Of a stretch of 48,277 nucleotides of DNA, positions 1 through 48,277 are shown piece by piece. Position 1 is the first letter of the stretch. The number at the start of each line of letters is the position of its first letter. The notes under the pieces are model-generated. The model was given only the letters and a program-made list of their open reading frames with translations. It was not told the DNA's origin and made no database searches. A program made the translations under genes and the position numbers. Source of the DNA: Acrocarpospora corrugata (GTDB taxonomy: Bacteria; Actinomycetota; Actinomycetes; Streptosporangiales; Streptosporangiaceae); assembly GCF_009687845.1 (NCBI RefSeq), contig NZ_BLAD01000097.1, positions 1 to 48,277 on the forward strand. Reading direction: 5' to 3'.

Positions 1-403
1 TACTCCTTTTGGGGGCCGTGGGGACTCCAGTCCCCGAGGTAAGGGCGCAGGTCGTCTGGGGCTGGATCTTTGTCGAAGCGCGCATGGGCGAGGCGGGATG
101 GACCGCGGACTGGGTCCAGGCGGTCGGCGATCGCGTGTCCCACTCGATCCAGGGTCGCAGGCGTTCGGCTTCCACTGGCTCCTGGCAGCCGGCCGCAGCT
201 TGGTCGAGCGCGGCACAGAACTCGCGGATTTCGCTGGCCGCCCCCCATGCGTCCAGGGCATTGGCGAATGTCATGTTGCGGTAGTCGTCAACTGCGCGGC
301 TGCGGGCCTGCCCCATCGCGGCCTCCCAGCGCGCCCGCTTCGCGGTTTCTTCTCGTTCTTGTTCGGCGAGCCACTCCTCGTATTGCTGTCTCCGGGTGGA
401 CAC
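1..403 (-). pseudogene. Hypothetical protein, frameshifted, running off the window edge
   Basis: Read on the minus strand from a GTG at 403 (an in-frame stop lies just upstream at 424-422), one frame gives a charged N-terminus (STRRQQYEEWLAEQ), then WEAAMGQARSRAVDDYR and a stretch ending PWIEW. The natural continuation, ADRLDPV and then LRPYLGDWSPHGP, is in another frame. The two join if one base is restored near 137-142. The second frame reaches TA at the first two bases of the window, so its stop probably straddles the edge. The family resembles actinobacterial hypothetical proteins of unknown function with a coiled N-terminus and this C-terminal signature. It may be a pseudogene or a sequencing error. 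Confidence 0.45.
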
Positions 404-426
404 GCCGCTTCGCCTGACGGTTCAGA

Positions 427-804
427 ATGGGCGGCATGGTCAAACGACGATCCGGTTGCCCGTGTGGGCTGCCCGCCGGGTACGAGGACTGCTGCGGGAG
501 ACTTCACCAGGGAGAGGCGGCTCCGACGGCGGAGTCGTTGATGCGATCCCGGTACAGCGCCTTCGCCGTCGGCGACGCCGGCTACCTCCTCCGCACCTGG
601 CATCCGGCGACGCGGCCGCAGTCCCTGGAGTTGGAGCCCTCGCTGCGCTGGGTGCGCTTGGACGTCCTGGAGGCCACCGAACGCACGGTTCACTTCGCCG
701 CGCACTATATGGACGCCGGCCGCACCCACGTCTTGCAAGAACATAGCCGCTTCGTCCGGAACCGCGACGTTTGGCTCTACGTCGGCCCCATCTCCTCCAG
801 CTGA
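427..804 (+). CDS. YchJ family / SEC-C motif protein
   Basis: This 125-residue protein begins with a short Cys motif (SGCPCG, then DCCGRLHQGE) followed by SLMRSRYSAFAVGDAGYLLRTW, the hallmark of the YchJ/UPF0225 family. It ends in a compact NTF2-like fold with FAAHYMDAGR and the conserved LQEHSRFVR stretch. The Cys cluster is expected to bind one metal ion. Function in the family is not established. The start could be ATG 427 or ATG 436, because neither has a convincing Shine-Dalgarno sequence. It stands alone on the plus strand between two minus-strand genes. The roughly 260 bases after it show no gene. Confidence 0.85.
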   Translation: MGGMVKRRSGCPCGLPAGYEDCCGRLHQGEAAPTAESLMRSRYSAFAVGDAGYLLRTWHPATRPQSLELEPSLRWVRLDVLEATERTVHFAAHYMDAGRTHVLQEHSRFVRNRDVWLYVGPISSS

Positions 805-1067
805 CATTTCGCCACACGTTTCGCGTTCAACCGGCGGATACACGACGCCCGCTCCGGCAACCGTGCACGACACTCGACGCGGAAGCGTTCGGCCCGCGCC
901 CGTTCGGGGCAGTTTCGCTTCTCGATTGATCGCGACGACCGAAGGGAATCTTCCGGCGTAAATGGCCGACGCCAACTATCGATCACAGCCGCACTGGTTA
1001 CCGCCTTGCCCAGACCCGCGCAGTCCAGAAGAACTGACCACCCTGCCCCAGGCTCCGCTGGCGACGG

Positions 1068-1865
1068 TCAGGCCTCGCCGAGGTCGGTGCAGTGGGCGAT
1101 CGTCGCGTCGTCGGCCGTCACCGCGTGGCGCGCCTCCGCCTGGCGGACACGATGGATGATTTCGGCGGGTCCGCTCGTCGCCAGGACGGTCATGACCTCT
1201 GGCCAGTCGGTGAGCTGGAACCGGTCCACGATGCGGCTGGCTCCATTGCTGAGCAGGACGGCGCCGGCTAGTTCGGAGATCGGGCAGCTTCCGGTGATCG
1301 CCTCGTCTGCCGCCCGCGGGTCGTCCTTGGCCACCCAGAAGCCGTCCGGCCGGTTCCGGTTGGCGCGCAAGTCTCGCAGGAGCCGCTGGTATTCGTCGCT
1401 ACCCACGGCGGCGGCTTCGAGCGCGGGCTGGTACGACCGGCTGATGATCACCTCCCGGGGATCGGAGACGACGAGCGGCGCATCGTCTGCTCTGTCCAGG
1501 ACGAGGACCGAGTCACCGAGCACCAGGTACTCGAGGAGGCCCTCGGACCGGCGCAGGATGGCGACGGTCGCCGACGGACTGATGGGGTTGGCGACGTCGC
1601 AGGTGTCCCGATGATCGTCCGTCACCCGCTCGATGGCCTCGGCGAGCAGCGCCGAAAGGCTGCGGTCCCGCACGAGTGACAAGAGGCTCAGGAGGCTGCC
1701 TCCCAGGCGGCCTGCGTACCAAGCCACACCATGCCGGCAGATCGATTCGGTGCCGGGGATGCCGGCGCCGTCGATCAGCACCGCTGCCGTCGGCACGGCG
1801 CCGGTGAAGTCCTCGTTAACGCGGCCGGCCCGTCCCGCGGCCACGCTCGTCATCGCCACCCGCAT
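1068..1865 (-). CDS. PP2C-like protein phosphatase domain protein
   Basis: The 265-residue protein opens with RAGRVNEDFTGA and then VLIDGAG, the pattern of PP2C/SpoIIE-type Ser/Thr phosphatases (Asn-Glu-Asp near the N-terminus, then a metal-binding Asp-Gly). Next come CRHGVAWYAGRLG, the core strand SPSATVAILRR and LVLGDSVLVLDR, and near the C-terminus LLSNGASRIVD. This matches a group of actinobacterial proteins annotated as PP2C-domain proteins or integrase-linked phosphatases. The exact metal ligands (canonical DGMGG) are altered, so activity is uncertain. It lies downstream of the RHS gene on the same strand but behind a strong hairpin, so it is probably transcribed alone. Confidence 0.65.
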   Translation of the reverse strand: MRVAMTSVAAGRAGRVNEDFTGAVPTAAVLIDGAGIPGTESICRHGVAWYAGRLGGSLLSLLSLVRDRSLSALLAEAIERVTDDHRDTCDVANPISPSATVAILRRSEGLLEYLVLGDSVLVLDRADDAPLVVSDPREVIISRSYQPALEAAAVGSDEYQRLLRDLRANRNRPDGFWVAKDDPRAADEAITGSCPISELAGAVLLSNGASRIVDRFQLTDWPEVMTVLATSGPAEIIHRVRQAEARHAVTADDATIAHCTDLGEA

Positions 1866-1996
1866 GCTCTGCCCGCAGTCTGGCCCTTGATCAGCGACTC
1901 GTCACCATACGTGAGCCGCATGGCGGGAGCGACGACCAGGCGGAGACCGGCGTCTGCGGTGGTGCCGAAACAACCTCGGCCCGCAGACCCGCAGCC

Positions 1997-2036
1997 GCCA
2001 AAGTGCGGTCACGCTTCCGACCGCCAAATGCGGTCA
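1997..2036. repeat. Short direct repeat plus small dyad between PP2C and RHS genes
   Basis: Two near-identical copies of GCCAAA(G)TGCGGTCA occur at 1997-2011 and 2023-2036, about one and a half helical turns apart after centre correction. The second copy also forms a dyad, GACCGC-CAAAT-GCGGTC (2019-2035). The element lies upstream of the PP2C-like gene, so it may be an operator for that gene, but no promoter could be placed with confidence. The rest of 1866-2111 shows nothing I recognise. Confidence 0.35.
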
Positions 2037-2111
2037 AGACTCACGAGCAAGTGCGCTCAGCTCCCACGAACACGTTGCGACCCTTAATCCCGCGCGCCGG
2101 AGGGAGAAAGC

Positions 2112-2143
2112 GGCAGCCGCCGGAGACATCTCCGGCGGCTGCC
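2112..2143 (-). terminator. Strong hairpin after the RHS gene
   Basis: A perfect 15-bp inverted repeat with a 2-base centre (left arm 2112-2126, right arm 2129-2143) lies 17 bases beyond the stop codon of the RHS gene. It has no U-run on either strand, as is usual for actinomycete intrinsic terminators. Confidence 0.8.
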
Positions 2144-2159
2144 CATCAGGCGATTACGC

Positions 2160-5100
2160 CTACCACCACGGGCCAACGATTCTCGAGATGACGTCTCGTT
2201 GGTCGTCCAACGGTTGCCTGGCTGCCTGCTTCGGCTCCAGGCGAATGACGTCGACCTCCATCTTGAATGAGGTGTTGACGTAGGCCCCGGCTACGAATTC
2301 GCCCTTCTTGCCGTCGTATACGCGGGCGTAGTAGTCAGTTTGCACCCAACGCACGGCCATCACCGGGGCGAGATAGGCGACGTTGGCAGCTGGATCGCGG
2401 GGACCGCCCGGTATGACGGCGGTACCTGAAGTGTTTGTCTGGACAGTTCCCGAGCTTCGAACATATGCGATGTCAAACCACGGCGCCTTCCCGCGAAGCT
2501 CGATAGAGTTCTGAATCATCTCGGAATCGGATTGGCTGATGTTCGTGTTGTAGGTAACCGTGGTCGACGTGCCGAGACCGACCGGATTGATCGCGATTCC
2601 CGTGTCCTCTCCGACTTCTTCCCACCCACTGGTGGTCTCCATGGAGACATAGGGGTTCATACAGGGGAAGGCCATCCTCGCCTCCCCCATGCACTCTTTC
2701 TGGTATTGCCCTGCCATCGCCCCCCTTTCGGTGTACGCGGCTTTGGACTGCTCCACGCGCTTCCGCGCGCAGACGGAGTTACACCGGTTCAGGCCGGCCT
2801 TGTCCGCGTATCTGTCCGCTGACCCGACCATGGGAGTCGCCGGTTTGGGGGCAGCGCTGCCGCTTCCTCCTCCCGCGCCGCAGTTGTCCTCGGCGCATGA
2901 CCGCAGGCCGGTCGGGTCGGTCATGGTGGCGGGGCTGTTGTTGCTGTAGGCGTAGCCGTGCATCTGCTGCGGGTCGTTGACGTCGATGATCGGGTCGACG
3001 CTGGTGAACGCGCCGATCAGCGGGTCGTACTCGCGGGCCCCGAGGTGGGTCAGGCCGCTGGGGTCGTTGGTGCCGTTGACGAAGCCCTTGTCGCCCGCCC
3101 AGGAGCCGGGGGCCGTGCCGCGCAGGCCGCCGAACGGGAGGGTGCGGCGGCGGGAGACGCCCAGGTCGGTGGACTTGATGGTGGCTTCGCCGGTGTCGTG
3201 GTGGTCCTGGACGGTCCAGGACAGGGTGCCCGACGCGCGGACCGCGACCGTTGTGCCCAGGTGGGTGTAGTAGCGGGTGCCGGTCACCGTGGTGCCGGTT
3301 CTGCGCAGTTCCAGGCCGCCGGGCAGGTAGAGCGTCGTTCCGGCGGGGTCGCGGCGGACCAGCCGGCTGCCTTCCGCGTCGTACAGGTAGGTCGTGCTCT
3401 GGCCGCCCTGCGCGGAGGTGCCGAGGTGGCCCTCCTTGTCCCAGGTCATCGTGGTCGTGACGCCGTTGGTGGTGCGGCTGGTGGTGTTACCGGCCGCGTC
3501 GTACGCGAAGGAGTCGGACCCGGTGGCCGCGCCGGACTTGTCGACGCGGGTGACCGTGTGCGGCTTGCTTCCCGCGGCCCCGCCCTGCGCGGGCTGGACG
3601 TAGTCGCGGCCGGTGTCCGGCGTTCCGTGCCAGGTCTCGGTGTCCCGGCTGCCGGTGGAGGTGTAGGTGTAGGAGTGCCAGTACTTCGCGGGGCCGCCCA
3701 GCCCGGCCATGGACCGCGCGGCGGCGCAGTCTCCGGTGGACGGGGTCCACGCCTCGACGATCCGGCGCAGGTAGTCCGTCGTGTAGCACTGGTAGTCGGC
3801 GGCCTGACCCCCGTTGGGGGTGTCGGCGATCCGGGTCAGGTTGCCCATGTCGTCGTAGCGGTAGCCGAAGTCGGCCACCTCGTTCTTGAGTTCGGGCACC
3901 ACCGAGACGTTGGTGGTACGCCCGGTGGGCTCGTCGATGGTGAAGGTCTGCCAGACGCGCTTGCCCTCCACGCCGAGGATGCGCTGGATCGGCTGGCCGA
4001 GCTGGTTGTAGACGACGTCGTTGACGTACAGCTGGGAGCCGCTCAGGTAGGTGGGCGCGCCGACCGCGTTGTAGCCGAGGCTGAGCGTCTCGGCGGGCAG
4101 GCCGCCGGCCGCCGGTGTGGCGGTACTGGCGATCTGGCCGTCCTGCTTGTAGGCGGTGGTGAAGGCGTAGGTCCCTGCCAGCGTGCCTTCGGCGGCGGGG
4201 ACGGTGAGCTTCGTGTCGGTCGGGCGGCCGCCCTTGTCGTAACCGGTCACCTCGGTGACGTACTGGCTGGTGCCGTCGTGGCGGATGGACTTGGCGGGTT
4301 TGCCGACGCCGCCCGGGGCCGTGTCGTAGGTCCACTCGGCGCGCGGCGCGCCGGTCACCGAACCGTCCCGCAGACTGGTCTTACGGCCCAGTGCGTCGTA
4401 GGTGTACGCCAGGGTGACGCCCCGGGCGTCCTTGATGGTGACGAGCTGACCGGCGGCGTCGTAGGTGGACTCGGTGACGCCCTTGTCCGGGTCGGCCGTC
4501 TTGATCTTCCGGCGGCGCTGGTCGTAGGTGTGCTGCCACTTGTTGCCGGCGGCGTCGGTCACGGTGGCCAGGTCACCGGCGTCGGTGTAGGTGTAGCTGG
4601 TGGTGTCGTAGGCCGTCGCCGAGCTGTACTGGCGCAGTTGGACGGTGCGTCCGCGGGCGTCGGTGATGGTCTGGGTCTTGGTGCCGCCGGCCGGGGGCAC
4701 GACGGTGGTCCGGTCGCCGCCGTACGTGGTGACGCTCTTCCACTTGGGCGCCCCGTTGGCCACCAGGGTGGTCTCGGTGATCCGGCCGGCGCCGTCGTAC
4801 CGGTTCTGGGTGACCGAGGGGATCGTCACGGCCGGGCTGACCAGCGTCGTCCCTGGGAGGCTCCCGTCGTGGTAGTACGGCGCGGAGGTCCAGGCCACCA
4901 GGCCGCGGGTGTCATGGACGGAGTCGGCGATCAACCGGCCGCCGCCGATCGTCTGGGTCTGGGTCTGCCGCTCGCGGAGCAGGCCGTCGTAGAGGGTGAC
5001 CGAGGTCAGGTACTTGCCGGTGCCGGTCGGCAGCAGCTTCCTGGTGGTGATGGCGGTGGGGGCGTTCGCACGGAGCAGGTAGGAGAAGGTCAGGTTCGCG

Positions 5101-8100
5101 CCCAGGGCGCGGTCGCGGCCGGGGAGCCAGGCGGCGGTGAGGCGGCCGATGCCGTCGTAGACCAGATCGGTCCTGACGTCGTTGGGCGCCTCCAGGATCT
5201 TCGGCTGGTTCCAGGCGATCTCCATGGTCGTGGTGGTGGCGTGCCCGGCCGGGTTGGTCGTACGGACCGAGGTGACCGGGCCCGCCTTCGCGGGGGCGTA
5301 GGCGGTCGTGGTGGTCCGGCCGAGCGCGTCGGAGCTGGCGACCGTGCGGCCGTTGGCGTCGTAGCCGGTGGTCCCGGTCACCACCCACTGCGGGGTGGCG
5401 CCCGACCAAAAGCCGGCCTCATCCGTCTTCACCACCAGGCCCCGGGTGGGCGCGGTGCCGAAGGGCTTGGTGACGTCGTCGAAGTAGCTGCGGGTCATGG
5501 ACAGCACGTCGCCGGGCACTGCGGGAGTGGCCGTGCAGGCGACCCCGTAGGTGTCGACGGCGGACACCCTGTCGCGCATCCAGAGGCCGTCGTTGACCAG
5601 GTAGGTGCTCCTGGTGCACTGGTCGTCCGCCGCGGTGGCCTCGTCGCCGAGGTCGTTCACCTCGACCGGCAGGTTGTCGGCGTTGACCTTGGTCTCGGCG
5701 CGGGTCCACCGGGTCGTGTCGTTCCCGGTCAGGTGGGTGCGGCCGAACGTGGTCGCGTCATGCGTCCGGTACGCCGTGAGCGGCCCGCCCTGAGCGTTGA
5801 CGCCGGTCCGGGTGTAGGAGGGCTCGACCAGGGACCCGCTCAGCCAGACGCCGCCCGGCCCGTCATAGGTGATCTGCTCGCGGAGCTTGCCGGACAGCGC
5901 CTCGTGGTCCTCGATCGCCTTGGAGTGCGGGTCGCCGGTGCCGTCCAGCGAGTCCTTCACCCAGACGTCGCGGGCGCCGGTCAGCTGCTTGTCGCCGTCC
6001 ATGCCACGGAAGTAGCGGTACTCGGTGGCCGACTGCGGGCCGCTCTCCACGCCGGTGCGCACCAGCACCCGGCCGTAGCCGCGCCACTGGCCCCAGGTGC
6101 GCTTCTTCTCCTCGGTCAGCTCCGAGTCGTCGTAGTGCCAGGCGGGTGCGTCCAGGTAGTCGTAGCTGGTCTGCTCGTGGGTGAAGCCTCCGGTGTTGTC
6201 GTAGACGTCCACGCGGTGGACGACGTACTTGTGGAACCAGTCGAGGGTCGGTTTGGTGTCGTCGGGGGCGTAGTACTGCGGCATGCAGCGGCTGCCGTTG
6301 GTGTGCGGGGCCGGCGGGCTCGACCGGGCGCAGTCGCCGGGGAGGTAGGTGACGGCGATCTGGGCGCCCGACTCGGTGGTGATCGAGACGATCCGGAACC
6401 GGTTGAGCGCGGTGCGCCCGTCGGCGGGGCCGTCCACCCGGTTGGGGAAGGGGTCGGCGCCGGGCGAGAACACGATCTCCGGGTAGGTCTCGGTGGCTCC
6501 GCCCTTGACGCCAGAACCGGACCGGGTGATCCCTTCCAGCCACATCGGCACGCCTTCGCCCTGGCTGGATCCGGCGTTGAGGTAGGAGTGGCGGAGCGTC
6601 CAGGTCTCGACCGTGCGGTACTGCCCGGCGTCCCACACCTGGGCCCGGATCGCGCTCAGCCGCTTCTGGGTCCAGAAGGTGGGCGTGAGCTGCTCGGTGC
6701 ACCGCGCGCCCGGCTGGCAGTACTGGTCCCACGGGGTGTCCGGCCAGGACGCGGGGACCGCCTTCTGGGCCGTGTCGAAGCAGGTCGCCCCGGGCAGGCA
6801 GCGGTCGGCCACGTCGAAGAGGACCTGGGCGGCGGGCTGGGCCTGGTCGGTGCGGGAGCCGTACTCGATCTTGGAGAGCCAGCCGCCGCGGTAGTAGGCG
6901 GTGCGCTTGTCCGGGTCGTTCTCGCGGCCGTACGCGCCGGGCTCCCGCCCGAAGGACAGGGTCATCGTGTTGCCGTGCGGGTCCACCACCTTGTCGAGGT
7001 TCCACCGCCACGCCTGGGTGCGCCGGGAACCGGCGAAGTCGCCGGAGGCGTAGCCGGGCTCGCCCGGGTGGTTGCCGTACACCTGGGTGGTCCAGGTGGA
7101 CTGGGCGGACGCGCGGTTGCCGAAGAAGTACTGGACGCCGTCGATCGTGGTCACCTTCCAGTACTCGCCGTCCTGGTCGCCGTTGCCGACGGAGGTGTCC
7201 TTGATCAGCTCGATCTTGGAGCCGTCGTCGGAGACGCCCTTCCATCGCCCGCCGCCGACGTCGATCAGCTCGGTGCCGCGGCCGTTCAGCGACATGGTCG
7301 CGTTCGCCTTCCACCAGCACTGGTCACCGGTCTTGTCGCCGGCGTTGTTGGGGTCCTTCCCGTCGACCGCCTCGGTGTCCTTGGCGCAGGACTTGTACGT
7401 GCGCTCGATGAACCCGGGCCACAGATCCCACCCGTCGCCGATCCACGAGCCCTGCGTGTTGGTCCCCCCGGTCCGGCCGTCCACCGCCTGCGAGGAGTAC
7501 GCCAGCGCCAGCGACGGCACCGGCCCGCCCACGCCGGGCGGCACGCGCAGCGGGTAGGACCAGGCGAAGCCGCCGGTCTGCTGCGACACCTGCCAGGTGG
7601 CGGCGGGCGACAGCGAGGTGGCCGTGTAGTCGCCGTTGCCGCCGGCGGCGCCGGCGGTCGCGGCCAGCAGCATCGGCTCCCCGCCGGCGGGGAGAGTGAC
7701 GTCGGCGGCGAGGGAGCGCGCGGCCGACTCGTTCCTGGAGTTCACCGGTTTGGCGGCGTCCAGGCCGCAGCCCTTGGTGCCCGGCGCGGTCAGCGCGCAG
7801 GGCGGCAGCTCGACCAGGCGGAGCCGGGAGGCCCAGTCGCCTCCGTAGGCGGAGGCGAAGCCCGAGTAGTCGACGGAGACGGAGACGGTATCCGAACCGG
7901 TGCTCGCGACGGTGCTCGCGACGGTGCTCGCGACGGTGTCCGCCGAGCCTCCGTCGGCCCGCGACACGGTGAGGAGCACCCCGGAGACGCCGGCCTTCGC
8001 CGTCGCCGCACGGTCGTGCACCCGCACCCCGACCTTGCCCACCCGGGCGGCCACCCCCGGACTGACCCACACCGGCGAGGCGGCTGCCCGGACCGGCTTC

Positions 8101-8342
8101 CGCCCGGTGGGCGCCAGGTCCACCACGGTGGTGACAGGTGAGGGCCAGGACACGTCGGCGGCGCCTGCCCGGGGCGGCTCGGCGATCTTCGGGGCGGTGC
8201 CGCCCTTCAGCTCCTTGACCGGAATGCTCAGCACGTCTTCGGGGACGGGAGGACTCCACCGGGGCGCGGCGGCCAGCGACTCCCCGCCCATGAGCGGGAG
8301 CGTGACCAGTAAGGCAGTGACTATCGCCAGAATTCGTTTCAT
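2160..8342 (-). CDS. Secreted RHS repeat protein with unrecognised C-terminal domain
   Basis: The protein has 2060 residues when started at ATG 8342, chosen because it gives a clean signal peptide (MKRILAIVTALLVTLPLMGG...LAAAP) 8 bases after the upstream gene; longer starts run through antisense-like sequence. It has an N-terminal beta-rich region with SYPLRVPPGVGGPVPSLALAY, typical of actinobacterial RHS proteins, then many YD-type repeats (YDxxGR, YTYTDAGDL, YDALGR), and a core ending GAREYDPLIGAFTSVDP and DPTGL near residue 1813. The remaining 247 residues are the variable tip. They carry paired Cys (CNSVCARKR; CMGEA...PCMNP) and a beta-rich end (DYYARVYDGKKGEFVAG), and match no toxin fold I know. 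The tail DNA (2160-2900) looks lower in GC than the core. RHS shells normally encapsulate and release a C-terminal effector. No immunity gene follows. Confidence 0.9.
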   Translation of the reverse strand: MKRILAIVTALLVTLPLMGGESLAAAPRWSPPVPEDVLSIPVKELKGGTAPKIAEPPRAGAADVSWPSPVTTVVDLAPTGRKPVRAAASPVWVSPGVAARVGKVGVRVHDRAATAKAGVSGVLLTVSRADGGSADTVASTVASTVASTGSDTVSVSVDYSGFASAYGGDWASRLRLVELPPCALTAPGTKGCGLDAAKPVNSRNESAARSLAADVTLPAGGEPMLLAATAGAAGGNGDYTATSLSPAATWQVSQQTGGFAWSYPLRVPPGVGGPVPSLALAYSSQAVDGRTGGTNTQGSWIGDGWDLWPGFIERTYKSCAKDTEAVDGKDPNNAGDKTGDQCWWKANATMSLNGRGTELIDVGGGRWKGVSDDGSKIELIKDTSVGNGDQDGEYWKVTTIDGVQYFFGNRASAQSTWTTQVYGNHPGEPGYASGDFAGSRRTQAWRWNLDKVVDPHGNTMTLSFGREPGAYGRENDPDKRTAYYRGGWLSKIEYGSRTDQAQPAAQVLFDVADRCLPGATCFDTAQKAVPASWPDTPWDQYCQPGARCTEQLTPTFWTQKRLSAIRAQVWDAGQYRTVETWTLRHSYLNAGSSQGEGVPMWLEGITRSGSGVKGGATETYPEIVFSPGADPFPNRVDGPADGRTALNRFRIVSITTESGAQIAVTYLPGDCARSSPPAPHTNGSRCMPQYYAPDDTKPTLDWFHKYVVHRVDVYDNTGGFTHEQTSYDYLDAPAWHYDDSELTEEKKRTWGQWRGYGRVLVRTGVESGPQSATEYRYFRGMDGDKQLTGARDVWVKDSLDGTGDPHSKAIEDHEALSGKLREQITYDGPGGVWLSGSLVEPSYTRTGVNAQGGPLTAYRTHDATTFGRTHLTGNDTTRWTRAETKVNADNLPVEVNDLGDEATAADDQCTRSTYLVNDGLWMRDRVSAVDTYGVACTATPAVPGDVLSMTRSYFDDVTKPFGTAPTRGLVVKTDEAGFWSGATPQWVVTGTTGYDANGRTVASSDALGRTTTTAYAPAKAGPVTSVRTTNPAGHATTTTMEIAWNQPKILEAPNDVRTDLVYDGIGRLTAAWLPGRDRALGANLTFSYLLRANAPTAITTRKLLPTGTGKYLTSVTLYDGLLRERQTQTQTIGGGRLIADSVHDTRGLVAWTSAPYYHDGSLPGTTLVSPAVTIPSVTQNRYDGAGRITETTLVANGAPKWKSVTTYGGDRTTVVPPAGGTKTQTITDARGRTVQLRQYSSATAYDTTSYTYTDAGDLATVTDAAGNKWQHTYDQRRRKIKTADPDKGVTESTYDAAGQLVTIKDARGVTLAYTYDALGRKTSLRDGSVTGAPRAEWTYDTAPGGVGKPAKSIRHDGTSQYVTEVTGYDKGGRPTDTKLTVPAAEGTLAGTYAFTTAYKQDGQIASTATPAAGGLPAETLSLGYNAVGAPTYLSGSQLYVNDVVYNQLGQPIQRILGVEGKRVWQTFTIDEPTGRTTNVSVVPELKNEVADFGYRYDDMGNLTRIADTPNGGQAADYQCYTTDYLRRIVEAWTPSTGDCAAARSMAGLGGPAKYWHSYTYTSTGSRDTETWHGTPDTGRDYVQPAQGGAAGSKPHTVTRVDKSGAATGSDSFAYDAAGNTTSRTTNGVTTTMTWDKEGHLGTSAQGGQSTTYLYDAEGSRLVRRDPAGTTLYLPGGLELRRTGTTVTGTRYYTHLGTTVAVRASGTLSWTVQDHHDTGEATIKSTDLGVSRRRTLPFGGLRGTAPGSWAGDKGFVNGTNDPSGLTHLGAREYDPLIGAFTSVDPIIDVNDPQQMHGYAYSNNSPATMTDPTGLRSCAEDNCGAGGGSGSAAPKPATPMVGSADRYADKAGLNRCNSVCARKRVEQSKAAYTERGAMAGQYQKECMGEARMAFPCMNPYVSMETTSGWEEVGEDTGIAINPVGLGTSTTVTYNTNISQSDSEMIQNSIELRGKAPWFDIAYVRSSGTVQTNTSGTAVIPGGPRDPAANVAYLAPVMAVRWVQTDYYARVYDGKKGEFVAGAYVNTSFKMEVDVIRLEPKQAARQPLDDQRDVISRIVGPWW

Positions 8343-8350
8343 GCCTGCTC

Positions 8351-11062
8351 CTACGCCTGTGATCCGTCGGAGTTGATCTCGCCCTGGGTGAGAGCGCGCT
8401 GGTAGGCGGCCACCCGGTCGATCGCGCCTGGCCAGAACTGCGCCGGGGCGCCCGACTGCCTCGCCCGGCCGACCGCCCAGCCCTGGTTCGCCGACCATCC
8501 GCCGGTGTAGGACGCCAGGTCGGTGCCGTCGAAGTTGTCGCCGTTCAGGTAGAGGCGGATCTTGCCGCCGGCCTGATCGTGGACCCCGGCGAGATGCACC
8601 CAGCCAGTGCCGACGGACTCGGTCGAGCAGGCCCTGCTCTCGGCGCCCTCGTCCCCGGCCGTCATCGTGAAGCACCAGGCGGGGTCGGTGACCGCGTCGC
8701 CGTTCAGGTCAAGGTCGGTCCGGTACTGGAGGCGGAACCCCGAGCCGGTGGGGCCGTCGGCCGACACGGCGGTGACCGGGCCGGACACCGTCGCGCTCGT
8801 CAGCTTCACCCAGGCGGTCACGGTGAATGCGTTCTTCGTGTCGAGCACCGGAGTGGCCGTGGTCCACGCGGTGCCGCTGTTCAGCGCGACCGCGTTGGTG
8901 CCGGCCCGCCCAGCCGTACGGGCCGCCGTCCCGGTGACGGTGAGCGGGCGGTCGGCCGGGACCGAGGCCGCCGTGCCGCCGCCGGCCTCGTCGAAGCCCC
9001 AGGCCCAGGATCTGGTGCCGGCCGGCCGCACCAGGAACTCGTAGCCGGCCGCGCTCACGGTCGTGTTCCCCGCCGCGTCGGCGGCCTTCACGGTCAGCAC
9101 GTTCGGCCCTTCCCGGTCGGGCGTCAGGGTGCCGGTCCAGGAGCCGCCTGGCGCGTCGAACCAGCCCTTGTTCACGCCGTTGAGAGTGAACTCGACCTTC
9201 GAGGCGCCGGACGCGCCGGCGGTGAACGCCCCCGCCTGGCCCACCCCGCCGCTCCAGATGCCAGCGGATTTGGGCGGGTACGCGGTCGAGGACACCGTCA
9301 GATCGGTCGGCGGCGTCTTGTCCACCGTGAAGTCGAACCACGCGGAGTAGGCGCCGCAGAGGAAGGCGTCACAGCCGCGCACCCGCCACGAGTAGGCGCC
9401 TTCGGGCAGGTCGGTCGGCACCTGCCAGGACGCGGCCTGGTCGACGGCCCTGTTGGTGACCGCGGTTCCCGACGCCGCCTGCTGGACGGCGCGGGTGGCC
9501 TGGTCGTACACCTCGAACTCGACCCTGCCGAGGGTGCCCCCGTTGGGGTCGTCGGGGGTGGCCTGCAGCGTCGGCCGCCCCGACCGGACCTGCGCGCCGG
9601 AGGCGGTGCAGGAGAAGCCGCAGTCGCCGGCGACCTGCAGCGCGGTGGGCGCGGTCGGGGTGTGGTTGTACGTCACGACCAGTGCCGCGCTGCTCGGCAC
9701 GAAATACGACCAGCCGTATTCGTCGCCCTCGTTGTTCGACCTCAGGCCCAGCGTCAGCGAGTCGCTGTTGCTGGTGGCCAGCGCCTGGAGCTTGGCGTCC
9801 AGGACCGTGCCGGCCTCGTCGAAGATCTTCTGCTGGTTGGGGCTCGGGCAGCTGCCCTCGTTGGCCTTGAAGGTCTGGGTTTCGATGTGCCCCAGGTAGT
9901 CGTCGGCGGCCGTGTTCCAGGTGTAGGAGTTGAAGTGGCTGATGTGCCGCGTCTGCCACAGTTGCGTCTTGTAGCCGGCGCAGGCGGCCACGTGGTTGGC
10001 CGTCACCTTGAAGAGCGCGCTGTGGACCTTCGCGCCGTTCATCTGGTCGATGTCGAACTGCATGAACGTCCGCCAGACGCAGCTCTCGTTCCACTTCTTC
10101 CCGACGCGCATGTCCGACCGGTACTGCGTGAAGTACGAGCCGGTCTTGTCACAGCTCGTCACGTGCGTCCAGTAGGTCGGCGACGGCTTGCTGAAGGTCG
10201 GGTCGATGTACAGGGGGAACTTCACGTTCTTGGCGCGGAGCATCTCCGCGACCGGGGTGACCGTGAGCTCGGTGGCGTTGGCCGTCGTCTCCATCTTCTC
10301 GACGCGGTGCCGCACGGCGTTCGCGCCGGTCATGTCGGCGCCGGTCGAGGCCGCGCCGGAGTCCCACATCAGGGCGGAGCCGGACTGGAACAGCTGCTTG
10401 CCCGCCGAGTCCACCACCTCAAGCACGCCGTCGCGCTCGCGGACCGTGGCGTTCTCCGCGTCCACCCCGAACCGGAGCCGGGCCAGCGCGGGGTTGGCCG
10501 CCGCCTGGGCGTTCTTGACCACCAGCAGCTGCGAGAATCCATCCCGCTCGGCGCGTAGCTGGAGATCCACGCCCGGCAGTACCTCCGGGTAGGTGGCGGT
10601 GTCGCCGCTCAGGACCGGCTTGGGCAGCGGCCAGGGCGACTTCAGCCGGACCTGGGTGTCACGTTCGCCGAGCGTGACCAGCGGCGCGGAACCCCCTCCG
10701 GAGAACCGCACCTGCGCCGTGATCGCCCCCGGGATCACGCCGCCGCCGGCGTCGAAGCGAAGCGAGGTGTCGATCGGCCGCCAGCCGCCGGCCGTCCTGG
10801 CCCGTACGGGGATGATCGTCTGAACCGAGGTCAGCGTGCCGTCCGGGTTGGCGAAGACCTGTCCCGTCTCCGTCCGGAGCGACAGGTCCTCGATTCTGCC
10901 GCCGCAACGGGCTGCCTCTGCCACGGCCAGCGCACCGGTGACCGCCTCCGGCGCGCATGAGGGCGCAGCCCGTACGGCGGCTTCGGCGGGCGTCGCCGTC
11001 AATCCGGTCAGAAGTAGGCCGAGCACAACACCGACGCGGGTCGGCAGTCTCATATGGGACAT
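8351..11062 (-). CDS. Secreted LamG/jellyroll domain protein upstream of RHS
   Basis: The protein is 903 residues from ATG 11062 (GGAG 6 bases upstream), with a signal peptide rich in Leu ending TPAEAA. The middle part has a metal-binding-like beta domain around FPLYIDPTF and WRTFMQFDID (DNRLRE-like), followed by Ig-like or fibronectin-like segments (VDKTPPTDLTVS, EGPNVLTVKAADAAGNT). The last 200 residues form a LamG/concanavalin-like domain: NAFTVTAWVKL, GWVHLAGVHD, IRLYLNGD and a final DRVAAYQRALT. It ends 8 bases before the RHS start, so the two are one operon. Proteins of this kind commonly precede RHS genes in filamentous actinomycetes. A role in surface display or sugar binding is inferred. 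Confidence 0.85.
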   Translation of the reverse strand: MSHMRLPTRVGVVLGLLLTGLTATPAEAAVRAAPSCAPEAVTGALAVAEAARCGGRIEDLSLRTETGQVFANPDGTLTSVQTIIPVRARTAGGWRPIDTSLRFDAGGGVIPGAITAQVRFSGGGSAPLVTLGERDTQVRLKSPWPLPKPVLSGDTATYPEVLPGVDLQLRAERDGFSQLLVVKNAQAAANPALARLRFGVDAENATVRERDGVLEVVDSAGKQLFQSGSALMWDSGAASTGADMTGANAVRHRVEKMETTANATELTVTPVAEMLRAKNVKFPLYIDPTFSKPSPTYWTHVTSCDKTGSYFTQYRSDMRVGKKWNESCVWRTFMQFDIDQMNGAKVHSALFKVTANHVAACAGYKTQLWQTRHISHFNSYTWNTAADDYLGHIETQTFKANEGSCPSPNQQKIFDEAGTVLDAKLQALATSNSDSLTLGLRSNNEGDEYGWSYFVPSSAALVVTYNHTPTAPTALQVAGDCGFSCTASGAQVRSGRPTLQATPDDPNGGTLGRVEFEVYDQATRAVQQAASGTAVTNRAVDQAASWQVPTDLPEGAYSWRVRGCDAFLCGAYSAWFDFTVDKTPPTDLTVSSTAYPPKSAGIWSGGVGQAGAFTAGASGASKVEFTLNGVNKGWFDAPGGSWTGTLTPDREGPNVLTVKAADAAGNTTVSAAGYEFLVRPAGTRSWAWGFDEAGGGTAASVPADRPLTVTGTAARTAGRAGTNAVALNSGTAWTTATPVLDTKNAFTVTAWVKLTSATVSGPVTAVSADGPTGSGFRLQYRTDLDLNGDAVTDPAWCFTMTAGDEGAESRACSTESVGTGWVHLAGVHDQAGGKIRLYLNGDNFDGTDLASYTGGWSANQGWAVGRARQSGAPAQFWPGAIDRVAAYQRALTQGEINSDGSQA

Positions 11063-11119
11063 CGACAACTCCGTGTTCGAGAGCGAACGTGCGACCGACA
11101 ATGGCCGCACCCGCGGCAA

Positions 11120-11210
11120 CTATGACAAACCCGCGTTATATCTCCGTATATCCGGCGTATATGGGCGCGGATACAGAACGTATATCCGTCCGACGCGGCC
11201 CGCCCTATAC
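11120..11210 (-). promoter_or_regulatory. AT-rich repeated motif upstream of the LamG-RHS operon
   Basis: In a GC-rich background this stretch repeats TATAT-containing words (GTTATATC, CGTATATCC, CGTATATGG, CGTATATCC) every 10-20 bases and includes a dyad CGGATA-N9-TATCCG (about 11168-11188). It sits in front of the LamG-RHS operon and is the most likely promoter/operator region. No single -10/-35 pair can be fixed. The rest of 11211-11479 shows no gene. Confidence 0.45.
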
Positions 11211-11479
11211 CTTCGGGAAAGCCTCACCGTCAGGGAATTGGCCTCGGGCTGCCGAGGGCGGCGAGCTCTTCCCCGGCCTGGCGATCAACCCCGGGTCCTC
11301 GCGGAGAATCGCCGAGTGCACAAATTTCACCGTCTGTACTTTACTGTTCCAGTCAGTTCCTTCCTGCGATTTGCCAGGCCGGCACCAAATGGCCATAAAG
11401 AACACCCGTAACAAGAATTTCTTGACGCCATATTCCGGCGACTCCATAATTGCCGCCTCCCAGAAAAATGAGGTAGCCC

Positions 11480-11732
11480 GTGCGGAAATCACTCATATCC
11501 GCGGTCTCCGGTTTGACAATCATGTTCGCGGCGTCTCCGGCCCACGCCATGGCGGGCCCAGATCTCACCCCGACGGAAACCACGTTCCCGACATCCGATC
11601 TGACGCCGGGCAGCCTGATCTTCTTCGATTCCGGCATCAGGAACAAAGGCGACCTGACCGCAACGGAATTCAACATCAGACGAGTTCAAGGAATACTACG
11701 ACGGCGATCTGAAAGACCGCGTCCGCAGCTAG
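11480..11732 (+). pseudogene. Remnant of a secreted CARDB-like protein
   Basis: From ATG 11480 there is a good signal peptide (MRKSLISAVSGLTIMF...SPAHA) followed by GPDLTPTETTF and FFDSGIRNKGDLTA, which resembles the start of a CARDB (cell-adhesion related) domain. At about 11678 the frame loses coding character. A different frame from about 11679 reads DEFKEYYDGDLKDRVRS and stops at TAG 11732, like a real C-terminus. The gene therefore appears to have lost its middle by deletion or frameshift. It has no intact partner nearby. The stretch 11733-11850 holds only short hairpins. Confidence 0.5.
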
Positions 11733-11854
11733 CTCCGCTGCTCGAACCGGGGCCTGGCAGCGCCCGCGATGCCCGCTCCCGCGACCGGTCCAGGTCTTGC
11801 CGGTACTACATGCCGGATGCGCGGTCCATCTGCTCCAGCGCCCTGCTGGACCGC

Positions 11855-11886
11855 GAAAGCCCCGCCGGACAGGTGGCCGGGCTTTC
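11855..11886 (-). terminator. Hairpin after the small secreted protein gene
   Basis: GAAAGCCC at 11855-11862 pairs with GGGCTTTC at 11879-11886. An inner GCC/GGC pairing extends the stem. It lies 26 bases beyond the stop of the gene at 11913-12374 and fits an intrinsic terminator for it. Confidence 0.65.
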
Positions 11887-11912
11887 GGTGGTCGGCGCGC
11901 CTAGGAGGAACC

Positions 11913-12374
11913 TCAGTTGAATGGGTTGTCGTGGAACGAGGAATTGGTGTGGTAGGTGCTGTTCGGGGGGTTGAAGCGGACGCCGTCGACGATGAGTGAG
12001 ACGTTGTTGATGGTGCCGCCGGGGGTTACCTCGCCGCTGACGAGGGAGGCGGGGTTTGAGCATTGGGGGATCGTTACCGCGGTGCCGCCGCCGGTGGAGA
12101 TGATGGTTCGCCAGGCGCCGTTGACGGAGGCGTACAGGGTGGGGCGGGAGTAGCTGGACTGCCAGCAGATGGCGATCGTGTAGCGGTACTTGGTGTTGCC
12201 GTCGTCGAAGGCGATCGTGCCGTAGCCCCCGGACAGTTTGATGCCTTGACCCCATACGTCGATGTTCGCCGACTGGTCGGAACCGTATGCGGCGTGGGCT
12301 GGGGCGCTTGGCGCCACAAGTGCGGCGACCGTCAGCAGAGCAATCGCGAGGACCCGTGAAAAGCGTGCCACCAA
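11913..12374 (-). CDS. Small secreted protein of unknown function
   Basis: The 153-residue product has a classical signal peptide (RVLAIALLTVAALVAPSAPAHA) and a mature part of about 125 residues rich in beta-strand patterns (IDVWGQGIKLSGGYGTI, YRYTIAICWQ, VSLIVDGVRF) with two Cys (ICWQ and PQCS) that could form one disulfide. I do not recognise the family. The start is TTG 12374 or GTG 12371, with GAGAGG about 7-10 bases upstream. The preceding 200 bases (12375-12593) are AT-rich for this genome and include the palindrome ACATATATGT near 12452-12461, a plausible promoter zone. Confidence 0.65.
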   Translation of the reverse strand: MVARFSRVLAIALLTVAALVAPSAPAHAAYGSDQSANIDVWGQGIKLSGGYGTIAFDDGNTKYRYTIAICWQSSYSRPTLYASVNGAWRTIISTGGGTAVTIPQCSNPASLVSGEVTPGGTINNVSLIVDGVRFNPPNSTYHTNSSFHDNPFN

Positions 12375-12593
12375 TTTCTACCTCTCTTTGCCGGATATCG
12401 CTTCGAGGTGATTATTTTGGCGAGGTTTCAGGATGTCCAGTCGCGGAATATTGACATATATGTAACTTCTTAAATTAAGGCTTTGAACATGCCTCTAAGG
12501 GTCAATTGACCTGCGGTTTTCTGTCCCGCGTACCGGCTTGGAGGTCGAGCGCGGACCAATACTGTGGCGAACTTTCCCGGTTCTGCGGTCGGT

Positions 12594-13203
12594 TTAGGCC
12601 ATTGGCGTGCCTGGGGAGCCGAAAGGAGATGCGGCACAGCGCGTCCACAAGGCATGGAATATGCCGTCCGGGTCGTATCGCCGCCAGAGCCGGGTGACCC
12701 GATCACCGGTCCTGCCCGGGTAGACCCGCGCGAACGCGCTCCCGTCCGGGCGGCTCTCGAAGCCTGTGTAAGCACCGTCGACCCGTTCGGCGAGAGGCTG
12801 CCAGGCCGCGTCGAGCGCCGCGCCGCTCCGGGGCGGGAACATCGAGGCGATCACCAGCGTGTGCTGCCGCCGGTGCGGGAAGGAGGTCGCGTCGGCGGGC
12901 ATGTCGTTGACCGCCCCGCCCATGGACCGCATCTGGATCAGGGCCTGCTGCGGTCCCGTCGCCGCCTCCATGATCGCCGCGGCAGCGCCCGGACAGGCCG
13001 TGCCCTCCACTGCGTACCGCCAGGGGCAGGCCCTGCTCGCGGGCGAAGCGCAGCGCGGCGACCACTTCCGCGGTGTCGCCGGGGAGCAGCACGGCCGCGG
13101 GACTGGCCAGAGTCGTGTACGTGGACCGCAGCAGCCGATAACGCTGGTCCCCGGGAAGAACGATCTTGTCCGTCAGCTCGGGCGGAGCCGTGCCGAGGGT
13201 CAC
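12594..13203 (-). pseudogene. FAD-binding (berberine-bridge type) oxidase with internal deletion
   Basis: The first 73 codons from GTG 13203 read as the N-terminus of a BBE-like FAD-linked oxidase: LVLPGD-like VLPGDQRYRLLRSTY, VLLPGDTAEVVAALRFAR and the FAD motif RSGGHGLSGR. Right after this (about 12980) the frame changes and continues as the C-terminal BBE part: RSMGGAVNDMPADATSFPHR, then FARVYPGRTG and RRYDPDGIFHAL. Roughly 200-300 central residues are missing, including substrate-binding parts, so the product cannot work. GTG 13203 overlaps the stop of the LLM oxidoreductase gene (GTGA), so the two were translationally coupled and may once have acted together. Confidence 0.75.
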
Positions 13204-14099
13204 CGCGTCCCCCTGATCTCGCGGACGCGCTCGCGAACGGCGGGGGCGACCTCGGCGGCGAATACCTCCAGCTGGGCCAGGTGCTCGGCCACCGGCCAGA
13301 ACACGAATGTGTCGAAGCCCAGATCGACCGCCCATCCGGTCAGCGTGCCGATCCACAGTCGAACGTCGCCGACCAGGCCCGGAGCGCCGCGGAGATCGCC
13401 GATCGCGCCGATCACGTTGTAGATGCGGCGAATGTCAGCCGGATCACGCCCGGCCCCCCGCGCCGCGTCGTCGATGATCTTCTGCTTCGCGGGAACCTCG
13501 TCCGGGGCGACGTAGATGTTGAGCGGTGAGATCCAGCCGTCGCTGGAGCGTCCGGTGACGGCCAGCATGCGCGGCTTCTGGCTGCCCAGCCACAGCGGGA
13601 TCGGCGCCGGCGGCACGGGTCCGGCGGCGTAGCCCTCGATCACGTGCTGATCGCTGCGCAGCCGTACGGTGGAACCCGCCAGCGCGGCGCGCATGACGTG
13701 CAGCGAATCCTCGGTGTAGGCGACCATCTCGGGGCCGCCGCGCCGCTGGCCGCCCATGCCGGCGATGGCGTCGGCGAACGCTCCGCCGCCGAGCCCGAGG
13801 ACGATCCTGCCCTGCGTGAGCACGCTGAGGGAGGCGGCGGCCTTGGCCAGCATGGTCGGCGGCCGCAGCTGCAGATCCGCGACGTCGGTGAGGAACGAGA
13901 TACGTTCCGTCTCCGCCGCCAAGTGGGTGATCAGGGTCCAGGCGTCGAAGTGCCCGGGTTGGTAGGCGTGGTCCTGGACGGCCAGGTAGTCCAGTCCACC
14001 GGCTGCGGCGGCACCGGCCAGCCGCCTGGTCTCCGCGAGTCGCCGCACGTCAGGGTCAAGGCTTAGCCCGAAGGTGATCGGGTGCCCGAAATCAGTCAT
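13200..14099 (-). CDS. LLM class F420/FMN-dependent oxidoreductase
   Basis: The 299-residue protein shows the luciferase-like TIM-barrel pattern: ITFGLSLDPD at the start, LDYLAVQDHAYQP, ISFLTDVADLQLRPPTMLAKAAASL and GRIVLGLGGG, then PIPLWLGSQKPRMLAVTGRSSDGWISP. Family members move hydride with reduced flavin or F420; the substrate cannot be told. I start at ATG 14099 (MTDFGHPITFGL) because it aligns with the usual N-terminus, although the Shine-Dalgarno is weak. It is divergent from the HxlR gene and coupled to the broken FAD oxidase downstream. Confidence 0.85.
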   Translation of the reverse strand: MTDFGHPITFGLSLDPDVRRLAETRRLAGAAAAGGLDYLAVQDHAYQPGHFDAWTLITHLAAETERISFLTDVADLQLRPPTMLAKAAASLSVLTQGRIVLGLGGGAFADAIAGMGGQRRGGPEMVAYTEDSLHVMRAALAGSTVRLRSDQHVIEGYAAGPVPPAPIPLWLGSQKPRMLAVTGRSSDGWISPLNIYVAPDEVPAKQKIIDDAARGAGRDPADIRRIYNVIGAIGDLRGAPGLVGDVRLWIGTLTGWAVDLGFDTFVFWPVAEHLAQLEVFAAEVAPAVRERVREIRGTR

Positions 14100-14127
14100 G
14101 TCATGAAGTGTTCTCACGGGGTACTGT

Positions 14128-14165
14128 TTGGGCAAACCGATGGTTAGCTACTAATATTTGGTAAG
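14128..14165 (+). promoter_or_regulatory. Promoter and operator for the leaderless HxlR gene
   Basis: TTGGGC (14128-14133), an 18-base spacer and TAATAT (14152-14157) form a recognisable promoter. The GTG start of the HxlR gene at 14165 lies 8 bases after the -10 box, so transcription should begin at or next to the start codon. A dyad of the form ACnAAnnnTTnGT covers the -10 box (about 14150-14162) and looks like an HxlR-family operator serving both divergent genes. Confidence 0.55.
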
Positions 14166-14551
14166 TGGCTATCGAATCAACGCTTGGCGCCCTTCGTTCC
14201 GGCCAGCCGACCATTCACGAGCCGAGCTGCCGGGGCTTCCAGGACATCCTCGAACTCGTGGGACGGCGGTGGACGTCGGCGATCCTGCTCGCCGGGCAGC
14301 GGGGGGCCCGCCGGTTCGGCGAGTACCGCCTGTCCGTGCCCGGGATCTCTGACCGGCTGCTCGCCCAGCGGCTGAAGGAACTCGAATCCGAGGGCCTCAT
14401 GCGACGCACGGTCATCCCCAGCACGCCGGTACAGATCCTGTACACGCTCTCCCCGAACGGCGAAGAGCTGATGTCCGCCCTGCAGCCTTTGGTCGACTGG
14501 AGCTACCAGCGCAACCGGTCTGAGGTCAGCAATGCACCTTACCTAGACTGA
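14165..14551 (+). CDS. HxlR family transcriptional regulator
   Basis: This 128-residue winged-helix protein has the family signatures: ILELVGRRWTSAILLAG, RRFGEYRLSVPGISDRLLAQRLKELESEGLMRR and the wing TPVQILYTLSPNGEEL. HxlR proteins usually respond to electrophiles, formaldehyde or redox stress and often control the divergent gene, here the LLM oxidoreductase. It has no DNA-recognition helix defects. It is followed after 4 bases by the CMD protein gene, so they form an operon. It has a single N-terminal Cys (PSCRGF), which in some family members is the redox sensor. Confidence 0.9.
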   Translation: MAIESTLGALRSGQPTIHEPSCRGFQDILELVGRRWTSAILLAGQRGARRFGEYRLSVPGISDRLLAQRLKELESEGLMRRTVIPSTPVQILYTLSPNGEELMSALQPLVDWSYQRNRSEVSNAPYLD

Positions 14552-14555
14552 AACC

Positions 14556-15017
14556 GTGACTGATCAGCGACGCGTCAACATCGGCAAGCAGCATCCGGCC
14601 AGCTACAAGGCTCTCATCGCCTTGTCTACGGCGGCGGAGGAGAGCGCCGCGGCGGCAGGCCTCGACCCGCTCCTAATCGAGCTGGTGAAGATCCGCACGT
14701 CCCAGATCAACGGCTGCGCGTTCTGTCTGCGCATGCACACCCGTGATGCCCTCAAGAAGGGCGAGAGCACGGACCGCCTCGCGGTGCTGCCCGCTTGGGC
14801 GGAGACCGGCTACTTCTCCGAGATCGAGCGCGGGGCTCTACGCCTGGCTGAGGCGATCGCGCGGGTGTCGGACGGCCATGTGAGCGATTCGGACTACGCG
14901 GCGGCTGCCGCGGTGCTCTCCGATGATCAGGTGTCGGCGGTCGCTTGGCTGTCGACAGTGATGAACGCCTTCAACCGGGTGGCGATCACAAGCCGGTATC
15001 CCGTCGATGGCCACTGA
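14556..15017 (+). CDS. Carboxymuconolactone decarboxylase (AhpD-like) family protein
   Basis: The 153-residue protein carries the AhpD core around residues 45-70: IKIRTSQINGC-type IRTSQINGCAFCLRMHTRDA, with the CxxC pair and the His two turns later that form the peroxidase/proton relay site. Family length is usual (about 150). It starts at GTG 14556, 4 bases after the HxlR stop. Likely activity is thiol-peroxidase or alkylhydroperoxidase-like, matching HxlR control by reactive compounds. Confidence 0.88.
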   Translation: MTDQRRVNIGKQHPASYKALIALSTAAEESAAAAGLDPLLIELVKIRTSQINGCAFCLRMHTRDALKKGESTDRLAVLPAWAETGYFSEIERGALRLAEAIARVSDGHVSDSDYAAAAAVLSDDQVSAVAWLSTVMNAFNRVAITSRYPVDGH

Positions 15018-15177
15018 GCCGGCCTCCTTCGCGGGGCGACGCAAGCCAGCGATGGGCTTCGTGATCGGCCAGTGATCACAGGTCGGGAGAAAGGGCCAGA
15101 TGGAAGCCCGCTGACCAGCGTTTCCACAGGTCAGCGCAGGTTCCGAGCGGCCCAGATTTTCGGCAGGCGCGGTCTCC

Positions 15178-16053
15178 CTAGAAGGAGTTCCTGTCGGCAA
15201 GCGCCGAGCGGGTCGCGTGCAACGACGCCAGGAGCTGCAGCCGGTCCGCGTCGGCGCTGCCCGGCTCGGCAGTGAATACCAGCATGACCGGGCCGGGACT
15301 ACCGGGCAGCGGATAGGTATCCCAGTCCAGGACGATGTCACCGACCTCGGGGACCCGGAAGGTCTTGGTGCCGCTGACAGACTCGCGTACGTCGTGCCGG
15401 GCCCACAGCCGCCGGAACTCGGCGCTGCGGATGCTCAGCTCACCGACGATCGCGGTGGCGCGCGGATGGGTGGGGTCGGTGGCGACGGCGGCGCGCATCA
15501 TGCCGATGTAGTCCAGGGCCTGCCGTTCCCAGTCCGGGCAGCTCCGCTCGCCGGTCAGCGTGTCGTCGAACATCAGCAGGAGCATGTTGAGCCGGTCGGG
15601 CGGATAGTCGCCCGGGTCACCGAGCAGCGCCTCCGCCATCGGGTTCCAAGCCAGCAGATCGAGGTGCCGGCCGAGCACGACCGCCGGGGTGTCCATCACC
15701 CGCAGCAGCCGCCGCGTTCTGCCCGGCACCCTTTCCGGACCGTGGTCCACCCGGGCGGGCATCGGCCGGCGGGCGGCGTGGGCCAGGGTGAACAGGTGCC
15801 GGCGTTCCTCCTCATCGAGGCCGAGCGCGCCGGCGAGCGCGTCCAGGACGTCGTCGGACGGGCGCACCTCCCGGCCCTGCTCCATCCGCTGGTAGTAGTC
15901 AGTGCTCAGCCCGGCCAGCAGGGCCAACTCCTCGCGCCGCAGCCCGGTGACCTTGCGCCGGCCGCCCGGCTCCAGGCCGACGTCGTGCGGACGCAGCCTG
16001 CTGCGCCGGGCGCGCAGGAAGTCTCCGAGCTCACGAGCGTACGGATGGGTCAT
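15178..16053 (-). CDS. XRE-family regulator with MmyB-like ligand domain
   Basis: A 291-residue protein with an N-terminal HTH (residues about 5-75: FLRARRSRLRP, RRKVTGLRREELALLAGLS, YYQRMEQGRE) and a C-terminal MmyB-like PAS domain (TPAVVLGRHLDLLAWNPMAEALLGD, LWARHDVRESVSGTKTFRVPEVG). Members typically bind a fatty acid-like ligand and repress an adjacent oxidoreductase, here the divergent SDR gene. The preceding 160 bases (15018-15177) show no gene. Confidence 0.92.
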   Translation of the reverse strand: MTHPYARELGDFLRARRSRLRPHDVGLEPGGRRKVTGLRREELALLAGLSTDYYQRMEQGREVRPSDDVLDALAGALGLDEEERRHLFTLAHAARRPMPARVDHGPERVPGRTRRLLRVMDTPAVVLGRHLDLLAWNPMAEALLGDPGDYPPDRLNMLLLMFDDTLTGERSCPDWERQALDYIGMMRAAVATDPTHPRATAIVGELSIRSAEFRRLWARHDVRESVSGTKTFRVPEVGDIVLDWDTYPLPGSPGPVMLVFTAEPGSADADRLQLLASLHATRSALADRNSF

Positions 16054-16087
16054 GCCGCAAGCATGCCGCCTCGCCGGGCATCCAAGG

Positions 16088-16104
16088 TAGGTCCCGCAGA
16101 CCTA
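16088..16104. promoter_or_regulatory. Operator dyad between the XRE regulator and SDR gene
   Basis: TAGGTC-CCGCA-GACCTA is a perfect 6-bp inverted repeat with a 5-base spacer in the divergent intergenic region. It lies 35 bases from the regulator start, where an MmyB-type repressor would act on both promoters. Confidence 0.6.
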
Positions 16105-16184
16105 GGCAACCGAGAACGATCGAACCGGCTCGTCTTGCTCCTAGCGTCGTCGGTCTACCGCATTGATACCCCCAGGAGCAGCAG

Positions 16185-17090
16185 ATGACCGGATGGACCG
16201 CCGACCGCATCCCCGACCAGCACGGCCGGATCGCCGTCGTGACCGGCGCGAACTCGGGCCTCGGCCTGGTCACCGCGACCGAGCTGGCCCGTCACGGCGC
16301 TCACGTCGTGCTCGCCGTCCGCGACACCGCCGCCGGCGAGGAGGCCGCCCGCCGGATCGGCGGCGACGTCGAGGTGCGCGAGCTGGACCTGGCCTCCCTC
16401 AACTCGGTACGCGCGTTCGCCGCGAAGCTGGCCGCCGACCACCCGGCGATCGACCTGCTGGTCAACAACGCCGGCGTCGTGTTGCTCGGCCCGCGCCGTA
16501 CCTCCGCCGACGGCTTCGAGCTGCAACTCGGCACCAACATGCTGGGCCACTTCGCGCTGACCGGCCTGCTGCTCGGCAACCTGGCCGCGGCGAGGGAATC
16601 CCGGGTGGTCAGTCTCAGCTCGATCACCCACAAAAACGCGCACCTCGACTTCGACGACCTGATGTTCGAGCGTGACTACCGGGCCGCTCCCGCCTACGGC
16701 CGATCCAAGCTCGCCACCACGATCTTCGGCGTCGAGCTGGACCGCCGCCTGCGCGCCGCCGGATCGCCGATCGTCAGCGCGCTGGCCCACCCCGGTCTCA
16801 CGCGCACCAACCTGACTCCGCGTGCCTGGGAGCACCGCGGCCGGTTCGGGCGGTTGATCGCGTGGCTCGGCCTGCTGACCACCCAGTCGGTGGAGCAGGG
16901 CACGCTGCCCCAGTTGCGCGCCGCGACCGAGCCCGGTGTGCGGGGCGGCCAGTTCTTCGGGCCGTCCAGGCTCTGGGAGACGCGCGGCCGGGTCATCGAG
17001 GCCCGGCTCAGCCGGGAGGCGGCCGATCCGGCCGTCGGCAAGCGGCTCTGGGCGGCGGCCGAAGCACTGACCGGCATCAGCTACCTCTGA
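16185..17090 (+). CDS. SDR family NAD(P)-dependent oxidoreductase
   Basis: The 301-residue protein has the Rossmann motif TGANSGLG (residues about 20-27), the NNAG motif (LLVNNAGVV), the catalytic Ser region SLSSITH and the YGRSK motif ([12 protein letters not shown]). It matches the retinol dehydrogenase/WW-domain oxidoreductase-like SDRs common as targets of MmyB-type repressors. AGGAG lies 6 bases before ATG 16185. The substrate is unknown. Confidence 0.92.
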
Positions 17091-17311
17091 ACCCGGCCGA
17101 GGCGCTGAGCGTGGCCGGCGTCATCGCGGGCATGTCCACGCCGATCACGATGATGGCCAAGGAGAGCGTCAACCGGGCCTTCGAGACCACGCTGGCCGAG
17201 GGCGTGCGGTTTGAACGACGCCTCTTCCACACCACCTTCGCGACCGCGGACCAGAAGGAGGGAATGGCCGCCTTCGCGGAGAAGCGCAAGCCGTCGTTCG
17301 TCAACCGCTGA
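17091..17311 (+). pseudogene. Truncated enoyl-CoA hydratase C-terminus
   Basis: Immediately after the SDR stop a different frame encodes about 72 residues ending at TGA 17311: [18 protein letters not shown], then [18 protein letters not shown] and FAEKRKPSF. This is the conserved C-terminal part of short-chain enoyl-CoA hydratases. The N-terminal two thirds with the oxyanion hole are absent and there is no start signal, so this is a deletion remnant that kept its terminator. Confidence 0.8.
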
Positions 17312-17314
17312 GGG

Positions 17315-17345
17315 GTCCGCCCCGGGGCGAAACCCCGGGGCGGAC
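17315..17345 (+). terminator. Strong hairpin after the enoyl-CoA hydratase remnant
   Basis: GTCCGCCCCGGGG (17315-17327) pairs perfectly with CCCCGGGGCGGAC (17333-17345) around a CGAAA loop. It also sits downstream of the ribosomal operon coming from the right and could act on both strands. Confidence 0.8.
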
Positions 17346-17404
17346 ATTTGACTGACGAGCACCGGGTGCTAATCCGTGACTCGCACCCGGCGCTCGCGTT
17401 CATC

Positions 17405-17572
17405 TCACCGGACGGTGATGAGCCCCCGCTGGTAGGCGCGGACCAGGCGGCGCGGTACCAGCAGTTGCCAGCCGTCGACGACGACGGGTACCAGGTCGGG
17501 AGCGGTGGCCTTCCACTGGGAGCGGCGATGCCTGGTGTTGCTGCGGGAGGTCTTCCGTTTGGGAACGGCCAC
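17405..17572 (-). CDS. rpmF: Ribosomal protein bL32, zinc-independent paralog
   Basis: The 55-residue product starts [20 protein letters not shown], the signature of bL32, and ends [14 protein letters not shown]. The zinc-binding form of bL32 carries four Cys; this copy has none, so it is the zinc-free type made when zinc is scarce. The start GTG 17572 lies 2 bases after the rpsN stop. It is the last gene of the five-gene ribosomal operon. Confidence 0.93.
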
Positions 17573-17574
17573 GA

Positions 17575-17874
17575 CTACCAGCTCGCTTTCGTGATTCCGG
17601 GCAGCTCGCCCCGGTGAGCCATCTGGCGGAACCGGATCCGGGAGAGTCCGAACTTGGTCAGGTGGCCGCGCGGACGTCCGTCGACGGAGTCGCGGTTGCG
17701 CACGCGGGTAGCGCTGGCGTCGCGGGGTTGCCGGGCCAGTTCTCGTACGGCCGCCGCCCTGTCCTCGGGGGTTCCCGTGCGGATGATCTCTTTCAGCTCC
17801 GCCCTGCGAGAGGCGAAGCGGGCGACGATGGCTCTGCGCCGCTCGTTGGCTGCGATCTTGCTCTTCTTGGCCAT
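17575..17874 (-). CDS. rpsN: Ribosomal protein uS14, zinc-independent paralog
   Basis: The product is 99 residues: [20 protein letters not shown], then [21 protein letters not shown] and [11 protein letters not shown]-like [17 protein letters not shown]. It is the long form of uS14 without the CxxC zinc ribbon found in the short form. Its ATG overlaps the rpmB stop by one base (TGATG). Confidence 0.96.
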
Positions 17875-18110
17875 CAGACCTTCTCTCCCCGGGCGCGGAT
17901 CCGGGCCACGGCCGCCTCGACGCCGATCTTGTCGACGGTTTTGATCGCCCGGGTGCTCAGGGTGAGCCGGACGAAGCGGTCCTCGCTGGGCAGCCAGAAA
18001 CGGCGGTGCTGGATGTTGGGGTTCCAGCGGCGCCGGGTGCGCCGGTGGGAGTGGGAGATGTTGTTGCCGAAGACCGGTCCGGTGCCGGTGAGCTGGCAGT
18101 GGGCCGACAT
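17874..18110 (-). CDS. rpmB: Ribosomal protein bL28, zinc-independent paralog
   Basis: The 78-residue product begins [20 protein letters not shown] and continues [14 protein letters not shown], with [19 protein letters not shown]. The zinc form has several Cys pairs; this copy has one isolated Cys, so it cannot form the zinc ribbon. Start and stop overlap its neighbours by one base on each side (TGATG). Confidence 0.95.
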
Positions 18111-18355
18111 CAGGCCCTCCCGTAGCGCTGGTTGAAGCGCTCCACCCGGCCCGCGGTGTCCAGCACCCTGCTCTTGCCGGTGTAGAAGGGGTGACTCGCC
18201 GAGGAGACGTCGACATCGACGAGGGGGTAGGTGTTGCCGTCCTCCCACTCGATCGTCTTCTCGCTGGTCACGGTCGAGCGGGTCAGGAAGGCGAAACCCG
18301 CGCTCGGATCGCGGAACACCACGGGGTGGTAGTCGGGGTGGATGTCCTTCTTCAT
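18110..18355 (-). CDS. rpmE2: Ribosomal protein bL31 type B, zinc-independent
   Basis: The 81-residue product, [20 protein letters not shown], then [16 protein letters not shown] and [19 protein letters not shown], is type B bL31. It lacks the CxxC motif of the type A protein. It overlaps rpmG by 4 bases (ATGA) and rpmB by one base. Confidence 0.96.
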
Positions 18356-18516
18356 CGGTCCTCCCGGAACTCGACGTGCTTGCGAATGATCGGGTCGTAC
18401 TTGCTGAGGGTGAGCCGCTCGGGGTTGTTGCGGCGGTTCTTGCGCGTCACGTAGGTGTAGCCGGTCCCCGCGGTGGATCGCAGTTTGACGACCGGTCGTA
18501 GCTCGTTTCTGGCCAA
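18352..18516 (-). CDS. rpmG: Ribosomal protein bL33, zinc-independent paralog
   Basis: The 54-residue product reads [20 protein letters not shown], then [20 protein letters not shown] and ends [10 protein letters not shown], clearly bL33. It has no Cys. The start is TTG 18516 (AGGAAGG about 9 bases upstream) or TTG 18522; the first fits spacing better. It is the first gene of the ribosomal operon and lies about 40 bases from a Zur-like operator. Confidence 0.93.
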
Positions 18517-18554
18517 GGCCAAGGTCCTTCCTGTTGCCGGACCATGCCATGATA

Positions 18555-18571
18555 ATGATAACTGTTTTCAT
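18555..18571. promoter_or_regulatory. Zur box between rpmG and the CobW-like gene
   Basis: ATGATAAC-T-GTTTTCAT is a 17-base inverted repeat with 7 of 8 arm positions paired, in the 7-1-7 layout known for actinobacterial Zur operators. It lies in the 77-base gap between the divergent rpmG operon and the CobW-like gene and would control both. It aligns with the other two Zur sites here at 14 of 18 positions. Confidence 0.8.
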
Positions 18572-18593
18572 TCTTGCAACTTGGGAGATCCCC

Positions 18594-19730
18594 GTGCCCA
18601 CCCCCGTCGTCCTGGTCGCAGGCCTGCACGCCTCAGCTCGCACAGCTACCGTCGACCGGTTCCTGGCCGACCATCCAGGCGCCGTAGTCATCCACCACGA
18701 CCTGCGCGAGGTCATCTCCGGCCGGGTCGAGCGCGTAGTGCGCGACGCCTCCGGCGTACGGGACCTGGCCGAAGTACGGCTGGCGCACGGCTGCGTGACC
18801 TGCACCGTCCGCGAAGACCTGCTGCCCCAACTGCTCCAGCATGCCGCTGCCCCCCTGCTGGTCGTGGACCTGTGGGACTCGGTCGAACCCCGCTCGGTGG
18901 CCGAGGCACTCGACTGCGAAGAGGCCCACGAGGTCCTCCGGCTGACGTCCGTACTGACCGCGCTGCACACCGAGCACCTGCCGGTCGACATCACCCGCGG
19001 CGAGCGCCTGGCAGAAGCCGGCCGGAGCGCGGCGACCGGCGACCGGCGCTACCTGGCCGAAGTGCTGGCCCGACAGATCGAGTACGCCACCGCCCTGGTC
19101 CTGCACGGCGGCGACGAGGAGGACGTCGATCTCGCCCGCGCCCTGCTCGCGCACCTCGCGCCCGTCACCCCGGTCTTCGCCGACTCCCTGCCCGACGTGA
19201 CCGGCACCGCGCTGTGCACCCAGGAGCTGGCAGAACGCGTCGACCCCGCCACCGCCCTACTCCCCTGCGACGCGCAGACCGGCGAGGTCACCACCATCGT
19301 CTGGCGCCGCCTGCGGCCGCTGCACCCCGCCCGCCTCTTCGAGGCCGTCGACGAACTGGTCACCGAGTCGGTCCGCTCCCGCGGGCGGTTCTGGCTGGCC
19401 ACCCGGCACAACCGCATGCTCGCCTGGGACGCCGTCGCGGGCGCGGTGTCGGTCGAGGACGCGGGCCCGTGGCTGGCCGCACTCCCGGAGGCCGCCTGGG
19501 ACCAGATCTCGCCCGCCCGCCGCACGGCCGCCTCCCTGGACTGGACCGACGCTCTCGGGGATCGCGTCCAGCACCTGGTCTTCACCGGCCCAGACCTCGA
19601 CCGCGAACGCATTCACGCGCTACTCGACTCCTGCCTGCTCACCCCCGCCGAGGCCGTGTCCGGCTCGAACCTGTGGGCAGGCTACGACGACCCGTTCGCC
19701 GCCATCCTCGATCTGAAGGAGATCGCATGA
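18594..19730 (+). CDS. COG0523/CobW-like putative zinc chaperone protein
   Basis: The 378-residue protein, started at GTG 18594 (GGGAG 6 bases upstream), matches the COG0523 G3E family: a metal motif [16 protein letters not shown] (CxxC) and C-terminal regions [26 protein letters not shown] and [15 protein letters not shown]0523 proteins under Zur are thought to deliver zinc to client proteins. The normal P-loop GxxGxGKT is replaced by [20 protein letters not shown], so GTP binding is uncertain. This variant is common in Streptomyces zinc regulons. It is divergent from the zinc-free ribosomal genes and shares their operator. Confidence 0.88.
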
Positions 19731-19783
19731 AGCCTCGCCGTACCCCGCGCGGGAAAGGCAACCCGCTGCGGGGTGCGACCTCC
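19727..19783 (+). pseudogene. Possible 5' remnant of the zinc-independent rpsR paralog
   Basis: ATG 19727 overlaps the stop of the CobW-like gene (ATGA) and opens [17 protein letters not shown], which resembles the basic N-terminus of uncommon bS18 paralogs that usually follow this CobW gene in actinomycetes. The frame then loses any bS18 similarity (no conserved YKD or RARRVTG segments), so only the first 16-17 codons look genuine. The following 19784-19881 shows no gene I can support. Confidence 0.35.
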
Positions 19784-19881
19784 AGATGCCGCAGGCGTCA
19801 GCGTGGACGTGAATTGCCGAAAACGGTACCGTCGCCCGGAGAAGTCGATCTCGGCGTTCTCCGGGCGATTGGAGCTTGTGG

Positions 19882-20562
19882 ATGTCTTCAAGGACGGCCC
19901 GATCACCCCGTGTCTCGCCCACGCCCGGCACTCCTCCGACCGGCAGGGTTCGCTATGCCACGGGCCTTCTCGTGGCCGTCTTGGTCGCTGGCTCGCTGGG
20001 GTATTTGTTCGGCGCTCCCGACGCCACCCAGAACGCCATCGCCGAATTGCAGGAGGCGGATGCCAAGCGGGATGTCAAGCAGATCGTTGAGTTGACGTCC
20101 TCGGCTCGGGTGACCGTCGCTGATCTGGACAAGGTGTTGGCGGGGCTGGCCGCGGCGCTGCCGCCCGGCGGGGCCCTCAACGCCCGGCCCGCCGACGCCG
20201 AGGAGATCGGCGAGTGGCAGCGCATGATGCGGCAGGCCGTGGACAGGCACGCCGAGAGCCCGTCCGGGACGACGGCGACCAACGTGGCGCGGGCCGGATT
20301 CCGTGCCGCCGTGAACGCGGCGGCGATCGCGGTCGACGCGTACGCGGCCTGCCAGAGACTCTCCCCCGAACTCCGGCAGACCTTCCTCGACCTCGCCGCC
20401 CGTCAAAGATCCGCAGCCGTCATGTCCTGGTCGGTCGCGGCCACCCAGCTCGATCAGATCAATATCGACGCGGGTAACGGCCACCAGCACGTCTACCTGA
20501 CAAGTCTTCCGGGTGAGGGCTCCATGCTCGCCGACAACGTGCCGGAAGGCACGCGCGAATAG
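19882..20562 (+). CDS. Hypothetical membrane-anchored protein
   Basis: The 226-residue protein (ATG 19882, GGAG 7 bases upstream) has a short cytoplasmic stretch, one transmembrane segment (ATGLLVAVLVAGSLGYLFG, residues about 26-44) and an Ala-rich helical outer domain (NAIAELQEADAKRDVKQIVE, ARVTVADLDKVLAGLAAAL). I do not recognise the family. It lies between the CobW-like gene and zur. A weak Zur-like half site (GAAAACGGTACC, about 19819) lies upstream, but this is not convincing. Confidence 0.6.
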   Translation: MSSRTARSPRVSPTPGTPPTGRVRYATGLLVAVLVAGSLGYLFGAPDATQNAIAELQEADAKRDVKQIVELTSSARVTVADLDKVLAGLAAALPPGGALNARPADAEEIGEWQRMMRQAVDRHAESPSGTTATNVARAGFRAAVNAAAIAVDAYAACQRLSPELRQTFLDLAARQRSAAVMSWSVAATQLDQINIDAGNGHQHVYLTSLPGEGSMLADNVPEGTRE

Positions 20563-20614
20563 GACTGAACGGTCCGCCGGGCTCTCGTTCGACATCCCGA
20601 GCCGGTGGCCTTCG

Positions 20615-21082
20615 CTAGTCCCGCTCGTCGGCGCCCGCATTGCGCTTCCGGGGGCGGCCTGGCTGGTCGCGCGGCGCGTCGAAATCCTGCTCCGAGAGCG
20701 CTGGTCGCACGCAGGCGGCGCAGACCCCGTACACCGCTTCGACCTCGAAGCCGTCCGGACGGCGCTCGGCCGCCTGTTCCAGGACCAGCCCGCAGGCCCG
20801 GCAGATCAGATGGTGGTGCCGGGCGGGGCCGCAGACCCGGTAGGTCGCCTCCCCGTCCTGGTTGAAGGCGTGCACGAGACCGGCGTCGACGAGCGAGGAC
20901 ATCGCCCGGTACACGGTCGTCAGCCCGATCGGCTCGCCCCGCTGGAGCAGTTCCGCGTGCACCTGCCGGGCGGTGATCGGCCGCGCCTCGGCGAGGAGCG
21001 CCTCCAGCACCAGCACGCGCTTCCTCGTCGCTCGGACGCCGGCTCCGCCGAGCCGGGCGTGCCATCGCAGTAACTCGGGCAT
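20615..21082 (-). CDS. zur: Zinc uptake regulator Zur (Fur family)
   Basis: The 155-residue product (MPELLRWHARLGGAGVRATR) has the Fur fold: VRATRKRVLVLEALLAEARP, TTVYRAMSSLVDAGLVHAF, then HHHLICRACG and VCAACVR with two CxxC pairs for the structural zinc and a His-rich regulatory site. I chose ATG 21082 (GGTGA 5 bases upstream) because a longer reading to 21136 adds non-conserved residues. It is divergent from znuACB, and shared operators in the 104-base gap point to autoregulation and znu control. Fur or Nur are less likely given the zinc context. Confidence 0.9.
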   Translation of the reverse strand: MPELLRWHARLGGAGVRATRKRVLVLEALLAEARPITARQVHAELLQRGEPIGLTTVYRAMSSLVDAGLVHAFNQDGEATYRVCGPARHHHLICRACGLVLEQAAERRPDGFEVEAVYGVCAACVRPALSEQDFDAPRDQPGRPRKRNAGADERD

Positions 21083-21100
21083 ATCGGTCACCGTTACAGC

Positions 21101-21121
21101 TTGACAATGGTTTTCGTTTTC
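21101..21121 (+). promoter_or_regulatory. znuA promoter with Zur operator
   Basis: TTGACA at 21101-21106 is a consensus -35, and TACATG at 21122-21127 is a possible -10 (short, 15-base spacer). Between them the 19-mer GACAATGGTTTTCGTTTTC (21103-21121) matches the site before the RiPP precursor at 17 of 19 bases. A second half site, GAAAACCGT at about 21155-21163 downstream, may add binding. Zur with zinc would block RNA polymerase here. Confidence 0.78.
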
Positions 21122-21186
21122 TACATGGTTGTCCACGAAAGCACCAGCTTGAAATGAAAACCGTAACTGATCTAGGAAGGTCCGGC

Positions 21187-22107
21187 ATGCACCCCCTGCG
21201 TTCTGCCGCCCTCTGCACCCTTACCTTGCTGCTGGCCGGCTGCGGCGGCACCGCCAGCCCGGCGGCCACCAGCGGAACCTCCGCCGCGGCTCCCGGACTC
21301 ATCACGGTCGTCGCGTCCACCAATGTGTACGGCGACATCGCCCAGCAGGTGGGCGGCGATCGGGTCGAGGTGACTTCGATCATCTCCGACCCTGGCCAGG
21401 ACCCGCACTCCTACGAGGCCAACACCCAGAACCAGCTCGCCCTCTCCAAGGCGAAGCTGGTGATCGAGAACGGCGGCGGTTACGACGACTTCGTCGACAC
21501 CATGCTCAAGGCCAGCGGCAACACCGCCGCCGAGATCGTCAACGCCGTCACCGTCTCCGGCAAGACGGCCCCCGCCGGCGGGGAGCTGAACGAACACATC
21601 TGGTACGACCTGCCGTCCGTCGCCAAGATCGCGGATCAGATCTCGGCGGGCCTGGCCAAGGCCGACCCCGCCTCCGCCGCTGCCTTCACCGCCAACGCCG
21701 ACGCCTTCAAGGCCAAGCTCAAGCCCCTGGAGGACCGTACGGCGCAGCTCGCGACCGAGGCGACGGGCACAGCCGTCGCGATCACCGAGCCCGTCCCGCT
21801 CTACCTGCTGGACGCCGTCGGGCTCAAGAACCTCACCCCTGAGGAGTTCAGCGAGGCCATCGAGGAAGGCGACGACGTCTCCCCGCAAGTTCTGGCCGAG
21901 ACGATCGCGCTGTTCACCGGCAAGAAGGTGGAAGCCCTGGTCTACAACGAGCAGACCAGCGGCCCGCAGACCGAGCAGCTGAAGAAGGCGGCGACCGACA
22001 ACGGCATCACGGTGGTCCCGGTCACCGAGACCCTGCCGGAAGGCAAAGACTACGTCGCCTGGATGACCGGCACCCTCGACGCACTCCAGGCCGCCCTCAC
22101 CACATGA
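21187..22107 (+). CDS. znuA: Zinc ABC transporter substrate-binding lipoprotein
   Basis: The 306-residue product starts at ATG 21187 (AGGAAGG 6 bases upstream) and has a lipoprotein signal with lipobox LLLAGC. The cluster A-I fold is clear: VVASTNVYGDIAQQVGGDRV, DPGQDPHSYEANTQ with the His ligand, NEHIWYDLPSVAKIADQI with the second His, and a C-terminal EALVYNEQTSGPQTEQL. The long His-rich loop of some ZnuA proteins is absent. It captures Zn(II) outside the membrane for ZnuBC. It overlaps znuC by 4 bases. Confidence 0.94.
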   Translation: MHPLRSAALCTLTLLLAGCGGTASPAATSGTSAAAPGLITVVASTNVYGDIAQQVGGDRVEVTSIISDPGQDPHSYEANTQNQLALSKAKLVIENGGGYDDFVDTMLKASGNTAAEIVNAVTVSGKTAPAGGELNEHIWYDLPSVAKIADQISAGLAKADPASAAAFTANADAFKAKLKPLEDRTAQLATEATGTAVAITEPVPLYLLDAVGLKNLTPEEFSEAIEEGDDVSPQVLAETIALFTGKKVEALVYNEQTSGPQTEQLKKAATDNGITVVPVTETLPEGKDYVAWMTGTLDALQAALTT

Positions 22108-22937
22108 CCGCCACCCCGCTCATCACCCCGCGCCGCTCGAACACCGATAACGTGATCAGTCTCAGCGGCGCGGAACTCGCCTTCGGCGACCGGATCCTGT
22201 GGCAGGGCCTGGACCTGGAGCTGGGCCGGGGCGAGTTCGTCGCCGTCCTCGGCCCGAACGGCTCGGGAAAGACCAGCTTCCTGCGGGTTCTCCTCGGACA
22301 GCAGCACCTGAGCGCGGGCACCCTGCTGATCCAAGAACGGCCACCCCGCCGAGGCAGCGCCCTGCTCGGTTACATCCCGCAGCACCGGGCCGTCGCCCCG
22401 CAAACTCCCCTGCGTGGCCGCGACCTGGTCCGGCTGGGCCTGGACGGTCATCGCTGGGGCCTGCCCGTCGGCGACCGGCGAACCCGCCGGCAAGTCGACG
22501 AACTGCTGGAAGCCGTGGGCGCCAAGGCATTCTCTGACCGCCCACTGGCCCTGCTCTCCGGCGGCGAATTGCAACGGCTTCGCGTCGCACAGGCCCTGGC
22601 CACCGACCCGGCCATCCTGCTCTGCGACGAACCCCTTCTCTCGCTCGACCTGCATCATCAGAAAGTGGTCGCCGAGCTGGTCAACCAGCGGCGGCGCACC
22701 CACGACACCACGGTGGTGTTCGTCACCCACGAGATCAACCCCATCCTGGAGATGGTGGACCGCGTGCTCTACCTCGCCGAGGGACGATTCCGCTTCGGCA
22801 CCCCCGCGGAGGTCATGACCTCCGCGAGCCTCTCCAGCCTGTACGGGAGCCCGGTAGAAGTGGTCCACCTCAACGGCAGGCTCGTGGTCGTCGGCGCCCC
22901 CGGTTCCCACGACCACGGCGGAGAACCCTCAGCATGA
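22104..22937 (+). CDS. znuC: Zinc ABC transporter ATP-binding protein
   Basis: The 277-residue ATPase shows Walker A GPNGSGKTS, the Q-loop GYIPQHRA, signature LLSGGELQRLRVAQAL, Walker B ILLCDEPLLSLD and the switch His (FVTHE). It starts with ATG overlapping the znuA stop (ATGA). A His-rich tail (GSHDHGGE) is present. Confidence 0.95.
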   Translation: MTATPLITPRRSNTDNVISLSGAELAFGDRILWQGLDLELGRGEFVAVLGPNGSGKTSFLRVLLGQQHLSAGTLLIQERPPRRGSALLGYIPQHRAVAPQTPLRGRDLVRLGLDGHRWGLPVGDRRTRRQVDELLEAVGAKAFSDRPLALLSGGELQRLRVAQALATDPAILLCDEPLLSLDLHHQKVVAELVNQRRRTHDTTVVFVTHEINPILEMVDRVLYLAEGRFRFGTPAEVMTSASLSSLYGSPVEVVHLNGRLVVVGAPGSHDHGGEPSA

Positions 22938-23800
22938 CCGGCGACATCTGGCAGCAGATCTTCAACTACGACAACTACGGCGAACTCCTGGTCCTGGTCC
23001 GCAATTCCCTGATCGCCGGAGCCATGCTGGGCCTGGTCGGCGGCGTCATCGGCACCTTCGTCATGATGCGCGACCTCGCCTTCGCCGTGCACGGCATCGC
23101 CGAACTGTCCTTCGCGGGTGCCTCCGCTGCGCTCCTCATCGGGGCGAATGTGGCCGCGGGTTCGCTCGTGGGGTCGATACTCGCGGCGCTGATCATCGGC
23201 GCGTTGGGCGTACGGGCCCGGGATCGCAACTCGGTCATCGGGGTGCTCATGCCCTTCGGCCTCGGCCTCGGCGTGCTGTTCCTGGCCCTGTACAAAGGCC
23301 GCGCGGCGAACAAGTTCGGCTTGCTCACCGGTCAGATCGTGGCCGTCGACACCGTTCAGATGAGCTGGCTGGTCGGCACCTCCGCCGTGGTCCTGCTCGG
23401 GCTCGCCGCAGTCTGGCGGCCTCTGGTGTTCGCCAGCCTTGACCCCGAGGTCGCCGCCGCCAGAGGCGTCCCCGTCCGGGTCCTCTCCCCTGTCTTCATG
23501 ATCCTGCTCGGCCTGTCAGTGGCCGTCTCCATCCAGGTCGTCGGCGCGCTGCTCGTCCTGGCCCTGCTCGTCACCCCGGCCGCGGCGGCCATGCGGGTCA
23601 CCGCGTCACCGATCCGGGTGACGCTGCTCAGCGTCCTGTTCGCCGTGACCTCGGTGGTGGGCGGCATCCTGCTCGCCCTGGGCAGCACCATCCCGATCAG
23701 CCCGTACGTGACCACCATCTCTTTCGCCCTCTACCTGGGCTGCCGGATCGTCGGCGGCGGCACTACTCGTAGGGCTCGACAGGTTGCGGAATCTCGGTGA
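22934..23800 (+). CDS. znuB: Zinc ABC transporter permease
   Basis: The 288-residue ABC-3 type permease has about 8 hydrophobic segments (LIAGAMLGLVGGVIGTFVMM, the conserved RDLAFAVHGIAELSFAGAS, VVGALLVLALLVTPAAAAMR). It overlaps znuC by 4 bases and its 3' end overlaps the 3' end of the opposing ycgQ-like gene by 38 bases (23763-23800). Confidence 0.95.
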   Translation: MTGDIWQQIFNYDNYGELLVLVRNSLIAGAMLGLVGGVIGTFVMMRDLAFAVHGIAELSFAGASAALLIGANVAAGSLVGSILAALIIGALGVRARDRNSVIGVLMPFGLGLGVLFLALYKGRAANKFGLLTGQIVAVDTVQMSWLVGTSAVVLLGLAAVWRPLVFASLDPEVAAARGVPVRVLSPVFMILLGLSVAVSIQVVGALLVLALLVTPAAAAMRVTASPIRVTLLSVLFAVTSVVGGILLALGSTIPISPYVTTISFALYLGCRIVGGGTTRRARQVAESR

Positions 23801-24497
23801 CCGAGATGGCGTCCAGTTCGGGGGCGACGGTCCCGGCCGGGAGCTTGCCGGACTTGGGTTCCCGCCAGGTGCCGGTGACCTCGATCCAGGTGTTCTCCGG
23901 CGGCATGGTGGCGTCCAGGACGGCCACCTTCAGCGCGATGCCGTCGGCCGCGCAGCACGCGATCTGAATTCGGGCCACATACCATCGGTCCTTCTTCTTC
24001 ACCGAGGGCACGACGAAGCCGGTCAGCTTCACCTGCCGACCCACCAGCGAATTGGCCGAATCGCCCCAGGCCCGCCCGATGAACTCGCTTAAGGCCATGT
24101 CGTTGACCTTCCCGGCGGGGAGGGCGTGGTAGGCGTCCAGCGCGGCGACGGGCGGCTGGGCTGGGGCCTCCTCCGACTTGGCCGAGAACGCGCCGAGTGC
24201 GGGCGGGGCGATCAGGTAGATCGCGAACACCGGTAGCGTCAGCAGCCAGGCCACCCGCGGCGCATGCCCGTGCTCATGTCCGTGCTCATGCCCCTCGTGG
24301 TGGTCCGGCCGCGGGGAGCCACGCCATTCCTGGATCAGCCCGACGACGCCGAGCACGAACACCACCGCGGCCGCCGCGATCAGGAACGGCTGGAAGCCCG
24401 GCTTGACGTAGTTCAGGTAGGTGGTGGACAGCGTGGTGATCCGCAACACCGCTCCACCCAGCAGGATCAGAATCATGCTCTGCGTCAGCCGGTTCAC
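23763..24497 (-). CDS. YcgQ/DUF1980 (TIGR03943) membrane protein
   Basis: The 244-residue protein has two N-terminal membrane segments (ILILLGGAVLRIT, FLIAAAAVVFVLGVVGLIQ), a His-rich loop (DHHEGHEHGHEHGHAP), a third segment and an extracytoplasmic domain with QVKLTGFVVPS, ARIQIACCAADGIALKVAV and WIEVTGTWREP. This is the TIGR03943 putative permease subunit, paired with the COG0701 permease in many zinc regulons. GTG 24497 overlaps the ycgR-like stop (GTGA). The His-rich loop suggests metal handling. Confidence 0.85.
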   Translation of the reverse strand: MNRLTQSMILILLGGAVLRITTLSTTYLNYVKPGFQPFLIAAAAVVFVLGVVGLIQEWRGSPRPDHHEGHEHGHEHGHAPRVAWLLTLPVFAIYLIAPPALGAFSAKSEEAPAQPPVAALDAYHALPAGKVNDMALSEFIGRAWGDSANSLVGRQVKLTGFVVPSVKKKDRWYVARIQIACCAADGIALKVAVLDATMPPENTWIEVTGTWREPKSGKLPAGTVAPELDAISVTEIPQPVEPYE

Positions 24498-25507
24498 AGC
24501 AGGACCTCCCCGACCGCCATGCTGACGATCACCGCGAGTACAAAGGTCAGCGGAATGAACCGGGCGGCGAACCGCCGCCCGAAGGTCCCCGCCTGCAACG
24601 CGATCAACTTCAGGTCGACCATCGGCCCCACCACCAGGAACGCGAGCCGCGCGGTCGGGGAGAAGGCGGTCATGGAGGCGGCCACGAACGCGTCGGCCTC
24701 CGAACAGATCGACAGGATCACCGCCAGCAGCGCCAGCGCCAGCACCGAAACCACCGGGATGCCCGCCACCGACTCCAGCCACGATCGTGGGACGACCACG
24801 TTCATCGTCGCCGCGGTGGCCCCGCCGACGACGAGGAACCCGCCCGCGTGCAGGAAGTCGTGCCGCATCGCGTCATGGAAGGACTGCCACTTCGATCCTG
24901 CGCCGCCCGTGCGCGAAGGGATGCGCAGCCATTCGGCACGTCCGAACCGCAGCCACACCCATCCGGCCAGCACCGCGACCAAGAGCGAGGCCCCGAACCG
25001 GGCCACGGCCATCATCGGCTGCCCGGGAAAGGCCACCACCGTCGCCACGATGACCACCGGATTGATCGCCGGAGAGGCCAGCAGGAATGCCAGCGCCGCC
25101 GCCGGGGTCACCCCCCGGGACATCAGCCCGGAGGCGACCGGCACCGACGCGCACTCGCACCCTGGCAGCACCGCCCCGGCCGCGCCCGCCACCGGCACCG
25201 CCAGGAAGGGCCGCCTCGGCAGTGCCCTGGTCCAGAACGAGGCCGGGACGAACGCGGTGATCGCCGCCGACAGCAGCACGCCGAAAGCCAGGAAGGGCAA
25301 CGCCTGGACACAGATGGCCACGAAGATCGTCGCCCACGCCTGCAACGCCGGAGCCGTCAGATACGGCGTGAACACCAACCGCCCGATCACCAGCAACCCG
25401 ACGACCACGGCGAACATCCACGGCCCCACCGCCGCCACCGGCTGCCGCCGCCCCCACTCCGAGGGAGGGATCTCCTCGGCGGCGTCGACCGTCACTCGCT
25501 CAGACAT
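24494..25507 (-). CDS. YcgR/COG0701 permease
   Basis: The 337-residue protein has about 8-9 membrane segments and the COG0701 signatures GCECASVPVASGLMSRGV, FLLASPAINPVVIVAT and LSICSEADAFVAASM. I start at ATG 25507 (GGGAG 9 bases upstream) because upstream residues look non-coding. It forms a coupled pair with the YcgQ-like gene. In Bacillus and many actinomycetes such pairs occur with Zur or COG0523 genes and are suspected in zinc transport. The 104-base gap to the MFS gene shows no clear terminator or Zur box, so read-through from the RiPP operon is possible. Confidence 0.85.
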   Translation of the reverse strand: MSERVTVDAAEEIPPSEWGRRQPVAAVGPWMFAVVVGLLVIGRLVFTPYLTAPALQAWATIFVAICVQALPFLAFGVLLSAAITAFVPASFWTRALPRRPFLAVPVAGAAGAVLPGCECASVPVASGLMSRGVTPAAALAFLLASPAINPVVIVATVVAFPGQPMMAVARFGASLLVAVLAGWVWLRFGRAEWLRIPSRTGGAGSKWQSFHDAMRHDFLHAGGFLVVGGATAATMNVVVPRSWLESVAGIPVVSVLALALLAVILSICSEADAFVAASMTAFSPTARLAFLVVGPMVDLKLIALQAGTFGRRFAARFIPLTFVLAVIVSMAVGEVLL

Positions 25508-25611
25508 GTGCCGATGCTCCCAGAAGTCCGCAGACGTGTTGAGATGATTCGGCGCTGATTGTAGGGGGCGAACATGAAGGATTCGGCCCGGTGACGCCCG
25601 GAGACTTGGGT

Positions 25612-26805
25612 CTATGAACCGATCACGGCTTCTTTGCGACGTTGCGCTGCCAGGCGGCGGGCCGGGGGGAGGGTGAGGGTCGTCAGAACGGTGCCGGCGA
25701 CCAGCAGGAGTGCGGTTCTGGCGGAGGTGAGTTCGGCGAGGGTTCCGGCGAGGGCGGCTCCGGCGGGCTGGCCGCCCCAGGCGATCATGCGGGCAGTGGT
25801 GTTGACTCTGCCCTGGAGTTCGTCGGGGGTCTGCTCCTGGCGTTCGATGATCCCGTTGAGGCTGACCAGGGTGTTGGCGGCCTGCCAGCAGGCCAGGACG
25901 GGGAGGGCGAGCGGGAGCCGATCGGTGCACGCCCACGCGATGAGAAGCAGCCCGACCGCGGTGAGTCCGCTGAGGGAGATGGCGGGCGTGCTGAAGCGGC
26001 GGCGCAATCGGGGCAGGAGCAGACCGGCGAGCATCGCGCCGACGGCCGCCGAGGCGAACAGGAGCCCGATCCGGCCGTCGCCCGAGGACAGGCCGAACCG
26101 TTCGACCGCGACGACGACGAGCAGGCCGAGGACCGCGCCCTCGGCGAGGCTGTTACCGATGCCGAGGAACGTCAGCGAACTGATCATGGGGTGGGTTCGG
26201 ATGTAGCGGATGCCGTCGCCGATCTCGGCGCGCAGATTCCGTTTCTCCCCCGGTGCCGTTGCCGGGAGCGGCAGGCGGGACAGCAGCAGGGCGGCGGCGG
26301 CGTAGCTCAGCGCGTCGAGGCTCATGGCGTGGGAAGGGCCGGTGGCGGCGATGAGAGCACCGGCGAGCGCGGGCCCGATCAGGGCGACCAGCGTGCTGAG
26401 CGTCATCAGGGTGCTGGTGGCTTTGGCGATACCCCCGCGGCCGACCAGGGCGGGGAGCGCTCCGAACGCGGCGGCGTCGAAAAACACGAAGGACGCCGAA
26501 GCGCCCGCGGCGACCACGAACAGTTGGGGTGTGGTGAGCAGGCCGAGCGTGGCGGCCACGGGGACGCTCGCGATGAGGAGCGCGCTGGTCCAGCTGGTGA
26601 CGGCGAGGGTGCGGCGGCGGTTCCACCGGTCGGCCAGAGCTCCGGCGGGCAGGCCGAGGAGTAGGTAGGGGATGGCTTCCAGCGCGGCGAGCAGGCCGCT
26701 GAGCGCGGCGCTGCCGGTGCGCTGGTAAAGCAGCACGGGCAGCGCCACGAGGGTGATCGACGATCCGACCCAGGAGATCAGCCGGGCCGTGAGGTAGCGG
26801 GACAT
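25612..26805 (-). CDS. MFS exporter (EntS/MFS_3-like)
   Basis: The 397-residue protein has 12 predicted membrane segments and MFS motifs: YLLLGLPAGALADRWNRRR (motif A), FFDAAAFGALPALVGR and ERQEQTPDELQGRVNTTARM, typical of the MFS_3 group that includes the enterobactin exporter EntS. It is the last gene of the RiPP operon, starting at ATG 26805 that overlaps the stop of the binding protein gene (TGATG). Its likely role is secretion of the mature peptide. Confidence 0.85.
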   Translation of the reverse strand: MSRYLTARLISWVGSSITLVALPVLLYQRTGSAALSGLLAALEAIPYLLLGLPAGALADRWNRRRTLAVTSWTSALLIASVPVAATLGLLTTPQLFVVAAGASASFVFFDAAAFGALPALVGRGGIAKATSTLMTLSTLVALIGPALAGALIAATGPSHAMSLDALSYAAAALLLSRLPLPATAPGEKRNLRAEIGDGIRYIRTHPMISSLTFLGIGNSLAEGAVLGLLVVVAVERFGLSSGDGRIGLLFASAAVGAMLAGLLLPRLRRRFSTPAISLSGLTAVGLLLIAWACTDRLPLALPVLACWQAANTLVSLNGIIERQEQTPDELQGRVNTTARMIAWGGQPAGAALAGTLAELTSARTALLLVAGTVLTTLTLPPARRLAAQRRKEAVIGS

Positions 26806-27782
26806 CAGAACACGGTGGGGTGCAGGGCGCGAGCCAGCGCCTGGGTGCCGTCGATGGCGCGCAGGGCGGAGTAGTCGGCGGCCGGGGTGCCGATGAGGCG
26901 TCCGTTCTTGACGGCCTTGGTCTGGCTGAGGTGCTGGCGCAGCCAGGTTTCCGCGGCGGCCCGGTCGGTGTCGTCGGTGTAGTGGTAGATGATCGTGTCG
27001 GGGTCGGCCTTGGCGACGGTCTCGACGGAGATGGCGTCGAAGTTCTTGCCTGCGGGGACCATGCCGTCCAGGAGGTTGGCGCCGCCCGCCGTACGGACGA
27101 TGTCGGAGTAGAGGCCGCGGGCCAGCGCGTAGAGCTGCTTGTCGAAGATCTGCACCATGGCGGTGCCGACCGGTGGCTGTCCGGTCAGTCGCTCGCGGAG
27201 GTCGGTGAGGGCGGCCTCGACGGTGGTCTTGGCCTTGGCCGTACGGTCGGGGACGCCGAGGAGGGCGCCGAGGGCGTCGAGGTCACGGCCGGTGTCGGCG
27301 AGGGTGGCGGTGCCGGTGGTGTCGGGGCAGAACGCGGCGTCGACGTAGACGGGGACGCCGAGTGCGGCGAGTTCGGCGATGGTGGGGAGTTTCTTGCCGT
27401 CGAAGTTGTATTCGCCGTCGGCGAGGATGAAGTCCGGCCGGGCGGCCAGGAGCGCCTCCCTGGAGATCTCGCCGGAGGCGAGGACCTTCACCGAGGCGTA
27501 GTCGGCGGCGTAGGCGGGCTTGGGCGGTGACTGGTCGGTCCAGACCTGCCCGGCGATGCGGTCCTTCAGGCCGAGGGCGAGCAGGAGTTCGGTGTTGGAG
27601 GGGAAGAAGGACACGATCCGCTGCGGGGGCTGGTCCACCTGTACGGTCCGCCCGCAGTTGGTGACCTGGGCGGGGAAGGCGGTCGTGGCAGGATCGGCCG
27701 CGACGGCGTTGGGTTCGGTGGTCGCGCCGCAGGCGGCGGTGAGGGCCAGTAGCGCGAACACGGCGATGCGATTGGTCTTCAT
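26805..27782 (-). CDS. Metallophore/cobalamin-type ABC substrate-binding lipoprotein
   Basis: The 325-residue product has a lipoprotein signal (ALLALTAACGA). The type III binding-protein fold follows: QPPQRIVSFFPSNTELLLAL, PDFILADGEYNF, GLYSDIVRTAGGANLLDG and SVETVAKADPDTIIYHY. Such proteins capture siderophores, haem or cobalamin. Here the gene overlaps the ATPase gene (ATGA) inside the Zur-linked RiPP operon, so its ligand is probably the metal-loaded peptide. Confidence 0.9.
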   Translation of the reverse strand: MKTNRIAVFALLALTAACGATTEPNAVAADPATTAFPAQVTNCGRTVQVDQPPQRIVSFFPSNTELLLALGLKDRIAGQVWTDQSPPKPAYAADYASVKVLASGEISREALLAARPDFILADGEYNFDGKKLPTIAELAALGVPVYVDAAFCPDTTGTATLADTGRDLDALGALLGVPDRTAKAKTTVEAALTDLRERLTGQPPVGTAMVQIFDKQLYALARGLYSDIVRTAGGANLLDGMVPAGKNFDAISVETVAKADPDTIIYHYTDDTDRAAAETWLRQHLSQTKAVKNGRLIGTPAADYSALRAIDGTQALARALHPTVF

Positions 27783-28546
27783 TGGAGCTCTCTGATTTCT
27801 TGTCGTGGGGCGAAGGTGAGGTTGGGGCGGCCGGTGAGCGGGTTGACGCCGAGGTGGGCGCGGACTCCGAACACCTCGGCGAGGAGCGCGGGGGTCAGGA
27901 CGTCGATGGGCGGGCCGTGCGCGACGACCCGTCCGGCGGACAGGACGTAGAGGCGGTCGCAGTAGGCGGTGGCGAGATTGAGGTCGTGCAGGGCCGCCAG
28001 CGTGGTGATCTTCAGCTCGCGTACCAGCTCAAGGAGTTCGAGCTGGGCGGCGATGTCGAGATGGTTGGTCGGTTCGTCCAGGACCAGCACCTCGCCCTGC
28101 TGGGCCAGGGCGCGGGCGAGCAGGACGCGCTGGCGTTCGCCGCCCGAGAGCGTGACGTAGCGTCGGTCCGCCCTGTCGTGCATGCCGACGCGTGCCAGAG
28201 CCCGGGCGATGATCTCCCGGTCCGCGGCGGGCGTGGAGCGGTGCGGGGTGCGGCCGGTCGCGACCAGTTCGGCGGCGGTGAAGTCGAATCCGTCCGCGCT
28301 GTGCTGAGCTACGACGGCCGTCCGCTGCGCGGAGCGGCGGGCCGACAGCGCCCGCCACACGTCGTCGTCGTCCACGCGCACGGTTCCGGCGTCGGGACGC
28401 CGCGCGCGGTAGAGCGTACGCAACAGGGTGGATTTGCCGCTGCCGTTGGGTCCGATCAGCCCGACGAGTTCACCGGGTTCGACGTCGAGGTCGACTCCGC
28501 TCACGCCGCCGATCTCGACATGGACGCCGGACAGCTGGACGCGCAT
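27779..28546 (-). CDS. FecE-type ABC transporter ATP-binding protein
   Basis: The 255-residue ATPase has Walker A GLIGPNGSGKSTLL, the Q-loop VVAQHSADG, signature TLSGGERQRVLLARALAQ, Walker B VLVLDEPTNHLD and switch His ALHDLN. It starts at ATG 28546 that overlaps the permease stop, and its own stop overlaps the binding-protein start. It powers the FecCD-type importer. Confidence 0.93.
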   Translation of the reverse strand: MRVQLSGVHVEIGGVSGVDLDVEPGELVGLIGPNGSGKSTLLRTLYRARRPDAGTVRVDDDDVWRALSARRSAQRTAVVAQHSADGFDFTAAELVATGRTPHRSTPAADREIIARALARVGMHDRADRRYVTLSGGERQRVLLARALAQQGEVLVLDEPTNHLDIAAQLELLELVRELKITTLAALHDLNLATAYCDRLYVLSAGRVVAHGPPIDVLTPALLAEVFGVRAHLGVNPLTGRPNLTFAPRQEIRELQ

Positions 28547-29583
28547 CAGGCCACCGCCGTCTCGCGGCGCAGTAGCCACAGGAAGAAGGGCGTGCCCAAG
28601 GTCGCGGTGAGGATGCCGAGGGGAAGTTCCAGCGGCGGTGACAGGGTGCGGGCGGCGAGGTCGGCGGCGACCAGGAACAGCCCGCCGGTCATCGCGATCA
28701 GCGGGAGAGTCCGCCGGTGGTCGGGGCCGACGAGCAGCCGGACGGCATGCGGGACGATCAGCCCGACGAAGGCGATCCCCCCGGCGACCGCGATGACGGC
28801 GGCCGTCAACAGCGCGGCCACCGCCAGGAGCACCAGCCGGAACCGGTGGACGGGAATGCCGAGCGCGGCTGCGGTCTCGTCGCCGAGTAGCAGCGCGTTC
28901 AGCCGCCGCGCCTGCGACAGCAGCCAGCCGGTGCAGGCCACCACGATCACGGCGGGCGCGGTCAGGTCGCTCCAGCGGGCTCCGGCCACCGATCCCAGCA
29001 GCCAGAACAGGATCCCGGCCAGCTGGTCGGGCTGGGCGCGCAGCTGCAGATAGCTGGTGGCCCCCTGGAGCAGGTAGGACAGGGCGACCCCGGCCAGGAC
29101 CAGCCGCGTGGGGGTGAGCGCGCCCCGGCGGCTGCCCAGCGCCAGCACCAGCGCGAGGGTCGCGCAGGCTCCGGCGAAGGCCGCCCCTGACACGCCCAGT
29201 CCGGCGACGCTCCCGAGGGTGATGACGGCGACGGCGGCCAGGGACGCTCCGGAGGTGATGCCGAGCACGTACGGATCGGCGAGCGGATTGCGGACGACGG
29301 TCTGCAGGACGGCCCCGGCGACGGCGAGCCCGGCCCCGGCGATCAGGGCGAGCACGGTCCTGGGCGCGCGCGAGTTCCAGATGATCTCGTTGTCGATGCC
29401 GCTGACATCGGCGGGCGGGCGTCCGGTCGTCAGGTGGGCGGTGATCACCCGCCACACGTCGGCGGCGGGCAGGTCGACCGCTCCATAGGTGACGGCTGCC
29501 ACGAGCAGGACGGGCACAGCCGCGAGCAGCAGGGCGGCCAGCAGCGGGTAGCGCCGTCCGGAGATGAGGTGAGGGGAGCGCAA
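28546..29583 (-). CDS. FecCD-type ABC transporter permease
   Basis: The permease has about 345 residues when started at TTG 29583, just after the YcaO stop, which gives the usual N-terminus before the first segment (YPLLAALLLAAVPVLLVAAV). An ATG at 29646 inside the YcaO gene would add 21 atypical residues. Family motifs are present: RAPRTVLALIAGAGLAVAGA, NPLADPYVLGITSGASLAAV and GIAFVGLIVPHAVRLLVGPD. It has about 10 membrane segments and imports metallophores with the following ATPase and lipoprotein. Confidence 0.9.
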   Translation of the reverse strand: MRSPHLISGRRYPLLAALLLAAVPVLLVAAVTYGAVDLPAADVWRVITAHLTTGRPPADVSGIDNEIIWNSRAPRTVLALIAGAGLAVAGAVLQTVVRNPLADPYVLGITSGASLAAVAVITLGSVAGLGVSGAAFAGACATLALVLALGSRRGALTPTRLVLAGVALSYLLQGATSYLQLRAQPDQLAGILFWLLGSVAGARWSDLTAPAVIVVACTGWLLSQARRLNALLLGDETAAALGIPVHRFRLVLLAVAALLTAAVIAVAGGIAFVGLIVPHAVRLLVGPDHRRTLPLIAMTGGLFLVAADLAARTLSPPLELPLGILTATLGTPFFLWLLRRETAVA

Positions 29584-29593
29584 CGGAGGTCTT

Positions 29594-30892
29594 TCAGTGC
29601 GGGAGGGGCAGGGAACGGCGCGGACGACCGTCCAGACTCGCCTCAAGCCGGGTCCCGCCCAGGAACGGCAGCCCGGCGGCGGTGTTGGAGTAGGTGCCGG
29701 GCGCGATGACGCGGACCACGTTCAGGCCCGTCTCGCGTACGTCGGCGGTGGTGAGGTCGCTGTAGAAGACCTGAGGGCCCAGCCGCTCGGCGAGCTCACC
29801 GGCGTTGCCAGGCGGTGGCGGTGTGAGGGTGGGCCGGTGTTCGGTGAGGGCTTGGGCGAGTTCGTCGTCGAACTCCGCCTGGATCGCGGGATCCAGGAAC
29901 AGTTGCAGGTGACAGCCGTAGTCGACGACATCGGCGAGGTCGGCCCGGTAGGAGGAACCGTAGGCGCGGTCGGATCGCCAGGGTTTGAGAGGGCTGCGCG
30001 GGTCGGCCGCGACCCTGCAGTAGGGCCCGTCCGGGTCGTCAAGGCCGGCGACGAACAGCTGCAGCTGCAGAGCCTCGCCGTAGGCCTTGATCATCGAATC
30101 CTCCACATTGGCGCGTACGCCCATGCCGAGGGTCAGGTAACCGCTCTCGCGATCGCGGACCAGCGCTCCGGCCACGCACAGGCCGCTCGGGTTCGGGAAT
30201 TCGAGGAACCGGACGTCCAGCCGTCGTCGCGGCCCTTCGGCGAAGACGGCAAGCCAGGGCGGCGGGGTGAGGGCGCGGAGTCCGGCCCTGCCGTGCCAGG
30301 CCAGCGTCATGGCGTCCCGTTCGACGATCTCGCACAGCCCGCTCCATACGGCGAACTCGCGCGTCGGCCCGGCGGCCAGGCCCGCCTGAATGACCGGGTT
30401 GGTGCGTGGCGTGGGCGGGGTGAGGTCGGCGGAGAAGTAGGACACCCACACCAGCCCAGCCGGAACGAGCCTGGCCTCGCCGGTGACCAGGTCGGTGGCC
30501 GTGGTCCACTCCACCGGCAGTTCCGAGGTGAACTCGGCGAGCGGGAAACCCGCCTGCGCGTACTGGCCGGCGGAGTACAGGGCCAGTGACGCCGGATCCA
30601 GCGCCGTCGGGCCGAGGTCGCCGTAGGCGGCTGTCAGCAATCCGGCGGGGACGAGGTTGCCGCAGTACCGTTCGGCGGCCTCACCGAGCGCCGCGCCTAA
30701 GGCGGCTTCGGGGTCGGCGAACGCGTATCCGGCCCCGGCGGAGTCGGCCGGCCAGGGGCTGAAGCGGGTGGTGTCGGACAGCAGGGCGGTGATCAGCTCG
30801 AACGAGCCGGGCAGATGATCGGGAACGTCGGTGTGGACGAGGCCGCGGACGATGCCGGTACGGGCGTCCAGAAGGGAGGCATACATGGTCAC
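29594..30892 (-). CDS. YcaO-family cyclodehydratase (second copy)
   Basis: This 432-residue YcaO protein has the ATP-binding Glu motifs GAALGEAAERYCGN, GLCEIVERDAMTLAW and DSMIKAYGEALQLQLF and a C-terminal proline-containing tail (RRSLPLPH). YcaO enzymes use ATP to activate a peptide amide, giving azolines, thioamides or amidines. It follows the first YcaO with a GTGA overlap (GTG 30892; ATG 30886 is an alternative) and is a diverged paralog of it. Two consecutive YcaO genes suggest either a heteromeric enzyme or two different backbone modifications. Confidence 0.9.
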   Translation of the reverse strand: MTMYASLLDARTGIVRGLVHTDVPDHLPGSFELITALLSDTTRFSPWPADSAGAGYAFADPEAALGAALGEAAERYCGNLVPAGLLTAAYGDLGPTALDPASLALYSAGQYAQAGFPLAEFTSELPVEWTTATDLVTGEARLVPAGLVWVSYFSADLTPPTPRTNPVIQAGLAAGPTREFAVWSGLCEIVERDAMTLAWHGRAGLRALTPPPWLAVFAEGPRRRLDVRFLEFPNPSGLCVAGALVRDRESGYLTLGMGVRANVEDSMIKAYGEALQLQLFVAGLDDPDGPYCRVAADPRSPLKPWRSDRAYGSSYRADLADVVDYGCHLQLFLDPAIQAEFDDELAQALTEHRPTLTPPPPGNAGELAERLGPQVFYSDLTTADVRETGLNVVRVIAPGTYSNTAAGLPFLGGTRLEASLDGRPRRSLPLPH

Positions 30893-32211
30893 GCCAGTGG
30901 GAGGGGATGAGGGAACAGGTTGTCTTCGGTCAGGACGCGGTCGGTCAGCCCGAGCAGCTGCGGCGTCTCATACAGGCGGGGGCCGCCGCGCAGCGGGAAG
31001 GCGGGCGGGGCGTTACCCACCATTCCGGGGACCAGGACCCGCACCACCGACAGCCCGGCCATGGCGATATCACGGGTGGTCAGGTCGGCGCTGTACGCGG
31101 TCAGCCCGGCCTCGGCCAGCCGGTCCAGATAACCGGCTGGGTCGGCGGCGGGCAGATCGGCCAACGCGGGGCCGGGCTGGGCGCGAAGCCGGTCTAGCGG
31201 GCCGCCCTGCATGCGGGGGTCGAGGTAGAGCTGGGCGATGGCGGGCAGGTCGGTGAGGTCGCGGTAGTCGGACCGGAAGGCGTCGCGGTAGGTCCGGTCG
31301 GCGCGGAAGGGCCGGAACACGTGCGCCTCCAGGGCGCCGGTGGCCACCGCTCGCCACACTTCGCCGTCGGGATCGGCGAGCTGGCAGGTCAGCGAGTACA
31401 GGCCGTACGCCTCGACCAGCGCCTTGGCCGCTGCCTCGCCGGAGGTGGGGCGACATGCGCTGCCGAACGCGACGATTCCCTCGCCCTCCAGGAACGCGGC
31501 CATCACCGGTACGCCGAAGGGTGAGGGAACGGCCAGCAGCCGCACCGAGGGAACCTCGCCGCCAAGCGGCGCGGTCACCCGCTCCGGATCGGACACGGCC
31601 TCGACCCCGGCCCCGCTCGACCACCAGATCGTGGTGGCGTCCCGTTCGAACAGTTCCTCCAAGGCGGCCCGCTCGGCCCGGCGCCGGGTCGGACCCGCCG
31701 CGATCCCGGAGTAGAAAAGCGAGTGTGTGGCCGGTTCGGCGGCGCGTGGGCCGTGGAAGTAGTCGAGCCAGACCATCGACGCCGGGACCAGCACCGGTTC
31801 GCCGGTCCGCAGGTTCGTGGCGGGCGTCCAGGCGATCTCCAGATCACGGGTGAGCGGGACGAACGGAAATCCGGGCTCGCGGTACTGGTCGGCCGAATAC
31901 AGCGGGATCGTCTCGGGGTCGAGCGCGGCTTCGCCGAGCCGCCGCCAGGACGAAATGAGCAGGTTCCCTGGGATGGCGTTGCCGCAGTACCGCTCCACGG
32001 CCTCACCGAGCGCCGCGCCACGGGCCCGGGCCGGATCGGCGATGGCCGCGCCGAACCCGTGCCGGTCGGCCTTCCAGTCGGCGAACCGGCGGGTGTCGGA
32101 GACGGCCGACCCCCACCCGGTCCAGAAGCGGGGCAGACCGGGCGGCCGGGCCTGGGTTTCGAGCGCGGTCAGCACCCCGGTACGCCGGTCGACCAGCAGG
32201 TCTTCGTTCAT
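30889..32211 (-). CDS. YcaO-family cyclodehydratase (first copy)
   Basis: The 440-residue protein has GAALGEAVERYCGNAIPG, ERAALEELFERDATTIWW and AAAKALVEAYGLYSLTCQ, the ATP/Mg-binding pattern of YcaO proteins, and ends FPHPLPLA, which contains PxPxP (PHPLP), the C-terminal motif of azoline-forming YcaO enzymes. There is no fused leader-binding domain, consistent with the separate E1-like gene upstream. It overlaps the CocE gene by 4 bases (ATGA). Confidence 0.92.
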   Translation of the reverse strand: MNEDLLVDRRTGVLTALETQARPPGLPRFWTGWGSAVSDTRRFADWKADRHGFGAAIADPARARGAALGEAVERYCGNAIPGNLLISSWRRLGEAALDPETIPLYSADQYREPGFPFVPLTRDLEIAWTPATNLRTGEPVLVPASMVWLDYFHGPRAAEPATHSLFYSGIAAGPTRRRAERAALEELFERDATTIWWSSGAGVEAVSDPERVTAPLGGEVPSVRLLAVPSPFGVPVMAAFLEGEGIVAFGSACRPTSGEAAAKALVEAYGLYSLTCQLADPDGEVWRAVATGALEAHVFRPFRADRTYRDAFRSDYRDLTDLPAIAQLYLDPRMQGGPLDRLRAQPGPALADLPAADPAGYLDRLAEAGLTAYSADLTTRDIAMAGLSVVRVLVPGMVGNAPPAFPLRGGPRLYETPQLLGLTDRVLTEDNLFPHPLPLA

Positions 32212-33698
32212 GAGGTCTCCAGGACGAGCCGTAGGGCACGCACGCTCTGCCGAACGGGAGCGGTCGCGGTGGTGGTGTAGCGGTCGGCTCCGGTGCCGAG
32301 GGCCAACGCGAGACGAGGGAAGTCGCTGCCGGCGATCTCCAGCCGGAGCCTGGATCCGGCAGGCAACGTGGATACGACAGGGCTCAGGACCAGACGGCCG
32401 GATCCACCCGACCGGCCGCGGGTCAGCTCGAAGACCTGACCGTCGGCGGTGTGTTCGGTCAGTCGGACGATCCAGTCGACGTCGCCGATGGGAGCGGCGA
32501 CGTCCAGGTGCGCTTCGGCCGCAGTGAAGGTGAGCGCGGCCGGAAGTGGCGGGGTGGCGTATCGGAGGGCGTCGGGACGTTCATCGAGGGCTTTGCGGTC
32601 GGTGGCGGGTGCCAGCGAGGGACGCGGGTCCGCTGGGTCGTGAACGAAGCCGCCGAGCGTGGCGTCGGGTTGGCTGGGGCGGAGGGATCCGTCCGGGTGG
32701 GCGTGCAGGACGCGCTCTGTCGTATCCGACGGCCAGGACAGCCAGGTCGTCCCGCCGATCGGGAGGATCTGCTCCCCAGCTCGCGCGGTGCCGTCCAGGC
32801 AGTCCCGAAGCCAGGCGACCTGCAGTGCGCCCAGGTCCAGCAGCGAGTGCGCCCCGTGGTCCCGGTCGGCGTATCTGGTCCGGCCGGTGAAGGCCAGATC
32901 GTGACCCCACGGGCCGATCACCAACTGCTGCGGCGGGCGCGGAGTCAGGGCGCTGCCCACGGTGCGCCAGTGCGCCAGGGTCTCCTCGATCAGCAGGTCA
33001 TACCACCCGCCGATATGGAGGCCGGCGGTCGGCAGGGAGGCCAGTTCCCGTTCGGTGATCTCCTCCTTCGGCTGGTGGCACGGTCCGTCGCGGACGACAT
33101 CCGCCCATCCGGGAAGGCTCACGCCGATCCGGTCAGGCAGCCCGGTCACCGGTAAATGGGCCAGCGCGCCGGGATCTGTGCCGAGCAGGAGCGCGGTGAG
33201 GCCGTCGCGGCTGACACGGCCGTCGGCGCGCTCCAGCCACCAGGCCGCGTGCTCGGCCAGCCGGAGGACACCGTTCTCGAACTTGGTGCGGTACAGCGCC
33301 ATCGACGGCCCCATGCTGACCACCGCCGCGACGACCTCGGGCCGTTCGACGGCCAGCGCCCACGCGGTGTATCCGCTGTAGGAGCCGCCGTAACCGATGA
33401 GGCGTCCGTCGCTCCACTCCTGGGCGCGGATCCAGTCGGCCAGCGCGGCGCCGTCGCCGCGTTCGTTGCGGTAGCACTCCCAGACCCCGTCGGAGTCGTA
33501 CCGGCCGCGCACGTCCTGGACCACGTACGCGAAGCCGCGCCGCGCCCAGCCGACTCCTTCCGCCAGATGATGACCGCGTCCGTACGGCGTGCGGGTGACG
33601 ACCGTCGGTACAGGCCGGACAACAGCGTCGGGTAGGTGGACATCCAGCGCCAGCGGGGTGCCGTCCCAGCCGGGCAACCGCAGGTTGTAGCGGTTCAT
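32208..33698 (-). CDS. CocE/NonD family alpha/beta hydrolase (X-Pro peptidase-like)
   Basis: The 496-residue protein, from ATG 33698 overlapping the previous stop (ATGA), has the S15/CocE pattern: YVVQDVRGRYDSDGVW, the nucleophile elbow GYGGSYSGYTAW, GWYDLLIEETLAHW, LVIGPWGHDL with the catalytic His region and a C-terminal jellyroll domain (LTEHTADGQVFELTRG). Relatives cleave after X-Pro or hydrolyse esters. The precursor repeats contain Gly-Pro-Gly and His-Thr/Ser-Pro, so this enzyme is a good candidate for leader removal or release of repeats. The role is inferred. Confidence 0.88.
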   Translation of the reverse strand: MNRYNLRLPGWDGTPLALDVHLPDAVVRPVPTVVTRTPYGRGHHLAEGVGWARRGFAYVVQDVRGRYDSDGVWECYRNERGDGAALADWIRAQEWSDGRLIGYGGSYSGYTAWALAVERPEVVAAVVSMGPSMALYRTKFENGVLRLAEHAAWWLERADGRVSRDGLTALLLGTDPGALAHLPVTGLPDRIGVSLPGWADVVRDGPCHQPKEEITERELASLPTAGLHIGGWYDLLIEETLAHWRTVGSALTPRPPQQLVIGPWGHDLAFTGRTRYADRDHGAHSLLDLGALQVAWLRDCLDGTARAGEQILPIGGTTWLSWPSDTTERVLHAHPDGSLRPSQPDATLGGFVHDPADPRPSLAPATDRKALDERPDALRYATPPLPAALTFTAAEAHLDVAAPIGDVDWIVRLTEHTADGQVFELTRGRSGGSGRLVLSPVVSTLPAGSRLRLEIAGSDFPRLALALGTGADRYTTTATAPVRQSVRALRLVLETS

Positions 33699-34444
33699 GT
33701 GATCGGCAGCGGCAGCACGGGATGCCGGTCCAGGCCACCGGACGCCGGATCCACGACGAGCTGGAAGGATCCGCTCGCAGGAAGACCGGTGGCGTGCCAG
33801 GTCAGCACATCGTTGACGAGCAGGCCGGCGGCGAGCGCGACCGCGCCCGCGTTCGGCCAGGGAACCGGGGGCAGCGCCACCTTGCCCGCCGCGCCCGCGT
33901 CCAGGTAGGACCACAGACCCGCGAGCTCGTCGGGCAGCGGCGACGCCGCGAGCCTGCGGCCCCGCAGATCCCGGTAGGACGCGGTCCGCCCCGGCACCGT
34001 CATCGGCCCGAGCACCAGCCGGGTCCCCTCGACGTGACAGCGATGCCAGACCGTCCCGCCCGCGTCGACCCGCTGCCAGCTCTCGTCCGGCAGCCAACTC
34101 GCGCAGGCGACCAGCACATCGGCCGCACGCGGGTCGTCGCCCACCTCCGCGACCCCCTCCAGTAACCGCGTGACGTGCAGGGCCACCGGCCCGTCCCCGC
34201 TCACGCACACCCGCAACTCGTTCTGGGTGACCTCGGGAGCCGTTCCGAACACCCCCCGCTCCCGCAGGACCGCCGCCAGCGGCTCCAGCTCCGGGTCGTT
34301 TCCACCCTGATAGGCCTGGTCGCGCATCCGCTCCAGCAGTGCGGCCGGACCTGAAAGCCGTGCGAACCGCTCGTGCTCATCACACGAGCGCCAGGTCCCG
34401 TCCGGGCCCGGGTACAGATGATGACCGGGGGTGATCGACTCCAT
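33695..34444 (-). CDS. Leader-peptide-binding E1-like (ThiF-type) protein, TOMM partner
   Basis: The 249-residue protein has an N-terminal winged-helix (RRE-like) part with HLYPGPDGTWRSCDEHERFA and DPELEPLAAVLRERGVFG, then a ThiF-like Rossmann part: LRVCVSGDGPVALHVTRLL, ADVLVACASWLPDESWQRVD and LVLGPMTVPGRTASYRDLRG. Proteins of this type bind the leader of thiazole/oxazole-modified peptides and present it to YcaO. The place where relatives have a zinc CxxC (GRTACLRC-like) reads GRTASYRD here, so the usual structural zinc is apparently missing. It starts at ATG 34444 after GGAGAAG and is coupled to the CocE gene. Confidence 0.72.
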   Translation of the reverse strand: MESITPGHHLYPGPDGTWRSCDEHERFARLSGPAALLERMRDQAYQGGNDPELEPLAAVLRERGVFGTAPEVTQNELRVCVSGDGPVALHVTRLLEGVAEVGDDPRAADVLVACASWLPDESWQRVDAGGTVWHRCHVEGTRLVLGPMTVPGRTASYRDLRGRRLAASPLPDELAGLWSYLDAGAAGKVALPPVPWPNAGAVALAAGLLVNDVLTWHATGLPASGSFQLVVDPASGGLDRHPVLPLPIT

Positions 34445-34500
34445 CGGCTTTCTTCTCCGCGGTTCGAGGGGTTCTGGGGATTCGACGGGTGAGGGGGGAC

Positions 34501-34529
34501 GGGCGGCCCGTTTGGGGAACGGGCCGCCC
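34501..34529 (-). terminator. Hairpin between precursor and processing genes (attenuator)
   Basis: GGGCGGCCCGTT (34501-34512) pairs perfectly with AACGGGCCGCCC (34518-34529) around a TGGGG loop. It lies 8 bases after the precursor stop and 57 bases before the next gene. It has no U-run and the next gene has no separate promoter that I can see, so it probably acts as a partial terminator or 3' stabiliser giving excess precursor mRNA. Confidence 0.7.
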
Positions 34530-34537
34530 TGCCGGAA

Positions 34538-34726
34538 CTAGGCGTTCCAGGCGAACGGGGAGTGCACCAGCGCGTTGGTGCCCGGACCCTGCAGCGCCGG
34601 AAGCGCCGCCTCGGCGACCAGTTCCTCGAACGCGAACGGCGTGTGCACCAGCGCGTTGGTGCCCGGACCCTGCAGCGCGGGCAGCGCCGCCTCCGGGGTC
34701 AGTTCCTGGAACTCAAGGATGTTCAC
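34538..34726 (-). CDS. RiPP precursor peptide with two tandem core repeats
   Basis: The 62-residue peptide starts at GTG 34726 (GGGAG 6-7 bases upstream) and ends TAG 34538. After MNILE come two 27-residue repeats (residues 6-32 and 33-59, 23 identical) and a final WNA. Each repeat has an acidic part (FxELxxEAALPALQG) and a conserved block PGTNALVH followed by TPFAF in the first and SPFAW in the second. There is no Cys; Thr and Ser after His are the likely YcaO targets. It lies under a Zur-like operator and upstream of all processing genes. The DNA repeat of 81 bases is highly conserved, including synonymous sites, which suggests recent duplication. Confidence 0.82.
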   Translation of the reverse strand: MNILEFQELTPEAALPALQGPGTNALVHTPFAFEELVAEAALPALQGPGTNALVHSPFAWNA

Positions 34727-34744
34727 GAGGTTCTCCCATCGACA

Positions 34745-34767
34745 TTGAAAACGGTTTTCGTTTTCAA
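34745..34767 (-). promoter_or_regulatory. Zur operator of the RiPP operon
   Basis: The 19-mer GAAAACGGTTTTCGTTTTC (34747-34765) contains a perfect dyad GAAAAC-G-GTTTTC and is also flanked by perfect 8-bp arms TTGAAAAC (34745-34752) and GTTTTCAA (34760-34767). It matches the site in the zur/znuA region at 17 of 19 bases. A possible minus-strand promoter is TTGCGC (34803-34798), 16 bases, TCTAAA (34781-34776), which would put the transcription start next to the operator, about 20 bases upstream of the precursor's start region. Confidence 0.82.
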
Positions 34768-34803
34768 GGTCGAACTTTAGACATGCACACCCCTCGGGCG
34801 CAA

Positions 34804-35220
34804 GGACAATTTCCGGATATCTCCGGACATGGGAATACGGCTCGGCTGGTCCCACCTCGCGAAGAAGGCGCTCTGTTCGGCCAGATCCCGGCGACGCGAG
34901 GCCGCTTCGGCGCAAAACCACCCGGTCGGTCAGCCTCAAGCGCGACCTGCTGGCGGTGCGGATCGCCGCCGGGACCAACCTCGGGCCCATCCGTGTAGCC
35001 GAGACATCGGGGGTTGGTATGCCGTGCACGCCTGTAGAGACTGGCCGGCGGGAATCACGCCACTCGCCTGGCCACGCTTCGGTGTTCAGAACATGCGCGC
35101 GCTCAGGCCGGTTTGCGGTCGATACGGCCGCAGTGCTTGGCAGTCTCCGGCCCGCCGCCGGTGATCAACCGGATGAGTTCGGCAGTCAGGTCGAGGTGTC
35201 GCTCATCCGGTCGGTGACGA
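34804..35220. other. Intergenic stretch without a supported gene
   Basis: Between the RiPP promoter and the YibE/F-like gene, no frame has a good start or recognisable protein. A plus-strand stretch near 34917-34995 reads TTRSVSLKRDLLAVRIAAG in one frame and has coding-like third positions, so it may be another gene scrap, but I cannot identify it. Confidence 0.4.
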
Positions 35221-36539
35221 TCAAGCCGGGTCCGTGGACGGGCTCGGCTCGGCACGCTCACGGGCGGCGGCCGACTTCACCACCGCGACCGCGACCGCGG
35301 TGGTGAGCGGGATGGCCAGCACGAGGCCGATAGAGCCGACCAGCGTACGCACCACCTCCTCGGCCACCCCCTCGGTGCCGATCACGTCCAGCAGTGGCCG
35401 ACCGTAGGTGTCGACCAGCAGCAGGATCGGCAGTGTCGCGCCGACGTAGGCGAACGCGATCGTGTAGACGGTGGAGGCGATGTGGTCGCGTCCGATCCGC
35501 ATCGCGCTGGTGAACAGCTCGCGGGCCGAGCGGTTCGGCGAAAGCTCGTGCAACTCCCACACGGCGGAGGACTGCGTGATCGTCACATCGTTGAGGACGC
35601 CGAGTCCGGCCACGATGATGCCGCACAGGACAAGACCGGACAGATCGACCCGCCCGTTGAGCGCGGTGAGCGCGACCCCCTCGCCATCGCCGAGCCCGGT
35701 CAGGTGCACCGCGCGCACCGCCCAGGCGCCGGCCCGGCCGTGGCGAGCAGCCCGAACAGCGTGCCGACCAGAGCGGTGGTGGTCCGGACCGAGAAGCCGT
35801 GCGCCAGGTAGAGCACGACGAACATGATGGCCGAGGATCCGACCAGCCCGACCAGCAGCGGGGACTCGCCCGCGAGCAGCGCGGGCAGCATGAATTTCAT
35901 CAGCACCAGGAAGGCGAGACCCAGGCCGACCAGGGCCGCCAGCCCACGGAACCGGGCCACCGCGACGACCACGACCGCGAACGCGATGGCCAGCACACCG
36001 ATCGGGGTCTGGCGCGCATAGTCGTAGAAGGCATAGTCCGGCGGACCGGCTTGGTGGGTGAAGACGCGGGTCACCTTGATCCGGTCGCCGGCCTGCATGC
36101 CGACCCGGTAGCTTTCGGCGGGCACGTCGATGCTGGCCTGCTCGCCCTGATCCTGCCCGGTCTCCAGCAGGACATCCACGATGGCGCAGGTCACCATTCG
36201 TGGCGGGCTGTTGGGGCCGGGTCGCTGATTGCTGGCCGGGCACTCGTACGGCCTGGTGGTCAGCACTGTCGCCTCAGGATGGGTGATCACTCGCGCGGTC
36301 CCGGGGTTCGCGGTGCCGGGGGCCGACTGGTCCGCCTGCCCATGCCAGAGCAGCACCATGCCGACCACGGTCGCCAGCGCGAGCGGTGCGAGCACCAGAG
36401 TGAGCACGATCAGCGTGCGGCGACTGGCGGGGTTGGGGCCGTGTACGCCACCGCCGTCGTTGGTGTGGGCGTGGGCGTGGTTTCGCAGGGAGATCCTCCG
36501 GTGGAGGGAAGCCTTGACTGGCCAAGACCAACCCGTCAT
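35221..36539 (-). pseudogene. YibE/F family membrane protein with a frameshift
   Basis: The upstream part has a His-rich start (NHAHAHTNDGG), a membrane segment (VLAPLALATVVGMVLL), an outer domain with VTRVFTHQAGPPDYAFYDY, then several membrane helices ending VGTLFGLLATAG. The downstream part, AVRAVHLTGLGDGEGVALTA, NGRVDLSGLVLCGIIVAGLG and VLNDVTITQSSAVWEL, is in another frame. The two join if one base is added in the run at about 35731-35743. The complete family sequence is otherwise present. A start at ATG 36539 or GTG 36563 is uncertain. A recent mutation or a base-call error in GC-rich DNA are both possible. Confidence 0.75.
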
Positions 36540-36603
36540 TGGCGCAGTTTTGTGACAAGTCACGCTACATGGTGATATTTGACTAACTCAGCTGCTATAT
36601 CGG

Positions 36604-36755
36604 TCACACCGATAGGCCATTATGTCGACGGCGTCGGATTCTGGCCAGCGACCAGCCCTCCGCCGCGTAGCGAGCGTTCGTGTAGTCCGTGTTGAATCCG
36701 GGCCTGGCGGCGAGCTCATTGTGGGTGCCGCGATCGACCACCCTTGAGATAGGCG
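36604..36755 (-). pseudogene. Possible ABC-type ATPase C-terminal fragment
   Basis: About 50 residues on the minus strand: ISRVVDRGTHNELAARPGF, then NTDYTNARYAAEGWSLARIR, stop TGA 36606-36604. The first part resembles the end of exporter-type ABC ATPases (VVDRGTHNEL). No start, Walker or signature motifs remain. It begins directly at the hairpin that follows the ribonucleotide reductase fragment, so two truncated genes were joined here. Confidence 0.35.
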
Positions 36756-36780
36756 CCCCGGGGGCGAAATCCCCGGGGCG
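36754..36780 (-). terminator. Hairpin after the ribonucleotide reductase fragment
   Basis: CGCCCCGGGG (36754-36763) pairs with CCCCGGGGCG (36771-36780). Its sequence closely resembles the terminator at 17315-17345, including the CGAAA in the loop. It lies 9 bases after the fragment's stop. Confidence 0.65.
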
Positions 36781-36789
36781 GGACTCCGG

Positions 36790-36933
36790 TCAGAAGTCGG
36801 AGTCGAAGCTGACCGACCCGGTCACGCCCACCTGGTAGGCCGAGAAGCGGCGCTCGAAGAAGTTGGACAATTCCTGCACGTCCTGGAGTTCCATGAAGGC
36901 GAACGGGTTCTTCGACCCGTACGGCGGCTCGAA
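36790..36933 (-). pseudogene. Ribonucleotide reductase small-subunit C-terminal fragment
   Basis: The last 47 residues of a class I NrdB-type protein are intact: FEPPYGSKNPFAFMELQDVQ, ELSNFFERRFSAYQVGV and TGSVSFDSDF before TGA 36792-36790. This is the flexible tail that docks the large subunit. Everything upstream, including the di-iron core, is missing; similarity stops sharply at about 36934. It is a deletion remnant. The adjoining plus-strand sequence to about 37020 may be a scrap of yet another gene (RFQDRRVADLEARLLDP, TAG near 37035). Confidence 0.85.
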
Positions 36934-37065
36934 CCCTGGAGGAGCGGCTCAAGCCGCACGATCGAACATGCGGTTCCAGGACCGCCGCGTCGCCGACCTC
37001 GAAGCCCGGCTCCTCGACCCCACGACCGGCAAGTAGCCCGACAAGGCTCCGACCAACGGGCCCGA

Positions 37066-37377
37066 TCACCACCCGGTGGCCGGGCCTGTCGGCCGGCGCC
37101 GAAGGACCCTCCGGCTGGCCAGCCGGGCTGCCCGGCGCAAGGCGGGCTCAGCGGGGGCATGGTCTCGGGCCAGGCTTGGTCGCGCGGGCCGATCTCGGCA
37201 GTAGGTGCACCCGAGATCACCGCAGACACCCTCACGCCACTCGTCGCATAGTACGCAAAGCGTTGCGTCATAACGTTCGCAGTAGTCCTGCCGGGTGTCG
37301 CACCGCGGGCAGGAGCCCGACACCGTCCGGACGGCGGAGGGGCGTTTACGAGGCATCCCCCGTCCGAGGTTCAGCAT
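37066..37377 (-). CDS. Small Cys-rich zinc-ribbon protein
   Basis: The product of about 103 residues has a Cys cluster CPRCDTRQDYCERYD, then LCVLCDEWREGVCGDLGCTYC, the pattern of small actinobacterial zinc-finger-like proteins, followed by an Arg-rich tail (RRAARLASRRVLRRRP). I start at ATG 37377 because TGAGGAGATG links it to the upstream stop with a Shine-Dalgarno; ATG 37356 is an alternative. Function unknown. The tail may be extended by a rearrangement near 37066. Confidence 0.5.
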   Translation of the reverse strand: MLNLGRGMPRKRPSAVRTVSGSCPRCDTRQDYCERYDATLCVLCDEWREGVCGDLGCTYCRDRPARPSLARDHAPAEPALRRAARLASRRVLRRRPTGPATGW

Positions 37378-37381
37378 CTCC

Positions 37382-37897
37382 TCAACCACCATGGTTCGGA
37401 CAGATCGACATAAGAGTCCACGATCGTGCGTGAAGAGAAGAGCCCATCAAGCGGCTGAACCTGCACCAGAGCTCCCGCGACGCGCCAGCCGGAAGCCCAC
37501 ACAGGGCCTGCTCCAGCATCCCTCGCGGATGAGCGTCAGAGGGGCAGCACGCCTCAACTCCGCAACCACGAACCACCGGATCTGTCAGCCGGCGAGCTGG
37601 CCCGTGAACGGTCCCAGCCCAGCGCACCATCGCATCGGCGATGGCTCCCGGCCACAGACGCGAGTTCTCGAATCTGGCGATCTCGCTCTGCGCACGCGCC
37701 GAGAACCACACCGGGCGATCTTCCCGAGCCCTCTTGATCTTCCATCGAGAACATGTACGGTCCACGTCGTGGAGCATCGGCCAGCCCGCCCGCCTGCCAG
37801 CCTCAGTACGTTGTTGCTCTTCGTCCTGTTCGTCGGCCGGTCCCATGTCCTGAAACTCCTTCTCCCGGGCCGGCGGTGGCTCAGCCAGGTTGCTCAT
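37382..37897 (-). CDS. Hypothetical protein upstream of the Cys-rich protein
   Basis: This 171-residue frame opens MSNLAEPPPAREKEFQD, has an acidic Gln-rich part, then QSEIARFENSRLWPGAIADAM and a C-terminal stretch HPRGMLEQALCGLPAGASRELWCR that resembles small actinobacterial proteins encoded next to this kind of Cys-rich gene. The coupling TGAGGAG to the next start supports translation. Third-position composition is weaker than in sure genes, so it may be decaying. Confidence 0.4.
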   Translation of the reverse strand: MSNLAEPPPAREKEFQDMGPADEQDEEQQRTEAGRRAGWPMLHDVDRTCSRWKIKRAREDRPVWFSARAQSEIARFENSRLWPGAIADAMVRWAGTVHGPARRLTDPVVRGCGVEACCPSDAHPRGMLEQALCGLPAGASRELWCRFSRLMGSSLHARSWTLMSICPNHGG

Positions 37898-38122
37898 GCC
37901 TTCTCCAGCATCGACGGCTGAAGGAATACTCCCGAAATGATCACGCCCATCAAGCTCAAAGCGGCGACTCCTCAGCCGCTGGACGGATCAGGAACACGGT
38001 GCCCAGGAAGCCGCCCGCCGCATTCCCTTACCCGCGCTGCCCGGCGGCTGCGCAGGTCAGCGACAGGTGCATCGCCGCCGCGGCATGTCCGCCGGACGTA
38101 AGGCCCGCTGTTCACGCTCGAA

Positions 38123-38971
38123 TCATTCCGCGGACGAAACTGCCCTGACCGGCCACGCAACGTCGTCAATCGCGAGCCACGGCGCAATGGCCACGGCAGC
38201 GGGCAAGCCCGGCGAACGCCTTGACCTCGCGGTGAAGGTGGGGCTGGTCGACGTAGCCGCTCTCGGCGGCAACACTGGCGGCGGCGTGACCCGCCGCGAG
38301 AAGGTGGGCGGCGTGGTCGAACCGCACCAGCCGGGCGGCGCGTTTGGGTGTGATGCCCAACTGGGACCGGAAGCGGGACCACAGGCGCTTGCGGCTCCAG
38401 CCGACCTCGTCCGCCAGGCCGTCGACCCGCACCCGCCCCCGCTGGTGAGCGTCCGTTGCCAGGTGTAGGCGACTTCCGGATCGACGGGTGGGCGGGCGCC
38501 CAGCCGCCGGCCGAGGATTTCCACCGCGATCGCGAATCGTTCGTCCAACGACGCGGCGGCGCGCAGCCTGTCCTCGGCGCGCCCGGCGTCGCGGCCCCAG
38601 GCATCCTCAAGGGATACCACCGTCCCGCTGAGCTCGGTCGCCGCGCCGAACACCGCAGCTGCCGCGGCCGGCTCCAGCCGGATCTGGAGGCGCTCGCCGA
38701 CCCCCCGGCCGGCTGCTCGAAGATCGCCGGGGAGGAGACCGATGACGACACTGCCGCGTTCGTGCCGGCCATGGGTGTCGTAGACGAGGCCTTCTCCCTC
38801 GCTCAGGTCGACGATCAGGGTGACGGACGGGTGCGCGACCATGGTGATGTCCACGAGTGCGGGGGCACATTGGCGGAACCCGGCCATGCTGATCCCCGGC
38901 AGCCGATCTGACCGGCGCGGGACCGCGACGTCCACCCGCGCCCAGTCGGGTGGTGGCCCGGTCGGCAGCAC
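38123..38971 (-). pseudogene. AraC family regulator with two frameshifts
   Basis: From ATG 38971 the first part (VDVAVPRRSDRLPGISMAGF, IVDLSEGEGLVYD, VVIGLLPGDLRAAGRGVGE) is an AraC-type sensing domain up to DPEVAYTWQR. The two HTH motifs are in another frame: LADEVGWSRKRLWSRFRSQL, TPKRAARLVRFDHAA and SVAAESGYVDQPHLHREVKA. The end, APWLAIDDVAWP, is back in the first frame. One base appears lost in a G-run near 38440 and a second indel lies near 38205. As read it cannot produce a full regulator. Confidence 0.7.
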
Positions 38972-38987
38972 ATGACCATTCTAAGCT

Positions 38988-39806
38988 TCAGGGATCGTCG
39001 GCGGCCGTTGCCGTGAAGCCCAGCAGCAGTTCGCCGGTCGTCTCGGGCGCTTCGAACATGGGTATGTGCCCGACGCCGGGCAGCAGCTCGACCCGCGCGT
39101 TCGGCACCGCGTCATACTGATGCGCCGACGACGGCTCCCAGCGGCGGTCGGCAGTGCCGAAGATCACCAGCATGGGGACTTCGAGGGCGGCGAGACGTTC
39201 GGACACGCTCCGCTCTGCGATGTACGCGGTGTTGCTGCGCAGCACCATCCTGAATGTGCGGTACGTGGTACCCCGTACATCGGCGACCAAGTCGTCTGGG
39301 ATATCCACGGGGCGAGCGCACGTCCCGCCTATCCCCCTGCGGATCATCGCGTCCGAACGCCTCGACCACAGGAGCGGGCCGAGAGGCGGGGCCAGCAGGA
39401 CCCGGAGAAGCAACGGCTGCGCAAGGAGCGCATCGGGACTCGGGCCAGTGCTGATCAGCGCGAGCGACCTCACCAGGTCGGGACGCTGTTCGGCAAGCGC
39501 GGCGGCGATGTAGCCGCCGCTGGAGTGCCCGACCGTGATGACGCGACGAAGGCCGAGGTCGTCGAGCATCGCCGCCACCCGGCCCGCCTGCACGGGCACG
39601 TCGTATGACGGCGCGGGCGGGGACTGGCCGCAACCCGGGAGGTCGACCCGGATGACGTGATGGCGGCCGGCGACTGCCGGGACCACCGGGCTCCAGCAAG
39701 CGCCCGAGAACCCCGATCCGTGTATGAGCAACAGCGGCGGCGCCCCCCGCGGGCCGTCGTGGACCACGTGCATTCCCTGCGGCTGCTCCGGGTTGTACTC
39801 ACTCAT
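38988..39806 (-). CDS. Alpha/beta fold hydrolase
   Basis: The 272-residue protein has PPLLLIHGSGFSGACWSPVV (oxyanion hole region), DLPGCGQSPPAP, the nucleophile elbow VGHSSGGYIAA, Asp in VIFGTADRRWEP and His in LLPGVGHIPMFEAPE. The substrate is unknown. It precedes the AraC-type gene by 17 bases on the same strand. The 149-base gap before it (39807-39955) shows no gene. Confidence 0.9.
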   Translation of the reverse strand: MSEYNPEQPQGMHVVHDGPRGAPPLLLIHGSGFSGACWSPVVPAVAGRHHVIRVDLPGCGQSPPAPSYDVPVQAGRVAAMLDDLGLRRVITVGHSSGGYIAAALAEQRPDLVRSLALISTGPSPDALLAQPLLLRVLLAPPLGPLLWSRRSDAMIRRGIGGTCARPVDIPDDLVADVRGTTYRTFRMVLRSNTAYIAERSVSERLAALEVPMLVIFGTADRRWEPSSAHQYDAVPNARVELLPGVGHIPMFEAPETTGELLLGFTATAADDP

Positions 39807-39955
39807 GCAGAAGACGATGCATGGGCTGCCGACTATCGGTCTTGGACAAATGTCGTCGGGCTCACACCCGACGCGCGCAGGTCAGCGACGGGTGCCGCGA
39901 TCAAGTAGCGCGTGGCGATGGTGCCAAGGAGGTTGAGATCCTGGTGCCGCGGGGC

Positions 39956-41128
39956 TCAAACTCCGTCGCCGGTTGCGCCGGGCATCGCTGCTACCTGGAT
40001 GAGGCCGTGGGTGCCGTCCGTACGCCATTCCAGGCCGCTCGCGTCCAGCTGGGCTTCCGTGGCGGCATCCACGCCGGTGACGACGTCGGATTTGAGGGTA
40101 CGAAGCGCGGCCACCGGACTCGGGAAGTACGCCGAGACGGCGGCGAAGTCGGTGGTAGCCGGCCAGCTGCGGTCGCCGACGAGGCGGCGGTAGTTGAGGT
40201 CGCCCTTGAGGATGGTGATCGTGGCGGACCGGAGCCTGGCGGCGAGGTCGCCTGGCATCCGGCGGTAGTCCCAGGGGGAGCAGTAGAAGTCATGGGTGTC
40301 GAGGGTGAGCGATCCCCCGGCCACCGCGCGCCGGAGCCGGGCTGAGATCTGCTCCGCCGCCCCCCGGGTACGGCTGAGGCGGCGCAGGCAGGCGACGAAG
40401 TCGGCGGTGGTCGCGTCGGAGACGTAGTACGGGCGCGGCTTCAGGTGCAGGGTCACCGACGCGGCCAGGTCGTGGCCGAGGAGATGGTCGATGAGCACCA
40501 GGTCGGCGAGGAACTCCCGCCCGGCGTTGTCGGCGATGACGACCACCCGCGCGTCGGGTCCGAGGTGGCTCCACAGCTGGTCGCTCTGGTCGATGATGAG
40601 CCCGCCGGTCTCCGGGTGGGTGGCTCCTCGCGTACGCCCGACGTGGAAGACGAGGTCGGCCCTGTTTCCCCAGAGCGACGCCAGAAGCTTGTCCTGGGGC
40701 GTACTGAGACTGTCGAGGGCCTGGAGGTCCGGTTCCAGGGACGGGTCGGACAGCTCGGCGGTCTTCATGGGCTCGAAGGGGTCCAGCCCATACCAGGGGC
40801 CGGGGGCGAAGTAGCCGGTGACCTCAAGGACACGCCGGAAGAAGTACGACTCCGACCACAGGAACGGCGTATCGATCCAGGGCTTGCCGAAGTAGTCCTC
40901 ACCCCACGAAACCCAAAGGTCACGCTCGGGCGCGGCGTCGCCCAGCGGCTGCATGAGACCTGAGGAGATCTCCTCCTCCAGGGCATCGAAGCCCTGACGC
41001 TGCGCGGGACCGTACGGGACGGCCTCCTTGATCTGCGTGATCAGCTTGGGCGTCCGGTCATGCCAGACCCCCCAGGCGAAACCCTCCGGCTCGTTGTTCA
41101 GCAGTTCCGGCGGCAAAGGCGTGGGCAC
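39956..41128 (-). CDS. ARMT1-like (DUF89) damage-control phosphatase
   Basis: The 390-residue protein matches the DUF89/ARMT1 family: SWGEDYFGKPWIDTPFLWSE and YFFRRVLEVTGYF at the N-terminus, VVIADNAGREFLADLVLIDH with the metal-binding Asp-Asn, LHLKPRPYYVSDATTADF and ILKGDLNYRRLVGDR. These metal-dependent phosphatases hydrolyse phosphorylated sugars or damaged phospho-metabolites. Family length is usual. It appears to stand alone, or follows a very small ORF. Confidence 0.9.
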   Translation of the reverse strand: MPTPLPPELLNNEPEGFAWGVWHDRTPKLITQIKEAVPYGPAQRQGFDALEEEISSGLMQPLGDAAPERDLWVSWGEDYFGKPWIDTPFLWSESYFFRRVLEVTGYFAPGPWYGLDPFEPMKTAELSDPSLEPDLQALDSLSTPQDKLLASLWGNRADLVFHVGRTRGATHPETGGLIIDQSDQLWSHLGPDARVVVIADNAGREFLADLVLIDHLLGHDLAASVTLHLKPRPYYVSDATTADFVACLRRLSRTRGAAEQISARLRRAVAGGSLTLDTHDFYCSPWDYRRMPGDLAARLRSATITILKGDLNYRRLVGDRSWPATTDFAAVSAYFPSPVAALRTLKSDVVTGVDAATEAQLDASGLEWRTDGTHGLIQVAAMPGATGDGV

Positions 41129-41141
41129 CGGGCGCTCCTCA

Positions 41142-41321
41142 TCACGGGGACTGGGAAGGCCACCGTACTTTCAGCCGCCGATGTGGATGTGCGCGGCCTA
41201 CCAGGACGGCCGCGCCGGGTAGTCCGCGCGGAGAGCGCGTGTGGTCGTGCAGCAGCAACCGGTCGAGCGCGGGAGCGTAGGGGTCGCTGCGCTCGTGGCA
41301 GGCGAACAATGGCTGTCCCAT
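41142..41321 (-). CDS. Possible small protein upstream of the ARMT1-like gene
   Basis: A 59-residue frame from ATG 41321 with GAGGAA 2-5 bases upstream: MGQPLFACHERSDPYAPALD, then RLLLHDHTRSPRGLPGAAV. Codon use looks real for the first half and poor afterwards. It ends 14 bases before the ARMT1-like start. I do not recognise it; it could be a truncated gene. The rest of 41129-41478 shows nothing else. Confidence 0.3.
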   Translation of the reverse strand: MGQPLFACHERSDPYAPALDRLLLHDHTRSPRGLPGAAVLVGRAHPHRRLKVRWPSQSP

Positions 41322-41478
41322 CGTTCCTCGGCCCCGATCCTGCCGGCCCGAGACGCACGCATGGGCGCTGTTCGCGACGGCCTGAAAGGGCCAATGCCTT
41401 GATCAGGGCGGGTGGCTTGGCGGATGCTTGTGGACGGGCGCTCCGAAGAGGCAGGGGACGTGAAGGGATATCGGGTAT

Positions 41479-41815
41479 TTGCACAGCACGTCGGAACCCG
41501 CCGCTGTACCGGTGGCTCCCGGACGCCCGCCGCTCCTCGGCCATCTGCTTCCGCTGATCCGCGATCCGCTGGCGTTCCTGTCGTCGCTGCCCGGCCGCGG
41601 GGACCTGGTCGAGGTGCGCGTCGGCCCGACCAAGGCCGGGCTGGATCTTCACCCGGACCACCACCGCCGACGCACTGCTCGGCGGCCACCGGATCCCCGA
41701 GAACACGACCGTCATCTACAGCCCGTACATCCTCCGCCGCCGTGCGGACCTCTTCGACGCGCCCGACCGGTTCGACCCCGACCGGTGGCTGCCCGGCCGG
41801 GTCCAGCCGGGACGC
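41479..41815 (+). pseudogene. Cytochrome P450 remnant with internal deletion
   Basis: The first frame gives a P450 N-terminus: APGRPPLLGHLLPLIRDPLA, then SLPGRGDLVEVRVGPTKA. At about 41636 it jumps in another frame to the C-terminal third: WIFTRTTTADALLGGHRIP, NTTVIYSPYILRRRADLFD and PDRFDPDRWLPGR. About 250 residues, including the I helix and ExxR region, are missing, and the haem-Cys loop is lost at the 3' junction, near 41815. It ends against an oppositely oriented reductase fragment. Confidence 0.85.
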
Positions 41816-41819
41816 CGAA

Positions 41820-42645
41820 CATGACGATGGGCCGGGCAGGATCGGCCGGCAGCCGGAACCGGGGCGCGGAGACGATTTGCAGCGCCAGCCGCTGGCGGCC
41901 CTCGGCGCTCGCCCGGCGCAGGAAATGCGAGGCCGTCCCTTGGCGTTCCCGCGGATACGACCACGGCGTCCGGGCCGAGGTGTAGTCGAGACCGGCGACC
42001 ACCAACCGCAGCGTGGTGGCCGGTTGGCCTGGCGGCGGCGCCGAAGCGATCGAATACGGCCGGAACGGCTCGGGCGGAATCACCGCACAGAACGCGTCGT
42101 TCTCCCGTGGATCGGCCTTCCAGAGCCGGGTGACGTCATATCCGCCCGCGTACAGCAGGTTCAGGACGTCCCAGAGCTCCCACTGGTCCTCCATCCGGGC
42201 GTCCACCACTCGCTGCCACGCGCCCACGGCTGTCAGTTTCACCAGCCGTTTCGCCACCTCCCGCCCGATAGGCCGGAGCCGGGCGAAGCGCAGCAATGTC
42301 CGGAGCGGCAGCACATCGGCCTCGCCGTAGCCTTCCCGGCAGGCCACCGCCGCTCGCCACTTCGGGGTGAGCCGCACCAATTCGTCGCCGGTCGCCTGGA
42401 GGGCGGCGACGGTACGGCGCACCAACTCGTCGTCGTTCTCGGCCAGTACGCCGACCCGATCACCGGGCAAATGGTGCACGCCCTGCCCGGTGACGTCGAT
42501 CTCCAGGTGACAGGTCCAGGCGCCGGACGCTCCGGTGACGACACGGCCCCGGCGGGTGGTCCCGAACGCCACCGGCGGACCCACCGGCGGGCGGCGCTCC
42601 TCGCGGACGACGGCCAGCTCACCGTCCACTTTGTCCCAGGTCCTG
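41820..42645 (-). pseudogene. Flavin reductase fragment (CPR/sulfite reductase FAD-domain type)
   Basis: Minus-strand residues from about 42645 read KVDGELAVVREERRPP, then the connecting/FAD domain: LEIDVTGQGVHHLPGDRVGV, LAENDDELVRRTVAAL, and the FAD-binding PEPFRPYSIASAPP with LRLVVAGLDY, ending ARPIVMFG where a glycine-rich NADPH loop should follow. Both ends are cut. Such reductases feed electrons to P450 enzymes, so this and the P450 scrap may come from one former cluster or fusion protein that was inverted and deleted. Confidence 0.75.
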
Positions 42646-42654
42646 ACCTGGCAG

Positions 42655-43783
42655 TCGCACGTCTGGCGTACGGCGCTGGCACTGCTGTTCAGCGGTGTGC
42701 TGTGGTGGTCCGCGGCGCCCGCGCAGTGGCAGGAGGCCCGAGCGCTGTTCTGGCTCGACCTGTCGCTGGGGATCGTAGCCCTGGGACTGTCCTTCTTCCG
42801 GCGACGCCGGCCGTTCGTGGTCGCGGTGCTCACGAGTGTCCTGGGCGCGGTCTCGGTGACCGCCAACGGCCCGGGTGCCCTCGCGAAGGTCTCGCTCGCC
42901 ACCCGCAGGGTGACCTGGCAGATCGTGGTCGTCGGCCTGCTGGACCTGGTCCCCTCAGCGACCATTCCGATGCTTCAGCCGAACCGGGCCGACGACCTGT
43001 TGTGGATCGACTTCGTATTGGGGCTGCTGTCCGCCATCGCCATGCTGGTCGGAGGCATGTATATCGGCTCACGCCGCGAGCTGCTGTGGACGCTTCGCGA
43101 CCGGGCCGGGCGCGCGGAGGCCGAACAGGCGCTGCGGGTCGAACAAGACCAGTCCAACGAGCGCGCCCGGATCGCCCGCGAGATGCATGATGTGCTGGCC
43201 CCACCGGATCAGCCTGATCGCCATGCACGCCGGTGCCCCCGCCTACCGCACCAACCTGCCCGCCGACAAGATGCGCGAGACGGCGGAGCTGATCCAGGCC
43301 AAATCACACGAGGCGCTCAGCGACCTCAGGCAGGTCCTCGGCGTGCTCCGCGATGGCGACCCGACCGGGGTCGGTGAGCGTCCGCAACCGAACTTCGGGG
43401 ACCTTTCGGCCCTCGTGCTGGAGGCGAAGGGAGCCGGGATGCTGATCCAGTACGACGATCGTGTGTCCGGCGCGGAGCGGATGCCCGATCAGGTCGGCCG
43501 CACGGCGTACCGGATCGTTCAGGAAGGGCTTACCAACGTCCGCAAGCACGCGACTGGAGTGACCGCGCTAGTGCAGGTGTCCGGCTCGCCGACGGAGGGC
43601 GTGAACATTCGGATCCGCAACCCGGCGCGCAGCCCGCACGCGATCAACGCCGTGCTCACGCCGGGAGCGGGTCTGGGCCTGGTCGGACTGGGTGAACGCG
43701 CCAAGCTGGCCGGTGGCCGGCTGGCCAGGCGCCGCGATGGCGGGATCTTCGAGCTGACTGGGTGGCTGCCGTGGAAGGCATGA
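42655..43783 (+). pseudogene. Sensor histidine kinase with 5' truncation and frameshift
   Basis: The first recognisable part is WRTALALLFSGVLWW, followed by several membrane helices (LWIDFVLGLLSAIAMLVGG), then the HisKA_3 region ERARIAREMHDVLA. The next residues HRISLIAMHAGA are in another frame because one extra C appears in the run at about 43198-43203. The ATPase part (DQVGRTAYRIVQEGLTNVRK, LGLVGLGERAKLAGGRL) is intact and ends TGA 43783. The N-terminal start is lost at the junction with the reductase fragment. It pairs with the response regulator through an ATGA overlap. Confidence 0.85.
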
Positions 43784-44439
43784 GCGGCACCCGGCAGATC
43801 CGGGTCCTGATCGTCGACGACGACGCGCTGGTCAGGTCCGGCCTGGAGATGATCCTCGGCGGTGCGCCCGATATCGAAATCGTCGGCCAGGCGGTCGACG
43901 GTCGTGACGGTCTCGCCGCCGCGCGAAAGCACCGGCCGGATGTCATCCTCATGGACATCCGGATGCCCCGGCTCGACGGCCTGGAGGCCACCGAGGCGAT
44001 CGGCTCGTGGGAGGATCCGCCAAAGGTGATCGTCCTGACCACCTTTGACGCCGACGACTACGTGGCCCGGGCGCTCGGCGCCGGCGGTTTCCTGCTCAAG
44101 GAGACCGCACCGGCCGCGATCGTCGACGCGATCCGCAAGGTCGCCGACGGCGACCCGATGTTGTCACCGAGCGTCACCACCAGACTGATCGCCCAACTGA
44201 CCGCCGGTATGGCCCCCGACCGGGCCCGTGCGGCCCGGGGGCGCCTGGCCCGGCTCACCGAACGGGAGCATGACGTGGCGGTCGCCGTGGGGGCCGGGCT
44301 CAGCAACGCGGACATCGCGGCCAAGCTGCACCTGTCCGTGCCCACCGTGAAGACGCACATCGGCCGGCTCTTCGCCAAGCTCGAGGTGACCAACCGGGTG
44401 CAGATCGCCATCTGCGTACACGACGCTGGACTTGCCTGA
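43780..44439 (+). CDS. NarL/LuxR-type response regulator
   Basis: The 219-residue protein from ATG 43780 (overlapping the kinase stop) has a receiver domain with VLIVDDDALVRSGLEMIL, phospho-Asp in DVILMDIRMPRLDG, VIVLTTFDADDYV and the Lys in GFLLKETAP. A LuxR HTH follows: LTEREHDVAVAVGAGLSNAD, IAAKLHLSVPTVKTHIGRLF. It is intact, but its kinase is probably not functional as read. Targets are unknown. Confidence 0.93.
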   Translation: MSGTRQIRVLIVDDDALVRSGLEMILGGAPDIEIVGQAVDGRDGLAAARKHRPDVILMDIRMPRLDGLEATEAIGSWEDPPKVIVLTTFDADDYVARALGAGGFLLKETAPAAIVDAIRKVADGDPMLSPSVTTRLIAQLTAGMAPDRARAARGRLARLTEREHDVAVAVGAGLSNADIAAKLHLSVPTVKTHIGRLFAKLEVTNRVQIAICVHDAGLA

Positions 44440-44521
44440 GGGTGTCCCGTTCGGAAACTGGATTGTGTTCGGTGAGCTGGGGTTTGGGTGCTCCGTTGCA
44501 AGTGGGGCGAGTTCCGCAATG

Positions 44522-44645
44522 TCACATGGCCTCCTTACCGCCAGTGACCCGGGCGAGGAGTACGTCCGGATCCTCGACGCGATCACCGCGCCAGGCGACG
44601 TGCTGGTCGGGCCGGACCAGGACCAGCGCGGCACCGTAGCCTGTC
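44522..44645 (-). pseudogene. FAD-dependent monooxygenase C-terminal fragment
   Basis: About 40 residues, GYGAALVLVRPDQHVAWRGD, then RVEDPDVLLARVTGG, stop TGA 44524-44522. This is the typical end of aromatic ring hydroxylases of the PheA/TfdB family (LVRPDQHVAWR). Nothing upstream remains. The neighbouring 44646-44809 shows no gene. Confidence 0.7.
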
Positions 44646-44809
44646 CCGCTCGAAATTAGGATTCTGGGCTTCAGCTGGGCGTTTTCGTGCGTCAAGCAGC
44701 GTTTGCTGCCGCCTGGAGACCGTCATTCATGACGCTCCTCACCGGTTTTGCGGAGAATCAGTGGTGCCGAATTGTCGGACATGTGTGCACCGCCTCCGTG
44801 TGCTGAAGG

Positions 44810-45213
44810 TCAGCCGCCCCAGAACGTGTACGTGGAACGCTCGGCGTGCAGTTCGAGCCTGTACGCCGTGCACGTGTACTCGTCCGGGCCGAGCGACAGG
44901 GGAACGGCCTGCGGCCCCTGCCACACGACGCCGCTGCCGACTTCGGCGCGGACGCCCAGATCTATCGACAGCGATCCGGCCGCATCCGTGTATTGGATGG
45001 CGGTGTCGCTGATCGAATGGCGAAATGTCAGAAGGCCCTGGTAGACAGCGAAGAAACCCCGCTGGTCGAGATCGCCGGTGCCCCTGAGAAGCATGTCGAG
45101 CTTCCAGTCCCCGGTGCCGTCGTCCCGGAAGTTGAGCGTGTTGTCCGGGCTGGTGTCATTGGTAAGCTCCGCGGTTCCCGGTGAGCTCGGATCCCAGGCG
45201 CTGGTGTTCAGAC
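44810..45213 (-). pseudogene. Fragment of a beta-rich (lipocalin-like) protein, 5' truncated
   Basis: The last approximately 130 residues of a minus-strand protein read coherently: NDTSPDNTLNFRDDGTGDWK, LDMLLRGTGDLDQRGFFAVY, SISDTAIQYTDAAGSLSIDL and a C-terminus ELHAERSTYTFWGG. The alternating pattern suggests a beta-barrel. I do not know the family. Coding character stops at about 45213, where an oppositely oriented LuxR-type gene begins without its N-terminus. Confidence 0.55.
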
Positions 45214-47100
45214 ACTGTTGCTGACCGAACTCGTCGCGGCGCGCCTCGGCCATCTGAGCGAAGACGAGCAGGAGGTCCTCGAGTACGTCACGTTCGCCGA
45301 ACCGATAAGCCTCAACGTCCTCCAGCGGCTCGTCCCCGCCGCGGCCATCGAGACCGTCGAGGCGCGAAAGCTGATCGCGGTCCAACCCGACGGCCTCCGC
45401 AGGCAGGTACGGCTCGCGCACCCCCTCTACGGGGAGGTGACGATGCGGGCCTGCCCCTACCTCCGCCGGGTCCGGCACCTCCGTGAACTCGCCTCCGCTC
45501 TCGCGCGGACCGGTTTGCGCCGTAACGGCGACGCGCTCCGGCTGGCCGTCTGGTGGCTGGAGAGCGACGCGCCCGGCGATCCCGCGGTCCTCCTGAGGGC
45601 CGGCCGGGACGCGCTCGCCGTCCTCGACATCCCGCTGGCCACGCAGCTGGGCTGGGCGGCCCACCGGGCCGGCGGCGGCGTGGCGGCCGGGGCGTGGCTC
45701 ACCGGAGTCCTCAACCTGGCCGGGGAGCACGAGCGGGCCGCCGCGGTGTCGCGCGAGGTGCCCGAGCCCGACGACGACGCCGGTCTGACGGCTCTGGCCG
45801 AGGCCCGGCTCCAGGTGCACGGGCTGGGCCTGGGGCAGATCGACAAGGTGCGCGAGACCTACACCGAGGTGATCGGCCGCCTGCGCTCTCCCTCCCATCG
45901 GGCCCGGATCACGGCCGTGTACGCCTACCAGCTGGCCGTGCAGCTCGACTGCAGGACCGCCGCGGACCTGCCAGAACCGGAAGCCGATCCGGTGCTCGCG
46001 GCCTACGTGGCCCACGCCAAGACCACCGGCCTGGTCCATCTGGGGCGTTACCGGGAGGCGGCGGAACTCGCCGAGCGGGTGCTGGCGGTCGTCGAGGAGT
46101 GGCGTGACGCCCGGCCGATGGCCGTACTCGGGCTGGAAGTCGACCGGCACACGGCCATGCTCCTGAGCGGCGACCTCGCCACCGCCGAACGCCGGATCGT
46201 CGCCGACCACGAGCGGGCCGTGGCCGACCAGCTCTGGCACGGCTGGACCAGCCTGCGGATCATGTGCAGGGCCAGGTCCGCCCGGTTCGCCGGACACGTA
46301 AGAGAGGCCCTGCGGCTGGCCCTGGTGGCGTACGACAGCATGCCCGCCGCCTATCGCGACGTCACGCTCGGCGAGGTCGCCCTGGCCGCGGCGCTCTGCG
46401 GGGACGGGGACACCGCGGCGCAGGCCGTCCGGGCCGGGACGGACGAGCCGCCGTCCAACGGCTACCGGATCATGACCTTCTGGGCGGAACTGGCCCGGCC
46501 GTGGGTCGCCGCGCTCCGGTCGGACCTGGCGACCGCCGTGCGGGCGGGCCTCGCCGTCGCGACCTGGCCCGCGCGCACGACCTGCCCGCATTCGAGCTGA
46601 TCGCGCTGCATGACCTCGTCCGGCTGGGCGCCGCCGAGCAGGTGCGCGACCGCCTGGACCGGGTCGCCGCCGGGCACGACGGAGAGCTTGCCCCGCTGTT
46701 CGCGGAGCACGCCCGAGCGGCCGGGGACGGCGCGGCGTTGCTGGCGGTGGCCGATCGCTTCGACCGGCTCGGCTTCACCCTGTTCGCCGCCGAGGCGGCC
46801 GCGCAGGCGGCCGACGCCTGCCGGGACGACCGGTCACTGGCTTTCGCCCGAGCCAGAGCGTACGCGCTGGCCAGCAGATGCGAGGGGGCCGACACCCCGG
46901 CGCTCAGCCGCGTCGAGCCGCCCGGACTCACGCCGAGCGAGAGCAAAGTCGCCCAACTCGCCGCGGAGGGCAAGACCACCAAAGACATCGCCGCCGAACT
47001 CGTGCTCTCCCGTCGTACGGTCGACAACCATCTCCGTTCGGTGTACCGCAAGCTGGGCATCCACCGCCGAGACGGCCTGCGGCAGGTCGTCAGTCACTGA
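45213..47100 (+). pseudogene. Large LuxR-family (LAL/MalT-like) regulator, truncated and frameshifted
   Basis: The recognisable part starts TELVAARLGHLSEDEQEVLE, the region after the ATPase domain of LAL regulators; the Walker motifs are absent. A helical-repeat region follows (ALRLAVWWLESDAP, ETYTEVIGRLRSPSHRARI, YREAAELAERVLAVVEEWR) up to about 46555, where one base is missing and the frame changes to DLARAHDLPAFELIALHDLV. The C-terminal HTH is intact: LTPSESKVAQLAAEGKTTKD, IAAELVLSRRTVDNHLRSVY, stop TGA 47100. As read it is inactive. Confidence 0.8.
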
Positions 47101-47205
47101 GCGAGCGCGGCATCGCAGTGTCGGGGCGGCAGACCTGGTTCTCGCCGCGGAGACTGACCTTGTCGCATCTCGACCGGGACTCCGAACGCCCCGACTCCGC
47201 CTACC

Positions 47206-48054
47206 TCAGGGCTTGACGGCGATGCCGCCGTACGCCCAGGCGTGGCCACCGGGGATGGGCTCCTGGTACTCGTTCTCGTCCGGACGCCAGTCGACCACCT
47301 CGACGAGGCCGGGTTCGATCAGGTCCCAGCCGGTGAAGAAGCGCGTCACGTCGGCATGTGTGCGGGGAATCATCGGGGCCGTGCCATTTTCGTATGGTTT
47401 GCCCAGTTCCTCCTGCTGGACCTTGGGGGCGAAGTCGAGCGTGATGTGCGAGAGCAGCAGGTGGCTGCCCGGGAGGACCACGGCCTTGCAGTATTCGACG
47501 AGCTGGTGCGGGGCCTCGTCGTCGGTGAGGAAGTGCAGGACGCCGGCCAGGATGAGGCCGACCGGCTTCGAGAAATCGATCACGCGCCGGATCTCGGGGT
47601 GGGACAGGATCACGTCGGGTTCGCGGAGATCCGCCTCGATGACCGTGGTCATCCCGGTCGTGGTGCCCGTTAGCAGCGCCCGCCCGTGAACGAGCACGAT
47701 CGGATCGTTGTCCACGTAGGCCACCCGGGCGTACGGGTTGACCTGCTGGGCGATCTCGTGTGTGTTGCCCTGCGTGGGGATGCCTGTCCCGATGTCGAGG
47801 AATTGTGTGATCCCCGCTTTCGTGGCCAGATGCCGTACGGCCCGGCGGAGGAAGGCCCGATGCGCGCGCACCCCCTCACGCGTCCCCGGCGACACCCTGA
47901 CCAGCTGCTCGGCCGCCTCCCGGTCGGACATGAAGTGGTCCTTGCCGCCCAGCAAATAGTCGTAGATGCGCGCCGGATGCGGAATGTTCGGGTCGATCCG
48001 CGAGGCGGGACTCTGGTCACGAACCGGAGGCAGAGCGTCAGCGGAACCGGTCAT
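47206..48054 (-). CDS. SAM-dependent methyltransferase, DUF574 family
   Basis: The 282-residue protein has the DUF574 start HPARIYDYLLGGKDHFMSDR, the SAM loop QFLDIGTGIPTQGNTHEIAQ, ARVAYVDNDPIVLVHGRALL and PVGLILAGVLHFLTDD. This family is restricted almost wholly to actinomycetes; substrates are unknown. Start is at ATG 48054. The 105-base gap to the LuxR gene and the following 48055-48230 show no gene. Confidence 0.93.
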   Translation of the reverse strand: MTGSADALPPVRDQSPASRIDPNIPHPARIYDYLLGGKDHFMSDREAAEQLVRVSPGTREGVRAHRAFLRRAVRHLATKAGITQFLDIGTGIPTQGNTHEIAQQVNPYARVAYVDNDPIVLVHGRALLTGTTTGMTTVIEADLREPDVILSHPEIRRVIDFSKPVGLILAGVLHFLTDDEAPHQLVEYCKAVVLPGSHLLLSHITLDFAPKVQQEELGKPYENGTAPMIPRTHADVTRFFTGWDLIEPGLVEVVDWRPDENEYQEPIPGGHAWAYGGIAVKP

Positions 48055-48230
48055 ACGCGCTCCCCGGCATTCGTGTAGTGCATGGTTCTCCTTCTATTTC
48101 GACTGACGCTCGCCGCGAAGCTCGCATCAGAAAAGGCCCGTCCGTCTGGCCGGACCGGATGGCACCCTCGCCGGGGCGCCGAAATCGGCGTGAACGGCGT
48201 CGCGGCGGGACCGGGGCGGCCAGACAGGAC

Positions 48231-48277
48231 GGGAGTCAGCAGGGGTCAGTGGGGGTCAGTGGGGGTCAGGCAGGTCA
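48231..48277. repeat. 10-bp tandem repeat at the window edge
   Basis: At least four consecutive 10-base units are visible: GGGAGTCAGC, AGGGGTCAGT, GGGGGTCAGT and GGGGGTCAGG, followed by a shortened CAGGTCA. All share GGTCA or GTCAG. The array continues past the window, so its length is unknown. Confidence 0.75.

Follow-up and report, generated by a model that had tools for sequence, protein, structure and literature searches.

Gene content and family membership of the operon

The window analysed here, contig NZ_BLAD01000097.1 of the soil bacterium Acrocarpospora corrugata (Streptosporangiaceae), is 48,277 nt long, and its relevant features are collected in table 1. Using profile searches and open reading frames, we located nine minus-strand genes that encode, in this order, a precursor peptide, an E1-like protein, a CocE/S15 hydrolase, two YcaO proteins (YcaO-A and YcaO-B), a FecCD permease, an ATPase, a binding lipoprotein, and an EntS-like MFS protein. 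Both this order and the short overlaps of one to four bases claimed in a preliminary description of this DNA were recovered, the overlaps at most junctions: They amount to 4 nt at E1/CocE, CocE/YcaO-A, YcaO-A/YcaO-B, and ATPase/lipoprotein, to 1 nt at lipoprotein/MFS, and at FecCD/ATPase to either 1 or 4 nt, according to which start codon is taken. The longest FecCD open reading frame overlaps YcaO-B by 53 nt, and the start codon of this gene is uncertain. A scan for promoters and terminators gave nothing useful. The ArsP_1 and DUF1980 genes that lie downstream form a pair that also adjoins other RiPP loci.

Table 1. Positions of genes and operator sites in the window
Feature	Position	Strand	Remarks
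Zinc-starvation genes (S14, L28, type B L31, and COG0523 GTPase)	17575..19730	ribosomal genes -, GTPase +	
Zur-type site between L31/L28/S14 genes and COG0523	18549..18572	+	47.3 bits; itself a training operator
Fur-family regulator, probably Zur	20615..21088	-	PF01475; start codon uncertain
Zur-type site between zur and znuA	21095..21122	+	27.6 bits; itself a training operator
znuABC-type zinc importer	21154..23800	+	PF01297, 193.5 bits; AztC/A/B-like, under cut-offs
TIGR03943/DUF1980 protein	23763..24497	-	TIGR03943, 157.3 bits; downstream neighbour
ArsP_1 permease	24494..25507	-	PF03773; downstream neighbour
MFS_3/EntS-like exporter	25612..26805	-	PF05977; NF007792 (EntS), 122.7 bits, under cut-off 324
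Substrate-binding lipoprotein	26805..27782	-	PF01497
Importer ATPase	27779..28549	-	TIGR03873, 281.9 bits, under cut-off 372; PF00005
FecCD/BtuC-type permease	28546..29646	-	PF01032, 329.6 bits
YcaO-B (a second YcaO, as is usual in motif B)	29594..30892	-	TIGR03604, 228.4 bits
YcaO-A (AmiD-like)	30889..32211	-	TIGR03604, 264.8 bits, cut-off 219
AmiC-like CocE/S15 (X-Pro) hydrolase	32208..33698	-	TIGR00976, 192.1 bits; PF02129; start ATG 33698
AmiB-like E1/leader-binding protein	33695..34444	-	TIGR03882, 28.4 bits, under NCBIfam cut-off 36.9
Precursor peptide	34538..34726	-	62 aa; GTG start at 34726, stop at 34538; two 27-aa repeats
Zur-type operator before precursor gene	34744..34767	-	35.4 bits; matrix from COG0523/znuA operators only

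The precursor, whose repeats share the core block A-x-Q-G-P-G-T-N-A-L-V-x-x-P-F, matches the NCBIfam model NF040715 ("streptamidine-related RiPP repeat protein") with 114.6 bits against a cut-off of 45. Together with this ALV-containing repeat, the adjacent YcaO, E1-like, and hydrolase genes, the presence of two YcaOs, and the FecBCDE-type importer place the operon, by its sequence, in motif B of the streptamidine family as defined by Russell et al. 2021 (PMC8442711). The layout, which the preliminary description did not know from any described YcaO-made RiPP zincophore, is thus already in print, and the NF040715 match rejects a new RiPP class. The E1-like identity proposed there agrees with the predicted fold (pLDDT 92.7; best Foldseek matches LynD, TruD, and MccB), but the profile score falls short of its cut-off. 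YcaO-A aligns with the invariant E/R/D/K positions present and has a C-terminus that contains Pro, and the hydrolase is probably the leader peptidase. The lipoprotein matches siderophore, heme, and B12 binding proteins by both profile and fold, and its relatives also include the CeuE Ni-His binders.

Among 42 distinct motif-B repeats (26 loci, window included) A, Q, TNALV, and PF are invariant. Because the repeat block contains no Cys in this set and six of the 42 have Asp or Gln where the others have His, the repeats lack a universal zinc ligand, and His in the role of a common ligand is not supported. In phylum-wide searches NF040715 matched 1 of 396, the window's own genome, and NF040714 matched 2 of 396, a sampling too thin to judge spread. 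Plasmid-borne spread was dropped as an idea, there being a single plasmid match of 36% identity at an e value of 1e-40 or less.

Zur-type operators in the window and in related loci

The contig that carries the cluster also carries zur, znuABC, a COG0523 GTPase gene, and spare ribosomal protein genes. NF006477, TIGR00009, and NF002462 score above cut-off for the S14, L28, and type B L31 genes, and the GTPase is Mrf/ZigA-like (under cut-off) with a CobW_C domain. The regulator has as its best PDB match FurB (2o03), named in that entry a zinc uptake regulation protein and ranked ahead of Fur entries, followed by 7vo0 and 3mwm; we take 2o03 to be FurB of M. tuberculosis and the other two to be Zur of S. 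coelicolor. Among profile models, those for Fur score above the one Zur model listed, all of them under cut-off.

As the preliminary description had noticed, a perfect Zur-type dyad, TGAAAAC-N7-GTTTTCA, precedes the precursor gene; it spans 34746-34766, at a distance of 19 nt from the GTG. A search of the complete 9.27-Mb genome gave a single match to the pattern TGAAAAC-N{0,7}-GTTTTCA and 0 to the reversed control pattern, so the dyad is beyond chance. With up to three mismatches allowed, the window contains three sites where 0.14 are expected, the other two being those at znuA/zur (21102) and COG0523/L31 (18550). The operator motif agrees with the S. coelicolor Zur consensus tGaNNatSatNNtCa as it is given in PMC5472717.

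We built an operator matrix from 25 sites taken exclusively from COG0523 and znuA genes, so that the precursor operator was recognized as being of the same kind as the host's zinc-gene operators with no RiPP sites in training. COG0523 queries (17 of 30 genomes) were added as a source because znuA queries alone matched just 7 of 30 genomes at an e value of 1e-20 or less. Training drew on 31 loci, of which L091, L093, and L098 were omitted for want of a clear site and L069, L071, L081, and L082 as identical or near-identical strings; L096 contributed two operators. Above a score of 16 the matrix gave 56 matches in 908,208 real position-scores versus 2 in 9,082,080 obtained after shuffling within 200-base blocks. 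A locus was counted as site-bearing if it scored at least 16 no more than 400 nt upstream of the precursor. We scanned 79 loci, and the 33 in which no precursor motif was recognized were left out of the group counts; these are a mix of operons with Zur sites (e.g., L110 and L159) and loci without.

Of the 25 motif-B loci, 21 have a Zur site upstream of the precursor, and 18 of these 21 sites stand 90–96 nt before the TNALV motif. Four loci score under the threshold (L107, 14.4; L114, 10.6; L117, 8.9; L122, -4.2). In L107, L114, and L117 a TGAGAAY-type dyad, noticed after the fact, stands where the site normally lies; L122 lacks a Zur site, such a dyad, and, in the region in view, a FecCD gene. 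L067, the third copy in one genome, has no site by the matrix. For streptamidine itself, 33 genomes matched and 30 loci were read, two of them cut off before the motif; all 28 readable loci have a Zur site upstream of the precursor gene, with 0 matches in 74,508 other positions. In larger regions from 20 streptamidine genomes the amiA site is present in 20/20, a second Zur site lies upstream of the importer permeases in 18/20, and L31, L28, or COG0523 genes (S14 not counted) are neighbours in 9/20. Related species do not supply independent instances of these sites. Nine of the 79 loci, none of them from the HTPAVD group, have a znuABC set or the ArsP_1 and DUF1980 pair no more than about 10 kb away.

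The HSSNH group and a sister YcaO group with the precursor motif HTPAVD differ in their operators. HSSNH loci have a Zur site within 400 nt in 9 of 12 cases and within 4.5 kb in 11 of 12; the three loci with no site within 400 nt are L138, L157, and L171, the first two having one farther upstream, before exporter genes. HTPAVD loci have Zur sites in 0/9 and a nickel-type (Nur) dyad in 7/9; the coding sequence of motif-B loci (90,548 bp) also contains one match to the Nur pattern. This nickel-type operator suggests that the choice of regulator follows the ligand metal. Outside these groups, the Paenibacillus loci L163 and L165 each have four boxes with at most two mismatches to a pattern that we take to be the Firmicutes Zur box (expected 0.03 and 0.02); they are just suggestive because no streptamidine-like precursor was recognized there.

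Proposed function and alternative explanations

Comparative sequence evidence strongly supports control of the operon by Zur, and we regard zinc acquisition, with moderate confidence, as the likeliest job of this motif-B cluster. We infer that when zinc is present Zn-Zur would sit on the operator just before the start codon and silence the genes, and that when zinc is short Zur would come off and the operon be expressed. After binding to the E1-like protein, the two-repeat precursor would undergo amidine or azoline chemistry at both YcaOs, be trimmed by the hydrolase, and leave the cell through the MFS protein, and a product-metal complex may be re-imported by the lipoprotein and FecCD/ATPase, beside ZnuABC. 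The gene content fits such export and re-import, with an EntS-like MFS protein, a binding protein of the chelated-metal class, and FecCD predicted to be coregulated with synthesis. Of the zincophore originally proposed, Zur control and transport genes thus held up, and a zinc-binding product stays hypothetical, the sole relative tested, streptamidine, having been negative (PMC8442711).

More tentatively, and at less than even odds, YcaO-made RiPPs could be a general class of metal-specific metallophores, with a Zur-controlled zinc branch (streptamidine, motif B, and HSSNH peptides), a Nur-controlled nickel branch (HTPAVD peptides), and isolated streptamidine as the spent fragment remaining after import and hydrolysis. 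Streptamidine would then bind no zinc because it is spent; the AmiE dehydrogenase would be needed though the product is unoxidised for the same reason; and importer deletion would abolish streptamidine because the fragment forms after import. The amiF1-4 deletion did abolish it (PMC8442711), which counts against a plain importer since product loss would not be expected of one.

Zur control is independent of what the product does, and the peptide might instead be a competitive weapon or signal used at zinc scarcity, with the importer serving immunity or recycling. Streptamidine bound neither Zn(II) nor other metals in LC-MS assays, and its authors suggested signalling or development (PMC8442711). 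However, it had no antibacterial or antifungal activity (PMC8442711), 23 of 25 motif-B loci have a FecCD gene (exceptions L122 and L105, whose contig is short), and of 12 motif-B importer operons located away from the precursor, 9 have a Zur site, either one of their own or a shared one; L119 shares the precursor's promoter region, L129 probably also, and three are under threshold (L109, 11.9; L114, 7.5; L137, 6.9). We consider this explanation unlikely. Somewhat less likely still is a zinc-regulated peptide that chelates a different metal or has a zinc-sparing role, such as standing in for a zinc-dependent factor: Regulation alone points to zinc, and the lipoprotein is kin to binders of other ligands, but the nickel-type operator of the sister branch suggests that the regulator matches the ligand metal. 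Since boxes of the Fur family look alike and the window regulator scores better against Fur models, the dyad could also be the box of a Fur-family regulator of iron or another kind, with a siderophore as the peptide, which is improbable given that the matrix derives from zinc-gene operators of the same family, that the window's zinc genes carry the same site, that among solved structures FurB matches the regulator best, and that streptamidine was negative in the iron CAS assay (PMC8442711). AT-rich palindromes do arise by chance, but a chance or non-functional dyad is rejected as extremely improbable by the shuffle controls and by conservation across loci, with most motif-B sites at a similar distance from TNALV.

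If zinc acquisition is the function, the cluster would represent a way of obtaining zinc by means of a YcaO-made RiPP, and a parallel one would exist for nickel. Zur-type regulation points to a zinc-supply job for a widespread orphan family, and Zur operators across many actinobacterial genera name the condition in which to test it, namely zinc starvation; metal-replete media and intact ZnuABC may be why products or phenotypes went unnoticed.

Comparison with known systems

To our knowledge, streptamidine is the sole isolated product of its family. More than 230 clusters of its type were reported in 2021 with their role left open, Zur is absent from the main text of that paper, and a delta-amiD mutant resembled the wild type under metal starvation (PMC8442711). 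The window shares with it the precursor family, the AmiB E1-like protein, the AmiC hydrolase, the AmiD YcaO, and the FecBCDE-type importer; it differs in having a two-repeat precursor and in its exporter, an MFS protein where streptamidine has the ABC pair amiT1-T2, and profile searches found no AmiE-like dehydrogenase among its nine genes. What is new appears, from the operators, to be regulation by Zur rather than the biosynthetic type. Coelibactin, ethylenediamine-disuccinate, and pseudopaline are, as far as we know, not YcaO-made from a ribosomal precursor. They are described as Zur-controlled zincophores (PMC6103462), likewise placing metallophore biosynthesis under Zur. Bufferins are described as copper-chelating RiPPs. 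Methanobactin is a copper-chelating RiPP too, and we know of no YcaO in either system, both using other enzymes (MNIO-type). What they have in common with the window is the idea of a ribosomal peptide metallophore, and they differ in the metal, which is copper.

The operon and its precursor peptide

The window, which is one entire contig, carries nine operon genes at the positions proposed in a preliminary description, as confirmed by open reading frames and family searches (see table). The precursor, a 62-aa ORF with two repeats, matched NF040715, the model for streptamidine-related RiPP repeat proteins, with 114.6 bits, and by sequence the membership of the operon in a known RiPP family is well supported. 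The preliminary description knew of no YcaO-made RiPP zincophore of this layout; the family itself is known (PMC8442711), but among open-licence papers, judged by title and the start of the abstract, we found none joining it to Zur, and "Zur" is absent from the main text of PMC8442711. Russell et al. (2021) describe the family with FecBCDE genes and AmiA–D in more than 230 species, with clusters of motif B (TNALV repeats) often containing two YcaOs (PMC8442711).

Features of the window with their positions and the basis of assignment
Feature	Position	Basis
Operon, minus strand	25612–34803	ORFs and family searches
Operator dyad TGAAAAC-N7-GTTTTCA	34746–34766
Precursor ORF	34726 to 34538	GTG start
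E1-like protein		TIGR03882, below cut-off
CocE/S15 hydrolase		family search
Two YcaOs		both above TIGR03604 cut-off
FecCD permease		family search
ATPase		family search
Lipoprotein		PF01497
Exporter		MFS_3/EntS-like
ArsP_1 permease and TIGR03943/DUF1980 pair	23763–25507
Same-type dyads	18550; 21102

The 42 distinct motif-B repeats share A, Q, TNALV, and PF without exception; TNALV is followed by His in 36 of them and by Asp or Gln in the other 6. The structural model of the E1-like protein (pLDDT 92.7) resembles LynD, TruD, and MccB, so this protein likely binds the leader and partners YcaO. YcaO-A, the AmiD-like enzyme, retains the invariant E/R/D/K positions, and its C-terminal end has PLP-type residues in the alignment. 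Because the lipoprotein falls in the siderophore/heme/B12 class (PF01497) and not in the ZnuA family (PF01297), its substrate is more probably a complex than a bare ion.

Zur-type operators in the window and in related loci

The operator dyad is unique in the 9.27-Mb genome. The window also contains a zinc-starvation island. It comprises the ribosomal proteins S14, L28, and L31 (type B), the COG0523 GTPase, a regulator of the Fur family, znuABC, and the ArsP_1–DUF1980 pair, and the same-type dyads lie between genes of this island. The nearest PDB entry to the regulator is M. tuberculosis FurB/Zur (2o03), followed by S. coelicolor Zur (7vo0/3mwm). The end of the operator and the start codon are 17 nt apart, a position from which a bound repressor could stop transcription; a promoter scan found none. 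In S. coelicolor, zinc-bound Zur is known to repress zinc-uptake genes (PMC5472717). The ArsP_1–DUF1980 pair lies immediately downstream of the operon and also near six other RiPP loci (L107, L141, L153, L161, L162, and L169); it may have a part in zinc handling.

Within the order, 69 of 345 genomes had a match to YcaO-A (E ≤ 1e-30). The 79 loci retained in a scan of named genomes come from the 80 best of 434 stretches; among these 80 the nearest relatives were Acrocarpospora macrocephala (89%) and A. pleiomorpha (88%), then two Streptosporangium (81% and 78%) and A. catenulata (76%), and further genera include Streptomyces, Amycolatopsis, Arthrobacter, Frankia, Pseudonocardia, Rhodococcus, Nocardia, and Clavibacter. 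Three classes of precursor can be distinguished: motif B, 31-aa HSSNH peptides, and HTPAVD peptides. We scored sites with a 24-column matrix trained on 25 operators that precede COG0523 and znuA in relatives; the training set contained no RiPP site. A site was called when it scored at least 16 and lay no more than 400 nt upstream of the precursor motif. The counts cover the loci in which such a motif was recognised, which excludes 33 of the 79. Sites were present in 21/25 motif-B and 9/12 HSSNH loci but in 0/9 HTPAVD loci (Fisher P = 1.4e-5 for 21/25 vs. 0/9, with related loci not independent and an identical site in three Rhodococcus loci). No matrix match occurred in 144,949 bp (90,548 + 38,768 + 15,633 bp) of sequence from these loci that begins 300 nt beyond the precursor motif and extends to the end of YcaO.

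Importers gave a separate count. Among 12 motif-B loci with the importer on the opposite strand or far off, nine (L106, L110, L112, L116, L119, L121, L124, L125, and L129) have a site scoring at least 16 within 700 nt upstream of FecCD, and L109, L114, and L137 have none by this rule; L110 entered by gene layout, its precursor motif being unrecognised in the precursor count. A znuABC set or the ArsP_1–DUF1980 pair is close to 9 of the 79 loci (L107, L113, L141, L153, L157, L159, L161, L162, and L169).

In one genus, probably Streptomyces, 33 of 246 genomes encode a streptamidine precursor. The motif was in view in 28 of 30 streptamidine loci read, all 28 with a site scoring 22.8–32.5. In larger stretches from 20 of these streptamidine genomes, all 20 had the site of the precursor gene amiA and 18 had a second one 4060–4390 nt before the amiA motif, ahead of the importer permeases; L31, L28, or COG0523 was a neighbour in nine (L226, a 26% COG0523 match, left out). 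One 3.5-Mb genome (G483) carries three streptamidine-type cluster copies (L065, L066, and L067), two with a Zur-like site and the third with none. Taken by sequence, assignment of the window operon to the Zur regulon is well supported.

HSSNH, Paenibacillus, and HTPAVD loci

Related operons include L138, L140–L144, L153, L157, L159, L161, and L162, several of which encode a 31-aa ...HSSNHAT...AWR-type peptide together with two or three YcaOs and, in some cases, an ABC exporter pair; those of A. phusangensis (L157) and Herbidospora cretacea (L159) adjoin zur-znuABC. Four HSSNH-type peptides (three of 31 aa and the 35-aa peptide of L043) and two HTPAVD precursors had no NCBIfam or Pfam match. 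Two Paenibacillus YcaO loci, L163 (8343–8357) and L165 (137–151), each have four TCGTAATNATTACGA-like boxes, against 0.03 and 0.02 expected, one of them just upstream of the CocE gene.

HTPAVD loci form a sister group. Upstream of the precursor, 7/9 of them (L128, L130, L135, L146, L149, L160, and L164) carry a TTGCRA-N5-TYGCAA dyad with at most one mismatch; the 400 nt ahead of the precursor motif contain it in 0/25 motif-B and 0/12 HSSNH loci. This dyad closely resembles the Nur box, tTGCaa-N5-ttGCAA (PMC3919588). With Zur sites in motif-B and HSSNH loci and Nur-type dyads in HTPAVD loci, each branch seems to be coupled to a metal sensor of its own. The HTPAVD products are candidate nickel-controlled metallophores, and matches to SBP, FecCD, and ATPase are in view in 5/9 HTPAVD loci. 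At L160, a Fur-family gene (37% to the window Zur) lies between two Nur-type dyads about −3535 from YcaO, near the HTPAVD cluster.

The product and streptamidine

The preliminary description had proposed a Zur-controlled RiPP zincophore. The RiPP assignment stands through NF040715 and, by sequence, so does Zur control; on the most likely reading the product is a putative zincophore. Russell et al. suspected metal import; their assays of streptamidine showed no metal binding, zinc included, metal starvation gave no phenotype, and its role was left open (PMC8442711). Redundancy with ZnuABC could mask a growth phenotype. Streptamidine itself may be a spent fragment, which would fit its lack of metal binding, its need for the dehydrogenase AmiE, and its loss on deletion of the importer genes amiF1–4, as described in the same source (PMC8442711).
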